Positions 1 through 57,074 are shown, counted from the stretch's first letter. The stretch is 57,074 bases of DNA from an uncultured Verrucomicrobiota bacterium (GCA_903953565.1 CAJBKE010000066.1:1-57074), one strand, 5' to 3'. Program-made: numbers and translations. The notes: generated from the sequence alone by a model not told the origin.

Positions 1-102
1 CGAAACAAAGAACCGCACGACCGAACCCCCGAACCGTTTGGTGCGGACCCGCATTTCATCACTTTTCGACGCGCTCAACTGCCTTGCACTCAGCTTTCCG
101 AC
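1..102. other. Window edge, no gene seen
   Basis: This short stretch lies downstream of the leftmost minus-strand gene. No start codon with a convincing reading frame is visible on either strand. It contains a pyrimidine-rich stretch around 86-120 (CACTCAGCTTTCCGACTCA) that closely resembles one at 52136-52154. The polysaccharide locus may continue to the left of the window. Confidence 0.5.
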
Positions 103-1179
103 TCAAGTCTCAGCCTTCTCCGCCAGTCCTAATCTCTCCCGTCCGTAGCTACGCTTTTCGACCGCTTCGCACCAGGGGGCATTGTCCAAATACCACTTCA
201 CTGTGCGGCAGATGCCTGATTCGAAGGATTCGGACGGCTGCCAACCTAACTCGCGGGTCAGCTTGGAGAAATCCATCGCATAACGCAGGTCGTGTCCCGG
301 GCGATCCGTGACATAGGTCTTCAGCCGCGCATGCGGTCCTGTCGGATCGGGACGCAACTCATCGAGCAGCGCGCAAATCGTGTCCACGACATCGATGTTC
401 ATTTTCTCGGCTCCGCCGCCGATATTGTAGGTCTCGCCGAGGCGCCCCCCCCGCAACACCGTCCAAATGGCGCGGCAGTGGTCCTCGACAAACAGCCAGT
501 CGCGGATGTTTTCACCTTTGCCGTAGATCGGAAGCTGTTTGCCCTCGATCGCATTGCGAATGATCAAAGGGATCAACTTTTCCGGAAATTGGTAGGGCCC
601 GTAGTTGTTCGAGCAGTTCGTCGTCAAGGCCGGCATCTTGTGCGTATGGAACGCCGCTCGGACCAGAAAGTCGCTGGCCGCTTTGCTCGCCGCGTAGGGA
701 CTGTTCGGTGCGTAGGGGGTCAGCTCCGTAAAGGCCGCATCCCCTGTCTGGAGAGTCCCGTAAACCTCGTCGGTGGAAACATGGAGGAAGCGGAGCCGCT
801 CTTTGCGGCCAGCCTCCAACTCCTTCCAATACCCGCGCACCGCATCCAGCAAGCGTTGTGTCCCGAGCACATTGGTCGTGATAAAAGGCTCCGGAGTGTC
901 GATGGAGCGATCCACATGCGACTCAGCGGCAAAGTTGAGGACGGCATCGACTTGGTGCTCCCGCAGCATTTTTGAAACGAGCGATGTATCCCCGATATCC
1001 CCTTCAACAAAGACATGCCGCGAGTCGCCGTCAAAATCCGCCAGAGACCCTCGGTAACCTGCGTAAGTCAGCAGGTCCAGGTTGACCAGCTTGCCGACTT
1101 TCCAATCGGGCGATTGCAATGCGAGACGAACAAAATTGCCGCCGATGAATCCGGCGCCGCCGGTGACAAGGAGATTCAT
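103..1179 (-). CDS. rfbB: dTDP-glucose 4,6-dehydratase
   Basis: Extended SDR enzyme that converts dTDP-glucose to dTDP-4-keto-6-deoxyglucose, the entry to dTDP-rhamnose and other 6-deoxyhexoses. The 358-residue protein opens with the Rossmann motif TGGAGFIGGNFV. It carries the family signatures STDEVYG and YAASK, the latter holding the catalytic Tyr and Lys, and has the usual family length. The frame stays open upstream to 1305, but the ATG at 1179 puts the glycine-rich motif right at the N-terminus, as in RmlB/RfbB. It is the last gene of the minus-strand polysaccharide locus in this window. The partner genes rmlA, rmlC and rmlD are not recognisable here, although the RmlD-like SDR at 7775-8656 could take part. 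Confidence 0.95.
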   Translation of the reverse strand: MNLLVTGGAGFIGGNFVRLALQSPDWKVGKLVNLDLLTYAGYRGSLADFDGDSRHVFVEGDIGDTSLVSKMLREHQVDAVLNFAAESHVDRSIDTPEPFITTNVLGTQRLLDAVRGYWKELEAGRKERLRFLHVSTDEVYGTLQTGDAAFTELTPYAPNSPYAASKAASDFLVRAAFHTHKMPALTTNCSNNYGPYQFPEKLIPLIIRNAIEGKQLPIYGKGENIRDWLFVEDHCRAIWTVLRGGRLGETYNIGGGAEKMNIDVVDTICALLDELRPDPTGPHARLKTYVTDRPGHDLRYAMDFSKLTRELGWQPSESFESGICRTVKWYLDNAPWCEAVEKRSYGRERLGLAEKAET

Positions 1180-1312
1180 AAAAAAGCTACGTGTGGCGCG
1201 TGGGTAGTGACGAGTTGAGTCGATATCACTGAAGTTAAAGAGTACATTGCGGCGGAGTGCAGCTAGGCATGCCTGCCCCCTCCACCCTCGTCTCTCAACT
1301 CTCAACCATTCC

Positions 1313-4300
1313 TCAGCTTACCGCCGCCAACCGCAACACACGCCAAGCGGCTTCGAGTGAGATAGCCGTGGACATTTTCGAGTCACCCTCGCGGCGCTCG
1401 GTGAAGACAATGGGAACTTCCTTGATCGTGTAACCCTGCTTCCACGCGGTGTGGTGCAATTCGATCTGGAAGGCGTAGCCCTCGGCTTGGACTTTGTCCC
1501 AATTCAGGTCGCGCAGGACGTCGGCGCGGATCGCTTTGAAGCCACTCGTAGGATCACTCATCGGCAACGCCGTCAGTGTCCTCACATAAAATCCGCCGAA
1601 AGTGCTGATGAAGAGCCGGCTCTGCGGCCAATTGAGCACCGAGATGCCGCCAAGATAGCGCGAACCGACCGCGATGTGAGCCCCCTGCTCCAAGGCTTCG
1701 AGCAATTTTGGAATGTCGACCGGATCGTGCGAGAGGTCAGCGTCCATTTCGACTGCCGCATGATAGCCATTCTTGACGGCCCATTGGAATCCGCGGCGGT
1801 AAGCCGTGCCCAACCCTGCCTTGCCCTTGCCCTCAAGCAGGAAAATACGCTTGTTGAACTCAGGGCGGGCGCGAACCACTCCCGCGGTGCCGTCGGGGGA
1901 CCCATCATCAACAACAAGAACATCCGCCTTGCGTGGAAGTCCGAGAACCAAATCAATCGCTTTGTTGATCGATTCGCGTTCGTTGTAGGTCGGGATGACA
2001 ACCACCACCTTGTCTATGCTCTCTGTCGGCGGGGCGATCAGGGGCGTCTGCTTGTTCGCTCCGGTCCACCAATCCTTCCAACGCTTTGGCATGAAGGGCA
2101 GAGGCATGATGAGCAACATGCCGAGCACGCCGACCCACGAGAGACCGGAAATCCAGACGGCGACGTCATACCATCGCGGCGGGGAGAAGACGAATTCGAT
2201 GGGGCCATTGGTCCGCCCCATCGGCACCGCCATGAGGCCACCGAAGGCCTTAAAGACGGGCAACTGCGATCCATCCGAGTAAGCCCGCCAATCGGGATGC
2301 CACGCCTCAGTCACCACGAGCCATCCTTTCCGCTCGCCGAACGGATCGAAGACCATCTTCGAAGGGTCCTTGCGGGGAAGACTGTAAGGCACCCGCTCAA
2401 ATGGTGCGCCCGGACCTTGCGCGTATTTTTGGGAAATCTGGATACCGTTTGCCGTTGATCCCGTGCCGGCGAGGAACGGGAAGTTACGCTCATTGGGCCC
2501 GAGTTCGATTGGTGCCGCGTTGACCCTTCCAGCAGCGTCGAGGAAGGCAGCAGCCAAACCTTCGGTGCCCGGGTCCATGGCAATGTATTCACGCGCAACA
2601 AACGCGGGCGCGAGAGAATCCTTGTTTTCCAGCACCCGGATGTATTCCGAGTCGAACCCGGCGGGATAGGCCTGCGCGAAAGCATTTTGGACCTCCTGCG
2701 GTGTGAAGGGATCTTTCTTATCAAGCAGCACGTGGGAAATGCCCGCAACGCGCATGTAGGTTTGCATCGCGCTGGGCGATGAATTGGCGCCGTTGACCAG
2801 CGCCCTGATCCCTCGCAGCTGGAAGTGGCTCCACGAAGCCTCACTATTTAATCCCCTCCCCGATTGCATCGGCGTGCGCAGATAGAAGTAGCGCCCGGAC
2901 ATCGGATAGACGCGCCCCTCGATGAGCGAAGTTTTCAAATAATCCTGCGAACGATCAAAATCGCTGAATGTCTGCTCCGGCAGACCAGGCGCAAAGAACT
3001 TCGAGAAGTAGGCCGACGAATCGAGCAGAAGAATCACTCCGAGCAGTCCAGCCACGACCAAGCGATCGCGCTTCTCGATCATTGCATCGAACAACTGTTG
3101 CAGCGCAAGCGCACCCGCCACAGCCGCGGCAAAAAATCCGACCTCCCAAAACCCCCACGGCGCGCGGATGTCGCGATACATGGGAAGTTTCTCGAGGAGG
3201 ACAAACCCCGGGACGAAAAGATAGATCAGGATGAGCACGGTGGCCCACAGCCCTCGCCGCGGCCCCGCCGGGAGGATTGCGTAAATAAGAAACGGCGGGA
3301 TGCAAGTCATGAACCACATCAAGGCTGCGATCCAATCCGGCGCCTTGGGTGAGCCCTTAAGAAATTCCTGCACTCCGGTGAACACCGAGAAGGGCCCCTG
3401 AGCCAGCCAAAGAGCAAGCAGTGTTATTCCGACGAACAGGCGCAGCAGCACGCCACTGCGAGTGGCCAACCACTCCGAATTTTTGCGCGACCACCAAAAG
3501 ACCGCGGCCACGGCGAACAGCACAATTAAGCCGAGATAAAACTGTCCGCGGTCGGCCACGAAGTCCGGGCGCATATTGGCGAACAGACCGTTCGCGCGAT
3601 CGAGCACAGACGTGAAGTTCTTGATCGAGAACGCCTGCTGCCACCCCACAAAGTTATCGAAAGAAAAGGCAGCCACCCATTGGTATTCACGAGTGAGCGG
3701 GAGAGACAAAAGGGCGGCCATCAGGCAGACAAGCACCAGGGAAACAAGAGTGCCCCGCACAAGGGCCACACGACGCTCGGGCCGATCAATCAGCAGCCAG
3801 ACAAAGAAGACCAATGCCAGCGGCGCGAACATGAATGCCAGTTTCGCGTAGCACAGCATCATGGCCGACCAGCCGACGGCCAGCCACGCCGACGCCCTCC
3901 AAGAGCCTTCGTCCGCAACTTTCAGAAAAGCCCACAAGATGAGGGGCGGAAAAATGTAGGAATAGCTGCCCATCCAGTGCTCGAAGTTAGCGATGCGCAC
4001 GAGCATGTTGGCACTCAGGCAATAAAGAATCGCGGCAATGACCGCGGTCCAGTCGTTCCGCGTCAATCGCCGAACAAAAACACACATGGTGAGTGCGCTG
4101 AATGGAATGAGCATCAAGGCGGCGACTTTGATGCCGAGCGGATCGCCGAAGATGCCAATGAACACCAGCCCGACGGAAAACGGCACAATACTGAGACTGA
4201 AGTTGGCCATCGAGTGGCCCTGCATGAGGTTCGTGCTCCACCACGGAATACCCCCGGCTTTTTGAATGCCCGACCATAACTCGTATAAAAACCGCCCTCC

Positions 4301-4465
4301 TCCGCCATACATCTCTTCCTGACCCGGCGTCTGCCGGAGCCACCCGAATGCGAACACGCATGTCACCAGAGCAACAAAAACCGCCAAAAACACCATTGGA
4401 GAAGACAAGGCGGATGCAGAAGCGGAACTTTTGCCTGCCTTTGAATCTGAACGCGGATTACTCAT
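1313..4465 (-). CDS. YfhO-like membrane protein fused to polyprenol-phosphate mannose synthase
   Basis: This 1050-residue protein has two parts. Residues from about 20 to 490 hold many hydrophobic segments, followed by a large soluble domain and one more membrane segment near 765-790. That layout resembles YfhO/GT-C-type membrane proteins. From about residue 815 it is a complete GT2 enzyme of the DPM1 type, with VVVIPTYNERES, VVDDGSPDGT, MDADLSHDP, GSRYLGG and PTSGFKA. DPM1-type enzymes move a sugar from a nucleotide donor to polyprenyl phosphate. YfhO-like and GT-C enzymes use such lipid-linked sugars on the outer face of the membrane. The fusion therefore probably makes and uses a polyprenyl-phosphate sugar in one polypeptide. 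The chosen ATG is followed by a Ser/Lys-rich cytoplasmic tail. The GT2 call is firm; the N-terminal call is moderate. Confidence 0.85.
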   Translation of the reverse strand: MSNPRSDSKAGKSSASASALSSPMVFLAVFVALVTCVFAFGWLRQTPGQEEMYGGGGRFLYELWSGIQKAGGIPWWSTNLMQGHSMANFSLSIVPFSVGLVFIGIFGDPLGIKVAALMLIPFSALTMCVFVRRLTRNDWTAVIAAILYCLSANMLVRIANFEHWMGSYSYIFPPLILWAFLKVADEGSWRASAWLAVGWSAMMLCYAKLAFMFAPLALVFFVWLLIDRPERRVALVRGTLVSLVLVCLMAALLSLPLTREYQWVAAFSFDNFVGWQQAFSIKNFTSVLDRANGLFANMRPDFVADRGQFYLGLIVLFAVAAVFWWSRKNSEWLATRSGVLLRLFVGITLLALWLAQGPFSVFTGVQEFLKGSPKAPDWIAALMWFMTCIPPFLIYAILPAGPRRGLWATVLILIYLFVPGFVLLEKLPMYRDIRAPWGFWEVGFFAAAVAGALALQQLFDAMIEKRDRLVVAGLLGVILLLDSSAYFSKFFAPGLPEQTFSDFDRSQDYLKTSLIEGRVYPMSGRYFYLRTPMQSGRGLNSEASWSHFQLRGIRALVNGANSSPSAMQTYMRVAGISHVLLDKKDPFTPQEVQNAFAQAYPAGFDSEYIRVLENKDSLAPAFVAREYIAMDPGTEGLAAAFLDAAGRVNAAPIELGPNERNFPFLAGTGSTANGIQISQKYAQGPGAPFERVPYSLPRKDPSKMVFDPFGERKGWLVVTEAWHPDWRAYSDGSQLPVFKAFGGLMAVPMGRTNGPIEFVFSPPRWYDVAVWISGLSWVGVLGMLLIMPLPFMPKRWKDWWTGANKQTPLIAPPTESIDKVVVVIPTYNERESINKAIDLVLGLPRKADVLVVDDGSPDGTAGVVRARPEFNKRIFLLEGKGKAGLGTAYRRGFQWAVKNGYHAAVEMDADLSHDPVDIPKLLEALEQGAHIAVGSRYLGGISVLNWPQSRLFISTFGGFYVRTLTALPMSDPTSGFKAIRADVLRDLNWDKVQAEGYAFQIELHHTAWKQGYTIKEVPIVFTERREGDSKMSTAISLEAAWRVLRLAAVS

Positions 4466-4606
4466 TAAAATGGAATTTTCTCCTAAGCACGGACGCGGTG
4501 TCGGTATCAGCGCTTGATAAGCTTAGCCACCAAAATTTGAGGTTTACAGCAAAGTGTGCGCGGTCGTTGGACCAAAAGTCGTGCCCATTGCCGAGGCAGT
4601 ATTCAT

Positions 4607-5185
4607 TCATACGCGGACAAGCTGTTTGATCTGCATCCACGTAGCCGCAGACTCCGCTCCCCCGGCTACGCGGTGGGACGAACCCGGGTCGAAGAGAATT
4701 TTGCGTGTCACTTCCGGAAAGTCAGGATGCTCAAGAATATCCGGCAAGTCATCGACAAAAACTCTGCAATGCAACGAATCGATTCGGGCGATTTTGCATG
4801 CTTTCGACTCTTCGAGGAAAACACCGGTCACAGCAAGTCCACTTTCCATGATCCAAGAGCGCGCGTGAGCATGGAGATCGTGCTTTTTCCCGGCGATGGG
4901 ATGCCGCGTGCGGTGACTGACTACGAAAATCTCACAGCCCGAAGACAGCCAATGAAGCAACGTGTCTTCGGCTCCGGGAAAAGGCTTCGCTTCGCTCATC
5001 AAGGGACCGTAAAGCTCGCCTTGGAGTTTCGTCCACTCTCCCTCCTCGCCCCGCGCCCGCAATTCTTCGCGCAGCGCGACCTTCGGGTCGCTTTGCGGCA
5101 ACGATACACCATAGGCAGCACACATCCGTTCCAGCGGCAAACGGTAATCCGCGAGAGTGTTGTCGAGGTCTAGACCGATTCTCAT
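4607..5185 (-). CDS. HAD-family hydrolase, 5'-nucleotidase-like
   Basis: Short (192-residue) HAD phosphatase. Motif I is seen as LDLDNTLAD at residues 5-13, with the nucleophile and acid Asp pair. A threonine-containing stretch (VVSHRT) follows, and the acidic motif IV appears as VFVDDLPD. The DxDNT form of motif I and the small size fit the NT5C-like 5'-nucleotidase group. The substrate is unknown; inside a sugar locus it could be a sugar phosphate or nucleotide. It lies 6 bp downstream of the GT2 gene at 5192, so it is probably co-transcribed with it. A gap of about 140 bp separates it from the next gene. Confidence 0.75.
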   Translation of the reverse strand: MRIGLDLDNTLADYRLPLERMCAAYGVSLPQSDPKVALREELRARGEEGEWTKLQGELYGPLMSEAKPFPGAEDTLLHWLSSGCEIFVVSHRTRHPIAGKKHDLHAHARSWIMESGLAVTGVFLEESKACKIARIDSLHCRVFVDDLPDILEHPDFPEVTRKILFDPGSSHRVAGGAESAATWMQIKQLVRV

Positions 5186-5191
5186 CCGCGG

Positions 5192-5965
5192 TCAGCACTG
5201 CCCGTAAAGCAGCTTGGAGACGCTGCGAATCAAGATATTCTGCAAAGAGTGCGCGACCGAGGCCAAATTCCTGAAGGTCAGGGCTTTTGAGTGGCCGGTC
5301 GCACGCTCGTTTCCCGACACCGCTATCTCCATAAACGAGAGATTCCTCGACAGCAAACGCGTCAGCAGATCGGCTTGGAATCCGAATCCGTGCGAGTTTG
5401 AATGCCAGCGCCTTACGTAGTCCGTGCGAGTCAACAGCAGCCCATTGTAATAACGTAGGCGGTATCCACTGATCAGATTCACCAGTGCAGTGTAGACTTT
5501 GGAGATGAACCTGCGCAGCAAAGAACGCCCGCGTACCTCAGTGTTGAATGGCACAAGGATCTCAGCTTGGCCGATCGACGAAAATATTTTCTCGAGAGTC
5601 TCTACCGGCTCAACGTTGTCGCCGCAAATCATGCGATACCACTCTCCCTTGGCCCGGAACGCCGCCTCGGCGTAGTTGTTTGCCACCCCCTCGTTACGCG
5701 AGTTGAGAAGCATGCGCACGGGCAACTCTGGGTTTTCCGCCATGAAGTTGCGGATACGCAGAACGCTGTCGTCATGCGAAGCGTCATCCACGATGATGAT
5801 ATCATAAGAACTAACCGTCTTCGCGAGCGCGGCCACGAGCGTTTCGAGCGTCCCGACGATGTTGTCCTGCTCGTTATAGCAGGCAACAAACAGGCTTAGG
5901 AATACCGGCACCTCCAAGGCGGCTGCCGCAGGAGTGGATTCTTCTCTGGGGCCGAAAGGCATCAT
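5192..5965 (-). CDS. Glycosyltransferase family 2 protein
   Basis: GT-A fold glycosyltransferase of 257 residues, predicted to transfer a sugar from a nucleotide donor to a lipid-linked or polysaccharide acceptor at the inner membrane face. It shows VACYNEQDNI near the N-terminus, IIVDDASHDDS for the nucleotide-binding Asp pair, and CGDNVEP in place of the usual DxD metal motif. The C-terminus is amphipathic rather than a clear membrane segment. Its start codon overlaps the stop of the membrane-protein gene at 5962 as ATGA, so translation is probably coupled. Sugar specificity cannot be read from the sequence. Confidence 0.85.
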   Translation of the reverse strand: MMPFGPREESTPAAAALEVPVFLSLFVACYNEQDNIVGTLETLVAALAKTVSSYDIIIVDDASHDDSVLRIRNFMAENPELPVRMLLNSRNEGVANNYAEAAFRAKGEWYRMICGDNVEPVETLEKIFSSIGQAEILVPFNTEVRGRSLLRRFISKVYTALVNLISGYRLRYYNGLLLTRTDYVRRWHSNSHGFGFQADLLTRLLSRNLSFMEIAVSGNERATGHSKALTFRNLASVAHSLQNILIRSVSKLLYGQC

Positions 5966-6507
5966 GAGGGACGATCAAACTCGCTTTCGCGTCTAAGGAC
6001 GAACTTTTTCAGGGCGAAGACCGTTCTCGCAACCGGGACAAGGCGCGGATTGGTCAACTTCCAGCGACCGTCTTCCAGCACTACATCCCCGCCTTCAAGC
6101 AGGCGCTGCAGCCGCGCTTCCTTGATGAGTTCCTCATCATAAACCGCGCGTAACCCCTCGTGGGAAATGAACCCGCCGCGCTCGTCGCACTCCTTGAAAA
6201 TGCGGATGCGTATCGAGGCATGTCCGAGGTTGATGAAGTTGAAGAAACAATAAGCGAGCATCGCGTAAATGGCAGGATTCGCAACCAGAGCCAACACCCA
6301 GCGGTCGAGATCGCGCGGAAAGACCGTGAGCAACGCCGCCTGCAAGCCAACCACCACCAGCGCACCAGCCAGAAAACCCGATATCACCGAACCGAAAAAG
6401 CGTTCACCCCGGCGAAGACGAAGCACAACAGCCTGCACGACAACCATGACGACCAAGGCCAAGACCGGACTGGCGAGAAAATACCACTCGGAAGCGATTA
6501 AACTCAC
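5962..6507 (-). CDS. Small membrane protein, paralogue of 14919-15437
   Basis: No known function is recognised. The 181-residue protein starts with about 110 residues that form roughly four hydrophobic segments. A soluble C-terminus follows that looks like a small winged-helix-type domain, with the helix-rich stretch GFISHEGLRAVYDEE and then a predicted beta pair (DVVLEDGRWKLTN). The layout, length and C-terminal pattern match the protein at 14919-15437. Its stop overlaps the start of the GT2 gene at 5192-5965 (ATGA), so the two are probably partners. A role as a membrane subunit or regulator of a glycosyltransferase is possible but only inferred. Confidence 0.6.
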   Translation of the reverse strand: MSLIASEWYFLASPVLALVVMVVVQAVVLRLRRGERFFGSVISGFLAGALVVVGLQAALLTVFPRDLDRWVLALVANPAIYAMLAYCFFNFINLGHASIRIRIFKECDERGGFISHEGLRAVYDEELIKEARLQRLLEGGDVVLEDGRWKLTNPRLVPVARTVFALKKFVLRRESEFDRPS

Positions 6508-6597
6508 AGGAATTCTGGTTGTGACATTGTCGATGACCCGAACAGGCAGCCTATCATCATAACGCGCGCCACGACTTTCATTTGCATTCTGCCGCGT

Positions 6598-7752
6598 TCA
6601 TGGAAGCACAAGCTCAAGACCTGACGCCGACAGGCGCTCGTTAACGGCTCTGGCAATCACGGGGGCCAATGGGACGTAAACCTTTGCCTTCGGCCTGACT
6701 TGAGCCGGGGCGATGATGGGCTTGCCAAAATGGGAGCGACCGATGCGACCCGGATCCTCATCGACATAAAAGTCAATCGCGTCCGGTCCGACTACACCAG
6801 TAAGCCAATTCGCGGCAATGGATGTTCCGAAAACTCCGAACCTCCGCCCGCTGGCAGCGAGGCGCTTGGCGCCGGCAGCCACTGACTCCAGCCATTGGAT
6901 GTGCTTTTGGACCAATCCGATGATCGATTCGATTTCACTTGGACTCCTGCGCAACCGCGTATCCTGTTTGGTCCGGCCGGCCACCAGACTGATCTCTTTG
7001 GGAATCCAATCACAATCGGAACCATGCAAAAGAGGAGCTTCCATTGCTCGCATCATACTCACCAACTGGTCCGCGGTGAAGTGAGATGCGTGGTCCGCCA
7101 CCAGTAACTCGAACGGGTTTACTTCGCAGGACGGCACTTCGATGAATATTGCTCCCGTTTGTTCCAATGATCGCTCCAAGACCCGATATGCGGCCGACGG
7201 CCCCTGCAAATGCTCGAATACATGGAGCAAGGTGATCAAATGGTAGCGACCCGCTAGTTTGTCGAAGCCGAAGGAAAAGAAATCTCGCACTCCGGGGATA
7301 CTGCGCACCTCCCGTTCGTAGGTGGCGGCAGATTCAAGGCCGAAGAGATCCCAATTCGGCAGGTGCAGACTGCAGGCACGCAAAAATCCGCCGCTGCCGC
7401 AACCGATATCAACCAAGTTGCCCCTTGCTGGCAGCAATTTGCGCCGCAAAAGCTCAAGGAGCAATTTTTCCGACCTCTGGATAGCGGCGCCTGTGAGCGG
7501 ATCGAAAATCGCCTGATCAACGCCCGAGGACTGATAGTTGCTCTCGTAGCTCGCATAAATCTCCGAGCACTCCGCCATCCATTTGTCATCCGTGTTCGCT
7601 TGTATCAACCCACAGCTGCGGCAGACCTGCAGAGAGCCTCCGGCGGGCCATGGCTTGCAGTCAGATGTGACTCTTCCGAGGGAAGCATATTCCGGGAAAA
7701 CATGTATCTCCCGGCATCCGCAGTCGTGGCAGCCTAGTGAAAATTTTTTCAT
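6598..7752 (-). CDS. Class I SAM methyltransferase with zinc-binding N-terminus, C-methyltransferase-like
   Basis: The 384-residue protein follows the three-part plan of the sugar C-methyltransferase group (TylC3/NovU-like). An N-terminal Cys-rich zinc site has CHDCGC and a later CRSCGL. A class I SAM domain begins with LVDIGCGSGGFL and has LLHVFEHL downstream. The C-terminal domain carries FGVFGTSIAANWL, in the position where the family has its second Rossmann-like motif. Family members methylate a carbon of 4-keto-6-deoxy nucleotide sugars, or relatives of these. It is one of four such proteins in this locus. The exact substrate cannot be told. It starts 22 bp downstream of the SDR gene at 7775. 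Confidence 0.8.
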   Translation of the reverse strand: MKKFSLGCHDCGCREIHVFPEYASLGRVTSDCKPWPAGGSLQVCRSCGLIQANTDDKWMAECSEIYASYESNYQSSGVDQAIFDPLTGAAIQRSEKLLLELLRRKLLPARGNLVDIGCGSGGFLRACSLHLPNWDLFGLESAATYEREVRSIPGVRDFFSFGFDKLAGRYHLITLLHVFEHLQGPSAAYRVLERSLEQTGAIFIEVPSCEVNPFELLVADHASHFTADQLVSMMRAMEAPLLHGSDCDWIPKEISLVAGRTKQDTRLRRSPSEIESIIGLVQKHIQWLESVAAGAKRLAASGRRFGVFGTSIAANWLTGVVGPDAIDFYVDEDPGRIGRSHFGKPIIAPAQVRPKAKVYVPLAPVIARAVNERLSASGLELVLP

Positions 7753-7774
7753 TGCTTTATGGCTGGCAGCAAAT

Positions 7775-8656
7775 TCACGCCGCCTTGGCCCACTCCTCAG
7801 CCAGTTCAGCGATCACCGATGAGGGTTGCTGCGGCTGGATGCCAAGCAATCGGCTGGTCCGCGCCATACCGAGAGCGCTATGACTCGGCTTGAAGAGCAG
7901 ATCAACACCTCGCGCCACAGCGGTTGCAGGACGCACACCTCCTCTTTTGAAGTAGCGTGCCAGCAACTCTGCGAAATCGAAGTAAGACAAGTCGTCCTCC
8001 CCCGAGAGATGAAAGACCCCTCCTTCGGCTGCTTCGCCAATCCTGAGGAGACCACGGGCTGCGTAGCGGCAGGAGATCGGCGAAAACACAAAATCCGTAA
8101 AAGCTTCGATCTTCTTTCCGGAAAGAAGATCTTTTGTCCACATCGGGAAAGGAGCCACAGACGGAGTCAGGACCCTCGTCAAACGTACAACGGAAGCGTT
8201 GCGTGCCCCGCCGCGCTGGGCTGCAGCGGCGAGGAAATTCCGCTCTGCTTCGGCTTTCTGGCGAGAATAGGCCAACTTGGGAGCAACCGGTTCATCTTCC
8301 CCGCCATGGTCACGATCTCCACCGAACACCGAATTAGTCGACAGAAAGATAGTGCGCGCGCCGTTCCTGCCAAAACGGTCCAGCAACTCGCAAATGGCGG
8401 TCACATTGACAACACGGCTTTGCGGATTGCCTTCACACTCTTTCAAATTGGATATCGCGAGACAGCCGATAACAACGCTCGGCTTCCAAGCGAAGCTTTC
8501 TTCCCACGTCTGGGGCTGCAAAAGATCGAGGTTGATTTTCCCGCCGCAAGCATCCGTGCGGCGAGAGGTTCCGAGACATTCGAATCCAAGCTGCCTCGCC
8601 TCTGAAAGCACGCAGCTGCCCACCGAACTGTCCGCCCCCAGCACCAAAATCCTCAT
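7775..8656 (-). CDS. SDR sugar-nucleotide reductase, RmlD-like
   Basis: Extended SDR of 293 residues. The N-terminus MRILVLGADSSVGS is a Rossmann NAD(P)-binding loop. FLSTNSVFGG and YSRQKAEAE supply the catalytic Ser/Thr region and the YxxxK pair. Size and layout resemble dTDP-4-dehydrorhamnose reductase (RmlD) more than dehydratases, so reduction of a 4-keto sugar nucleotide is the likely reaction. Its first codon overlaps the stop of the cupin gene at 8653 (ATGA). It could act on a keto sugar after a C-methyltransferase, but the true substrate is unknown. Confidence 0.8.
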   Translation of the reverse strand: MRILVLGADSSVGSCVLSEARQLGFECLGTSRRTDACGGKINLDLLQPQTWEESFAWKPSVVIGCLAISNLKECEGNPQSRVVNVTAICELLDRFGRNGARTIFLSTNSVFGGDRDHGGEDEPVAPKLAYSRQKAEAERNFLAAAAQRGGARNASVVRLTRVLTPSVAPFPMWTKDLLSGKKIEAFTDFVFSPISCRYAARGLLRIGEAAEGGVFHLSGEDDLSYFDFAELLARYFKRGGVRPATAVARGVDLLFKPSHSALGMARTSRLLGIQPQQPSSVIAELAEEWAKAA

Positions 8657-9192
8657 GCTTTCGTAGCTAGGTAGTTGTCGACGACCCTCTTGAGGTTGGT
8701 GAGCCAGTCGCTGACTGCGTTGAAGTTATTTTCATCTGGAGACCAAGGAGCAAATTGCGTGTCCTCGCGCCGGAAAGGCCCAGTAGAAACTTCGTGGAAC
8801 ACGAAGACCTCGCTGCGGACGAAGAGACAGTGATAAACCGGCTCCTCGATGCGGTAGTAAAAGGGCAGCCCTGTATGTTCAGGTCCCATGCGCCAAGCAT
8901 CGATGATCTCCCCATCCTCGTCGAAAAAGACCGCATCGGCTTCGCCGCGGAGGCAGAGGCCCGATTCCGCTTTGTTTTGGTGCCGGTGGGGACGGATATA
9001 TGTGCCCCGCCTCAGGGAAATAATCATCTCCTGCGGACTGCTTGGAAGCCCGGTGTGACAACAGATGCGGGACCTCTTCCGTTCGACCACGCCAGAGCTG
9101 GCCTCGATCGCGGCAAGATCCCCGCTATCCAAACGTTTGAAGCGACTTGTCACGCTGTAAACACTGTCGTCGCGTCGGTCTAAGTTTTTCAT
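8653..9192 (-). CDS. WbuC-type cupin metalloprotein
   Basis: A 179-residue cupin-fold protein. Its core has RRGTYIRPHRHQNKAES, with the His/Glu metal-binding residues, and later EVSTGPF...FAPWSPDE. This pattern is the one seen in WbuC proteins of O-antigen clusters. WbuC function is not well established. A role in a sugar modification step is inferred from context. The gene is coupled to the RmlD-like SDR by an ATGA overlap. A 79-bp gap separates it from the C-methyltransferase gene upstream. Confidence 0.75.
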   Translation of the reverse strand: MKNLDRRDDSVYSVTSRFKRLDSGDLAAIEASSGVVERKRSRICCHTGLPSSPQEMIISLRRGTYIRPHRHQNKAESGLCLRGEADAVFFDEDGEIIDAWRMGPEHTGLPFYYRIEEPVYHCLFVRSEVFVFHEVSTGPFRREDTQFAPWSPDENNFNAVSDWLTNLKRVVDNYLATKA

Positions 9193-9271
9193 GAGATCTG
9201 AAATGGCGAGCAGGCCCTGCCAGCCAGTCTTTTGTCGCGGTCAACCACAGAGAAACGATGTGCATGCAGTT

Positions 9272-10435
9272 TCATGAGATAGCGAACGCGCTGTCCGGGA
9301 AAATCGATACAAACTCCAGATCAGGGTGAACTTGCTTGAGACGCACCGCCACGCGTTGCTCGATATTGCGGTTCACACTAAGGACGATCAAACCCACCCC
9401 TTTTTCTCCGATTTGGGCGGTAGGCAGAATCGGCAAGTTGCTGCCGGGAAGACAGAGACCAGCCTTGGCGGGGTCATCATCGAACGCGAAATCAAAAAAC
9501 CGGCCCAACCGATAAAGATTGATAAAGAGGTTGCCCATGTGGCCTGCCCCAAGAAGCGCGATGGTCTTGTGAGTGCTCTTCAGGCGCTCAAACTTCTCCA
9601 TGTAGGCTTCCCTACGGCCGGAAAACTCAGCGACAAAAGGCCCGATCAATTCCGGATCCTGCAAGCTCTCGGCCGACGGAGTTGCAACTTGGCGACCAGC
9701 TTTCCGAGCCAGAGCAACGAGAAGGTTTGTGTCGTTGGCCCTGAGAGGCTGGCACCATTCTACTTCAAATCCGTGTCGAAGCAGAGTCTCCTGCAATGTC
9801 TGCTCCGTGAAATAGTTGGCATGGCTTTCCCACAGCATAAGTGGGTCGCGCTTCTGCAGGAAGGGTGCGGAGGACGGCACTTCAAACAAGATTCTCCCGC
9901 GCGGCGCGACACGACTGCCCAGAGAAGCTAAAAACATTTCGAGTTGCCGCACATGATCGAGAACATGCCTCGCCACAATGAAATCGACGCCTGGTTCGGG
10001 ATGCTGGGCTTTGCCTGCTTCAAAGTTCCCGACCACCGACTCAAGGTGGGTCTGCTTGGCCAGATCCCCATCGCTTTCGCTACCGCTGGTCCAACCGCGC
10101 TTCCGGAGACGCGCCACCAGGGATATATCCAAGGCAGAGACGCCGCCCACCCGACCAGGTGCCTCCCCGATAATGTCTGCCACTTTTGCGCAGACCTCAT
10201 CGAGATGCTCCTCTGGCTCTTTGTAAAAAACCCACTTTGGCACGATCTCCTGTAGATGCTTTGCGGGAAAGGGATCGACCAGTTGCAGCAAGCCGCAGGA
10301 ACGACATGAGCCAAAGACCAACCCATTCAAAGGCGGCGTGTCGCCCGGCCGCAGGTATCCGTTGGACACCGGCAGTTCGCCGGCGTGCAGCAGGATCGAC
10401 ACCCGCTCACAACCGCAAGATCGGCACGTCGCCAT
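9272..10435 (-). CDS. C-methyltransferase-like protein with degenerate SAM motif
   Basis: This 387-residue protein has the family's zinc-binding N-terminus (CRSCGCE and a later CRSCGL) and its C-terminal domain, recognised by IALLGAGHMGNLFINL. In the middle, however, the usual glycine-rich SAM motif is replaced by ALDISLVARLRKRG, while the later segment ARHVLDHVRQL is kept. SAM binding may therefore be weak or lost. It could be a divergent enzyme, or a partner of the full-length C-methyltransferase whose stop codon directly precedes its start (TGA then ATG with no gap). Product assignment is by family only. Confidence 0.7.
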   Translation of the reverse strand: MATCRSCGCERVSILLHAGELPVSNGYLRPGDTPPLNGLVFGSCRSCGLLQLVDPFPAKHLQEIVPKWVFYKEPEEHLDEVCAKVADIIGEAPGRVGGVSALDISLVARLRKRGWTSGSESDGDLAKQTHLESVVGNFEAGKAQHPEPGVDFIVARHVLDHVRQLEMFLASLGSRVAPRGRILFEVPSSAPFLQKRDPLMLWESHANYFTEQTLQETLLRHGFEVEWCQPLRANDTNLLVALARKAGRQVATPSAESLQDPELIGPFVAEFSGRREAYMEKFERLKSTHKTIALLGAGHMGNLFINLYRLGRFFDFAFDDDPAKAGLCLPGSNLPILPTAQIGEKGVGLIVLSVNRNIEQRVAVRLKQVHPDLEFVSIFPDSAFAIS

Positions 10436-11680
10436 TCAGCCAGTCACCTCAAGCTTCGGCACGCACGTTATCCACTTGCCGCCGCCGGCCACAAAGCCGG
10501 GGTTCGCGGCAATGATGTTCTTCGCGTGAACCCAAGCGAAAACGAAAAGATAGTCGACAGGCCTTTCTGCCAAAGAGGAAACCGGCAAGACTTCTATGCC
10601 ATAACCGGCACTGAACCTCCCGACCTTGTCGGGATGGTTGTCCAGGATGAAGTCGATGTCATCCGCGATGCCCAGTTGCGCGATCAAGGTGGTTCCGCTG
10701 CGGGCGGCGCCGAAACCGCCGAAAGTCTTGCCCTCGTTCTTCGCCTTTTCGACGAAGGCTTTTGTCTCGTCGCACAGCTTGCGCAGCATTCTCTCGAAGT
10801 CCTGCAGCCGCCCCAGAGTGTTCAATTGGCTTTCCGACTCAGCGCGGAGAATTGCCGCGACGCCCTTGTCCACCGCGTAAGGCGCGCCGGCTTTTTTGGC
10901 GCTGACAATGATTGACCCGCCTTGGATCCCCACGCGCTTCACGTCGACAATTTCCATTGCATTGCGCCGCATGAAACGGGCAAGGGGTGTCACCGCGTGA
11001 TATGAAAAATGCTCGTGGAAAATCGTGCCCAACAGGCACTTTTCGAGGACGTCCTGCAGATAGGACACCTCGAACATGAATACGCCGTCGGCTCGCAGCA
11101 AGTCGGATACTCCCGCGGCAATAGTCTGAAGGTTGTCAGAGTGGGCAAAGACGTTGTTCGCCACCACAAGCTTGGCTTCACCGTGGGACGCCTTGATCTT
11201 TGCCGCCACTTTCTCGTCGAAGAAGGCGACGATTGTCTCCACACCTGCCGCAACAGCTTCCGCCGCAATCGTGCTGGCCGGATCAACCCCGAGCACCTTG
11301 GCACCGAGCTTTTGAAATTCTTTCAGCAGAGTGCCGTCGTTGCTGCCGATCTCCACGACGAGATCCCCCCTTTGCAAACCCCACTTTTCCCAAGCCTCTT
11401 TGGCATATTCCTGGAAGTGCCTGATGATAGCTTCCGTTTGTCCCGAGCGATACGTGTAGTGCTCGTCAAAGAGAAACCCGGCTTCGACCAGATCCAGCAG
11501 CTGCACATGACCGCAGTCGCGGCAACGATACAAGTCGAGCGGCGAGTCGGGAACGCAGCGCGCCTCTGCACGCGTCGCGCCATATTTCTCCGCCACGGGA
11601 GTCCCGTGAATGTGGCAACCCAACTCGAGTTCGGGAGAGTCACAAAGCCGGCACACTGTTCTTTTGGTGATTTTTATCAT
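10436..11680 (-). CDS. Sugar C-methyltransferase-like SAM enzyme
   Basis: A 414-residue class I methyltransferase of the TylC3/NovU-like group. CRLCDSPEL and CRDCGHVQ form the N-terminal zinc site. VVEIGSNDGTLL is the SAM-binding loop, followed by FEVSYLQDVL. FGGFGAARSGTTL marks the C-terminal domain. The frame is open upstream to 11743, but the ATG at 11680 is preferred: it overlaps the stop of the Nudix-like gene as ATGA and places the Cys motif close to the N-terminus, as in relatives. It probably methylates a keto sugar nucleotide for the surface polysaccharide. The next gene follows with no spacer. Confidence 0.85.
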   Translation of the reverse strand: MIKITKRTVCRLCDSPELELGCHIHGTPVAEKYGATRAEARCVPDSPLDLYRCRDCGHVQLLDLVEAGFLFDEHYTYRSGQTEAIIRHFQEYAKEAWEKWGLQRGDLVVEIGSNDGTLLKEFQKLGAKVLGVDPASTIAAEAVAAGVETIVAFFDEKVAAKIKASHGEAKLVVANNVFAHSDNLQTIAAGVSDLLRADGVFMFEVSYLQDVLEKCLLGTIFHEHFSYHAVTPLARFMRRNAMEIVDVKRVGIQGGSIIVSAKKAGAPYAVDKGVAAILRAESESQLNTLGRLQDFERMLRKLCDETKAFVEKAKNEGKTFGGFGAARSGTTLIAQLGIADDIDFILDNHPDKVGRFSAGYGIEVLPVSSLAERPVDYLFVFAWVHAKNIIAANPGFVAGGGKWITCVPKLEVTG

Positions 11681-12405
11681 TTTTTTAATGCTGATTGTTC
11701 TTTTTCGAAGCAGCCCAGAAAGCAAGCCTGGGCCACCGCGCAAATCGTCGGGGCATCGGTGATCTCACCCTGTGCAATCATCCGCTTCAGTTCTGCAGGG
11801 CTGACCAGTGCAACCTCATCGATACCCTCCGAGCGCGCGGGCTGTCCAACTTGTCCGATTTCAGCCAAGAACGTATCGATTCCGGAATCCAGCAGGTTGT
11901 TTATCGGAACAACGTGGCCTAAGCGGCGAAGCGCGAGCAGGTTGGCGCCGATTTCTTCCATCAGTTCCTCCTCGATTGTTTTTTCAAACGACGAACCGGG
12001 CGATGATCCGCCGCGAGGACATTCCCATGACCAAGCTGCAAGAGCGTGCCGGTAATGCTTCACCAAGACATATTCCTCGCCCAGACGAGGCAAAATAACG
12101 ATCCCCGAGACCGGCCCGGTCTTCCACAAGATGCGATGGTGTATCGCGGGGCGACCATCGGAAAACCGCACGGCATCGCGGAGAAGGATGATGTAGGGAT
12201 CCTCGTAGTAGATGCCGGCCTGCGCCCACTCCGGATCGAGCCCGCTTTTGCCGTAAATCGAAGCCACTTCGCTCTCGACTGCCTCGATCTCAGCGCGCCC
12301 AAGACGCAATATTCCCTTTGCGGGATCGACGGAAAAATAACGAGGATGCGCTTTGGCAAAGGCCAAATATTCATCCAACACGGACGATTGCTGAACGTTT
12401 TTCAT
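11677..12405 (-). CDS. Nudix-like hydrolase with altered Nudix box
   Basis: A 242-residue protein whose central region has the Nudix fold pattern. The box reads GGSSPGSS...EELMEEIGA. The Glu cluster EELMEE, which would bind metal, is kept. The first conserved Glu of the box appears as Ser and the conserved Arg as Glu. Nudix enzymes cleave X linked to a nucleoside diphosphate, for example nucleotide sugars. Here the activity may be altered. The frame is open upstream to 12768, but the ATG at 12405 fits the fold and avoids overlap with the kinase-like gene at 12462. It is coupled by ATGA to the C-methyltransferase gene downstream. Confidence 0.75.
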   Translation of the reverse strand: MKNVQQSSVLDEYLAFAKAHPRYFSVDPAKGILRLGRAEIEAVESEVASIYGKSGLDPEWAQAGIYYEDPYIILLRDAVRFSDGRPAIHHRILWKTGPVSGIVILPRLGEEYVLVKHYRHALAAWSWECPRGGSSPGSSFEKTIEEELMEEIGANLLALRRLGHVVPINNLLDSGIDTFLAEIGQVGQPARSEGIDEVALVSPAELKRMIAQGEITDAPTICAVAQACFLGCFEKEQSALKK

Positions 12406-12461
12406 GGTCACGCGCGTCCCATGTGCTTCGGGGTGCTCTTGGCCTCGCCGAATGCCATTGA

Positions 12462-13511
12462 TCAGCTTGGCGCGCCAACTTGTTGGAGCGCGGCGCGCGC
12501 TTTGTGAAGCTGGGCGGCGCGCCGGTCGCCCGATCCAATGTTCGAAAAGTCGCGTCGCTGCGCCTCCGTGGGAAGAAATTCGTTGAGCATGATGCAACAC
12601 CACTTGATCTGGTATGCGGGCAGCAGCAGTCGGGCGCGCTGTCCAGTTTCGCTGGTCCAGCGGTGGCAATCGGCGAGTTGTTTTTCCAAAACCTCCCACC
12701 AACCCAATGAAACCGCAACAGACGGTTGACAAAAGAAATCTGCGACAAGCTTGGCAGGATCGTCCCAACCGGCATATTCGAAGTCGAAAAACCTCAAGCA
12801 GCCTTCGCTATCGGCCAGCGCGTTGTGGAAGCCGAAATCGGAAGGGGAGATCCAACGCTGGGACAAGGGCAGTGCCGCATCCAAATCGCTGCCTGCTTCC
12901 GCAGCGCGCATAGCAGCTTCCCTGCGAATGCGATCCCAACACGGCGCCAATTCACTTCGGATCCAAGCCACAGCTTCCCTGTCAACATCGTCCCGGATCG
13001 CTGCGCTCTGCAATCGGCTGACGCGGTTATCGATCGTGGCAAGGTGCGCGGCGAAGCTGAAGCAAGCCTCCGAGGCAGTAGGGAAGTCCCCTGACGGCGG
13101 ACACTCATCCAAGGAGTTGTTGATCCGCACGACAAGGTTCGCGGCCTGACGGATGTGATCCGCCGTGACGGAGCCAGCATCGAGCTTGCGCCCCTCCAAA
13201 AACGTGAAAAGGCCCATGCGATTTTCGAGGTCCCACCCCAGGGCCTTTGGGACCGCAGTGATACCCGCACTCTCGGCAAGCGCGTAAAAACAGCGCTCGC
13301 CCCGCAGGCGGTCGCGTTGATCGCCCACCTTGTGAAAATACAGCTTGAGCAGCAGTTTCTCATCGGCTGATTGTCCGCAATAAACGCGGTTGTTTCCTCC
13401 CTCGCGGACAGGGGTCCAAGCTTCAACCTCCGCAAGACCGGCATCCCTTAAGAGGCGACTGACCGGTTGACTGGGTATGCCCACACCACTCTCGATTGGA
13501 AACGCGCTCAC
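12462..13511 (-). CDS. Aminoglycoside-phosphotransferase-fold kinase
   Basis: A 349-residue protein of the APH/choline-kinase fold, starting with GTG. The catalytic loop is SPSDFGFHN, with the Asp and Asn in place. It is followed by FFDFEYAGWDDPAKL, where the Asp would bind magnesium. In the N-lobe LLLKLYFHK may supply the ATP-binding Lys. Members of this superfamily phosphorylate small alcohols and sugars. In a polysaccharide locus a sugar or lipid-head kinase is more likely than antibiotic resistance, but the substrate is unknown. The gene lies 32 bp from the UPF0104 gene and 56 bp from the Nudix-like gene. Confidence 0.75.
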   Translation of the reverse strand: MSAFPIESGVGIPSQPVSRLLRDAGLAEVEAWTPVREGGNNRVYCGQSADEKLLLKLYFHKVGDQRDRLRGERCFYALAESAGITAVPKALGWDLENRMGLFTFLEGRKLDAGSVTADHIRQAANLVVRINNSLDECPPSGDFPTASEACFSFAAHLATIDNRVSRLQSAAIRDDVDREAVAWIRSELAPCWDRIRREAAMRAAEAGSDLDAALPLSQRWISPSDFGFHNALADSEGCLRFFDFEYAGWDDPAKLVADFFCQPSVAVSLGWWEVLEKQLADCHRWTSETGQRARLLLPAYQIKWCCIMLNEFLPTEAQRRDFSNIGSGDRRAAQLHKARAALQQVGAPS

Positions 13512-13543
13512 TTTGTTCTCGACTACAGCTGCTATGCCGGCGG

Positions 13544-14566
13544 CTACTCAGAGGAGGTGGGACTTCTCGCCGCTGCGGGAGAAGCCTTGCTCCGGTAAGC
13601 CAGAAACACGAGTCCGCCGAGCAAGTTTGTAGTCAGCATCATCGCGAAGGCCGCCAAGGATGCCGCCAACGCCAATTCCTGCGGCACATTGCCCAGCACC
13701 CCGAGGAACAAAACAACCAGATATTCGCGTATCCCCAAGCCCGCAACAGTCACCGGCAACGCGTTGGCGGCCAAAACCACCGGAACAAAGCCAAACCACA
13801 CCGCTGCACCCAACGAGATGCCGACCGCCGCACCCGCCGTCCAAAACAAGACACAAAGCACCACCTGTGTGGCAAATGCCGCAGCGAGGACGAGAACAAT
13901 CGTGCGACGATGCTCGACATAGGCGCCGACGAAGCGGCCCAACTGCAAACGCCAATGCCCCGTCGGCAAAAGACGCATGAGCAAGGCGCCCAGCGAGTGC
14001 AACCACCCTCTGGGAACAAGAAAGAACAATGCCAGGGCCGCAGCCACCACGATCCCACCGACGATCAGCCCTCCGGCAAAAAGCGCCGTCTGGGTATTCG
14101 CCGCGAGCAAATCGTAATGCCAAGGCGTGACCAGCAGCGCGAGCATCAGAATGACGCTCAGGCCGATAATGCGGTCCAGAACCACGGAAGAAAGAGCCAC
14201 CGGTGTCTTGTCTCCCGCGATCCGCGCCACATAAACCATACGCGTCAGATCATCCCCGATCGGCCCCGGCAGGAACGTGGCAAAGAACTGGCCGATGAAA
14301 GCAATGCACGTAAGATCCCGCCAGTGCAGCGGCAATCCCGCCGCGCGAATAAGCAGCTTCCAACGAAGTCCGGCAATCAACACCGTGCTGACATTGAGCA
14401 AAACTCCAAGAACCAAAAGCGGGACCGACGTCTTCGCCAAAGTTCTCATCAGGATCTCAACGTCCACCTCGCGAATCAGCAGCCACAGAATTAGCACCGC
14501 CACCAAGAACTTGGCGGCCATCGCGAGCCATCTCCGCTTCCAACTGCCTGCCTCTTTTGCCTTCAT
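13544..14566 (-). CDS. UPF0104 / lysylphosphatidylglycerol-synthase-TM-type membrane protein
   Basis: An integral membrane protein of 340 residues with about eight hydrophobic segments. It has the pattern of the flippase-like UPF0104 domain: LRWKLLIRAAGL and GQFFATFLPGPIGDDLTRM, the latter resembling the conserved FxxxxxPGxxGD segment. Relatives are found alone in many lipid and polysaccharide loci and may move or modify lipids. The ATG at 14566 (MKAKEAGS) is preferred over an upstream start at 14614 because it gives the normal short cytoplasmic N-terminus. It sits downstream of a gap of about 350 bp, so it may begin a new transcription unit. Confidence 0.8.
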   Translation of the reverse strand: MKAKEAGSWKRRWLAMAAKFLVAVLILWLLIREVDVEILMRTLAKTSVPLLVLGVLLNVSTVLIAGLRWKLLIRAAGLPLHWRDLTCIAFIGQFFATFLPGPIGDDLTRMVYVARIAGDKTPVALSSVVLDRIIGLSVILMLALLVTPWHYDLLAANTQTALFAGGLIVGGIVVAAALALFFLVPRGWLHSLGALLMRLLPTGHWRLQLGRFVGAYVEHRRTIVLVLAAAFATQVVLCVLFWTAGAAVGISLGAAVWFGFVPVVLAANALPVTVAGLGIREYLVVLFLGVLGNVPQELALAASLAAFAMMLTTNLLGGLVFLAYRSKASPAAARSPTSSE

Positions 14567-14918
14567 TTTGCTACAGCGGACACCCTGAACACCCGCTGAC
14601 CCGACACCCCACACGTTCTGGCTCAGTCATTCCGCTAGTGAGGCCTGGCCTAGCCACAGCCGTCTGAAGCTCATTATCTCTACTGCCATCTGTTTATCCG
14701 TTGGCAGGGGGAGATCACCGCAAACCCCTAGGTCGGAAAACATTGTTCGGAGCGTCGTCTGTAAGATCTCGCTTAACGGACGAACTGTTTGGACCACCGA
14801 CAACACTGATGTCACTGATTGATTAACCAGAATACCTAAAAGTTTTTATCCGTGTTATTTGCCTAGGGGCTGTGTCGCAAGGCCTCCGCTGTGTAATCCA
14901 TGGTCAAAGCCTGCCCCA
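14567..14918. other. 352-bp gap with lower GC and no supported gene
   Basis: This is the largest gene-free stretch inside the locus. The part around 14815-14875 is clearly more AT-rich than its surroundings and contains ATCCGTGTTAT, which matches one arm of the inverted repeat at 26455-26530. A minus-strand frame at 14627-14815 (62 codons, GTG start) shows no recognisable domain and is not called. The stretch could hold a promoter for the UPF0104 gene. No convincing -35/-10 pair or terminator hairpin was found. Confidence 0.5.
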
Positions 14919-15437
14919 CTATCCCCCGGATTTGATCGGCCCGAACACGATCCGCCGGTAGCCGAGGATAAGCCGGAAAAACAGATACCGTCCCGGCGAA
15001 AGCCGGTAACCGCTCTGCTCCTCGATGAAGATGTTGTCCGTGATCAAGGCTTTGACCCGCGCACCGACAAACGGCCTCTGCCGGAAAAACTCTTCGATCT
15101 CCTCGTGCGAAACACCCTCATCACCTCTCCGATGCAAATGCCGCGTCAGACTCAGCGTCGGGCTATCCCCTTCCATCGCCGAGTAAGTGATCACATAGCA
15201 AAAAGCCGCAGACCAATAAATAAGACAAAAGTAGAGGAAGCCGACGAACCAACCCGCCGCGAAGGACCAAGCGCCAACGAAACCCGTGAGAACCGAAAGA
15301 GCGGCGAGAGCCCAGACCACAGCAAAAATGACGAGCAGAGCTTTGAGTTGGGCCCTCGGCAGCCGCCAACGCCAAATGGCTAAGTGCACAATCCACGCGA
15401 GGAATAACGCGCCCGCGGCGAGAAACAAAGATGACAT
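14919..15437 (-). CDS. Small membrane protein, paralogue of 5962-6507
   Basis: No known function is recognised. It has 172 residues, about four hydrophobic segments in the first 105, then a soluble domain with GVSHEEIEEFFRQ and DNIFIEEQSGYRLSP. That domain looks like a small winged helix and parallels the C-terminus of the protein at 5962-6507. It lies 17 bp downstream of the large membrane protein gene at 15455, so the pair is probably co-expressed. Both copies neighbour a predicted glycosyltransferase, which hints at a shared accessory role. This is inference. Confidence 0.6.
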   Translation of the reverse strand: MSSLFLAAGALFLAWIVHLAIWRWRLPRAQLKALLVIFAVVWALAALSVLTGFVGAWSFAAGWFVGFLYFCLIYWSAAFCYVITYSAMEGDSPTLSLTRHLHRRGDEGVSHEEIEEFFRQRPFVGARVKALITDNIFIEEQSGYRLSPGRYLFFRLILGYRRIVFGPIKSGG

Positions 15438-15454
15438 GATGATGCGCTGGTCGA

Positions 15455-17179
15455 TCAGGTCGATGCGACCGGCGGCAATTCAAGGACATGCGTTTCCGTG
15501 ACTTGGTCCAAGAACTCCGGCAAGCCGTCAGGATTGAACCATTTTAGCCAAAGATACTTTGCTCCGAGCGAGACCCCGTCATTGCCGAGTTTGCCTTGCT
15601 GCACGATGAACATGATCTGAGGCCCAGCCTCGGGAACGCTCCGAAGCATATAGGGCATGGTGGTTTGCTCGATCATCTGGCCGAGCAACTCGCTCGTTAC
15701 CGGGACCTGCGGGAAGACTATCCGGGTTTCCCCGGTTTCCGTCGTCGTCTCCTGATGCGGTATGCTCTGGGCTATATCGAAGACAAAGGTCTCCGGATTC
15801 GCTTCGTTGCCCGTGCCTATGTATGTCCACACGATCGGCGCGTAATAGTAAATCGTATCGGGGATCATGAAATAATCCCTCATCTGAACGACCACTGCTT
15901 TGCTAGCTTCCAAAGCGGAACGCATTTTCACGCCAACCGAGTCCTGTTTCGCACCCAAAGCCTGCCACTGTATGTAGTTTCGGTTGGAGACAAACATACC
16001 CAGAACGACAATGATAACTATCGGCACGGTCCACGCGCTCGGCCGGTGGGAAAGAAACAGCTGATTCAACACCAGGAAAAAACCGCAAAGCATGAGGGCC
16101 AGAGGAAGCGGCGTCAAAATGCAGTTCCTTGAGATCCAGCCAAAGCTGGCAAGAGGCTGGTCGACTACCGCGTAGGGAAACGCGGCCGCAAGCAGCAGCA
16201 CTACCCCGCCGAAAAGGGCAACCAACGCCGCAGGCGTAAGTCGCATGTCTTTCATTTTTCCTTTCCGCAAGGTGGAACGTACACCGAGACCGAAAGCACA
16301 GACCAATGCAGCCACAAGGGCGACAGCCACAGCAACACCCGACGAGAAGAACTCAACACCTTCCCCAAGGACAAAAGCCACCAAAGACAAAACTCCGGAT
16401 ACCGCTCGCTCCACCGAGAAAACAGGCATGTTGTGGCCGACGTAGTATCCGTGCACGGGGGTCAGGACGCTTTTGATGATCCAAAAGACCACAGGCAAAG
16501 CAACGAAGTCGGCGAACCTGCAAACCAAGGAGAAACCATAGGCCAGGACATCCGTCTTGGCGGACAAGACAACGCGACTGGCAAACAAAAAGACCAACAA
16601 GCCATAGAAGAAGACCAGTAATGAGTTGAGATTAAATGCCAGCAACAGCAAGAGGATCGCGGCAATTCTCCAGGCAAATCCGCACACACCACGCTTTCGC
16701 GGCAAATGCGCCAAGACGGCCATGCCGCACCAAAAAACGAGCAAGGCAAACACGTTCATGAAAAGGGCGATTTCCCCCAAGACATCGAAGACCGGCAGCA
16801 CGACCGATACCAAAGCAACAGCAAAGGCAAGTCCCGCGGGGAATTTTGCGCCCTCGCGGAGTACGATCATCAGCGGGATTGGAATAAGAATCCACGCCAG
16901 AAGACTGGCAATTTTGGGAGCAACCGCTCCCGTGAAAACTGTGAAGGGCAGAAGAAAGTAGTAGTCCAAAGGCCGGCCTATCTCGGAGAAAAGGCGCTTC
17001 ATGCCCGGCGCACCCACGCCGGGGGCCAGTTCTGCGTAATACCAGTAACCGTCCCACAAAATGTAATCGGTAAAGGCAACGATGCCGTGCGCCAAGAGTC
17101 CGGCGGCAACGAGAGCCAAACACGCCCAACCGACCGAGATCGGCTCCGGCCAAATCGACGTTTGCGGACTTTTGCTCAC
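15455..17179 (-). CDS. Polytopic membrane protein, possible GT-C glycosyltransferase
   Basis: A 574-residue protein with about eleven hydrophobic segments and a C-terminal region of about 150 residues outside the membrane. An acidic and aromatic stretch in the first loop, DYILWDGYWYY, sits where GT-C enzymes carry their catalytic Asp residues. This suggests a lipid-phosphate-sugar-dependent glycosyltransferase, but no named family is secure. Its ATG overlaps the stop of the methyltransferase gene upstream (ATGA). The GT2 gene at 17859-18581, of DPM type, could supply its polyprenyl-phosphate-sugar donor. Confidence 0.6.
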   Translation of the reverse strand: MSKSPQTSIWPEPISVGWACLALVAAGLLAHGIVAFTDYILWDGYWYYAELAPGVGAPGMKRLFSEIGRPLDYYFLLPFTVFTGAVAPKIASLLAWILIPIPLMIVLREGAKFPAGLAFAVALVSVVLPVFDVLGEIALFMNVFALLVFWCGMAVLAHLPRKRGVCGFAWRIAAILLLLLAFNLNSLLVFFYGLLVFLFASRVVLSAKTDVLAYGFSLVCRFADFVALPVVFWIIKSVLTPVHGYYVGHNMPVFSVERAVSGVLSLVAFVLGEGVEFFSSGVAVAVALVAALVCAFGLGVRSTLRKGKMKDMRLTPAALVALFGGVVLLLAAAFPYAVVDQPLASFGWISRNCILTPLPLALMLCGFFLVLNQLFLSHRPSAWTVPIVIIVVLGMFVSNRNYIQWQALGAKQDSVGVKMRSALEASKAVVVQMRDYFMIPDTIYYYAPIVWTYIGTGNEANPETFVFDIAQSIPHQETTTETGETRIVFPQVPVTSELLGQMIEQTTMPYMLRSVPEAGPQIMFIVQQGKLGNDGVSLGAKYLWLKWFNPDGLPEFLDQVTETHVLELPPVAST

Positions 17180-17862
17180 GGGCGTCCCACGACAAGGACC
17201 GCTTGGATGAAAAGGTCCGCGGGCGAAACATCGTATTTCTCCAAGACCAGACCGGCTTGTTGCACGATGGCTTCGATCTGCTGCCTTGAGCGAATCAGGC
17301 TGATCTCAGGGGGATGCAATTGGATCTTGCTCTTCGCATCGCGGTTAAGGAGACGGTGCCACGCTCCCAAAAGCTTCACGCTCGGCGCATTGGCGAAGGG
17401 CCAAAAAATCACCAACTTCCCGTCCGGACGGACCACGGACATCATGCTCTGGAAGATGCGAACAATTTCAGGCTCCGGGAAGTGCTCCATGACACCGAGG
17501 TTGTAGGCACCGTCGAAGACCTTGCCCCCCAAGTCCAAATCGAGGAGATCTGCGTGGATCGTATCCACGACTTGAGGGTTGTGCCGTTTGTAAAGCTGCA
17601 GCGCATTGGGTGAGATGTCCAAAGCAGTGATCCGGTAACGTTTGGAAATCAGCACATCGACTTCTCCGCCGCCGCAGCCGGCATGCAGGAGACTGCTGCC
17701 CGGCGCGAAGTTTCGCCCCAACCAGTAAGCGAGCCGTCCGCAGATGAAGATCCGGCGGTAGATGCTGGCGAGCACACTGTAAAGACGATGGGCACCCCGC
17801 GCGTCGGGACTCCAATAAGCGTCCCACCCCTCATGCTTTGGTTCGGTCTTCTGTGAGCTCAT
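17176..17862 (-). CDS. Class I SAM-dependent methyltransferase
   Basis: A 228-residue methyltransferase. The SAM-binding loop is LLHAGCGGGEVDV, followed by an acidic end of strand 2 (ITALDISPNAL) and the post-II segment GVMEHFPEPE. There is no zinc-finger N-terminus, so it is a simple Methyltransf_11-type enzyme rather than a sugar C-methyltransferase. O-methylation of a sugar or lipid is possible. It overlaps both neighbours by ATGA: the GT2 gene upstream and the GT-C-like gene downstream. The three are therefore very likely translated together. Confidence 0.8.
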   Translation of the reverse strand: MSSQKTEPKHEGWDAYWSPDARGAHRLYSVLASIYRRIFICGRLAYWLGRNFAPGSSLLHAGCGGGEVDVLISKRYRITALDISPNALQLYKRHNPQVVDTIHADLLDLDLGGKVFDGAYNLGVMEHFPEPEIVRIFQSMMSVVRPDGKLVIFWPFANAPSVKLLGAWHRLLNRDAKSKIQLHPPEISLIRSRQQIEAIVQQAGLVLEKYDVSPADLFIQAVLVVGRP

Positions 17863-18581
17863 ACTTTGTTTGTTTTCATGCCGAAGCGTTTGGTGGAGAG
17901 CTTCAACAGCATCGTGCAGCTGCGTATGAGCTCCACGATGGACATTTTTGAACTTCCGTAGGTCCGCTTCGGAAGATCGATGGCGATTTCCTCGATTTCA
18001 GCACCGCGGGCGTTTAAAACCATCAAGCTTTCGAAGAAGAAGGCATAGCCGTCGCTGTGAACGTCTCGCAGCCAATCGACTCCAAGCCGGTCCAGACGAT
18101 ATCGGCGAAGGGCACCGGTTGCATCGTACGGCATTCCGAGGAGGAAACAGGTAGCCCAATGCCCAGCCTTTGTGATGGCCTTGCGCATAAAGTTCCAATC
18201 AGCCAGCGAGCCTGAGCCTCGGAATCTGGTTCCAACAACGACGTCGCCACGGGGATGAGCGGCAAAGCGCGCGCAGTCGCTCGGTTGGTGCGTGAGATCG
18301 CAATCGAGGGTAAGCAGCCGCTTGTAACCAAGCTCAGCCGCTTTGCGGATTCCGAATTTGTGAGCTGATCCGATACCAAGCTTTCCGGATCTTGTTACCA
18401 CCTCGATGTCGCCGAATTCCCTGGCCAGTTGGCGCAAAAGGTCGCTGGTTCCATCCGGAGAGTTGTCGTCGCAAAAAAGAATCGGCACTCCGCGAAGGTT
18501 GTAGCGCAGCCCCTCGATGATGAGCCGCACGTTCTCCTTCTCGTTATAGGTAGGAATGAAAATCAGCAGATCTTTGTCCAT
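17859..18581 (-). CDS. DPM1-type GT2 polyprenyl-phosphate glycosyltransferase
   Basis: A 240-residue GT2 enzyme resembling dolichol/polyprenol-phosphate mannose synthase. Motifs in order are IFIPTYNEKENV, CDDNSPDGTSD, TLDCDLTHQP and GTRFRGSG, then the C-terminal KRTYGSSKM that is typical of the group. It would transfer a sugar to undecaprenyl phosphate on the cytoplasmic face. There is no membrane tail. The first 38 bases overlap the 3' end of the SDR gene upstream. No later in-frame start would keep the IPTYNE motif, so the overlap is accepted as real. Confidence 0.85.
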   Translation of the reverse strand: MDKDLLIFIPTYNEKENVRLIIEGLRYNLRGVPILFCDDNSPDGTSDLLRQLAREFGDIEVVTRSGKLGIGSAHKFGIRKAAELGYKRLLTLDCDLTHQPSDCARFAAHPRGDVVVGTRFRGSGSLADWNFMRKAITKAGHWATCFLLGMPYDATGALRRYRLDRLGVDWLRDVHSDGYAFFFESLMVLNARGAEIEEIAIDLPKRTYGSSKMSIVELIRSCTMLLKLSTKRFGMKTNKV

Positions 18582-19518
18582 TTTGCTCCTCCGCCTCGGT
18601 CCTTTTCACCAAGTCGCGAACCATATCCGAGAACTCATACTGCGGGCTCCAGCCCGTCTGCCTTTTGAGCTGCGAAGAATCTCCAAGCAGCCTCCAGCCC
18701 CTGCCTCCGGAGGCGGAAGGATCTTCTTTGACGTGAGCTTTCCAATCAAGCCCCAGACAGGCGAATGCCTCGCTTGCAAAATCCCGGACTGTCCGCAGCT
18801 TGCCACTTGCGAGCACGAAATCGCCGGGTCGCTCCGCTTCCAGCATCGCCGTCATTCCCTTGCAGTAATCGCGTGCCGAGCCCCAATCCGCCACAGCGTC
18901 CAATGAACCAACCGTAACAACGAAAGAAGAGTCCGCTTTTGCACGAAGCGCAGCCAAGGCCAGCTTTTTCGAAACGAAGTTGGAGGTTCGCAACTCCGAT
19001 TCGTGATTGAAGAGGATGGCAGAACTCACGAATAGCCCGTGTTCTTGGCGAAAGAGTTCCCCCGCACCCATTCCCGCAACTTTGGAAATACCGTAAGCGC
19101 AAACCGGTATCCGCGGGGCGGTTTCGTCGAGAAGACTGCCGTCACCCTGGCCGAAAATCCGGCAAGATGACGCGTAGACAATCCGCGAGTGGGCACAGTG
19201 CTTGCGGGCAGCCCCAATCGTCTCGGCGAAGGCAATCGCATTCAACCGCAGACACCCGATCAAATCGTCAGCAGGATCCGGATCCTTGGCTTCGGAGGAT
19301 CGGTGATACGCGGCCAAAAAATAGATGCGGTCGGGTCGATACTTTTCCACCAGAGACGACACAACGCCTTCCACTCCGATGTCTGCGATTTCGCTTTGGA
19401 CACCTGAGAGTGGCGAACGTCGGCGTGAAGCGGAGATAACCTCATGCCCCTCGGACAGGAGTTGCGCCGAAACGAGGACGCCATCTTGCCCCGCGCCACC
19501 TATGACCAGGGCCCGCAT
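18544..19518 (-). CDS. SDR NAD(P)-dependent sugar-nucleotide enzyme, GDP-mannose 4,6-dehydratase-like
   Basis: A 324-residue extended SDR. It starts with MRALVIGGAGQDGVL, a GxxGxxG loop of the form seen in GDP-mannose 4,6-dehydratases, and keeps AYHRSSE, YASSCRIFG and the catalytic YGISK. The late segment LGWSP-like (QTGWSPQYEFSDMV) is also typical of that group. It may dehydrate, epimerise or reduce a GDP- or other nucleotide sugar. The ATG at 19518 is chosen because it overlaps the stop of the upstream C-methyltransferase gene as TGATG. A frame extending to 19944 is only read-through of that gene. Confidence 0.8.
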   Translation of the reverse strand: MRALVIGGAGQDGVLVSAQLLSEGHEVISASRRRSPLSGVQSEIADIGVEGVVSSLVEKYRPDRIYFLAAYHRSSEAKDPDPADDLIGCLRLNAIAFAETIGAARKHCAHSRIVYASSCRIFGQGDGSLLDETAPRIPVCAYGISKVAGMGAGELFRQEHGLFVSSAILFNHESELRTSNFVSKKLALAALRAKADSSFVVTVGSLDAVADWGSARDYCKGMTAMLEAERPGDFVLASGKLRTVRDFASEAFACLGLDWKAHVKEDPSASGGRGWRLLGDSSQLKRQTGWSPQYEFSDMVRDLVKRTEAEEQNGQRSADFHSYL

Positions 19519-20795
19519 CAAAAGCCAACGATCTCGATTTCCGGGAGCGGGAAAATAAGGCGTCCGCCACGCTCGAGAAACTCGCGCTCGCGCTGAAGGA
19601 TACCGTCTTTGAAGTGCCACGGTAGCACCAGCATGTAGTCCGGTTTCATCTTGTGAACGTCGGCCTCGGAGGCGATCGGAATGCCGGTGCCCGGCGTAAA
19701 CTTGCCCCATTTGTCCTCGTTCACATCGGAGATGGCCATGAGATCGTCCGCATCCAAGCCGCAGAATTGCAGGATAACATTTCCCTTGGTCGACGCACCG
19801 CAACCGGCAACGCGGGCACCGCTCTTGCGCAGTCCGTGGATCAGGCTTCGCAACTCCTCCCGATGCTCGTAAACACGTTCTTCGAAATCGCGGTAAATGC
19901 CCGGCCTCTCGAGCCCGATGTGCTTCTCCCTCTCGACGATCCACTTTTCAAGCGCCTGCGCCTCCCGATGGGACGAGCTCTTGTGCGCGGCCGTGACGGC
20001 AAAGCTGCCCCCGTTGATGGCATTCATCCAAACGTCGACAACCTTTAGGCCTTCCGCATGAAGCATTTCGCGGACCACCGAGAACGAGTAGTATTCGATG
20101 TGCTCGTGACAAATCGTGTCGTAGGAGTTTAGTCGCAGCATTGACGGCATGTAGCTCTGCTCGAAATGCCACAGCCCTTCGGGTGCCAGCGTGTCAGCGA
20201 TGTCCCTCACAAACTGTCGGGGGGACTCGAGATCGTAAAACATCGCGATCGATGTGATGAGCGAGGCTTTGGCGGACTCACCAAGCTCCGCCGCCACTGT
20301 CTTCCTCGAGAAGAAATCAACGATCAGGCGGCTCTCGTCGTCGTAATAGGAGCGGAACTTTCCGGCGGTCGGATCGATGCCAACCTTCTGCAAACCCGGC
20401 GTGCGATAACCGCGAAGGAAAGTTCCGTCGTTGCTACCGATATCAAGCACTAGATCGCCTTTCTTCAGCGCGGCCATCTTTTCCAGCGAATGGCACTTGT
20501 CATTCAGATGGCGGACCATGGACTGATTCAGACCGGAACGGTAGCCGTAGTTCTCTCCATACATTTCGCCCGAGTCGTAACTGGAGTCCAGTTGCACAAG
20601 GTTGCACTTGGAGCACCACACGAGGCGCAGAGGTCCCTTGCTCACCGTTTCGGTGGTTGTCCGCGGAAAAACCCCTGTCAAATACTGCGAACCAAGATCG
20701 ACAACTTGGACAAGATCCGGTTCTGTGCATCCGCGACAGGCAGAGATAGTTCGAACTTTTGCCGAACCACTTTGTTGGGGCACTGCGTTTTTCAT
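19518..20795 (-). CDS. Sugar C-methyltransferase-like SAM enzyme
   Basis: A 425-residue member of the zinc-finger C-methyltransferase group. CRGCTE and CSKCNLVQ supply the N-terminal metal site. VLDIGSNDGTFLRGY is the SAM loop, FEQSYMPSML the next conserved block, and VAGCGASTKGNVILQF the C-terminal domain motif. The DIGSNDGT and ASTKGN forms are those of enzymes acting on nucleotide-linked keto sugars. It follows the zinc dehydrogenase gene region by 10 bp and is coupled to the SDR downstream by TGATG, suggesting consecutive steps on one sugar. Confidence 0.85.
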   Translation of the reverse strand: MKNAVPQQSGSAKVRTISACRGCTEPDLVQVVDLGSQYLTGVFPRTTTETVSKGPLRLVWCSKCNLVQLDSSYDSGEMYGENYGYRSGLNQSMVRHLNDKCHSLEKMAALKKGDLVLDIGSNDGTFLRGYRTPGLQKVGIDPTAGKFRSYYDDESRLIVDFFSRKTVAAELGESAKASLITSIAMFYDLESPRQFVRDIADTLAPEGLWHFEQSYMPSMLRLNSYDTICHEHIEYYSFSVVREMLHAEGLKVVDVWMNAINGGSFAVTAAHKSSSHREAQALEKWIVEREKHIGLERPGIYRDFEERVYEHREELRSLIHGLRKSGARVAGCGASTKGNVILQFCGLDADDLMAISDVNEDKWGKFTPGTGIPIASEADVHKMKPDYMLVLPWHFKDGILQREREFLERGGRLIFPLPEIEIVGF

Positions 20796-20805
20796 AAGTG
20801 TGTTT

Positions 20806-21837
20806 CTACGGGGTTGAAATCAGATGCACAACATCGCCTGAGCGCATCTTTGCAATATCCGATTCAAGCGAGGAAAACATTCCGCGATGGGAAACAAATC
20901 CGCGCCATCCAACCTTATAGGAAGCCAGCACGCGGAGGATCTCAGGGATATCTTTTTCAGGCCGGCTTTGACCGCCCTCGGATCCGGTCAACACGCGACC
21001 GAAGTGGAGCGGGAGCGTGTGGATACTGACGCGCTGATCGCTGGGCATGACGCCGAATAACACGCAGCGCCCGCCGCGCAATTGGGCCAGATCGTAAGCG
21101 GTTTCGATAACTTTCGGGCTTCCGGTGCCGTCGATGGTCACATCGGCCAATCCGCCGAGAATCTCCTTCACGCGCTCGGCGGCATTTTCGCGCGAGGCAT
21201 TGATCTGATGCGTCAGACCGTATTCGGCCGCTTTGGCCAGTTTGTGATCATGAAGATCAACACCAATGATCGAATTGGCGCCGGCCAGCTTTGCACCGAG
21301 AACCACGCCGAGCCCGATGCCCCCTACCCCGAAGATGACGACGGATTCACCAGTTTTGACCTTGGCATCATTGTTGATAATTCCAAACCCCGTCGTGAGA
21401 GTGTCGGCAAGGAGACAGCAAAGTTCGAAATCGGTGTCGGCCGGGACTTTGGTCAGACGATTCTCCGAGATGACCGCATATTTTTGGAACGTGGTGATTG
21501 GCCCGGCATTCACGTCGCGGCCGTTCCATTTGTAGACGGATCCACCGGCATCAATCCCCGCCCCAGGACGCCAATGACAGACCACACGGTCCCCGGGCGC
21601 GACGTGTGTCACGTCCGCCCCAACCTCAAGCACAACAGCACCCGCCTCGTGGCCAAGCAGATGCGGAAGGAATTTGTCCGGGCCTTTGACACCATCAATC
21701 TCCCCGATCTGCGAACCACAGACGCGCGTGGCGTGGATCTCGACCAGCACCTGCCCGCGTTTGAGCACGGGGACTTCGACTTCATCGATGACCAGCGGCT
21801 TGCGCTGCTCAACCAAAATGGCGGCGGGTGTCTTCAA
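20806..21837 (-). CDS. Zinc-type alcohol dehydrogenase (MDR family)
   Basis: A medium-chain dehydrogenase of 343 residues in the class III / formaldehyde-dehydrogenase-like branch. It has catalytic-zinc residues in RVCGSQIGEIDG and GHEAGAVV, and the Rossmann loop GVGGIGLG. The four-Cys structural zinc loop is absent. It may oxidise or reduce a sugar intermediate. A TTG at 21837 is preferred: AGAGG lies 9 bases upstream and the product then begins MKTPAAILVEQ, as is usual for this family. The ATG at 21885 would add 16 residues encoded mainly by a repeat (21863-21890). The family call is firm; the start is moderate. Confidence 0.75.
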   Translation of the reverse strand: MKTPAAILVEQRKPLVIDEVEVPVLKRGQVLVEIHATRVCGSQIGEIDGVKGPDKFLPHLLGHEAGAVVLEVGADVTHVAPGDRVVCHWRPGAGIDAGGSVYKWNGRDVNAGPITTFQKYAVISENRLTKVPADTDFELCCLLADTLTTGFGIINNDAKVKTGESVVIFGVGGIGLGVVLGAKLAGANSIIGVDLHDHKLAKAAEYGLTHQINASRENAAERVKEILGGLADVTIDGTGSPKVIETAYDLAQLRGGRCVLFGVMPSDQRVSIHTLPLHFGRVLTGSEGGQSRPEKDIPEILRVLASYKVGWRGFVSHRGMFSSLESDIAKMRSGDVVHLISTP

Positions 21838-21862
21838 AGTCCCAAGCCTCTCGATCCTTTTA

Positions 21863-21890
21863 CTCTCACGGAGACGCGGGGGCACAAAGG
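21863..21890. repeat. Inverted copy of the GxxExxY-flanking repeat
   Basis: Read on the minus strand, this stretch contains GTGCCCCCGCGTCTCCGTGA and continues GAG. It matches the repeat at 22454-22483 at about 20 of 23 aligned positions, in the opposite orientation. It lies just upstream of the preferred start of the dehydrogenase gene and supplies the spurious N-terminal residues of the longer frame. Confidence 0.6.
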
Positions 21891-21976
21891 GGTGATCGGA
21901 TTGGAAAAGGCCGGCATCAGGACCTGCTGAGCATAATCAGCTGGCAATTCTGTTGATCGCTGACGTTTCAATCTTT

Positions 21977-22453
21977 TCACAGTCTCAGACCCTCCGTCTC
22001 TCTGCGTCTTAGTGAGAGCTCTTCTGTTGAATCTTTCCCTCTCATGGAGTCAAAAGGGCTCAGAGGAATCGGATCCAGAGAGCCATTAATGGTTCGGGTA
22101 ATTCCATCGCGCATGAGCGCTTCTCCGAAATTGAGCAAGTAGCCCAGTTTCAGGCCGGTCAGCCGCAGATAAGTGAGCAACTGCTTTTTGTGCGCGGGTG
22201 TTACGCGCTCGACCGACTTCAATTCCAAGAGAACCTTGCTTTCGACAATAAGGTCCGCGCGGAAACCCTCGGCAAAGCTTTCACCCTCGTATTCGATAGG
22301 CACCGCGACCTGTCGTTGGACGCTAAGTCCGCGCCGCTCGAGTGCCCGAGCCAAAGTCACCTCGTACACTGTCTCGAGCAATCCCGGACCAAGATCTCGG
22401 TGCAGTGCCACTGCGCAGTCCACCACCACAGACCCGATCTCGTTTTCGTGCAT
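21977..22453 (-). CDS. GxxExxY protein
   Basis: A 158-residue protein of the GxxExxY family. The defining GPGLLETVYE lies near residue 24, and a PD-(D/E)XK-like region follows, with FRADLIVESKVLLELKS holding an Asp and a Glu-x-Lys. The second half has QLLTYLRLTGLKLGYLLNF, typical of the family. Its biochemical role is not established; a nuclease-like fold is suggested by the ELK motif. The last residues (SLRRRETEGL) are encoded by the flanking repeat. It has no obvious link to sugar metabolism and looks like an insertion into the operon. Confidence 0.85.
   Translation of the reverse strand: MHENEIGSVVVDCAVALHRDLGPGLLETVYEVTLARALERRGLSVQRQVAVPIEYEGESFAEGFRADLIVESKVLLELKSVERVTPAHKKQLLTYLRLTGLKLGYLLNFGEALMRDGITRTINGSLDPIPLSPFDSMRGKDSTEELSLRRRETEGLRL
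21992..22021. repeat. Direct repeat flanking the GxxExxY gene, downstream copy
   Basis: A 30-base stretch ending GTGAGAGCTC. It matches the copy at 22454-22483 at 24 of 30 positions in the same orientation. It overlaps the 3' end of the GxxExxY gene. Confidence 0.65.
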
Positions 22454-22483
22454 CTCCGTGCCTCAGTGTCTCCGTGAGAGCTC
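22454..22483. repeat. Direct repeat flanking the GxxExxY gene, upstream copy
   Basis: A 30-base stretch that begins CTCCGTGCCTCAGTGTCTCC and ends GTGAGAGCTC. It directly abuts the start codon of the GxxExxY gene and pairs with the copy at 21992-22021 as a direct repeat. Confidence 0.65.
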
Positions 22484-22484
22484 T

Positions 22485-23153
22485 TTACTCGAAATAAATA
22501 TAACTATGGTCGCCGGTGTAGCCGGTTTGTCTGAACCACCATTCCCACTCGTCCGGCGCTAAAAAGGCGCGGCAGGTCAGTTGCCAATAGAGCAGGTTAG
22601 CTTTCTCTGACTCATTGCGCCAGCTCTCGACGCACAGATATCGATGTTGCTTGCCGACGCGCATCATCTCGCGAAGGGCGCGGTCGAGGTCGTAACAAGG
22701 AAGGTTGTGGAGGGTGTTGATGGAGAAAACGAAGTCGAACTCCGCGTCTGCAAAAGGCAACTCGGACGCCTTGCCCTCAACCACGAGGCTCCTGATCTCC
22801 GGTTTGGCGTGGTCGATCGCGTAGCGGCTGACTTCCAAGCCCGTTACCTCCAATCCCGGAACAGCCTGCGTCAGGTCGTAGAGAAGAAAGCCTTTGCCGC
22901 AGCCGATATCGAGGACCTTATCTCCTGCTTTGAGGCCGTAGTGGCTCGCCATGAGGTCGGCCACTTTGCGCCAGCGGCCATCGTAATTCATGCCGCCGTA
23001 ACCGGTCCGTCGGTCACCATCCCAGTAGTCGACGCCCCATTTCAGAGCCAACTCTGCCGCTTTCGCCTTCGGGAATTCCTGATCATTGACCCGCGCCAGA
23101 TAGTCACGCGTGGTCGCCTTGTGGATCGGCGCAATGAAATCGACGTAGGACAT
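22485..23153 (-). CDS. Class I SAM-dependent methyltransferase
   Basis: A 222-residue methyltransferase. VLDIGCGKGFLLYDL is motif I, GLEVSRYAID the following acidic strand end, and FVFSINTLHNLP the motif IV/post-motif region. A stretch before the SAM fold, GVDYWDGDRRTGYGG, recurs in small methyltransferases of polysaccharide clusters. It may O- or N-methylate a sugar. It lies 5 bp downstream of the transketolase C-half, so it is probably part of the same unit and may act on that pathway's product. Confidence 0.8.
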   Translation of the reverse strand: MSYVDFIAPIHKATTRDYLARVNDQEFPKAKAAELALKWGVDYWDGDRRTGYGGMNYDGRWRKVADLMASHYGLKAGDKVLDIGCGKGFLLYDLTQAVPGLEVTGLEVSRYAIDHAKPEIRSLVVEGKASELPFADAEFDFVFSINTLHNLPCYDLDRALREMMRVGKQHRYLCVESWRNESEKANLLYWQLTCRAFLAPDEWEWWFRQTGYTGDHSYIYFE

Positions 23154-23158
23154 GCTCT

Positions 23159-24082
23159 TTAGCTAAGTGCGGACGCGAGACGCTGGGTTATGTTCTCCAC
23201 TGTCAGTCCAGCCCACTCCCGGGCAGACGGCTGATGCGTTGTCGCGTGAAGAAACTCGTCCGGCGTTCCGAAGGTGACGAGCTTTGCTTTGGCCTGTGCG
23301 GGTTGGGCAGCAAGCCACTCGGCGGTTGCCGTCCCGAGGCCGCCGAGCACGGAGTGTTCTTCGAAAGTGGCTACGACTTTGGCCGATGCGAAAACTTCCG
23401 CCAGCAACTTCGTGTCCAGAGGCTTGAGCGATCCCATGCTGGCAACGCCGCAGCTGACACCCCGGCTGCCCAGTTGCGTTGCCGCTTCCATGGCCAGCGG
23501 CAAGGTGTTGCCAAGTGCGAGAATCCATACCTCTTTCCCTTCGCGAAGGCGCAAGGCTTTCCCGATTTCAAAATTGGGCTCCGTTTCGTGGACGACCGGC
23601 TCGCCCTTTTTTCCGATGCGGATGTAGACCGGCCCGGGATATTCCAGGGCGGCATGAAACGCCGGGCGCAGTTCTTTTTCGTCCCCTGGCGCGAGGACAG
23701 CCAGACCCGGGATCAAGCGCAGCATGCCCATGTCTTCGACCGAGTGGTGCGTGGATCCGAGCGATGCATAGGAAAGTCCGGCACCGGTGCCGACAAGAAT
23801 GACACGTTGATGATGGTAACCAAGGTCGAGGCGGATCTGCTCGATGACCCGATAGGTGAGGAACGAGGCGATGGTGTAGCAGACTGGACGCAATCCGCTC
23901 GCCGCAATGCCGGCGGCAACGCCCACCATGTTGGCTTCGGCCACGCCGCAGTTGAAGAAGCGGCCCGGTGCGACCTCTTTGAATTTGTCGAACAAGCGGT
24001 TTCCGATGTCACCCGAAAGCAGAACGATGTCCTCGCGCTGCTGCGCGATCTTGGTGATTTCGTCCGCAAATGCGTTCCTCAT
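23159..24082 (-). CDS. Transketolase-like protein, C-terminal half
   Basis: The 307-residue pyrimidine-binding and C-terminal portion of a split transketolase. It has FNCGVAEANMVGVAAG with the Glu that activates thiamine diphosphate, SLGSTHHSVEDMGMLR, and a C-terminal domain with VATFEEHSVLGGLG. It should form a heterodimeric enzyme with the N-terminal half encoded directly upstream. The ATG at 24082 overlaps that gene's stop as ATGA; a longer frame to 24310 only runs into the upstream gene. Because it sits between sugar-activating and sugar-modifying genes, a special two-carbon transfer on a polysaccharide sugar is plausible. Confidence 0.9.
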   Translation of the reverse strand: MRNAFADEITKIAQQREDIVLLSGDIGNRLFDKFKEVAPGRFFNCGVAEANMVGVAAGIAASGLRPVCYTIASFLTYRVIEQIRLDLGYHHQRVILVGTGAGLSYASLGSTHHSVEDMGMLRLIPGLAVLAPGDEKELRPAFHAALEYPGPVYIRIGKKGEPVVHETEPNFEIGKALRLREGKEVWILALGNTLPLAMEAATQLGSRGVSCGVASMGSLKPLDTKLLAEVFASAKVVATFEEHSVLGGLGTATAEWLAAQPAQAKAKLVTFGTPDEFLHATTHQPSAREWAGLTVENITQRLASALS

Positions 24083-24903
24083 ACCAAACCAAGCTCCTTG
24101 CGTGCCGCTGCGAGCTCTTCCGCGTTGGGAATCCGATAGTGCCAGTTGTTGTCGTCTTCCATGAACGACACGCCGCGTCCCTTGATAGTGTGAGCGACAA
24201 TCGCCAAAGGCTTGGTTCGGTCCGGCAGCTCGCCACAGGCCAGGGCGGTGCGGATTTCGGCGAAGTCGTGTCCGTCGACTTCGTAACTCTCCCAACCGAA
24301 GGCCTCCCATTTGTCACGCATTGGGGCCAGCGCCATGACTTCCTCACTGCGGCCGGTGGCCTGCCATTTGTTGTAATCGACGAGCACGGTGAGTGAACCG
24401 AGCCTTTGGGCCGCGGCAAACATGGCAGCTTCCCATACACTGCCCTCATTGCACTCGCCGTCGCTGAGCAGGACCACCGTGCGATAGGCACGCTTTTGGA
24501 TCCTTGCGGCCAAGGCCATGCCAACTCCCACTGACAAACCGTGACCGAGAGAACCGGTGGCCCATTCAACTCCCGGTGCACAGTCCGGAGCAGGTTGCTC
24601 GGCGAGGGCAGCACCGTCTTTGGCATAGTCCGCCAAAAGTTGCGGCGAGAAGAAGCCGCGGCGCCACAGGCTGACGTAGAGGGCGGGAGCCGCATGCCCT
24701 TTGCTCAGGATAAATCTGTCGCGATCGGGAGAGTCGGCCTTGGCCGGATCGATGCGCAGAAAGCTCCAGTAGAGCGCGACAAGCAAATCGATGCACGAAA
24801 GCGACGAACCGAGATGCGGCGTCTTGGCACGATGCGACAGGCCGATGACTTCACCGCGCAGCTCCGCCGCGATGCGCTCCAGCTTCTTGTGGTCGATCGT
24901 CAC
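24079..24903 (-). CDS. Transketolase-like protein, N-terminal half
   Basis: The 274-residue thiamine-diphosphate-binding portion of a split transketolase. Substrate and cofactor residues are seen in KTPHLGSSLS, LSKGHAAPALY and TGSLGHGLSVGVGMA. LLSDGECNEGSVWEA is the magnesium/diphosphate motif, with Ser in place of the usual first Gly of GDG. Together with the C-half it could move a C2 ketol unit between sugars. It is coupled by 4-bp overlaps on both sides, to the C-half and to the nucleotidyltransferase-kinase fusion. This argues for a pathway-specific enzyme rather than the general pentose-phosphate one. Confidence 0.9.
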   Translation of the reverse strand: MTIDHKKLERIAAELRGEVIGLSHRAKTPHLGSSLSCIDLLVALYWSFLRIDPAKADSPDRDRFILSKGHAAPALYVSLWRRGFFSPQLLADYAKDGAALAEQPAPDCAPGVEWATGSLGHGLSVGVGMALAARIQKRAYRTVVLLSDGECNEGSVWEAAMFAAAQRLGSLTVLVDYNKWQATGRSEEVMALAPMRDKWEAFGWESYEVDGHDFAEIRTALACGELPDRTKPLAIVAHTIKGRGVSFMEDDNNWHYRIPNAEELAAARKELGLV

Positions 24904-26447
24904 GCGGGATCGCGATTGAGCAGGGACATTCCGCTTTTGAGCAAGACGGCTTTCGAGATCGGTTCGCGGTTGCCGACGATTTTCACGGCCTGCGCGCCGG
25001 CGAGCTGTCCGAGGAAAGTCGTGAGATCAACTGGCAGGCCATTCCTTGCGGCCAAGGCCATGACCGAAAAGAACGCGTCCCCTGCCCCGATCGTGTCGGT
25101 GATATCGTCGCCCAGCGGCGGGCAGGCGGCATTGCTGCCCTCGGCGTCGACACCGATGGTTTTTACGGCTCCGCGGGTGAGCCATCCGGCGCGGGCGTTG
25201 AGGTGTCCGCGGAGCTTGTCCAACTCGGCTGCGAAGTCGACGTGGCGGTGTCCGCACGAGAGAAGCATCTCTTGTTCATCCAACGAGAAGACGTCCGCGC
25301 GCCGGTATTGACGCGAGATGATGTTGAAGCCGTGGTTGTTGGAGTTGGTCTGGCAGTTCAGCGCGAGAAAAACACCACTGTCCTGCAGGAAATCACGGAC
25401 GGCTTGCTGCATAAGTCCATGACCAAAGTCGGCGAGAACAACGAGGTCGGCGTTTTTGATCTCGGCTTCGAGTTTACCCAGCACACGATCGGTGACAGCA
25501 TGCTTCGGCGCATCGGCGTTGATGAAGTTGACCGAAAACAATTTGCCGAGGTCCTTGCCTTCGCTGACCGGCTCGACGTAGCGCTGCTTGATAATGGAGA
25601 CAAAGTCCGGATCGCGGACCGTTGCGTCGTCCTCGGTTGGCATGAACATGCGCAAGGTCGGTTCGAGCCAGCCTTCGGTGCCGAGCAGTGAGACTAGCCG
25701 GACGTTCGGTGTGAATTGTTTGATATGGCGGTAAACAGCGAGGGCACCTCCGGCTTGGGCTTCTTCCTCGAGATAGCGCCCGGAAATGATGCGGTTCTTC
25801 GAGGTGAGTCCCTGAACTTTGACGAAGGAATATTTGTCGAAAATGGTGTCGCCGACAACGAGCACGCGGAGACCGGCGAAGGCAGCGACGGCATCGGCCA
25901 GATTCTGCGGAGAGACGCGCGCGGCCAGTTGTCCGCAGAATTCGGAAACTTCGGGATTAGCCGTTTCGAAATGGCGGTTCAGCAGCCGCGTAGAGCTGAA
26001 GACCACATCGCCGAGATAGCGGACCTCGCCGCCATGCTTTTGCACCGTGGCAACGTCGTCGTGGATGTTCCCGGTGACGTCGTTGGCGGAGTCCACGTAT
26101 TCTGTGCCCTTGCAGTAGATGCTTGGTTTGACCGTTTCAATCGCCTCGACAGCTGCGGTGTGCGGAACGAGCACCACATAATCAACAGAGGACAGCGCGG
26201 CGAGGGTGCGGGCGCGGAGCGCGTCGTTGAAATACGGACGCCCTGGACCTTTGTTGACGTGTTTTTCGTCCGTGACGGTGACGACAAGGACATCGCCGAG
26301 CTTCTTGGCGTCTTCAAGGTGAACGATATGGCCGGGGTGGACGAGATCGAAGGTGCCGTGGCACTGCACCAAGCGCTTGCCTTCGCCGCGAAGCTTGTCG
26401 AAGAGCGCGGGCGCTTCGGCGAAGGGAATGATTTTGGTGGAGGACAT
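24900..26447 (-). CDS. Nucleotidyltransferase-PfkB kinase fusion, reversed HldE order
   Basis: A 515-residue bifunctional protein. Residues 1-140 form a cytidylyltransferase-like domain, with HGTFDLVHPGH at 30-40 holding the HxGH catalytic motif. From about residue 190 it is a PfkB/ribokinase-type sugar kinase, starting VLVVGDTIFDKY and ending with DTIGAGDAFFSVMAL, which includes the GAGD anion hole. HldE makes ADP-heptose with the kinase first and the transferase second; here the order is swapped. It probably phosphorylates a sugar and activates it with a nucleotide. The start at 26447 (MSSTKII) is chosen over 26477, which lies in a repeat arm. It shares a GTGA/ATGA-like overlap with the transketolase gene. 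Confidence 0.85.
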   Translation of the reverse strand: MSSTKIIPFAEAPALFDKLRGEGKRLVQCHGTFDLVHPGHIVHLEDAKKLGDVLVVTVTDEKHVNKGPGRPYFNDALRARTLAALSSVDYVVLVPHTAAVEAIETVKPSIYCKGTEYVDSANDVTGNIHDDVATVQKHGGEVRYLGDVVFSSTRLLNRHFETANPEVSEFCGQLAARVSPQNLADAVAAFAGLRVLVVGDTIFDKYSFVKVQGLTSKNRIISGRYLEEEAQAGGALAVYRHIKQFTPNVRLVSLLGTEGWLEPTLRMFMPTEDDATVRDPDFVSIIKQRYVEPVSEGKDLGKLFSVNFINADAPKHAVTDRVLGKLEAEIKNADLVVLADFGHGLMQQAVRDFLQDSGVFLALNCQTNSNNHGFNIISRQYRRADVFSLDEQEMLLSCGHRHVDFAAELDKLRGHLNARAGWLTRGAVKTIGVDAEGSNAACPPLGDDITDTIGAGDAFFSVMALAARNGLPVDLTTFLGQLAGAQAVKIVGNREPISKAVLLKSGMSLLNRDPA

Positions 26448-26454
26448 TTGTTTA

Positions 26455-26530
26455 ACCACGGATAACACGGATTTCACGAATAGTAGCAGAGGCTATCTTC
26501 CCCATCACTGTCATCCGTATAATCAGTGGT
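26455..26530. repeat. Imperfect inverted repeat between fusion gene and SDR gene
   Basis: The left arm ACCACGGATAACACGGAT (26455-26472) and the right arm ATCCGTATAATCAGTGGT (26513-26530) pair at 15 of 18 positions, with a 40-base spacer. It fills the whole gap between the SDR gene at 26547 and the nucleotidyltransferase-kinase gene. It could fold into a long hairpin in the transcript. A related half-site is at about 14856-14866. Confidence 0.65.
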
Positions 26531-26546
26531 CCTCCTTTTCAGACTC

Positions 26547-27581
26547 CTAACGGGCCAGATAAGCGAGGCAACCAGTATCGCGTCCGACTTCCATGAATTT
26601 CATGTTGTAGTGCTCGGCAGCATCGATGTCGGGAAACTGACTGGACTCGAGAACTTTGCGCAGATTGGCGACCTCCTGCTTGATGCTGCTCACGGGCTTG
26701 TAGCCCAAGTCGTTCAAGATTCGATCGGAAGAGATGTGGTAGTCGCGGTGGTCGGTTGTATCGGTCACTTCAATTTTGACGTTCAGATCGGACAACTCGG
26801 ATTGGATGATCTTGGCAATATCGATCACCTTGTGGTTTTCGAAACCGAAGTTGAAGGTCCGGCCATTGATTTTGTCCACCGGCGCTTCGACAAGAATGCC
26901 GTAGAGGTTGATCATGTCGGTCATGCCGACATTCGGGCGGCGCTGCTGTCCTCCATGAACTGTGATGACCTTTTTGCGCAGCGCGTCAGCGGTGAGCTTG
27001 TTCACCGTCAGATCGAAACGCTGGCGCGGCGAGTAACCACAAACCGTGGCGGGGCGCACATTGACCGCACAAAACTCGGGACCGCAGGCGGAAAGGACGA
27101 GCCATTCCGAGAGAGCCTTGTATTTCGAGTAGTAGGTCAGCGGCTCGGGTTCGAGGCGTTCGTTGATTTCCGACTCGGTCCGTGCGCCGAACACGCTTGA
27201 CGAGGAGGCATTGATGAAACGCTTCACGCCGGCCTCTTTGGCCAACGCGAGCAGCATACCGACGGCATCAAAATTCACCTGCCGCGTGAGGACTTCATCG
27301 ATGTCGCCAGTCGGATCGTTGGAGATTGCCGCCAGATGGATGACAGCGTCGCGTCCGGCAACGGCTTCGCGCACTTTGGCCGCATCGCGCAGGTCGCCGC
27401 GAACGAGACTGAAACGCTTTTCATACTCGGGCCAGTTCGGGTCGGCCTTGAGGGCCTCGAGCCCCGCCTCCGTGTAGAGCATGAGGTCGAGGACGCGAAC
27501 ATCGTGTCCGAGCCCGAGAAGATGTGGGACGAGTCGGCTACCAACGTAGCCGAAACCGCCTGTTACGAGGATTTTTGACAT
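26547..27581 (-). CDS. NAD-dependent epimerase/dehydratase (extended SDR)
   Basis: A 344-residue extended SDR. The N-terminus MSKILVTGGFGYVGS gives the Rossmann loop. HLAAISNDP, FINASSSSVFG and the catalytic pair in YSKYK are in place. A substrate-side block YSPRQRFDLTVN, with an Arg and aromatic residues, is typical of sugar-nucleotide SDRs of the UDP-glucose 4-epimerase or CDP-/GDP-sugar type. The reaction, epimerisation or dehydration, is not certain. It follows the next SDR gene by 6 bp and precedes the nucleotidyltransferase-kinase fusion. It is a good candidate to act on that enzyme's product. Confidence 0.8.
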   Translation of the reverse strand: MSKILVTGGFGYVGSRLVPHLLGLGHDVRVLDLMLYTEAGLEALKADPNWPEYEKRFSLVRGDLRDAAKVREAVAGRDAVIHLAAISNDPTGDIDEVLTRQVNFDAVGMLLALAKEAGVKRFINASSSSVFGARTESEINERLEPEPLTYYSKYKALSEWLVLSACGPEFCAVNVRPATVCGYSPRQRFDLTVNKLTADALRKKVITVHGGQQRRPNVGMTDMINLYGILVEAPVDKINGRTFNFGFENHKVIDIAKIIQSELSDLNVKIEVTDTTDHRDYHISSDRILNDLGYKPVSSIKQEVANLRKVLESSQFPDIDAAEHYNMKFMEVGRDTGCLAYLAR

Positions 27582-27587
27582 AAAGAT

Positions 27588-28595
27588 TTAGCGTTTATGA
27601 ACGTAGTTCGCAGGTTGTCCCCGGAGAACATCAAGATTCGCGTCGATCCAGCGTTTGGTGTCGGCGATGCCCTCCTCCAGAGAGACGCGATCCTGCCATC
27701 CGAGCTTCGTGCGCGCGAGACTTGCATCGAGCAAATAGGCGGAATCTTTACCGGGGCGGTCGGCCACGATTTCGGCGAAGTCTTCGAACTTCACGCCGGC
27801 TTGGTCGCACATGAGGGCGACAAGGTCGCGGATGGAAATGGTGCGCTTGGTCGAGAGATGAAGAACCTGACCCGGCTCGCCGCCCAGCGCGGCGCGAAGG
27901 GTTCCGTCGGAGACATCGTCGATGTGGATAAAGGAGCGCACCGAGTGTCCGCCGCCATGGAGTTGCAGCTTTTGACCCAGGGCGAGGAAAAGAAGCGTGC
28001 GCGGGACGATACGGTAGAGCTGCTGCCCGGGGCCGAAGACATTGGCCGCGCGGGTGAAGACGACGGGGAAGTTGTATTGGCGGATGAATGTTTGCAGGTG
28101 CAAATCGCACGCGGCGCGGGACGCGGCATAAGGCGTGCTCGGATTGAATGGTGCATCTTCGCGAACGTCGCCGGAGCAACTGCCGTAGACTTCAGGCGTG
28201 GAGACGTGGACGTATTTTTTGAGACCGGGCATTTTGCGGAGTCCGTCGTGCAGACGCACATTGGCCACGACATTGGTCTGATACCAATGATCTGGGTGCT
28301 CCCAGCTTTCCGCGACCATGCTTTGCGCGGCGAAGTTGACCACGTAGGGCGCGCTGAAATCGGCGATGGCGTCGAGCAACTCGGCGGTGTGGAGATTGAG
28401 ATCAAGTTGAGCGAAGCGGAAACGCGAGAGTTCTTCCGGGGAACGTTGCCAGCGATACGGAAGAAAAACGGGATGCGCTTCGGCCGAACGGCTGGTGCCG
28501 AGAACTTCCCAACCTTCGCGCAGGCAGTGCGAGACGAAGCTTGCGCCGGAAAACGAGTTGCTGCCGATGACAACCATGCGCTTGGGATCACTCAT
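27588..28595 (-). CDS. Extended SDR with Arg in place of catalytic Lys
   Basis: A 335-residue SDR related to dTDP-glucose and GDP-mannose dehydratases. It has IGSNSFSGASF as the nucleotide loop, NFAAQSMVAESW, and HVSTPEVYGS, which matches the dehydratase T(D/P)EVYG block. The catalytic tetrad position reads YAASR instead of YxxxK. Later blocks such as ANVFGPGQQLYR and SFIHIDDV are well kept, so it is not a decayed gene. It may work as a dehydratase or epimerase with altered chemistry. It overlaps the upstream gene by 8 bp and lies 6 bp before the SDR at 26547. Confidence 0.75.
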   Translation of the reverse strand: MSDPKRMVVIGSNSFSGASFVSHCLREGWEVLGTSRSAEAHPVFLPYRWQRSPEELSRFRFAQLDLNLHTAELLDAIADFSAPYVVNFAAQSMVAESWEHPDHWYQTNVVANVRLHDGLRKMPGLKKYVHVSTPEVYGSCSGDVREDAPFNPSTPYAASRAACDLHLQTFIRQYNFPVVFTRAANVFGPGQQLYRIVPRTLLFLALGQKLQLHGGGHSVRSFIHIDDVSDGTLRAALGGEPGQVLHLSTKRTISIRDLVALMCDQAGVKFEDFAEIVADRPGKDSAYLLDASLARTKLGWQDRVSLEEGIADTKRWIDANLDVLRGQPANYVHKR

Positions 28596-29331
28596 TGGGT
28601 GCGGTCGATGTTGGAAGGTTGGGCATCATGGATTGCGGTGCGGATCCGCCGCGAAAGCGGTTTTGTTCGAGGCGGAGGAGACGATACCAAAGTTCCTCCA
28701 CGCGGTTGCGATAGGTCACTGAGTTTCGTTGCCAACTGACCCCCACCGCGAGTTCGAGATGTTTGCGCTCGGCTTCTCCGAGGTCCGTGCGAGCAGCGGG
28801 ATCGGCAGGCATTCCAAGAACGGGAGATCCGAGTTTGAGCAAGCGCTCGATGTGCCGCCGGCGGTCCGCGGCGGCTTCGCCCAGAATTTGCACCATGGTC
28901 GCGGCGGCGGCGTAGACATCTTGGTCGTCGAGGTTGGCCTTGGCACGCTCGGTGCGAAGGGATGCTTCGACCGAGGACAGGTTTTCCGAACTGCAACCAT
29001 CGAGTCCGGTCTCGAGCGGGGCAAGGATCGGGTCGATGAACGACATGATCATGGTGCTCGGCGCGTCGCCGGAGAGCTTGATCGGTGCACTTCGCTCCTG
29101 ATGCAGATACCACGCGAAGCCGAGGGCGGCGGCAACGAGAAGTCCGAGCACCCACAACCAGGCAACAGCGTTGCCATCCGATCGCTCCTGTCTCGGCTCT
29201 GCGAGCTTTACCGCTTCGCGAAAGGAAGAACTGGAACCGCTGCTGCTGCTGCGACGGCGGCGACGACGGCGACGGGCGTGCTCGGCCGGTGCCGGTTCGC
29301 GCGCCGATTGGTTGAGGTCGTCGAAGATCAT
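28588..29331 (-). CDS. Single-pass membrane protein of unknown function
   Basis: No family is recognised. The 247-residue protein has an N-terminal cytoplasmic tail with a run of about eight Arg residues followed by a Ser-rich stretch (residues 20-36). One hydrophobic segment, VAWLWVLGLLVAAALGFAWY, lies near residues 56-75. The rest is a mainly helical domain of about 165 residues, predicted outside the cytoplasm. The start at 29331 (MIFDDLNQS) is preferred; a longer open frame to 29517 runs over the antiterminator gene. Its position right after the regulators suggests an early, possibly structural role in polysaccharide export. This is inference. Confidence 0.6.
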   Translation of the reverse strand: MIFDDLNQSAREPAPAEHARRRRRRRRSSSSGSSSSFREAVKLAEPRQERSDGNAVAWLWVLGLLVAAALGFAWYLHQERSAPIKLSGDAPSTMIMSFIDPILAPLETGLDGCSSENLSSVEASLRTERAKANLDDQDVYAAAATMVQILGEAAADRRRHIERLLKLGSPVLGMPADPAARTDLGEAERKHLELAVGVSWQRNSVTYRNRVEELWYRLLRLEQNRFRGGSAPQSMMPNLPTSTAPNE

Positions 29332-29422
29332 GGCGTCATCAGGACAAGCTGCCGCCCTTGGTCGAGGGAAAGCTCCCCCCACCCAGCCAATGCGAGATGT
29401 TGCTCTTCGCGATAAATTTTTC

Positions 29423-29983
29423 CTACGAGACAGCGCGCCCCGAGAGCGGGTGCACTTTGCCCGGCACCACGCGGCCGAGCGTGACTTCGACTTCGCGCTG
29501 GGTCCCGAGCAGATCAAGCAGCACAGCCACGCGTTCCTTGGCCGGCATGATGCGCGTCACAACGGCGCGCAAGCCTTTGAAAGGACCATCCAAGACGGTC
29601 ACTTCATCTCCGGGCGCGACCTGAGGGGCAATTTCCACCACCTCGTTGTCGCGCGCGAATTGCCGCAATTCCTCTATGATTTCCTCGCCGACCACAGCAG
29701 GTTGTCCGCCGAAGCCGACAACTTTGGTCACTCCCATGGACGAAGCCACGAGACGGAAGTGGGTCCGGTAAGGAAAACGCGCGAACATGTAGCCGGGAAA
29801 GAGTGCTTCTTCGAACCACTTCTTGCCGCTCACCGTGGCGCGCTGGAAGCGCAGCATGGGACAAAATACCTCCAGCGAAGCTTGCGAGCGGAGGAATTGT
29901 GCGGCGAGCTTCTCGTGTTTGGGCTGCGTCTTGAGGCAGAACCAAAGAAGCTCGGTGGATTCTATGACGGGCACGCGGTCCAT
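29423..29983 (-). CDS. NusG-like transcription antiterminator (RfaH/UpxY type)
   Basis: A 186-residue specialised NusG paralogue. The NGN domain has FCLKTQPKHEKLAA and LFPGYMFARF. The C-terminal KOW domain has VAPGDEVTVLDGPFKGLRAVV. Paralogues such as RfaH, UpxY and LoaP attach to RNA polymerase and let it read through long polysaccharide or similar operons. Its place as the second gene of a locus of about 30 kb fits that role. The ATG at 29983 is used, since relatives start just before the aromatic FCLKT block. A run-in frame to 30106 is ignored. It lies 7 bp after the regulator gene. Confidence 0.85.
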   Translation of the reverse strand: MDRVPVIESTELLWFCLKTQPKHEKLAAQFLRSQASLEVFCPMLRFQRATVSGKKWFEEALFPGYMFARFPYRTHFRLVASSMGVTKVVGFGGQPAVVGEEIIEELRQFARDNEVVEIAPQVAPGDEVTVLDGPFKGLRAVVTRIMPAKERVAVLLDLLGTQREVEVTLGRVVPGKVHPLSGRAVS

Positions 29984-29990
29984 GGGCGGG

Positions 29991-30503
29991 TCAAAGTTTG
30001 AGGAACGTGGAAGCGAGGGGTATGAGGCGGCGGGCTTTGTTCTGCCATGATTGCAGGCGTTCGACACGCCCGGAAAGTCCGGCGGGCGCGCCGTTCCCAG
30101 GATCATCCACTACCGTCCGCAGGCGGTCGAGTCGCCGGTCCGCATGCTCAAGTTTGAGGACAAGCTGGTCGCGCAGGAAACCACGGATGAGAGCAGGCAG
30201 ATCGGCCTCGGCCTCGTAGTAGTCTTTGCGGTCCCCGGGCAGGTGTGTGACGCGGACCGCCCCTGCGCCGCGCAGCATGCGCAGCCCCTGACTGGCCGAG
30301 CCCTTGCTCATGGCGAGTCGGGCCACGAGATCGTCGAGGGTGAGCTTTTCCCCGGTGGCGAAAAGAAGGCCGTAAATTTCGCCGACCGAGCGCGGAAGGG
30401 AGAGGTATTTGCCCAGATGGACGAAGAATTCGACCACCTCCCGCTCGGCCGGTGCCGATGCGCCGGCGACAACGGGGCGCGGTGCTGTTCTGGCTCGGGA
30501 CAT
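29991..30503 (-). CDS. GbsR/MarR-type transcriptional regulator
   Basis: A 170-residue winged-helix regulator. The DNA-binding region is seen as GEIYGLLFATGEKLTLDDLV...SKGSASQGLRMLRGAGA, followed by a wing with PGDRKDYYEAE. This matches GbsR-type members of the MarR superfamily. The C-terminus is helical and probably forms the dimer interface. As the first gene of the minus-strand locus and divergent from the polymerase gene at 30618, it probably regulates both and itself. Two short palindromes lie in the divergent gap, one right at its start codon. Confidence 0.8.
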   Translation of the reverse strand: MSRARTAPRPVVAGASAPAEREVVEFFVHLGKYLSLPRSVGEIYGLLFATGEKLTLDDLVARLAMSKGSASQGLRMLRGAGAVRVTHLPGDRKDYYEAEADLPALIRGFLRDQLVLKLEHADRRLDRLRTVVDDPGNGAPAGLSGRVERLQSWQNKARRLIPLASTFLKL

Positions 30504-30520
30504 CTTTAAGCAACTAAAGA
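30503..30520. promoter_or_regulatory. Candidate operator palindrome at regulator start
   Basis: TCTTTA-AGCAAC-TAAAGA has two perfect 6-base arms. It starts at the first base of the regulator's start codon, in the 114-bp divergent gap. Its position suits autoregulation by the GbsR-like protein. A second short inverted repeat (AATTC/GAATT arms, 30534-30548) and GAACGTTC at 30558-30565 lie next to it. No -35/-10 pair could be assigned with confidence. Confidence 0.3.
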
Positions 30521-30617
30521 CGGCAACGCGCGGAATTCAAGGCGAATTGAACTTTCTGAACGTTCTTTGCGGCCATGCGTTGCGGAGAACAGGCTGGGCC
30601 GCTATGGTCTGCCGCCG

Positions 30618-32990
30618 ATGGCGACACAGGCACCCGCATGGACACGGCGCGAGAACCTTTTTCTCGTTCCGTCGGGTGGGTGGGTTTTGGTTGCCACCAT
30701 GCTCTTGGCGGTGGTGCTGGCCGGTGGCCGTCCACTGTGGGCTCAGGGCGTGGTGACCTTGGGTATCGCTTTGCTCTGGCTGATCTGGCCGCCGGAGAAG
30801 CGCCCGGCCAAGGCGATCCTGTGGATCCTTGCCATCCTTGCGTTGGTGCCCCTGGCTGCTTTTTTTCCGTTGGCCTTGAAAGGTGCGCCGTCGTGGCGCG
30901 AGGCCTTGGCCTTGATTCCTGCCATCACCCCCTCGCCTTTCGTCACGCCGCAACCTTGGTTGGTTGCGCAAACGTGGTTGCTATGGTTGACGGGCCTGGC
31001 CTTGGCCGCTTGGTGCGCTTCGCAGACTTGGGACCACTACAACCGCGAGACGCTGGCGCGGATGTTCACGGGTGGCATGTTCGGCATCACGGCGTTCGCG
31101 GTGTATGCATTTCTCACCGGCAACCAGCCCGAGTTGTGGTCCAGCCAGCACGCGTTCGGGCCTTTCGCCAATCGCAACCAATGGGGATCGCTGCTCGGGC
31201 TTTCGGGGATCATGGCCTTGGCCTTGCTGCACCAATCCGTGCGTCACCAGGAAAAGCGCGCCATTGTTTTCTGGGCCTTGGCGCTCGCTCTGTTCGCGTG
31301 GTCGATCGTGCAAAACGGCTCCCGCGGCGGCCTCGTCGTCTTGGTGTCGGGCGGTTTCGCCTACTGGATGTTTTTCGGTCTGGCCCGCAAGGAATACCGC
31401 TACGCGGCGGTGGCCGTCTCCCTGGTCTTCGTGTCTTTCTCGCTTTTTTCGTTCGGCGGCGGCGCTCTCTTGGAACGCTTCGTGCAATTGCGCGAGATGG
31501 GCGAGGAAGGTTTCAGCAACGATGCACGCGTCCAATTCTACCGCATGACGCGCAATCTGGTCGGCGACGCTCCGATCACGGGCTTCGGGCTGGGGAATTT
31601 CGAATATGTTTTCCCATTCTACCACGACTACGAGCCTTTCTTCGACCGGCGCCCTGTGCATCCCGAGTCGAGCTGGCTCTGGCTGGCAAGCGAAGGCGGC
31701 TTGCTCAGCGTCTTGGCTGTGGCTGTCGCGGTATGCATGTTGATTGCCTTCGGCTTTCAAGCGCGCCGCTCGCGCGCCACCACGGTGCGATCGGCAGGCA
31801 TGGCTTGCGCGTTGGTCATGGTCATCAACTCGTTTTTCGAAGTGAGCGGCCACCGACTCGGCACGCTTTTTCCCGCTATTCTGATGGCCTCGCTTTGCCT
31901 GCCTGCGGCCACCGACCGGTTGGCGCCCGCGGTGAGCCGGTTCGCCTTGCGCGGAATCGGACTAGTACTCGCCGCGGTGGCCACCACATGGATCGCCGCA
32001 GGTTTCGGCAAGGTTGTGCTCCCCGCGATTCAGGGCACTTCGGCCCTGCAAGAAGCCGCCGGCCGAGAGCATGCGGCGGGCAACGGCAACGCGGCGATCG
32101 AACTCCTGCGCGAAGCCTCCCGCCAACGGCCGCTCAGCAACGAGATCCATTGGCCGCTCGCAACCTTCCTGCTCGAAGAGAAGAAATACGACGAGGCTTG
32201 GAACGAATTCCGTGCGGCCAATGCGGTTCTTCCCTACTTATCCTGGATGATCGACACGGAGGGCTATTTCTGGATTCCCATCGATCCATCGCGTGCCGCG
32301 TATGCTTGGAATCAGGCCCTGCGCCGCACAATGCCAGGACGTCGTGCCGAGTTGTATGGCAAATATTTGCGTCTGGCCAAAGACACGCCGGCTCTCCGCT
32401 CTCTCTTGGTGCGCCTTTATCCCGACAATCCGGAATTCGAGTTCGCTCGCATCCGCCAAGCCGAGGCTGACGGCGTCAAGCGGTTGCCCCGCTTGCTGGA
32501 AAAAACGAGCAATCTTTCCTTCGCGCCCGACCACATGGTCGAACCAGTCATGCGCTACATGCTCCAATACAACCAGACCGAGCTGCTGACGGACGTGGCG
32601 CCCCAGAACATTCGTCTTAAAAAGCTCGGCTGGCGCGTTCTGGCCGAGCTCGCGGGTCGCGAGAACCGTCAGTCCGAGGCTCTCGAAATGCATTTTCAAT
32701 ACGGTCCGCGCCCGACCCTGCCCGCACCGATCAGCCGCAGCGATCTGCGCAGCGTCGAACGCGCCGCCGCGCTGGCGCCGATGGACATCGCAACGGCCGT
32801 CGCCTATTATCAAGCGCTCGAGGCCGCACGCCGCCACGACGACGCGTTCTGGCAATTGCGCCGCATCATGGAATTCCCCAACGCGCCGGCTTACATCTGG
32901 TATCTCGCCGCACGGACCGCTCACGAGCGCGGACTGCACGAAGAGGCTTGGCAATTCCTGCGCGCCTACGAAGAAAAGTCGCGAAAATGA
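30618..32990 (+). CDS. O-antigen ligase/polymerase-like (Wzy_C) protein with TPR-like tail
   Basis: A 790-residue protein. The first 450 residues contain about eleven hydrophobic segments and the Wzy_C/WaaL hallmarks: FGPFANRNQWGSLLGLSG, QNGSRGGLVVL, GFGLGNFEYVF and HPESSWLWLASEGG. These enzymes join lipid-linked repeat units on the periplasmic face. The remaining 340 residues are helical and repeat-like (EAAGREHAAGN, FLLEEKKYDEAWNEF), resembling TPRs. The ATG at 30618 is chosen because the membrane segment follows within 30 residues. It diverges from the regulator and its stop overlaps the next gene as ATGA. Confidence 0.85.
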   Translation: MATQAPAWTRRENLFLVPSGGWVLVATMLLAVVLAGGRPLWAQGVVTLGIALLWLIWPPEKRPAKAILWILAILALVPLAAFFPLALKGAPSWREALALIPAITPSPFVTPQPWLVAQTWLLWLTGLALAAWCASQTWDHYNRETLARMFTGGMFGITAFAVYAFLTGNQPELWSSQHAFGPFANRNQWGSLLGLSGIMALALLHQSVRHQEKRAIVFWALALALFAWSIVQNGSRGGLVVLVSGGFAYWMFFGLARKEYRYAAVAVSLVFVSFSLFSFGGGALLERFVQLREMGEEGFSNDARVQFYRMTRNLVGDAPITGFGLGNFEYVFPFYHDYEPFFDRRPVHPESSWLWLASEGGLLSVLAVAVAVCMLIAFGFQARRSRATTVRSAGMACALVMVINSFFEVSGHRLGTLFPAILMASLCLPAATDRLAPAVSRFALRGIGLVLAAVATTWIAAGFGKVVLPAIQGTSALQEAAGREHAAGNGNAAIELLREASRQRPLSNEIHWPLATFLLEEKKYDEAWNEFRAANAVLPYLSWMIDTEGYFWIPIDPSRAAYAWNQALRRTMPGRRAELYGKYLRLAKDTPALRSLLVRLYPDNPEFEFARIRQAEADGVKRLPRLLEKTSNLSFAPDHMVEPVMRYMLQYNQTELLTDVAPQNIRLKKLGWRVLAELAGRENRQSEALEMHFQYGPRPTLPAPISRSDLRSVERAAALAPMDIATAVAYYQALEAARRHDDAFWQLRRIMEFPNAPAYIWYLAARTAHERGLHEEAWQFLRAYEEKSRK

Positions 32991-34720
32991 GCCAGCCCTC
33001 TGCCCCGATTCCGGACGACGAACTGAGCGCCGAGGAAGTGCGGCAGCAACGCCGCCGTCTGCTCGTACGCCGCCTCCTCACCATCGGACTTCCCGTGCTG
33101 GCCGTGATCGCGATCGCCACCGCAGTGGCCATTCCCCGGATCAAAGACTGGCGCGCCCGCCAATTCACCGAAGAAGCGGAGCTGCTGCTGGGGCAAGGCA
33201 AATTGCAGGAGGCTTTCAACAACGCCGCTTCCGCCATGCAGATGCGGCCGGGTTTGCCCGATGTCCGGCGCACCTATGCCAAGGTCCTGCTCGCCGCGGG
33301 AAAAGCCGAAGGCATGTCCATCCTGCGCACCATGGCCGAAGACGGCAGCGCGAACGCCCAAGATCGCTTGAATCTGACCGACGCTGCGCTGCTGTTCGGC
33401 GACGTGCCGCTGGCCGAACGCGAGGCATTCCAAGTCTTGCAAAGCGGCGAGCGCAATCCCGAGGCATTGCTCCGTTTGGCGCGCGTCCGCTTGGCCCAGC
33501 AACGCGTCGCCGACGCCGTCCAGGCGCTGCGCGAGTCCCGCGAAGCGGGTGGGAATGTGGACGCGACGGTTTTACTCGCGCGTTTACAGCTCGCCGCGAA
33601 CACACCGGAATCCATCAAGGAAGCACTCGCTTTGCTCCGGCCGATCTCCGAGCAACAGGACGAGGACGGACTCGAAGCGCTCCTCGTGCTCGTCGCATCG
33701 CCGTCCCTGCAGTCCCAGGAAGGCCAAGGCTGGGTCGATGCATTGCGCAATCACCCCAAAGCAACCGACGAACAAAAACTCGCCGCGGCCAGCGCGGAAA
33801 TCCAACTCGATCCGCGGCGCTACGCCGAGATCGTGAAGCGGGCCGTCGGGGAATACCGCGGAGGCACGATCGAACAACGCGCCCAGCTGGCGCGCTGGCT
33901 CAACCAAAACCGCGAATACGACGGCGTCCTTGACGTCATCAAAGCTGACGAGGCTGCGGGCCGCAGCGATTTGTTCCTGATCCGCCTCGATGCTATGGCC
34001 GGCCGGGGAGACTGGCAGGAAATCGCCGACCTTTTGCGCGGTGACGGGATTCCCCTGCAGGTTCCGGTCGTTTTGCTTTACCGTGGACGCGCTGCCCGCG
34101 AAATCGGCAGACCGGAGGAGTCGGCCACGTTTTACCGTCGTGCTGTGATCGAGGCTGCTCCCACTCCGGAGGTCATGTGGTATGTCATCAATTATCTACA
34201 ACGCGTCGGAGAGGACGAGGTGCTCGAACAGGAATTGGTAAGACTCTCAGACAACCCCGCCAGTGCGCGCCAGGCCTTCCAGGCCTTGGTGCCCATCGTG
34301 CAGAAGCGCCAGGATGCAGAGGAACTCTACCAACTCTACGACCGCATGTTGAAGCGCCTGCCTGCGGAGCCCGCAGTGCAAAACGACCACCGATATTTCG
34401 CAGCGCTGACCGGAAGGCGCGCCGACGTGAGCGGGGCGCGCAGTCTCGTTGAAGAGCAACCGCGCATGCTGTCTTACCGCATCACCTTGGCCCTCACACA
34501 CCTGAAAAACAGCCAGCCCGAGGCTGCGATGAAAGTCTTCGACGGCATAACTCTCGACCCCATGCAGATCCAGCCCTACCAGCGTGCCGTGCTCGCCGCG
34601 GTTTTGGGCGCCAACGCACGTGAGACGGAGGCCCGCCAACTGGCGCGCAGCGTGCCCGGGGATGTCGTGACGTCGCAGGAGATCGAACTGATCGCGCCCT
34701 ACCGCACCGGCGAAAATTAG
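32987..34720 (+). CDS. Membrane-anchored TPR-like protein
   Basis: A 577-residue protein. After a charged N-terminus there is one hydrophobic segment near residues 38-58 (IGLPVLAVIAIATAVAIP). The rest is a long helical array with TPR-like units (EEAELLLGQGKLQEAFNNA, LVRLSDNPASARQAFQAL). Such proteins usually act as scaffolds in polysaccharide assembly or export. It is coupled to the polymerase gene by an ATGA overlap, so the two products probably work together. Its stop codon (TAG) interlocks with the stop of the convergent Hsp33 gene. Confidence 0.75.
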   Translation: MSQPSAPIPDDELSAEEVRQQRRRLLVRRLLTIGLPVLAVIAIATAVAIPRIKDWRARQFTEEAELLLGQGKLQEAFNNAASAMQMRPGLPDVRRTYAKVLLAAGKAEGMSILRTMAEDGSANAQDRLNLTDAALLFGDVPLAEREAFQVLQSGERNPEALLRLARVRLAQQRVADAVQALRESREAGGNVDATVLLARLQLAANTPESIKEALALLRPISEQQDEDGLEALLVLVASPSLQSQEGQGWVDALRNHPKATDEQKLAAASAEIQLDPRRYAEIVKRAVGEYRGGTIEQRAQLARWLNQNREYDGVLDVIKADEAAGRSDLFLIRLDAMAGRGDWQEIADLLRGDGIPLQVPVVLLYRGRAAREIGRPEESATFYRRAVIEAAPTPEVMWYVINYLQRVGEDEVLEQELVRLSDNPASARQAFQALVPIVQKRQDAEELYQLYDRMLKRLPAEPAVQNDHRYFAALTGRRADVSGARSLVEEQPRMLSYRITLALTHLKNSQPEAAMKVFDGITLDPMQIQPYQRAVLAAVLGANARETEARQLARSVPGDVVTSQEIELIAPYRTGEN

Positions 34721-35499
34721 GCCACCTCGTCGAAGAGTTCGCGCGACAACTCGTGCCGCGTTCCGCAACGCGGACAAGTGACTGTGATGTGCGTGTCATC
34801 ACCGAAGGTGCCGTCAAGGTCCCGCTGCAAAGCCGGCCCGAGCACCTTGGCAATGCGTTCGGGAGAGCAACCGCAGAAAAAACGATAGCGCCGCATTTCC
34901 ATCGGCGGATGAGAGGCGTCATCGGCCAATGCACGGACTTCGTCGGTCCCGACGGCAGCCAACCACTCCTCATCGCAATCGGGCTGCGCCGCGAGAAGAG
35001 CAAAACGGTCTCCACCCAAGTCAAAGTAGCGCGCAGGTCGTTGTTCGCTGCGCGCGTAGTATCCGGCCGCTGCGGCGAAAATGTCCGCGCCGTGAAAATC
35101 GATCGAACTGCGGCGCCGATCACCGCCCGCGCCGGCGATCTCCGCATGCAGGACATTGCCACCGGCGGAACGCACATTGTCCGTGAAGACCTGGCCGGTG
35201 ACGTGGCCCGACGGATTTTCGGCAACCCCGAAAATATTCATCTTTTCCACTTCAAAATGCATCGTCCATGCGCAGGTTTCGGCCTGGGGACGGGAGGCGG
35301 CGTGCAGGGTGAGCGCGGCGAGGAGCAGCTTGAGCTTTTCGTCCGCCCCGCCGCCGAGCACCACGGCGTTCTGCCCGAGATGTAGGTAGACATCCATGAA
35401 CACCGCGCCGAAATCCGCAGAGCAAAGTAGTGCATTGCGCTCCCGCACAAAACGGCAGGCCACCAGCGCGGCATCTTCGTCCGGAGGAAGCGAGTTCAC
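34717..35499 (-). CDS. hslO: Hsp33-family redox chaperone
   Basis: A 260-residue Hsp33 protein, a cytosolic holdase chaperone switched on by oxidation. The C-terminal zinc/redox centre has CGC (within FFCGCSPERI) and CPRC (within VTCPRCGTRH), the four Cys expected. The N-terminal half has RFVRERNALLCSADF, typical of the family. The GTG at 35499 is preferred because it overlaps the stop of the DUF2062 gene as GTGA. An ATG at 35535 would overlap that gene by 40 bases. The gene is convergent with the TPR gene, with shared stop bases. Confidence 0.85.
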   Translation of the reverse strand: MNSLPPDEDAALVACRFVRERNALLCSADFGAVFMDVYLHLGQNAVVLGGGADEKLKLLLAALTLHAASRPQAETCAWTMHFEVEKMNIFGVAENPSGHVTGQVFTDNVRSAGGNVLHAEIAGAGGDRRRSSIDFHGADIFAAAAGYYARSEQRPARYFDLGGDRFALLAAQPDCDEEWLAAVGTDEVRALADDASHPPMEMRRYRFFCGCSPERIAKVLGPALQRDLDGTFGDDTHITVTCPRCGTRHELSRELFDEVA

Positions 35500-36035
35500 G
35501 ATACGGATACCGCGGGTCTCGCATGGCGGCGCCACCAGCGCTCAGCCACCACACCCCAGAGCATGTTGATCAGCGAGAATGCCGCGGCCCCCGCGATCAG
35601 ACCGGTTACAGCGCACCCCAGCAAAAGCGGACCCGGCACTCCCGCGGCAATGTCGAGCAGTTGATCCATGCTCACACCGGCGGGCGCCGGTTGCCGCAGC
35701 AACCACAGGCCAAGACGGTATTGCCAATAGAGAATGATCGGCCATGTCACCGGATTGGTGATCCACACCACCGAAATGGCCGCAGGCACATTGAAACGAA
35801 GAAGATAGGCCGTGATCCCCGACGGCAACATCTGGAACGGGATAGGCATGCAGGCCCAAAAAAGCCCGGCGGCCGCGCCGCAGGCGACGCCACGCCGGGT
35901 CGGCCTCCACAACTCGGGCGAAAACAAACGGTCTCCGAGCATGCGATGCAACCATGTGCCGCGCACGTGGCGCTGGCGGGGGACCTTTTTCAACCACGGA
36001 CGGATCCGCGACCGGCGCAGGCGCATCATGCTCAT
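35496..36035 (-). CDS. DUF2062 membrane protein
   Basis: A 179-residue protein with three hydrophobic segments and the DUF2062 pattern: a basic N-terminus, GVACGAAAGLFWACMPIPFQM, then NVPAAISVVWITNPVTWPI. The function of the family is unknown; members often lie near glycosyltransferases or stress genes. It is translationally linked to the Hsp33 gene through the GTGA overlap and diverges from the PII gene across a 74-bp gap. Confidence 0.8.
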   Translation of the reverse strand: MSMMRLRRSRIRPWLKKVPRQRHVRGTWLHRMLGDRLFSPELWRPTRRGVACGAAAGLFWACMPIPFQMLPSGITAYLLRFNVPAAISVVWITNPVTWPIILYWQYRLGLWLLRQPAPAGVSMDQLLDIAAGVPGPLLLGCAVTGLIAGAAAFSLINMLWGVVAERWWRRHARPAVSVS

Positions 36036-36037
36036 GA

Positions 36038-36448
<411 letters not shown>

Positions 36449-36484
36449 GTTGGAGCCGCGCACGGCTTTCGAGAATCCGTCCAC

Positions 36485-37336
36485 GTGGACTACTTCCAAG
36501 CGCTTGTCCTCGGACTCGTCGAAGGACTTACCGAATACCTGCCGGTCAGTTCCACCGGCCACCTGCTGCTCGCGCAGCGGTTGATGGGCATCGGATCGAG
36601 CACCGCTTCGGACGCCTTTGCCATTTCCATCCAAGGCGGCGCCATCCTCGCCGTGCTCGGCCTTTATCGCGCGCGTGTAGCTCAAATGATGATGGGTTTA
36701 CTCGGTCGGGATCAGACCGGGCGGCATTTGTTGATCAATCTTGTCGCCGCGTTCATTCCGGCTGCCGTGCTCGGCCTGCTCCTGGAGAAGCCGATCAAAA
36801 AATACCTCTTCGGCGGCGATGAATGGGGGCTTTGGCCCGTGGTTGCCGCATGGTTTGTCGGCGGCCTCGCCATCCTCGCCGTGTCATTCGCCCGACGTCG
36901 ACGCGGCGACACACCCACGACCGGACTCGATCTGGACCAGCTGACCATCCGCATGGCACTGATCGTCGGCCTCGTGCAATGCATCGCCATGTGGCCGGGT
37001 GTCAGCCGCAGCCTCGTCACCATCGTCAGCGGCGTGCTGGTCGGATTGTCTTTGCCTGCCGCAGTGGAGCTGAGCTTTCTCCTCGGCGTGATCACGCTGA
37101 CGGCTGCCACGCTTTACGATGCGCTTAAGCACGGACCCGAAATGCTCGCCACCTACGGCGCAGCTCCCCTGCTCATCGGTTTTGTCTCCGCCTGGATCTC
37201 TGCCGTGCTCGCGGTGAAATGGATGGTCGGCTACCTCAAATCCCACGGCATGGAAATCTTCGGATGGTATCGCGTGGCTTTGGCCATCGCCGTGGCCGCG
37301 TGGCTTCTCTGGCCGACCGGAACAGCCACGCCCTGA
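36485..37336 (+). CDS. uppP: Undecaprenyl-diphosphatase
   Basis: A 283-residue integral membrane phosphatase that recycles undecaprenyl pyrophosphate to the monophosphate, the lipid carrier for peptidoglycan and surface polysaccharides. It has both signature blocks: GLVEGLTEYLPVSSTGHLLL near the N-terminus and WPGVSRSLVTIVSG in the middle. About eight hydrophobic segments are visible. The start is a GTG (MDYFQALVLG), which gives the typical N-terminus. It should support the nearby polysaccharide locus as well as cell-wall synthesis. Confidence 0.95.
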   Translation: MDYFQALVLGLVEGLTEYLPVSSTGHLLLAQRLMGIGSSTASDAFAISIQGGAILAVLGLYRARVAQMMMGLLGRDQTGRHLLINLVAAFIPAAVLGLLLEKPIKKYLFGGDEWGLWPVVAAWFVGGLAILAVSFARRRRGDTPTTGLDLDQLTIRMALIVGLVQCIAMWPGVSRSLVTIVSGVLVGLSLPAAVELSFLLGVITLTAATLYDALKHGPEMLATYGAAPLLIGFVSAWISAVLAVKWMVGYLKSHGMEIFGWYRVALAIAVAAWLLWPTGTATP

Positions 37337-37337
37337 C

Positions 37338-37766
37338 ATGGACCCCATCTCACCCGATCTGCAGTCGGTCATTCTTTGCGAAGATGTCCGCACCGAAGTG
37401 AGCGGATCGCAAACCTTGGTCGGCGTCATCGGAGCGATCCCCGCACCCCAGGTTCCGATCGGATTTTTCAAGCTCTGCTTGTGGACACGCTGGTGCGGAG
37501 GCATAGGCAAGTTCCACCAGGATTCACGCCTACTTGATCCGGATGACGAAACCGTGGCCGAGGCCGGCATCGATTTTCAACTGCAGGAGATCGAAGGCAG
37601 TGCAACCAATGTTCACTTCTTCGGCGGCGTGCAGATCAAGAAATTCGGCGTCCACCACGTGGAGATCCGTCTCGACGGCGACATGCGCATGCGCTTCCCC
37701 GTTCCGGTGGTGCAAGTGAACCAGGTCCCTCCCGGGAGTCAGCCCCCTTTCCATCCGCCGGCGTAA
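37338..37766 (+). CDS. DUF6941-like protein
   Basis: A 142-residue soluble protein with no catalytic motif recognised. The opening VILCEDVRTEVSGSQTLVGVIG resembles the DUF6941 group, in which a short sensing or binding beta-rich protein is predicted. It begins directly after uppP and is probably co-transcribed. The C-terminus is Pro-rich and probably disordered. Function is unknown. Confidence 0.6.
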   Translation: MDPISPDLQSVILCEDVRTEVSGSQTLVGVIGAIPAPQVPIGFFKLCLWTRWCGGIGKFHQDSRLLDPDDETVAEAGIDFQLQEIEGSATNVHFFGGVQIKKFGVHHVEIRLDGDMRMRFPVPVVQVNQVPPGSQPPFHPPA

Positions 37767-37909
37767 GACCGAGCCGCAACCTAGTCGAGGACCGCTGCGT
37801 CCGGCATCGCGGGCGCTTTCCACCGTTTTCGGTTGCTCCGGCGTGGCGCACAGGGGCGGACCGCCCGCGCTTGCCGCCCGCCTGAAGGATCTTTAGTCTG
37901 AGGGGACTC

Positions 37910-38662
37910 ATGCGATTGATGCTTCGCAGCGCGCTCGTTCTCCTGGTTGCAGCCACCGCCGCGGTGGCGCAAGACGGCGAAGGTGTTCCCGCCGGCGTGC
38001 GGTATTCCGCGACGCGCAGTGCGGACGGGTTCGACATGCCCGTGGGGAAGCCGGACGCTGTCGGGTATTACCGGTCGCGCGGACTCATCGTCGGCCGCCA
38101 CATGGGAGACGACTGGAACGGCAGTGCCGGCGGCAATACCGACCTTGGCGCGCCTGTCTATGCCACCGCGCACGGGCTGATCATTTACGCCCGCGACGCA
38201 CGCATGGGATGGGGCAAAACGGTCATCATTCGCCACGTCTACTGGGAGAACCAGCGCTGGAAATACGCCGACTCTTTCTACACCCACTTGCACCAAATTT
38301 TTGTCCGGGAAGGCCAGCAGGCCAAGCGGGGACAACTGGTCGGCAGTATCGGCACCAACCGCGGCATGTATGTGGCCCACCTCCACTTCGAGATCCGCAA
38401 GAACCTGCGCATCGGCATAAACCAAGGCTCTTATCGCCGCGACCTCAGCAATTACTTCAAGCCCTACGATTTCATCATCGCCCGCCGCACACTGCCGGGC
38501 GGAAACCGGCGCGTTCGTGTCCCGCTCGACACATTCCGGTTGCAGGCACGAGTGGTCGATACAACCGGCGGCGGGTCGCCTTCGCGCCCGGAGAAGCCGT
38601 CGGGCCAGCAGAGGAGCGGAGGCTTCCGCATCGATCGCTACGGCGGCGAGACCGACCGCTGA
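37910..38662 (+). CDS. M23-family metallopeptidase
   Basis: A 250-residue secreted protein. The N-terminal 21 residues form a signal peptide ending AVAQ. The LytM/M23 domain has GRHMGDDWNG, with the first zinc His and Asp, and later YVAHLHFEI, with the HxH pair. Such enzymes cut peptidoglycan cross-links or act as amidase activators. The C-terminus after residue 200 is basic and Ser/Gly-rich. It is convergent with the citramalate synthase gene, 9 bp apart, with no visible terminator. Confidence 0.85.
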   Translation: MRLMLRSALVLLVAATAAVAQDGEGVPAGVRYSATRSADGFDMPVGKPDAVGYYRSRGLIVGRHMGDDWNGSAGGNTDLGAPVYATAHGLIIYARDARMGWGKTVIIRHVYWENQRWKYADSFYTHLHQIFVREGQQAKRGQLVGSIGTNRGMYVAHLHFEIRKNLRIGINQGSYRRDLSNYFKPYDFIIARRTLPGGNRRVRVPLDTFRLQARVVDTTGGGSPSRPEKPSGQQRSGGFRIDRYGGETDR

Positions 38663-38671
38663 GCAAGCTTC

Positions 38672-40252
38672 CTAGCGGCGCTCCGACTGCAGCACCGCGT
38701 AATCGAAGCTGTCGACCAGCGCCTGCCAACTGGCCTCGATGATATTGTCGGAGACACCGACCGTTCCCCATTCCGATTTGCCGTCCGTCGAGGAGATGAA
38801 AACACGCGTGCGGGCCGCGGTTCCGCGGCGTCCGTTGATGATGCGCACCTTGTAGTCGTCGAGGCGCACTCCGCCGATGACCGGATAATGAGGAACGAGC
38901 GCCAACCGCAGCGCGGCATCGAGCGCGTTGACCGGTCCGTCGCCATGACCTTGTTTGTGCACTTCTTCACCGTTGATCCGGATTTGCACCATCGCGGTGC
39001 ATTTGTTCCAGTCGCCGCTGGGATTGCCGCTCCGCAGGAAGTCGCATTTGTATTCGTCCAATTCGAAGAGCGGCCGGTGCCGTCCAAGAATCCGCAGGAT
39101 AAGCAACTCGAACGAAGCCTCCGCCGACTCGAATTCGTAGCCCTCGTGCTCGAGGCGTTTGACCTCCTGCAGGACCTTGGCCACCTCGGGGGACCCTTTG
39201 GCAAACTGGAAACCCATCGAGGCGGCTTTGACCAGCACGTTGGACTGTCCGGAAAGATCGGAAATGGTCACAACGCGCTCATTGCCGACCAGCGCCGGGT
39301 CGATATGTTCGTAAGTTCGCGCCAATTTCTGGACGGCATGCACATGCAAGCCCCCTTTGTGGGTGAATGCCGCGCCGCCGACGAAGGGAGCGCGGATGTC
39401 ATGAGGCACATTGGCCACCTCGTCGATGAAGCGCGACAGATCGGTCAGTCGCGGCAAGTCGTCGACCAGCGGGCGGCCGCATTTCAGCTGCAGCAGAGGG
39501 ATGATGGTCGTGAGGTTGCAGTTGCCGACCCGCTCGCCGTAACCGTTCATCGTCCCCTGCACCTGCACGGCCCCCGCGTCGACAGCCGCCAGAGCATTGG
39601 CCACACCGAGCCCGCAGTCGTTATGCGTGTGGGCACCGACCGGACAACGCACCGACGCCGCGGCCGCTTTGGTCGCTTCGGCCACGAAAGAAGGAAGACT
39701 TCCGCCATTGGTGTCGCAAAGAACAATGAGATCGGCACCCGCCTCCGCAGCGGCTTTGATCGTGGCCAGAGAATACTGCCGGTCTTCGCGGTAACTGTCG
39801 AAGAAGTGCTCCGCATCATAAAATACTTCCCGCCCGTGCGACTTGAGGAAAGCCACCGTGTCGCGGATCATGGCAAGGTTTTCTTCCAGGGTTACCCCGA
39901 AGACTTCTATGACATGCAGAGGCCATGTTTTGCCCACGACCGTGACCACGGGCGTCCCGGCGTCGAGCAACTGGCGGACCTGCGCATCGTCCTCAACCTT
40001 CACGCCGCCGCGCCTCGTCATGCCGAAAGCCGCGATCTTTGCGTGTTTCCAGGAACGCTTGGCCGCCTCGGCAAAAAATTCGACATCCTTCGGATTCGAA
40101 CCCGGCCATCCGCCCTCGATGTAATCGACGCCGAACTCGTCGAGGCGCTCGGCCACGCGCAACTTGTCCTGCACACTGAAAGAAATGCCCGTGCCCTGCG
40201 TGCCATCACGCAGGGTGGTATCGTAAACAGTGACTTCCGGTGTCTCTTTCAT
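38672..40252 (-). CDS. cimA: Citramalate synthase
   Basis: A 526-residue enzyme of the isopropylmalate-synthase family. It joins pyruvate and acetyl-CoA to (R)-citramalate for threonine-independent isoleucine synthesis. It has the catalytic DTTLRDGTQG, GGWPGSNPKD, the metal-binding HTHNDCGLGVANA and a C-terminal LeuA dimer-type regulatory domain. The GWPGSNPK form and the length of about 525 residues match the CimA branch rather than LeuA. It lies 31 bp after the LOG gene and may be co-transcribed with it. Confidence 0.9.
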   Translation of the reverse strand: MKETPEVTVYDTTLRDGTQGTGISFSVQDKLRVAERLDEFGVDYIEGGWPGSNPKDVEFFAEAAKRSWKHAKIAAFGMTRRGGVKVEDDAQVRQLLDAGTPVVTVVGKTWPLHVIEVFGVTLEENLAMIRDTVAFLKSHGREVFYDAEHFFDSYREDRQYSLATIKAAAEAGADLIVLCDTNGGSLPSFVAEATKAAAASVRCPVGAHTHNDCGLGVANALAAVDAGAVQVQGTMNGYGERVGNCNLTTIIPLLQLKCGRPLVDDLPRLTDLSRFIDEVANVPHDIRAPFVGGAAFTHKGGLHVHAVQKLARTYEHIDPALVGNERVVTISDLSGQSNVLVKAASMGFQFAKGSPEVAKVLQEVKRLEHEGYEFESAEASFELLILRILGRHRPLFELDEYKCDFLRSGNPSGDWNKCTAMVQIRINGEEVHKQGHGDGPVNALDAALRLALVPHYPVIGGVRLDDYKVRIINGRRGTAARTRVFISSTDGKSEWGTVGVSDNIIEASWQALVDSFDYAVLQSERR

Positions 40253-40283
40253 CAGCCCATATCAGGCCAGCCTGTGCGGAGGC

Positions 40284-41333
40284 TCAAGCCTCAGTTTCCG
40301 AGTCGTTGATCGTGTCGATCAACAGGCGCAGCATTCCGAAGTCCGTTTTCTTGGGCGTCAACACCAGGCGGGTCAGGTCGTCGATCTGTCCGCGGAAACT
40401 GGCGCCGACCGACCAAGAGCGCTGTTCGGCCTCCTCGGGAAGAATCCCGGTCTGCTCGATTTTACCGGAGACGAGAATGGCTTGGAATTTCCCGTTCAAC
40501 TTGGCCAGGCTTTCCGGCGTCAGCGGCTTTTTGATGCGGATAACCATGCGTTCCCGCACCCAGCGGTAAGAATCGAATACTTTGTAAAAGTGCTGGATGT
40601 GCTCGATCGCCTCCTCGCACGAATGCAGAATCTTGAAGAAGTGGAAGTCGCTCGGGGAGATGAGCTTCATGCGGAGCAGATCGTTCTTGATGAAGAACTC
40701 CCACGTCTCCCAGTAGCGGCCTTCAGGCGTGTCGAGCAGGATGAGCGGCGTGATCTTGGCTTTGCCGGTTTGCATCAGCGTCAAGCATTCGAAACCTTCA
40801 TCCTGCGTGCCGAAGCCACCCGGAAAAAGCACGAAGGCATCGGTCTCTTTCACGAAATTGACCTTGCGCGTGAAGAAGTAATTGAAATTGATCAGCTTCT
40901 TGTCGCCGTGGATCGTTTCGTTGGCCCGCTGTTCGAAGGGCAGCAGAATGTTCAGGCCGAATCCGTTGTCGCGCCCCGCACCCTTTTGCGCGGCACCCAT
41001 GATCCCATCACCACCGCCGGTGATAACCATGAACCCGCGCTCGACAATCTTGCGCCCCAGTTCCTCCGCCATTTTGAATTCCGCAGTTTCCGGCGCGAGG
41101 CGGGCAGATCCGAAAACGGCGACCTTGCGTCGGTCGGAGTAGGGTTGGAATGCTTTTGAGGCATAGCGCAGCTCTTTGAGGGAGCGGACAAAAAGTTTCA
41201 AATCGGCCACCGGAGCTTTGTCCCGGCCAAGGCGGAGCGCAGTCTGGATCAGTTCCTCGACCAGCTCGGGTGAATGCGCGCACCCGCTTTCGGCCACGAG
41301 CGCTTTTACCGCGGCCTCTTCTTTTGCCTTCAT
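40284..41333 (-). CDS. LOG-family protein (TIGR00730-like), long form
   Basis: A 349-residue protein with the LOG fold. The core motifs GGGDGIMGAAQKGA and LFPGGFGTQDEGFE match the PGGxGTxxE nucleotide/phosphoribohydrolase site. Family members free cytokinin-like bases or cleave nucleotides such as AMP. It is much longer than the usual 190 residues, with about 70 extra residues before the core and 100 after it. The ATG at 41333 (MKAKEEAA) is preferred to a GTG at 41342. It diverges from the DAHP synthase gene. Confidence 0.85.
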   Translation of the reverse strand: MKAKEEAAVKALVAESGCAHSPELVEELIQTALRLGRDKAPVADLKLFVRSLKELRYASKAFQPYSDRRKVAVFGSARLAPETAEFKMAEELGRKIVERGFMVITGGGDGIMGAAQKGAGRDNGFGLNILLPFEQRANETIHGDKKLINFNYFFTRKVNFVKETDAFVLFPGGFGTQDEGFECLTLMQTGKAKITPLILLDTPEGRYWETWEFFIKNDLLRMKLISPSDFHFFKILHSCEEAIEHIQHFYKVFDSYRWVRERMVIRIKKPLTPESLAKLNGKFQAILVSGKIEQTGILPEEAEQRSWSVGASFRGQIDDLTRLVLTPKKTDFGMLRLLIDTINDSETEA

Positions 41334-41432
41334 AGAACACACCAGTATGAATCACGGCAAAAAGGAACGCACGCTAATTCCAGCCTACCCCGTTGCCCTG
41401 CAGGAGGGCCGGTGCTAATACATACAGACCTC

Positions 41433-42449
41433 ATGATTGTCGTTATCCGTCCGCACGCGCCGGCTGAAAAAGTCGAACAGGTCATCCGCGAGATCACCGA
41501 ACTCGGTTATACCCCGAGCCCGATCCGCGGTGAGTTCCAGACCGTGGTCGCCGCGATCGGTGACGAAACAACGCACGCGAGTCTCGAATCCCTGACCGCC
41601 CTGCCCCAAGTCGAGCGCGTTCTGCGTGTGCAAAAGCGCTACAAGCTGGCCAGCCGCGAATCGCGGCCGGAGAGAACCGTCATCGACGTTGGGGGCGTCA
41701 AAATCGGAGGGGACGAATTCGTCCTCATGGCCGGTCCATGCTCAGTGGAAAGCGAAGAACAACTCATGAGCACAGCGCATGCGGTCAAAGCCGCCGGTGC
41801 GACGATCCTGCGCGGCGGCGCGTACAAGCCGCGCACCTCACCCTACGAGTTCCAAGGACTAGGCCCTGAGGGCCTGAAGTTGCTGGCCGCCGCGCGCGAA
41901 GCGACCGGACTGCGCATCATCACCGAAGTTCTCGGTGAGCATGACGTCGAACTGGTCGCCGCGACGGCAGACATTCTGCAAATCGGCGCCCGCAACGCGC
42001 AGAACTTCCAACTTCTCATCGCCTGCGCCCGCAGCGGGAAGCCGGTTCTCCTCAAGCGCGGTATGAGCATGCGCGTCGAAGAGTGGCTGCTTGCCGCCGA
42101 ATACATTCTGGCCCACGGAAATCCCAATGTGATTCTTTGCGAGCGCGGCATCCGCACCTTCGAGAACTACACCCGCAATACCCTCGATCTGGCGGCGGTG
42201 GCCATCGCCAAGCAGGAGACACACCTTCCGGTCATCGTCGATCCGAGCCAAGGATGCGGACGCGCCGATCTGGTCAAGGTCCTCTGCCGCGGCGCCGTCG
42301 CGGTCGGTGCGGACGGCTTGCTGGTCGAGGTTCACCCGAATCCGGCGGAAGCGCTCAGCGACGGACAACAGCAATTGGACCCTGAAGCGTTCGCCGGTCT
42401 CGTTGGAGAGTTGCGCCCCTTTGCGAACGCCGCCAGCCGCCGGCTCTAG
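41433..42449 (+). CDS. aroF: 3-deoxy-7-phosphoheptulonate synthase
   Basis: A 338-residue DAHP synthase of the type I-beta (KDO8PS-like) group, the first step of the shikimate pathway. The N-terminal 70 residues form a ferredoxin-like regulatory domain ([20 protein letters not shown]). The barrel carries [34 protein letters not shown] and VDPSQGCGR. The ATG at 41433 gives the regular N-terminus of this group. The extra upstream frame from 41274 overlaps the LOG gene and is not used. The ferredoxin-like domain usually gives feedback control by aromatic amino acids. Confidence 0.9.
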
Positions 42450-42516
42450 GCGGGTCTAGATTTTCGCAGCATTCAGAAGAGACGAACAAAGCCCCTCGAC
42501 AGCCGCCAACTCGTGA

Positions 42517-43638
42517 TCAGCGGTAGTCCAAGCGCATAAGCAGCCATGCACCAACGCCGATGAACAGTGCGTTGGGAACCCAAAGCAGCAAATACGGATG
42601 CAAGGCCGTGTTGTCGCGCAGCATTTCGGCGAGCACGACGAAGAAAAAGTAGGCGAAGGCGAGCGCGAGGCTGATCGCAAAACCGATCGATGTTTCCTTC
42701 CTCTGCGCCGTCACACCGAGCGGCATGGCCACGATGGCGAAGGCGATGCAGGCCAGCGACAGGGACACACGCTTGCTCATTTCCACCTTCACGCGGCTGA
42801 CCAATTCGGGATCGTTCTGCGACTCGGCCTCGGGCAGATAACTCCACAACTCCCGCAGGGTGTATGCGCGGAGGGGTTTCGAGAGCCAGTAGTTGTTGAC
42901 CAAGTCCAGCAACTGAATGGAAATGGTCGCTTCGCCGACCGAAATGCCGTGCCGGATTTGCGCAAAATCGTCCGGCGCCTTCTCGTCGCGCTGCTCGAAA
43001 CGTGCATTGCGCAAGGTCAGCAGCAGTTCCCCACCCTCGTCATCGACCTCGATCTCCCCCTCTTGGGCGAGGATCACCCGCTGCGGCTGCGCGCCCGCCG
43101 CTTCTTCGATGAGAGTCACATTGGACAACATGTTCCCCTCTTTTCCAGCGATGAAAATCTTGCGCCCGGAAAATTCATCAATGACCTCGCCTGCGGTGAA
43201 CAATGACTGCGGATTGCTCCGCGCAATCGTCACGATCGAGTTGCGCATCGCATCGAGCGCGCGCGGCGCGACTGTCGTGTTGATCCAAAATGTAAAAGCG
43301 CTGAGGACGAGGGCAACGCCGAGAACCGGCAGACAGACCCGGAACAGACTCGTCCCGCAAGCCCGCAAGGCCACCATCTCGTTATCGGCCGACATCCGCC
43401 CGAAAACCAGGAGCACCGCGGTAAGAAACGCCCATGGCACCGTGAAAGTGAAAGAGAACGGCAGCACGTAGAGCATGAACATGAACAGATACTTCACCGG
43501 AACATCGCGGTTGATCATCAGATCGAGCAACTCCTTGAAAATATTGCCCAGGACCAGGACCAGACTGAGCACGAAAAGCCCGTAGATCGTGGTAATGACC
43601 ACGCCACTTCCTACGTAACGGTCGATCAACTTTAACAT
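42517..43638 (-). CDS. LptF/LptG-family permease
   Basis: A 373-residue YjgP/YjgQ-type membrane protein. It opens MLKLIDRYVGSGVVITTIYG, with the first membrane segment, and has six hydrophobic segments in two groups of three around a periplasmic beta-rich domain of about 150 residues. These permeases extract lipopolysaccharide from the inner membrane together with LptB. Only one is found here. Start sites at 43638 and 43656 are equally possible. It is divergent from zwf and convergent with the DAHP synthase gene. Confidence 0.85.
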   Translation of the reverse strand: MLKLIDRYVGSGVVITTIYGLFVLSLVLVLGNIFKELLDLMINRDVPVKYLFMFMLYVLPFSFTFTVPWAFLTAVLLVFGRMSADNEMVALRACGTSLFRVCLPVLGVALVLSAFTFWINTTVAPRALDAMRNSIVTIARSNPQSLFTAGEVIDEFSGRKIFIAGKEGNMLSNVTLIEEAAGAQPQRVILAQEGEIEVDDEGGELLLTLRNARFEQRDEKAPDDFAQIRHGISVGEATISIQLLDLVNNYWLSKPLRAYTLRELWSYLPEAESQNDPELVSRVKVEMSKRVSLSLACIAFAIVAMPLGVTAQRKETSIGFAISLALAFAYFFFVVLAEMLRDNTALHPYLLLWVPNALFIGVGAWLLMRLDYR

Positions 43639-43769
43639 CCGTCGGACAAAAATCATCCGCGCGGACGGCGGACAGCTCAATCTTAGCGCCGCCCACCCTC
43701 TCTTGCCAAGCGGCACAGTGATGGTTTTGGCATTGAGCGCGCGCGCGCCCGCGTCCAGACTTTCGCCGC

Positions 43770-45299
43770 ATGTCGGATACCAGACCCGCGGCCCTTCATC
43801 AGCGGCAACCCGCACCGCCCTGCATCTTTGTCATCTTCGGTGCCTCCGGAGATCTGACTAAGCGCAAGCTCATCCCAGCCCTGTTCAATCTCAGCTGCGT
43901 CGGATTGCTGCCGGAAAAGTTCGCCATTGTCGGCGTGGCCATCACGCCGGGTAATGACCAGACCTTCCGCGACCAGATGTCCGCGGACATCAAGCAATTC
44001 TCCACGCATCCGGTCGACCCTCAGCAGTGGGACCCGTTCGTCGCGGGATGCTATTACCTCCACGGCGACCTCAACGATCAATCGGCCTACACGGCACTCA
44101 AAGAAAAACTCGACGCTGTCCGCCAGGCGCGCGGCATTCCGGGAGGCAATGTCGTCTTCAATCTCGCCATCACCCCCACGCTTTTCGGCAACGTGGCCGC
44201 GCATCTCGGCGATGCGGGGCTTCTCCACGAAACCCCCGACGGCTTCCGGCGCGTCATCATCGAGAAACCCTTCGGCCGCGACCTCGACAGCGCACGCGAG
44301 TTGAACAACGAACTGCACGGCAATCTGAAGGAGGCGCAAATTTACCGCATCGACCACTACCTGGGTAAGGAGACGGTTCAGAACATCATGGTCTTCCGCT
44401 TTGCCAACATGATTTTCGAACCAAATTGGAACCGCCGCTATGTCGACAGCGTGCAGATCACCGTGGCGGAGCGTCTCGGTGTGGAAAACCGCGGCGGCTA
44501 TCTCGATAACTACGGCGTTCTCCGCGACATGGTGCAGAACCACATGCTCAGCGTGCTTTCGCTCATCGCCATGGAACCGCCCGGCAATATCTCCGGTGAT
44601 GCCGTGCGCAACGAAAAGGTCAAGGTCCTCGAAGCCATCCGGCCGATGGAGCCCGAGGAAGTCCTCGAAAATTGCGTCCGCGGACAATACGGCGCGGGCA
44701 TCATCGACGGGCGCCAAGTCCCCGCTTACCGCGACGAACCGAGCGTCAATCCCCATTCCAACACCGAGACCTACGCCGCCCTGCGGCTCTTTGTCGAAAA
44801 CTGGCGGTGGGCCGACGTTCCCTTCTACCTCCGCACCGGCAAACGCCTCGCCAAGCACCTCACCCAAGTCGTCATCCGCTTCAAACGCACCCCGCTCATG
44901 CTCTTCGGGGAAAAAGTCCACAGCGAAGCGGGACCGAACGCACTCATTCTCAACATCCAGCCGGAAGAAAGCATCACGATCATGATCCGCGCCAAAAAGC
45001 CCGGACCCAATATCGTCGTCGATACCATTCCGCTGGATTTCGACTACTCGGAGTTCGGAAAACAATCGCCCGCGACCGGTTACGAAACACTTCTGCATGA
45101 CTGCATGATCGGGGACATGACCCTCTTCCACCGCGAGGACAGTGTCGATGCTTCCTGGCGCATCGTGAATCCCATCCTCGATGTGTGGGGAGCGCTTCCT
45201 CCGCGCGACTTTCCCGATTATGACGCGGGCACCTGGGGCCCCGCCTCGGCCGACAAACTGCTGGAGCGCGACGGTCGTCAGTGGGAAAATCCCTCCTGA
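43770..45299 (+). CDS. zwf: Glucose-6-phosphate 1-dehydrogenase
   Basis: A 509-residue enzyme, the first step of the oxidative pentose-phosphate pathway, making NADPH. IFGASGDLTKRKLIPAL is the NADP-binding loop. RIDHYLGKE holds the catalytic His and the substrate Lys. Full length is normal. It is followed by glk, so glucose phosphorylation and oxidation are encoded side by side. A reverse-strand frame across this gene is a shadow. Confidence 0.97.
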   Translation: MSDTRPAALHQRQPAPPCIFVIFGASGDLTKRKLIPALFNLSCVGLLPEKFAIVGVAITPGNDQTFRDQMSADIKQFSTHPVDPQQWDPFVAGCYYLHGDLNDQSAYTALKEKLDAVRQARGIPGGNVVFNLAITPTLFGNVAAHLGDAGLLHETPDGFRRVIIEKPFGRDLDSARELNNELHGNLKEAQIYRIDHYLGKETVQNIMVFRFANMIFEPNWNRRYVDSVQITVAERLGVENRGGYLDNYGVLRDMVQNHMLSVLSLIAMEPPGNISGDAVRNEKVKVLEAIRPMEPEEVLENCVRGQYGAGIIDGRQVPAYRDEPSVNPHSNTETYAALRLFVENWRWADVPFYLRTGKRLAKHLTQVVIRFKRTPLMLFGEKVHSEAGPNALILNIQPEESITIMIRAKKPGPNIVVDTIPLDFDYSEFGKQSPATGYETLLHDCMIGDMTLFHREDSVDASWRIVNPILDVWGALPPRDFPDYDAGTWGPASADKLLERDGRQWENPS

Positions 45300-45314
45300 C
45301 CTGCACACGAACCC

Positions 45315-46409
45315 GTGTCCACCCCCGCACAAGCGCAGCCCGAACAAACGCCCGAACCGCACCCCATGCGGCCGCTTCCGGAGGGTGAGGGCCCGCTTAT
45401 CCTGGGAGGCGATGTCGGTGGAACGAAAACGTGGCTGGGGATTTTCCGCGCCGGTGGTAGGGATGCGGCAGCCAGCCTGACGCTGCTGCGCTCGGCCAAA
45501 TACTCCAGCAAATCCTCCGGAAGCCTCGAACAACTCGTAGCGGAGTTTCTCGAAGATGAACGACAGACCGTCGACTTTGCCTGCTTTGGCTTGCCCGGTC
45601 CCGTGCGCGGCACCCGCGTCCGCCTGGTTAACCTGCCATGGGAAGTGGATGCCGAAGCGCTTACCACGCGCTTCCGGTTCCGTGGATGTTTCCTCATCAA
45701 CGATCTCGTGGCCAACGCTTATGGCATTGGAGAACTCGCTCCCTCCGACTTTGTCGTGCTCCATGCCGGCGCCGCGGATGCCTCCGGTAACATGGCCGTG
45801 ATTTCTCCCGGCACGGGCTTGGGGGAAGCGGGAATATTCTGGGACGGACGCAAACACACGCCGTTTGCATGCGAGGGAGGACATTGCGACTTCGCGCCGC
45901 GCACCGAGCTTGAGGTCGATCTCCTGCGGCACCTCCTTACGCCTTACGGACATGTCAGTTCCGAGCGTGTGCTCAGCGGCAGCATGGGGCTACCCAACCT
46001 TTATGAATTTCTCCGAGACACGGGCCGCGCTCCGGAAAACCCTGCTGTGGCGGAGGCCCTCAAGACCGGGGATACCGGTGCCGTGGTCACCCGCGCGGCG
46101 CTGGACGGCAGTTGCCGGCTTTGCGAACAAACCATGGAGCTCTTTGCCAGCATCCTCGGCGCCGAAGCGGGCAACCTCGCCTTGAAGATCATGGCCACCG
46201 GCGGTGTCTTCATCGGCGGCGGCATTGCGGCAAAAATTCTTCCCATCCTGCAAAAACCTCTGCTCCTCGAGGGTTTCCTCGCCAAAGGACGCTTCAGGGA
46301 ATTCATGCAGCGCATTCCGCTCCGCGTTATTCTCAATGACCGCGCCGCCCTGCTCGGAGCCGCGCGCCACGCTCTACATGGAGCCGAAGCCCTCGCCGCG
46401 AAGCGCTGA
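45315..46409 (+). CDS. glk: Glucokinase
   Basis: A 364-residue hexokinase-like sugar kinase that phosphorylates glucose with ATP. It has GGDVGGTKTWLGIF near residue 34 for phosphate binding, LINDLVANAYGI with the catalytic Asp, SPGTGLGEAG, and CEGGHCDFAPR, the glucokinase-type zinc-free signature. The first 30 residues are a Pro-rich extension. It lies 15 bp downstream of zwf and is probably in the same operon. It is convergent with the S11 peptidase gene. Confidence 0.95.
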   Translation: MSTPAQAQPEQTPEPHPMRPLPEGEGPLILGGDVGGTKTWLGIFRAGGRDAAASLTLLRSAKYSSKSSGSLEQLVAEFLEDERQTVDFACFGLPGPVRGTRVRLVNLPWEVDAEALTTRFRFRGCFLINDLVANAYGIGELAPSDFVVLHAGAADASGNMAVISPGTGLGEAGIFWDGRKHTPFACEGGHCDFAPRTELEVDLLRHLLTPYGHVSSERVLSGSMGLPNLYEFLRDTGRAPENPAVAEALKTGDTGAVVTRAALDGSCRLCEQTMELFASILGAEAGNLALKIMATGGVFIGGGIAAKILPILQKPLLLEGFLAKGRFREFMQRIPLRVILNDRAALLGAARHALHGAEALAAKR

Positions 46410-46416
46410 AACAAAC

Positions 46417-47253
46417 TCAGAGCAACCCGTTGGCGTAGAGCTTCATCATCACCGCCGTCTGCAACCAGAACATCTCTTTGTGTCCGCGGAGAATCACCGC
46501 GAAGATGCGGCGCCCCTTTTCCTCCCACACGACCGCGGCGCAATGACCCGCAGCTCCCGTGTATCCCACCTTGAGGCCGCGGCAGTTGGGATGGCGGTGC
46601 AGGATGCGGTTGGCATTGCGTAACGATGTCAGTTTGCCGTTTGCTTCACGCCACGGGAGGTTCTTGGTGGCAACTATCTCCCGGATGACGGGGTTTTTGT
46701 AGGCAGCCATAGCGATCTTCATCATGTCCCTCGCCGTGGAATACTGCCCGCCCGCAGAGAAGCCTGCACTGTCTTTGAAAACCGACGTTTTCGCGCCGAG
46801 ACGCCGAGCCATGAGTGTCATCTTCGCGCCGAAAGCCGCCTCACTGCCGCTGTTGTCCCTCGCCAGCGCACGGGCTGCATCGTTCGCGCTAAGCACCAGC
46901 ATCGCCTCGAGAAGTTCACGGCGCGTGTAGGTTCCCCCGACACTGTTGGGCAATTTGGTCGGCTGACAGGATGCGTCCGCTGCAGTGACCGTCACCGGCT
47001 TGTTCAGGTCTCCGGCTTCGAGGATGACCAGCGCGCTGAGCAGTTTTTGCACGCTGGCGATCTCGCGGGGACGGTCTGCCTCTTTCTCGAAGAGCACTTT
47101 GCCCGTGTCGCCATCGACGATAAGAATGCTGTCCGCCTCGACCATGGCGAACTTGGCCAGGCTCGATGGCGCGCCGGCGAGTCCCTGTGAGAAAATGGCA
47201 AAGAAGAGTGCAAAAAGAACGGTCGGCCGGATTTGATGATGGCGCAATCGCAT
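46417..47253 (-). CDS. D-alanyl-D-alanine carboxypeptidase, S11 family
   Basis: A 278-residue penicillin-binding-protein-type peptidase acting on peptidoglycan stem peptides in the periplasm. ASVQKLL is the SxxK motif with the nucleophile Ser, and SAND the SxN motif. The third motif is GLKVGYTGAAG, so KVG stands where KTG is usual. The start at 47253 is chosen because it gives a clean signal peptide (hydrophobic stretch ending GLAGA); starts at 47322 and 47382 are less likely. There is no C-terminal membrane anchor. Confidence 0.85.
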   Translation of the reverse strand: MRLRHHQIRPTVLFALFFAIFSQGLAGAPSSLAKFAMVEADSILIVDGDTGKVLFEKEADRPREIASVQKLLSALVILEAGDLNKPVTVTAADASCQPTKLPNSVGGTYTRRELLEAMLVLSANDAARALARDNSGSEAAFGAKMTLMARRLGAKTSVFKDSAGFSAGGQYSTARDMMKIAMAAYKNPVIREIVATKNLPWREANGKLTSLRNANRILHRHPNCRGLKVGYTGAAGHCAAVVWEEKGRRIFAVILRGHKEMFWLQTAVMMKLYANGLL

Positions 47254-47367
47254 CCGGCGCCAAGCTAAGCACGCACCCTTGCCAGTCAAGAAGCATGCGC
47301 CGAGAAGCAGGAAGAGCCGCATTTTTCCTTCATGTTTCAAGCCTCCGCCCTCATCATTAAATCCTTC

Positions 47368-47440
47368 GGGGGTGTAGCTCAACGGTTAGAGCAGGCGGCT
47401 CATAATCGCTTGGTTGCAGGTTCGAGTCCTGCCGCCCCCA
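47368..47440 (+). tRNA. tRNA-Ile2 (CAT anticodon)
   Basis: A complete 73-base cloverleaf. The acceptor arms GGGGGTG and CGCCCCC pair with one G-T, the D-arm has GCTC...GAGC, the anticodon loop reads CTCATAA with anticodon CAT, and the T-arm reads GCAGGTTCGAGTCCTGC. The anticodon arm GGCGGCTCATAATCGCT resembles tRNA-Ile2, in which the C is changed to lysidine to read AUA, more than elongator Met. No CCA is encoded. The identity call, Ile2 over Met, is by comparison with known Ile2 sequences. Confidence 0.9.
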
Positions 47441-47456
47441 ATCGAACAACAAAATC

Positions 47457-47945
47457 ATGCCCACCTTCGACATTGTTTCCGAAATCGATCGCCAGGAAAT
47501 CCTCAACGCCGTGGACCAGGCCCGACGCGAACTGGCCACCCGCTTCGACTTCAAGGGTTCCGAGGCCAAAATGGAAATCGAGAAGGACGGCAATCTGCGC
47601 CTCAACGCGGAAGATGCCTCACGCCTGAAAGGCCTGCGCGAAATCGCCGTGGCCAAACTGGCCAAGCGCAACATCGACCTACGCAACGTCGAGCAGAAAG
47701 AACCCGAGATCTCCCCACTCGGCCACGCGCGCCAGCTTTTTGTCTTCAAGCAGGGCCTCGAAGGCGACAAAGCCAAAGAAATTTCCAAATTCCTCAAAGC
47801 GTCCGGACTAAAAATCCAATCAACGCTGCAAGACCGCCAAATCCGGGTCACCGGCAAAAAACGCGACGACCTGCAAGAAGCCATCGCGGCCCTCCGGGCC
47901 AAAGATTTCGGCGTCGCGCTGAACTACACCAACTTCCGCGACTGA
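47457..47945 (+). CDS. yajQ: YajQ family nucleotide-binding protein
   Basis: A 162-residue protein of the UPF0234/YajQ family. It begins MPTFDIVSEID and has ATRFDFKGSEAKME, DLRNVE and the C-terminal QVTGKKRDDLQ-like stretch seen here as RVTGKKRDDLQ. Members bind cyclic di-GMP in some bacteria and may act with transcription regulators. Length is normal. It starts 17 bp after the tRNA gene. Confidence 0.95.
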   Translation: MPTFDIVSEIDRQEILNAVDQARRELATRFDFKGSEAKMEIEKDGNLRLNAEDASRLKGLREIAVAKLAKRNIDLRNVEQKEPEISPLGHARQLFVFKQGLEGDKAKEISKFLKASGLKIQSTLQDRQIRVTGKKRDDLQEAIAALRAKDFGVALNYTNFRD

Positions 47946-47968
47946 CGCCGCCCTGGCTCAAGCTTGTA

Positions 47969-47986
47969 GCCTCGGCACTCCGAGGC
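47969..47986. terminator. Stem-loop downstream of yajQ
   Basis: GCCTCGG-CACT-CCGAGGC is a perfect 7-base-pair hairpin, 23 bp after the yajQ stop codon. No T-run follows, so it is a weak terminator at best. It may be a member of an intergenic palindrome family: its lead-in TTGTAGC also precedes the palindrome at 57021. Confidence 0.4.
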
Positions 47987-48128
47987 GCCCTCTTGAACGA
48001 CTCCTGATTAGGAATCGATGTCTTCGCATTGATCCCAACCGTCCGGCGCTTCTTTTGCTTTGCCAGTCAGCAGACCAAGGATCCTTGGCGCTTCATTCAC
48101 AATCTGTGGCGAGGCACACTGGGACGCA

Positions 48129-48899
48129 TCACTTATCTGCTTTGCCGACTGTTTGATATGGCAACCTTTCGGTTCCGCTGGAATTTGCTTGAGCTGAATT
48201 AACTTCCCCCGCAATCCGCGCAAAAGCCTCCCCCGGATCAGCCGCCCGCGAAATCGGCCGCCCGATCACCAGATGCGTGGCCCCGCCGCGCACCACTTCG
48301 GCGGGCGTCGCGGTGCGCTTTTGATCGCCGACGTCCGCACCCGCCGGACGCACGCCGGGGATGACCAACAGCGGTTCTGGTCCGAGTTCCGCCCGCAGCA
48401 ACGGCAATTCGAGCGCACTGGCGACAAAGCCACGCACCCCGGCCGCCTGTCCCATCTTGGCCAAACGCACCACCTGCTCGCCCACACTGCCATGCACTCC
48501 GCAGGCCTCGAGCGTGGCCTGGTTGGAACTGGTCAGCACCGTGACCCCGAGAATCGTCATCGTGTCGCCGGCTTCCTCCACTGCTGCGGCGCACATTTCA
48601 GGACCGCCGCCGAGATGGATGGTGCACAAATCAACGCCCAAGTCGCGCGCCGACCGGACCGCCGAAGCCACCGTGTTGGGAATGTCATGAAGCTTCAAAT
48701 CGAGAAAAACGCGCGCGCCGCGCGCCTGCGCGGCTTCAATGGCCGCGGCGCCCTCCGCGATAAAAAGTTGCAGCCCAACCTTGTAAAAGCGGGCCCGCCC
48801 GGCCAACCGGTCCATGAGCTTCCGCGCCTCGTCGAGCGACGGTTCGTCCAGCGCAACGATGATTTCCGCTTGGCCCCCGCTAGTTTCGCCATTGATCAT
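48129..48899 (-). CDS. pyrF: Orotidine-5'-phosphate decarboxylase
   Basis: A 256-residue enzyme that makes UMP in pyrimidine synthesis. It has the active-site block FLDLKLHDIPNTV, IIVALDEPS at the N-terminus, and VIPGVRPAGADVGDQKR...IGRPI for phosphate binding. The ATG at 48899 is right for the family; a longer frame to 49427 is antisense to ispE and is dismissed. The C-terminus runs about 20 residues past the barrel. It diverges from ispE, only 7 bp apart, so their promoters must lie within the other gene's sequence. Confidence 0.93.
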   Translation of the reverse strand: MINGETSGGQAEIIVALDEPSLDEARKLMDRLAGRARFYKVGLQLFIAEGAAAIEAAQARGARVFLDLKLHDIPNTVASAVRSARDLGVDLCTIHLGGGPEMCAAAVEEAGDTMTILGVTVLTSSNQATLEACGVHGSVGEQVVRLAKMGQAAGVRGFVASALELPLLRAELGPEPLLVIPGVRPAGADVGDQKRTATPAEVVRGGATHLVIGRPISRAADPGEAFARIAGEVNSAQANSSGTERLPYQTVGKADK

Positions 48900-48906
48900 G
48901 CCCTGA

Positions 48907-49740
48907 ATGCAAATCGCCGCCCCAGCCAAAATCAATCTCAACCTGCGGGTGGTCGGGCGGAATGGCGCCACCGGATACCACGACATCGAAACATGGATGG
49001 CACCCGTATCGCTGGCCGACGAGCTGAGGGTCGAGCTCACCGAGACACCGGGCATCACCCTCACCTGCAGCGACCCGGAACTCGAAAACGGCTCCGGAAA
49101 TCTTGCTTGGAAAGCAGCGGAGCTCTTTCTGCGCGAGTCCGGACATCCCGGCGGCGCGGCCATCGAGTTGCACAAACACATCCCCCACGGCGCCGGCCTC
49201 GGCGGTGGCAGCAGTGATGCCGCGGCGGTGCTCAAAGCACTCAACGCGCAGACGGGACAGCATTTCGACCATGATGGGCTGGAAAAAATGGCAGTGTGCC
49301 TCGGTTCGGACATTCCCTTCTTCATCCGCGGGACCCCCGCCATGGCGCGCGGGCGCGGTGAGATCCTCGAACCCCGACCGCTCAACCAACCGCTCCACTT
49401 GCTCCTCATCAAACCGCCATTCGCCATCGCAACCGCATGGGCTTACGGGCGGTGGTCGGAGCGAATGCCTTGTCCGGAGCGATGGACCGCGCCGCAGTTA
49501 CACGAAGGCATCGAAATCGGCAACGACCTCGAGCGCCCTGTCTTTGCCAAATACATCATCCTCGCCGCTCTCAAAGCGTGGTTGCTCGAACACTCGCTCG
49601 TCGCCGCCGCGGCGATGTCCGGGTCCGGATCCTGCCTTTACGCCATCCTCCGCGACCCGCGCGCTGGCGGGCAACTTGACTCCGATACGAGAGCCGAGTT
49701 CGGCGATACATTCCAGACCGCCACCTGCCGCACTTTGTAA
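48907..49740 (+). CDS. ispE: 4-diphosphocytidyl-2-C-methyl-D-erythritol kinase
   Basis: A 277-residue GHMP kinase of the non-mevalonate isoprenoid pathway. It has APAKINLNLRVVG with the catalytic Lys, HIPHGAGLGGGSSDAAA for ATP binding, and MSGSGSCLYA as the third motif. Isoprenoids feed the undecaprenyl carrier used by the polysaccharide locus. The start at 48907 gives the classical N-terminus. Confidence 0.93.
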   Translation: MQIAAPAKINLNLRVVGRNGATGYHDIETWMAPVSLADELRVELTETPGITLTCSDPELENGSGNLAWKAAELFLRESGHPGGAAIELHKHIPHGAGLGGGSSDAAAVLKALNAQTGQHFDHDGLEKMAVCLGSDIPFFIRGTPAMARGRGEILEPRPLNQPLHLLLIKPPFAIATAWAYGRWSERMPCPERWTAPQLHEGIEIGNDLERPVFAKYIILAALKAWLLEHSLVAAAAMSGSGSCLYAILRDPRAGGQLDSDTRAEFGDTFQTATCRTL

Positions 49741-49841
49741 GGCTGCCAAGCCTCGGCAGAGGGCCTTCCATCCTCTCTCTGCCATCTTCAGCATTGACCC
49801 CCAAAAAGCGCTTGGCAACTCTCTCAGCGCAAGTCGTTCCC

Positions 49842-51209
49842 ATGCAAATTGCCGCTCACTACCCGCCCGGCTTTCGCGCCCGCCGCGGACTGAACTGGGG
49901 CGCTCTCGGGCTCATGTATGCCTCTTATTACATGTGCCGCTACAACTTCCGTTTTGCCGGCCCCGGCATGAACGAGGAATTCGGCTTCAAAGCGAGCGAC
50001 CTAGCCATGCTCTGGGTCGTGTGGTCGCTGGCTTACGGCACCGGGCAACTCGTCAACGGACTCTTCACCGACCGTATCGGCGGAAAATGGTCCATGCTCA
50101 TCGGCGCCATCGGCACCATTTGCTGCAACTTCATCTTCGGCTTCTCGTCCTTTGTCGGCACGTTCACCACCTTCGCCCTCATCGCTCTGCTCAACGGCTG
50201 GTTCCAATCCTACGGCGCGCCGGGCATGATCAAAATCAACGCCGCGTGGTTCCGCCGCACCGAGCGTGGCACGTTCGCTGGAATTTTCGGCATCATGATT
50301 CAACTGGGTCAGTTTGCCATCAACACCCTTGCCCCCTTCCTCCTCGCGGGCTTCACCATCACGATCTGGGCCATCGGCACCTGGGTGGTCGAACCAGGCG
50401 AATGGCGCGTTCTCTTCATCGTCCCGCCTTTCGTTACCGCGGCCGCCGCGCTTTTCATGTTCTTCACGGTGAAAGAGGAACCGGCCGCCGCGGGATATCC
50501 CGATGCCATCGAGGACGAGTTGGACAACTCCGCCGGCACAAGGGTCAGCCTGAAGGAATCCTTCACCACCATCTTCACCCACCCGCTCGTCTGGTTTTAC
50601 GCCATCGCCTATGCGTCGACCGGTGCGGTGAGACACAGCTCCGACCAACTCTCGGTCATGTTCTTCACCGAGCAGCTCGGCATCAATTGGAAAGCCAAGC
50701 CGCTCGCGGTGATCGTCACCATGAACCTCATGACGCTGGCCGCCGTCGTCGGCTCGATCGCCGCCGGATTCATCAGCGACAAGTTCTTCAAGGGTCACCG
50801 TTCGCCCGTGGCCATGTTCCTCTATTTCACCGAGGCCGCCGTCCTCACCACCGCCGCCATAGTCATGCTTGCCGGCTTCATCCAACCCGGCACTCTGGGC
50901 GTTTTCCTTGGCGGCATGTTCCTCGTCCTGACATCGCTCACGGTCAACTCCACCCACTCCATTGTCGGCGCTGCCGCGCCTATGGATATCGGCGGCAAAA
51001 AAATGGCCGGTTTCGCTGCGGGCGTTATCGACTCCTTCCAGTATTACGGCTCCGCTTTGTGCCTGTTCATTACCGCCTTCGTCCTCGAACGCTACGGCTG
51101 GGCCGGATGGTATCCGGTGATGATCAGCTTTGCCCTCATAGGCGGATTCGCCATGCTTCTCCTCAAGCGAAAACAAAAACGGCTCGCCGCCGCAGCCAAC
51201 CCCTCATGA
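49842..51209 (+). CDS. MFS transporter, organophosphate:phosphate antiporter type
   Basis: A 455-residue major facilitator protein with twelve hydrophobic segments. The YYMCRYNFRFAGP stretch in the first segment and the general layout match the OPA group (GlpT/UhpT), which exchanges sugar phosphates or glycerol-3-phosphate for phosphate. The substrate is not certain. The ATG at 49842 places the first membrane segment normally; a TTG at 49794 is possible. Its stop overlaps the start of the PstS-like gene (ATGA). This hints at a shared phosphate role. Confidence 0.85.
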   Translation: MQIAAHYPPGFRARRGLNWGALGLMYASYYMCRYNFRFAGPGMNEEFGFKASDLAMLWVVWSLAYGTGQLVNGLFTDRIGGKWSMLIGAIGTICCNFIFGFSSFVGTFTTFALIALLNGWFQSYGAPGMIKINAAWFRRTERGTFAGIFGIMIQLGQFAINTLAPFLLAGFTITIWAIGTWVVEPGEWRVLFIVPPFVTAAAALFMFFTVKEEPAAAGYPDAIEDELDNSAGTRVSLKESFTTIFTHPLVWFYAIAYASTGAVRHSSDQLSVMFFTEQLGINWKAKPLAVIVTMNLMTLAAVVGSIAAGFISDKFFKGHRSPVAMFLYFTEAAVLTTAAIVMLAGFIQPGTLGVFLGGMFLVLTSLTVNSTHSIVGAAAPMDIGGKKMAGFAAGVIDSFQYYGSALCLFITAFVLERYGWAGWYPVMISFALIGGFAMLLLKRKQKRLAAAANPS

Positions 51210-52051
51210 AAATTCTTCCCGTAATTCTTGCCGCCGCCCTGAGCGCGACCCACGCCGCCGGGCAGGATCCGCTGCGCATCGAGGGATCGAACACCTTCGG
51301 CGAAAAACTCGGCCCGCTCCTGGTCAAAGGCTTCAAACGCGCCAACCCCGGCATCCCCGTGGAATTGAAGCGCCCCGGCTCGGGCCCCGGACTCGAAGCA
51401 CTCATCGCCGGGCAATCCGACATCGCCCCGACATCCCGCCCCGCCAACCGCACAGAACTGCTCGCCGCCAAAAAAGCTGGCGTGAAACTCCGTCCGCAAA
51501 TGATCGGCAGCTACGGGGTCGCCGTCATCGTCAATGCGGCCAACCCGGTGAAAAACCTCAAACCCACGCAAGTCCGGACCCTCTTCAACGGCAGAGTGGC
51601 CAATTGGAGCAAAGTCCGCGGTGCGGCCGCAGCCGTAAACCTCTACGTCCTCGGACCGAATACCGGCGCGCGGGCCGGATTCCAAGACTTGGCCATGCGC
51701 GGCGACGCCTACGCCGCCACCGCCAAGTCGCTGCCCGATTACGCCTCGATCGTCGCGGCCGTGGCCAAAGACCCGAACGCCATCGGCTATGCCGACATGG
51801 GACCGCTACCCGCCGGAGTGCGTGCCGTCCTCATCAACGGCGAACCGCCCAATAGCGTCGCCATCTACGAACAAGTCTATCCCTACGCCAACTCGCTCTA
51901 TCTCTACACCCTAGAGCGCAAGACCTCCCCCGCCGCACGCAAGTTCATCCGCTACGCCCTCTCCAAAGACGGCCAGCGCATCATCACAAAAGCCGGCTTT
52001 GTCCCCCGCCTCGCTGCCCCGCCCTCGGTCAGCAGCAGCTTGGCCCCCTAA
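51206..52051 (+). CDS. PstS-like phosphate-binding protein
   Basis: A 281-residue periplasmic solute-binding protein. The N-terminal 20 residues are a signal peptide ending ATHAAGQ. RIEGSNTFGEKLGPL, GSGPGLEALIAGQSDIAPTSR and NAIGYADMGPL are the PstS/PBP-like blocks. It binds phosphate or a similar oxyanion. There is no pstCAB next to it, so it may serve another system or bind for sensing. It is coupled to the OPA-type transporter by ATGA. Confidence 0.85.
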   Translation: MKILPVILAAALSATHAAGQDPLRIEGSNTFGEKLGPLLVKGFKRANPGIPVELKRPGSGPGLEALIAGQSDIAPTSRPANRTELLAAKKAGVKLRPQMIGSYGVAVIVNAANPVKNLKPTQVRTLFNGRVANWSKVRGAAAAVNLYVLGPNTGARAGFQDLAMRGDAYAATAKSLPDYASIVAAVAKDPNAIGYADMGPLPAGVRAVLINGEPPNSVAIYEQVYPYANSLYLYTLERKTSPAARKFIRYALSKDGQRIITKAGFVPRLAAPPSVSSSLAP

Positions 52052-52063
52052 CAACTTTCCGTG

Positions 52064-52125
52064 GTGGATCGCGATGTCCCATCGCGATAGACTCTCCGGC
52101 CACATCGCGCCCCTCGGGCGCGATC
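52064..52125. repeat. Composite palindromic repeat, copy 1
   Basis: This 62-bp element has two nested stem-loops: ATCGCGATGTCCCATCGCGAT on the left and TCGCGCCCCTCGGGCGCGA on the right. It lies between the PstS-like and ABC-F genes. The copy at 55136-55200 has the same plan. Confidence 0.75.
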
Positions 52126-52171
52126 AGCTTTTTCACTCAGCTTTCCAACTCAGCTTTCAGCCCTCTTCTTC

Positions 52172-54103
<1,932 letters not shown>

Positions 54104-54106
54104 GCG

Positions 54107-55135
54107 ATGGACGAGTCCACGCAGCCTCAGCATCGCCGCCGTCCCCGCTATCCGGGTAAAAACCCGCGCCTCTTCGAGCACAAATACAAGGAACTCGATC
54201 CCGCGCGCCATCCCGAAACCGTCGCCAAGGTCCTCGCTTCCGGCAAAACCCCCGCCGGTTCACACGTTCCGATCATGGTCGGTGAAGTCCTCGACGTCCT
54301 GCAACCGCGGCCCGGGGAATTCTCCGTCGACTGCACCCTCGGTCACGGCGGCCACGCCCTGGCGATTTTGCCACGCATCGCTCCCGACGGCCATTTGCTG
54401 GGCCTCGATGTCGATCCGCTCGAACTGCCGCGCACGGAGCAGATCCTTCTCCAAGCGGGATTCAGGCCGGAACAACTCACCATGATGAAGTCGAACTTCG
54501 CCGGCCTGCCTGCAGCCATGGCCAAGCTCGGAAGAACTGGCGCTGACGTCATCATCGCCGACCTCGGTGTTTCCTCCAAGCAACTCGACAACCCGGACCG
54601 CGGCTTCTCGACCAAGGCCGACGGCCCCCTCGACATGCGCATGAATCCCTCGCGCGGTCTCTCCGCCGCGCAATGGCTGGAAAAAGTTTCGCCGGACAAA
54701 CTGGCTCGTGTCCTCTCCGAAAACTCCGACGAACCACACGCACCGCGCATCTCCTCCGCCCTCTCCGGACGAAGCTTCACCACCACCGCCGAGTTCGCTG
54801 CCGCGATCGAGTCGGCGCTGAGTTCATTCCCGAGCGAAGAACGCGAACTTTCCATCCGCCGCGTCTTCCAAGCCATCCGCATCGAAGTGAACGAAGAATT
54901 CACCGCGCTGGACACCTTATTGCGCGTTCTGCCGCAAAGCCTCAACCCCGGGGGCCGCGTCGCCATCCTCACCTTCCACTCCGGCGAAGATCGCCGCGTG
55001 AAAAAATCCTTCCAGGCCGCCCACCGCGAAGGCCTCTACCGCGAAATCTCCCGCCGCGTCCTCCGCGCCGGGTCCGAAGAACGCCACGCCAACCCCCGCT
55101 CCACCTCCGCCAAACTCCGCTGGGCCATCCGCTAG
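54107..55135 (+). CDS. rsmH: 16S rRNA (cytosine1402-N4)-methyltransferase
   Basis: A 342-residue SAM enzyme that methylates N4 of C1402 in 16S rRNA. It has HVPIMVGEVLDVL at about residue 54, DCTLGHGGHA for SAM binding, LGVSSKQLDNPDRGFS, GPLDMRMN and LTFHSGEDRRVKK near the C-terminus. The first 50 residues are an extra basic extension (RRRPRYPGKN). It starts 3 bp after the ABC-F gene, so the two are probably an operon. The usual mraZ/ftsL cell-division neighbours are absent. Confidence 0.92.
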   Translation: MDESTQPQHRRRPRYPGKNPRLFEHKYKELDPARHPETVAKVLASGKTPAGSHVPIMVGEVLDVLQPRPGEFSVDCTLGHGGHALAILPRIAPDGHLLGLDVDPLELPRTEQILLQAGFRPEQLTMMKSNFAGLPAAMAKLGRTGADVIIADLGVSSKQLDNPDRGFSTKADGPLDMRMNPSRGLSAAQWLEKVSPDKLARVLSENSDEPHAPRISSALSGRSFTTTAEFAAAIESALSSFPSEERELSIRRVFQAIRIEVNEEFTALDTLLRVLPQSLNPGGRVAILTFHSGEDRRVKKSFQAAHREGLYREISRRVLRAGSEERHANPRSTSAKLRWAIR

Positions 55136-55200
55136 GTGGATCGCGATGTCCCCATCGCGATAATATTTTCAACAAATCGCACCCGGAGGGCGCGATCCAC
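55136..55200. repeat. Composite palindromic repeat, copy 2
   Basis: A 65-bp element bounded by perfect 10-base arms (GTGGATCGCG and CGCGATCCAC). Inside are two smaller stem-loops, as in copy 1 at 52064-52125. It occupies the whole space between the convergent rsmH and meaB genes and could end transcription in both directions. Confidence 0.8.
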
Positions 55201-55201
55201 C

Positions 55202-56215
55202 TTATCCTTTCCCCCGCTCCCGCAAAAAATCTCCCGCAATCCGCGTCGCCGCCTCCCGCAAAGTCATTTTCCCCTCCGCCACTTCAGCACCGAATTTCCC
55301 CAAATCCCGCTGCACCACATCGCTCCCGACCATCCCCACCAAGACCTGCTCCCGCGCAAATTCCACCAAACCTTCCTGCACCTGACCCAAACGTCGCGCC
55401 GCCCACTCGCCGGTCGACTCCATCTCGGAACGAAACCGCACGACCAACTTCCAGACCTCTGCAATCCCGTTCCCCTTCAAAGCAGAGCAAGTCACCACCT
55501 CCGGTTTCCACCCCGCTGTCGCCGCCGTCAAAAAGTGCAGCACCTGCGCCAATTCCAACTTCAGCTTCTCGGCGGCCGTCACGTTGTCGCCGTCCGCTTT
55601 GGTTACCGCGATCGCATCCGCCATCTCCACGATGCCCTTTTTGATTCCCTGCAGTTCATCCCCGGCACCGGTCAAAGCCAGCAGCAGAAAAAAATCCGTC
55701 ATCGACCGCACGGCAATCTCGCTCTGCCCGACCCCCACCGTCTCAACCAGAATCACATCATACCCCGCCGCCTCGCAAAGCGTGATCGTCTCCCGCGTCT
55801 TGCGCGTCACCCCTCCGAGCGCACCGCCCGAGGGCGACGGACGGATATACGCCGCCGGATGACGCGACAACTTCTCCATCCGCGTTTTGTCTCCAAGGAT
55901 GCTCCCTCCGGAAATCGCACTCGTCGGATCCACCGCCAGCACTGCCACCCGGTGTCCGCATTCGCAGAGATACAAACCAAACGCTTCGATGAACGTGCTC
56001 TTGCCAACTCCTGGAACCCCCGTGATCCCGATCCGCACCGAATGATCGCGATGCGGCAAAAGCAGGTTCATCAACTCCCCCGCCACCGCCCCATGCTGCG
56101 GAGCCGTGCTCTCCACCAGCGTGATCGCCCGCGCAAGCACCGTCGCATCCCCCGCCTGCACCCCGCGGGCATATTCCTCCGCGGACAGCGGCAAAGAGGG
56201 AGCGTGGGAAACCAT
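55202..56215 (-). CDS. meaB: Methylmalonyl-CoA mutase-associated GTPase MeaB
   Basis: A 337-residue G3E-type GTPase that guards B12-dependent methylmalonyl-CoA mutase. It has GVPGVGKSTFIEAFG as the P-loop, VAVLAVDPTSAISGGSILGD, and ILVETVGVGQSE as the Walker B region. The NKxD-equivalent is VTKADGDN. A mutase gene is not in the window. The gene reads left toward rsmH. Confidence 0.92.
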   Translation of the reverse strand: MVSHAPSLPLSAEEYARGVQAGDATVLARAITLVESTAPQHGAVAGELMNLLLPHRDHSVRIGITGVPGVGKSTFIEAFGLYLCECGHRVAVLAVDPTSAISGGSILGDKTRMEKLSRHPAAYIRPSPSGGALGGVTRKTRETITLCEAAGYDVILVETVGVGQSEIAVRSMTDFFLLLALTGAGDELQGIKKGIVEMADAIAVTKADGDNVTAAEKLKLELAQVLHFLTAATAGWKPEVVTCSALKGNGIAEVWKLVVRFRSEMESTGEWAARRLGQVQEGLVEFAREQVLVGMVGSDVVQRDLGKFGAEVAEGKMTLREAATRIAGDFLRERGKG

Positions 56216-56263
56216 AAACGGACCCGCTCAAACTCCCACAAAGCGCCCCCGTCTGGAAGCCTT

Positions 56264-56326
56264 GGCGGCTCGCGAGGACGCTCGCCCTCCATTCCCGCCC
56301 CTGGAGGGCGGCCGTCCTCGGCCGCC
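56264..56326. repeat. Imperfect inverted repeat upstream of the toxin-antitoxin pair
   Basis: The left arm GGCGGCTCGCGAGGACGCTC runs on to GCCCTCCA (56264-56291) and pairs imperfectly with the right arm, TGGAGGGCGGCCGTCCTCGG, running on to CCGCC (56302-56326). It lies between meaB and the antitoxin gene and differs from the repeats at 52064 and 55136. Confidence 0.65.
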
Positions 56327-56341
56327 GCACCACTTGACCCA

Positions 56342-56364
56342 ACTGGTCTATTCAATAGACTAGT
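56342..56364. promoter_or_regulatory. Operator palindrome before antitoxin gene
   Basis: ACTGGTCTATT-C-AATAGACTAGT is a 23-base palindrome with one mismatched pair, ending 3 bases before the antitoxin ATG. TTGACC (56334-56339) and TAGACT (56356-56361), with a 16-base spacing, could be its -35/-10 pair, with the operator across them. This is the normal place for autoregulation by a Phd-type antitoxin. Confidence 0.6.
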
Positions 56365-56367
56365 GGT

Positions 56368-56613
56368 ATGAAACAGATACCCAGGGTGCAGGAAGTTGGC
56401 GCCTATGAGGCCAAGACCAACCTCTCCCGCCTCCTTCGCCAGACGCGCGCCGGAAAATCCTTCATCATCACCCAGCGTGGCAAACCCGTGGCGGAGCTTA
56501 AGCCTGCGCCGGTCAAACGCGGCCAGGGTCACTGGGGAGACATGAAGGGCAAGATCCGGGTCGCGGATGACTTTTGCGAGCCGATCGAAGATATGAAGGA
56601 ATACATGGAGTAA
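56368..56613 (+). CDS. Phd/YefM-type antitoxin
   Basis: An 81-residue antitoxin. The N-terminal VGAYEAKTNLSRLLRQTRAG and FIITQRGKPVAEL are the Phd/YefM DNA-binding fold. The acidic C-terminus (DFCEPIEDMKEYME) would bind the toxin. It ends 4 bp before the VapC gene, as is usual for such a pair. It should repress its own promoter through the palindrome just upstream. Confidence 0.92.
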   Translation: MKQIPRVQEVGAYEAKTNLSRLLRQTRAGKSFIITQRGKPVAELKPAPVKRGQGHWGDMKGKIRVADDFCEPIEDMKEYME

Positions 56614-56617
56614 CCGG

Positions 56618-57007
56618 ATGCGCTACCTCCTCGACACACACACCGTCCTCTGGATGCGGGAGAATAACCCGCGACTCAACCGCACCAAGTGGGAACCGGT
56701 CTTCTACTCACCCGACAACGAAATCCTCGTCAGCATCGTCAGCCTGTGGGAAATGACGATCAAGCGCTCACTCGGCAAGCTCGACTTCGAAGGCTCACTC
56801 GAAGACTTCGCCGCTGACCTGGAAATCAAACACAACTTCACTCTGCTCCCGGTCGCCCCGACTGATTTAGACCGGCTGCAAACTCTTCCCCACCACCACG
56901 GCAATCCCTTCGACCGCCTGCTCATCGCCCAAGCTCTGGAACACGGCGCCACCGCAGTGACCAACGACCGCAACTGGAAAAAATACCGCTGCAAGGTGCA
57001 GTGGTAG
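56618..57007 (+). CDS. VapC-type PIN-domain toxin
   Basis: A 129-residue PIN-domain ribonuclease toxin. Acidic active-site residues are seen in MRYLLDTHTVLWM, SIVSLWEMTIK, and NPFDRLLIAQALEHGATAVTNDRNW. These fit the VapC pattern of type II systems whose partner is a Phd-like antitoxin. Family toxins cut tRNA or rRNA. Gene pair and spacing are normal, and no frameshift is seen. Confidence 0.92.
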   Translation: MRYLLDTHTVLWMRENNPRLNRTKWEPVFYSPDNEILVSIVSLWEMTIKRSLGKLDFEGSLEDFAADLEIKHNFTLLPVAPTDLDRLQTLPHHHGNPFDRLLIAQALEHGATAVTNDRNWKKYRCKVQW

Positions 57008-57020
57008 CTCCCTGATTGTA

Positions 57021-57074
57021 GCGGCGGTCTGTGACCGCCGGACCATTGGATTCACTCAGTCACCGGCGGTCACA
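57021..57074. repeat. Palindromic repeat, cut by the window end
   Basis: GCGGCGGTCTGTGACCGCCGG (57021-57041) can form a local hairpin. TGTGACCGCCGG (57030-57041) is inverted in CCGGCGGTCACA (57063-57074). The element probably continues beyond the window. It is a third family, distinct from the repeats at 52064 and 56264. Confidence 0.6.

Follow-up and report, generated by a model that had tools for sequence, protein, structure and literature searches.

A conserved cassette with an exchangeable ThDP enzyme in bacterial surface polysaccharide loci: a putative route to branched activated sugars

Why is an enzyme of the heptose-activating kind encoded together with a transketolase (TK) in a surface polysaccharide locus? 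The question is raised by a 57,074-nucleotide stretch of DNA from an uncultured Verrucomicrobiota bacterium (GCA_903953565.1, CAJBKE010000066.1:1-57074; this whole stretch is called the window here), whose genome comprises 2.86 Mb in 70 contigs. An initial annotation had proposed that a nucleotidyltransferase-PfkB fusion, a TK in two halves and a methyltransferase make a higher-carbon or branched nucleotide sugar, and that the combination may be a new sugar pathway. ThDP-dependent carbon branching of sugars is known from a few O-antigens and from actinobacterial antibiotics.

The gene run and its fusion enzyme

All genes of the window that matter here are encoded on the minus strand and are listed below in the direction of transcription:

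27588..28595, minus: 4,6-dehydratase-like SDR (TIGR01181, 181.6 bits), first in the run
26547..27581, minus: SDR of the NAD-dependent epimerase/dehydratase family (Epimerase, 126.5 bits), second in the run
24900..26447, minus: fusion of a nucleotidyltransferase (N-terminal) and a PfkB heptose-kinase-like domain (C-terminal), 515 aa
24079..24903, minus: TK-N, ThDP pyrophosphate domain, 274 aa, GTG start (Transketolase_N, 125 bits)
23159..24082, minus: TK-C, Pyr and C-terminal domains, 307 aa (Transket_pyr, 121 bits; Transketolase_C, 79 bits)
22485..23153, minus: class I SAM methyltransferase (Methyltransf_11, 68.5 bits)
22453-21977, minus: small PDDEXK_3 protein, between the methyltransferase and the Zn-dehydrogenase
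20806..21885, minus: Zn-dependent alcohol dehydrogenase, ADH (ADH_zinc_N, ADH_N)
19518..20795, minus: three-domain sugar C-methyltransferase, an accessory gene (Methyltransf_14, 171.5 bits; Methyltransf_13, 56.6 bits)
following the C-methyltransferase, minus: a further SDR, GDP-mannose-dehydratase-like
12462..13511, minus: APH-type kinase (PF01636, 41.8 bits)
4607..5185, minus: small HAD-like protein, with zero Pfam or NCBIfam matches but 34% identity (E 7e-32) to positions 12074-12694 of a related locus, L049

Coordinates and domain matches bore out the description of fusion, TK halves and methyltransferase as a single run, and likewise its two 4-bp overlaps: the fusion and TK-N genes share GTGA (24903-24900), and the TK-N and TK-C genes share ATGA (24082-24079). 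The same order was also found in a related genome, a check that the initial annotation had suggested. Among named relatives of the locus, the nearest is in a Chthoniobacter flavus MAG (L057); it encodes a fusion 95% identical to that of the window and keeps the gene order. Since the order is kept there and dozens of loci contain this set of genes, the arrangement is beyond chance.

The fusion is HldE-like, yet it is not HldE. Its start was placed at ATG 26447, giving 515 residues; translation might instead begin at GTG 26477, which would lengthen the protein. The scan used a 525-aa version, in which residues 26-166 matched rfaE_dom_II with 97.6 bits and residues 198-503 matched rfaE_dom_I with 81 bits, below the curated NCBIfam equivalog cut-offs of 181.5 and 345 bits, respectively; against the HldE cut-off of 521 bits the fusion scored 122.9. 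Like HldE, it has both domains, the catalytic motifs and an HldA-like fold, and GmhA-like and GmhB-like genes of its loci are candidate partners. Unlike HldE, which has the kinase first, it carries the transferase in front of the kinase; it also has a ThDP enzyme as its neighbour in polysaccharide loci, and the genome retains separate housekeeping HldA and GmhB (contig C19, beside a KdsB-like gene).

The AlphaFold model of the fusion had a mean pLDDT of 88. When the kinase half was compared with solved structures, HldA (4e84) topped the folds (Z 33.3 over 305 residues, rmsd 2.5), followed about 4 Z units lower by pseudouridine kinase (Z 29.0). Across 33 sequences, the HxGH motif of the nucleotidyltransferase and the GAGD motif of the kinase were kept, and an SST segment is likewise conserved. 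The segment that reads DPKG in E. coli HldE and DPNP in the organism's own HldA gives way in the fusion to an invariant asparagine-rich one (N364, Q366, N368, S369, N371, G373 and N375). The substrate may therefore be other than heptose 7-phosphate. Nevertheless, because RfaE/HldE domains are the best matches of both halves, the kinase half best matches the HldA fold and homologue loci contain GmhA-like, GmhB-like and SDR partners, the fusion is predicted most likely to activate a heptose-type sugar.

A scan of one genome per species (84,980 species) identified at least 580 loci, in several phyla, that encode relatives of the fusion. The idea of a unique, reversed fusion was thus rejected: both halves are HldE-like, as the initial annotation held, but the order that it called reversed is the usual one for a large family. 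The best 80 of these loci include members of the Verrucomicrobiota, Cyanobacteria, Bacillota, Elusimicrobia, Omnitrophota, Bacteroidota, Chlamydiae and Nitrospira. The fusion is plasmid-borne in Azospirillum oryzae and Solidesulfovibrio carbinolicus; the Azospirillum genes run SDR, SDR, fusion, SIS, SDR, E1 alpha, E1 beta and two aminotransferases.

Partner genes and exchange of the ThDP enzyme

We counted neighbouring genes in 99 fusion loci (the window, sampled genomes, plasmids and named contigs) by tblastn presence calls. A GmhA-like SIS isomerase was present in 68 loci and a GmhB-like phosphatase in 31; the cassette SIS relatives score 93 bits as GmhA (equivalog cut-off 209) and the cassette HAD relatives 167 bits as GmhB (cut-off 178). 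Neither gene is near the cassette of the window. GmhB is on C19, and a cassette-type SIS isomerase, 51% identical to that of the Azospirillum cassette, is on C55.

The association of the two SDRs and the Zn-dehydrogenase with the fusion, suggested from the window, was confirmed in that all three are conserved partners across the 99 loci. The family of the SDR at 26547 occurred in 49 loci and the ADH in 26. An SDR-epimerase family was found in 47 loci and the family of the SDR at 27588 in 31, with both in only three. The best solved relatives of the latter are dTDP-glucose 4,6-dehydratases, which makes it a candidate maker of a keto sugar. Its family has a Y...K/R site and carries T-P-E where RmlB has T-D-E, so dehydration by this enzyme is not assured. 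A radical SAM protein (rSAM7) was present in 41 loci, never together with the ADH. It was considered as a BtrN-like dehydrogenase standing in for the ADH, but the similarity to BtrN was not significant (E 0.04) and the protein remains a lead. The three-domain C-methyltransferase family was found in 10 of the 99 loci.

The most striking pattern concerned the ThDP enzyme. Split TK was present in 46 of the 99 loci and a PDH-like E1 alpha/beta pair in 25, with both in none of these 71 (p 7e-9). This p-value, like the others given here, ignores shared ancestry, and the exclusivity applies within the locus stretches compared: one E1-type locus (G230) has a divergent split TK approximately 10-12 kb from the fusion, beyond that stretch. 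Two further genes followed the TK variant. The APH kinase was found in 17 of 46 TK loci, 0 of 25 E1 loci and 0 of 28 loci with neither, and among the 99 loci the small HAD family was seen only with TK; the window carries both.

The methyltransferase accompanied either ThDP enzyme, being present in 43 of 71 ThDP-positive versus 1 of 28 ThDP-negative fusion loci (p 6e-8). Of 289 Verrucomicrobiota genomes, 14 encode it, and each of these belongs to the 17 that have a full-length fusion (hypergeometric 3e-21, uncorrected for kinship); in 13 of the 14 it lies no more than 14 kb from the fusion.

Which kind of TK occupies this slot? The split places the ThDP-pyrophosphate domain on one chain and the Pyr and C-terminal domains on another, and the nearest solved chain to TK-N is that of the split-chain TK 6yak (232 bits). 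Equivalents of the ThDP and catalytic residues are kept (H26, H66, D155, E160, N185 and H261 in TK-N; E411 and H473 in TK-C), with SDG instead of GDG, and ThDP and donor-site residues are likewise intact in the cassette TKs. Equivalents of the acceptor-phosphate residues are altered in TK-C (H461 to G, D469 to L, R520 to K), and these positions are changed in the cassette TKs too. We rejected the changes as proof of a non-phosphate acceptor: H461, D469 and R520 are also missing from many unrelated split TKs outside the cassettes, so that they do not discriminate.

Among Verrucomicrobiota, all seven TK-N relatives with at least 54% identity, the window included, are in fusion loci. Below that, 18 of the 20 relatives examined (48% identity or less) are in other contexts; the remaining two are L176, a cassette with its fusion on a different contig, and G230. 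The initial annotation had conceded that its proposal would fail if the halves acted only as the general TK and were found in other genomes without the fusion. Distant split TKs do mostly occur without it, but for the close subfamily the check came out in favour of the proposal, and the genome of the window has a separate, full-length canonical TK (C4). In a midpoint-rooted tree obtained by one method, the cassette TKs fell into three clades with good support, separate from most of the remaining TKs: that of the window (18 rows, 99/95), a second (5 rows) and one of Bacillota (19 rows). Two cassette TKs, L076 and L055, fall on long branches outside the three. The separate clades therefore suggest that ThDP enzymes were probably recruited to the cassette more than once.

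A putative C2-branched product and its alternatives

The window thus combines the fusion, a 4,6-dehydratase-like SDR and an ADH in one run with a TK that is exchanged for E1 pairs elsewhere. E1 enzymes act on 2-oxo acids and are unable to yield an isomerisable aldose as precursor; the step that TK and E1 have in common is therefore most likely a C2 transfer downstream of activation. Complete sets of fusion, isomerase and SDR also occur where a ThDP enzyme is absent (L085, L110 and L119 are examples), so that the activation module stands alone and TK is an add-on step rather than a precursor supplier.

From these data we envisage the following pathway. The GmhA-like isomerase would form a heptose phosphate, which the kinase half of the fusion would phosphorylate at C1; after the action of a GmhB-type phosphatase, the transferase half would make the nucleotide sugar. 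One or both neighbouring SDRs, the Zn-dehydrogenase, or these together may then install a keto group. TK-N and TK-C presumably assemble as one ThDP enzyme that would use a ketose phosphate or hydroxypyruvate as donor of a hydroxyacetyl (C2 ketol) unit and transfer this to the keto group, giving a C2 branch and a tertiary alcohol. In the sister cassettes, the PDH-E1-type pair in the TK slot would add acetyl from pyruvate instead. Finally, a reductase may reduce the branch ketone and the cassette methyltransferase methylate the product before transfer to the polysaccharide.

The central step is proposed by analogy: E1 pairs, known or proposed, and split TKs, proposed, branch keto sugars elsewhere. 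The occupation of the same slot by PDH-E1-type enzymes makes C2 branching of an activated keto sugar the best-supported role. The earlier, broader proposal of a higher-carbon or branched nucleotide sugar is supported in part, by the HldE-like fusion, the cassette-linked TK subfamily and the conserved SDR and dehydrogenase partners, and is narrowed here to this reaction. Against it, known TKs favour aldehydes, and according to a 2025 review the use of a ketone acceptor by a TK still awaits demonstration in vitro (PMC12247030). On balance, we regard it as an even call that the cassette makes an unusual activated sugar for the surface polysaccharide, with TK adding a C2 unit to the keto form to give a C2-branched product. 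Computation shows that the genes are present with intact catalytic residues, that they are inherited together and that TK and E1 take each other's place. The pathway is real and conserved, and the interpretation is supported in part, with the nucleotide (ADP or CDP), the acceptor (ketone or aldehyde) and the product being putative.

The alternative that survives best, though we consider it unlikely, is chain extension: the Zn-dehydrogenase would oxidise a terminal hydroxyl to an aldehyde, to which TK or E1 would add C2, yielding a linear higher-carbon sugar. Aldehydes are normal acceptors for TK, and the ADH is a conserved partner in TK and E1 cassettes alike; in full-length loci it is always accompanied by the methyltransferase (19 of 19). 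However, known ThDP branching on nucleotide or glycosidic sugars uses 4- or 3-keto acceptors (PMC4425429, PMC12247030), and the cassette contains a 4,6-dehydratase-like SDR.

Slightly less probable still is that two unrelated sugars are made for one polysaccharide, one by the fusion and the other by the TK/methyltransferase module. In some loci (G056, L054 and L055), the two modules are indeed several kb apart or on separate contigs. In the window their genes are interleaved and overlapping, and no sampled Verrucomicrobiota genome without the fusion has the methyltransferase.

Sedoheptulose 7-phosphate is an ordinary product of TK and the substrate of GmhA. It would thus link the two enzymes if TK supplied this or a related ketose phosphate to the GmhA-like isomerase and the fusion, as the overlap of the genes could also suggest. 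We find this improbable: E1-type enzymes in the same slot are unable to make such a substrate, the fusion-isomerase sets are complete without TK, and the genome already has a housekeeping TK. Split TKs are common elsewhere, but that the pair is the general pentose-phosphate enzyme in an accidental position was rejected as highly implausible, given the cassette-linked clade and the canonical TK at C4.

Relation to known systems

C2 branching thus remains our preferred reading, and its elements have separate precedents. The split-chain TK of Carboxydothermus hydrogenoformans (6yak; PMC7661550) resembles that of the window in having two chains, the same split point and the ThDP residues. It is a general TK in an organism without a full-length one (PMC7661550), whereas the TK of the window belongs to a cassette-linked subfamily in a genome that has one. 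Split-gene TKs have been proposed for C2 branching in miharamycin and amipurimycin, where, as here, the split TK adjoins a keto-forming oxidoreductase (PMC12247030). Those are known only from Streptomyces natural products; the 2025 review lists only 13 candidate branching TKs, all from Streptomyces and none tested (PMC12247030). The TKs described here belong to surface polysaccharide loci, occur in many phyla and are linked to a heptose-type module.

Branching by E1-type enzymes is known or proposed in avilamycin, paulomycin, aldgamycin and kibdelomycin (PMC4425429, PMC12247030), with the pairs AviB1/B2 and Pau11/12 as precedents for C2 branching (PMC4425429) and in vitro action with ketones for KbDH (PMC12247030). 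Enzymes of this PDH-E1 alpha/beta kind (alphaKADH2 pairs) fill the TK slot in 25 sister loci; unlike the TK of the window, they transfer acetyl from pyruvate rather than a ketol unit, and their base sugar is a hexose-derived keto sugar. YerE, which acts in yersiniose formation for an O-antigen, resembles the proposed system in using ThDP to add a C2 branch to a nucleotide keto sugar that is destined for a surface polysaccharide. It differs in being a single-chain enzyme of the decarboxylase-type ThDP superfamily in a CDP-hexose pathway.

In the open-access literature, we found no report matching the gene combination or a C2-branched heptose. As far as the literature searched shows, it is new that ThDP enzymes replace each other widely beside a heptose-type module of polysaccharide loci. 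The suggestion of a new sugar pathway is thus supported in part, for a conserved and apparently undescribed cassette whose product is putative. A tentative extension, which we hold to be possible but would not favour, is that the fusion activates a heptose and interchangeable TK and E1 enzymes graft a C2 branch onto it, in a pathway that is widespread and undescribed and yields new nine-carbon branched nucleotide sugars for surface polysaccharides.

TK and E1 are swapped on one heptose-type cassette in Verrucomicrobiota, Cyanobacteria, Bacillota, Elusimicrobia and others, and this exchange predicts a large class of new branched or higher-carbon sugars on bacterial surfaces. The cassettes provide ready gene sets with which to ask whether a TK uses a ketone. 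A positive answer would make it the first TK with a demonstrated ketone acceptor, and would take such a role beyond Streptomyces natural products for the first time.

Partners of the fusion in other loci

In one locus (L066, 15349-17001), a single protein of 550 aa combines the small HAD-like protein with the APH kinase. This fused protein lends support to a combined role as kinase and phosphatase in transketolase-type cassettes. Locus L055, on the Solidesulfovibrio carbinolicus plasmid pDCAR1, encodes two separate split-transketolase pairs together with the nucleotidyltransferase-PfkB fusion, and it further carries pseudaminic-acid genes, a SIS gene and a number of genes for radical SAM proteins.

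In the Bacillota loci (L085-L130), the radical SAM genes rSAM7 and rSAM11 occur as a pair, which is present in 39 loci. rSAM7 and the Zn-dehydrogenase were mutually exclusive: none of the 99 fusion loci had both. rSAM7 is possibly an anaerobic substitute for the Zn-dehydrogenase. Its similarity to BtrN in sequence comparison was below significance.

Other sequences within the cassette

The cassette methyltransferase and the Zn-dehydrogenase flank the following gene:

21977-22453, PDDEXK_3 (GxxExxY) protein

This gene looks like an insertion passenger. Relatives lie inside other fusion loci (L057, L065 and L070). The gap before the fusion (26448-26535) contains a repeat-like stretch of the CCGTGTTATCCGTGG type, of which two weaker copies were found elsewhere in the same genome.

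Methyltransferases and output of the locus

In the sampled genome G178, the cassette methyltransferase is present a second time, on contig C12 (8948-9604; locus L203; 54% identity), with a radical SAM gene and a relative of an aminotransferase close by. Both the fusion and the transketolase were absent from the 18 kb of this contig that were read.

In the window, further genes were noted:

6598-7752, sugar C-methyltransferase type (methyltransferase domain only)
9272-10435, sugar C-methyltransferase type
10436-11683, sugar C-methyltransferase type
29423-30106, NusG-type protein, upstream of the SDR run and on the same strand (-)

The NusG-type gene is placed as in polysaccharide operons that have an antiterminator of their own. 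In the stretch 6598-11743, an RmlD-like gene and a cupin-like gene adjoin the extra methyltransferase genes. Since genes of the C-methyltransferase type lie beside these two, the locus probably produces more than one C-methylated sugar.
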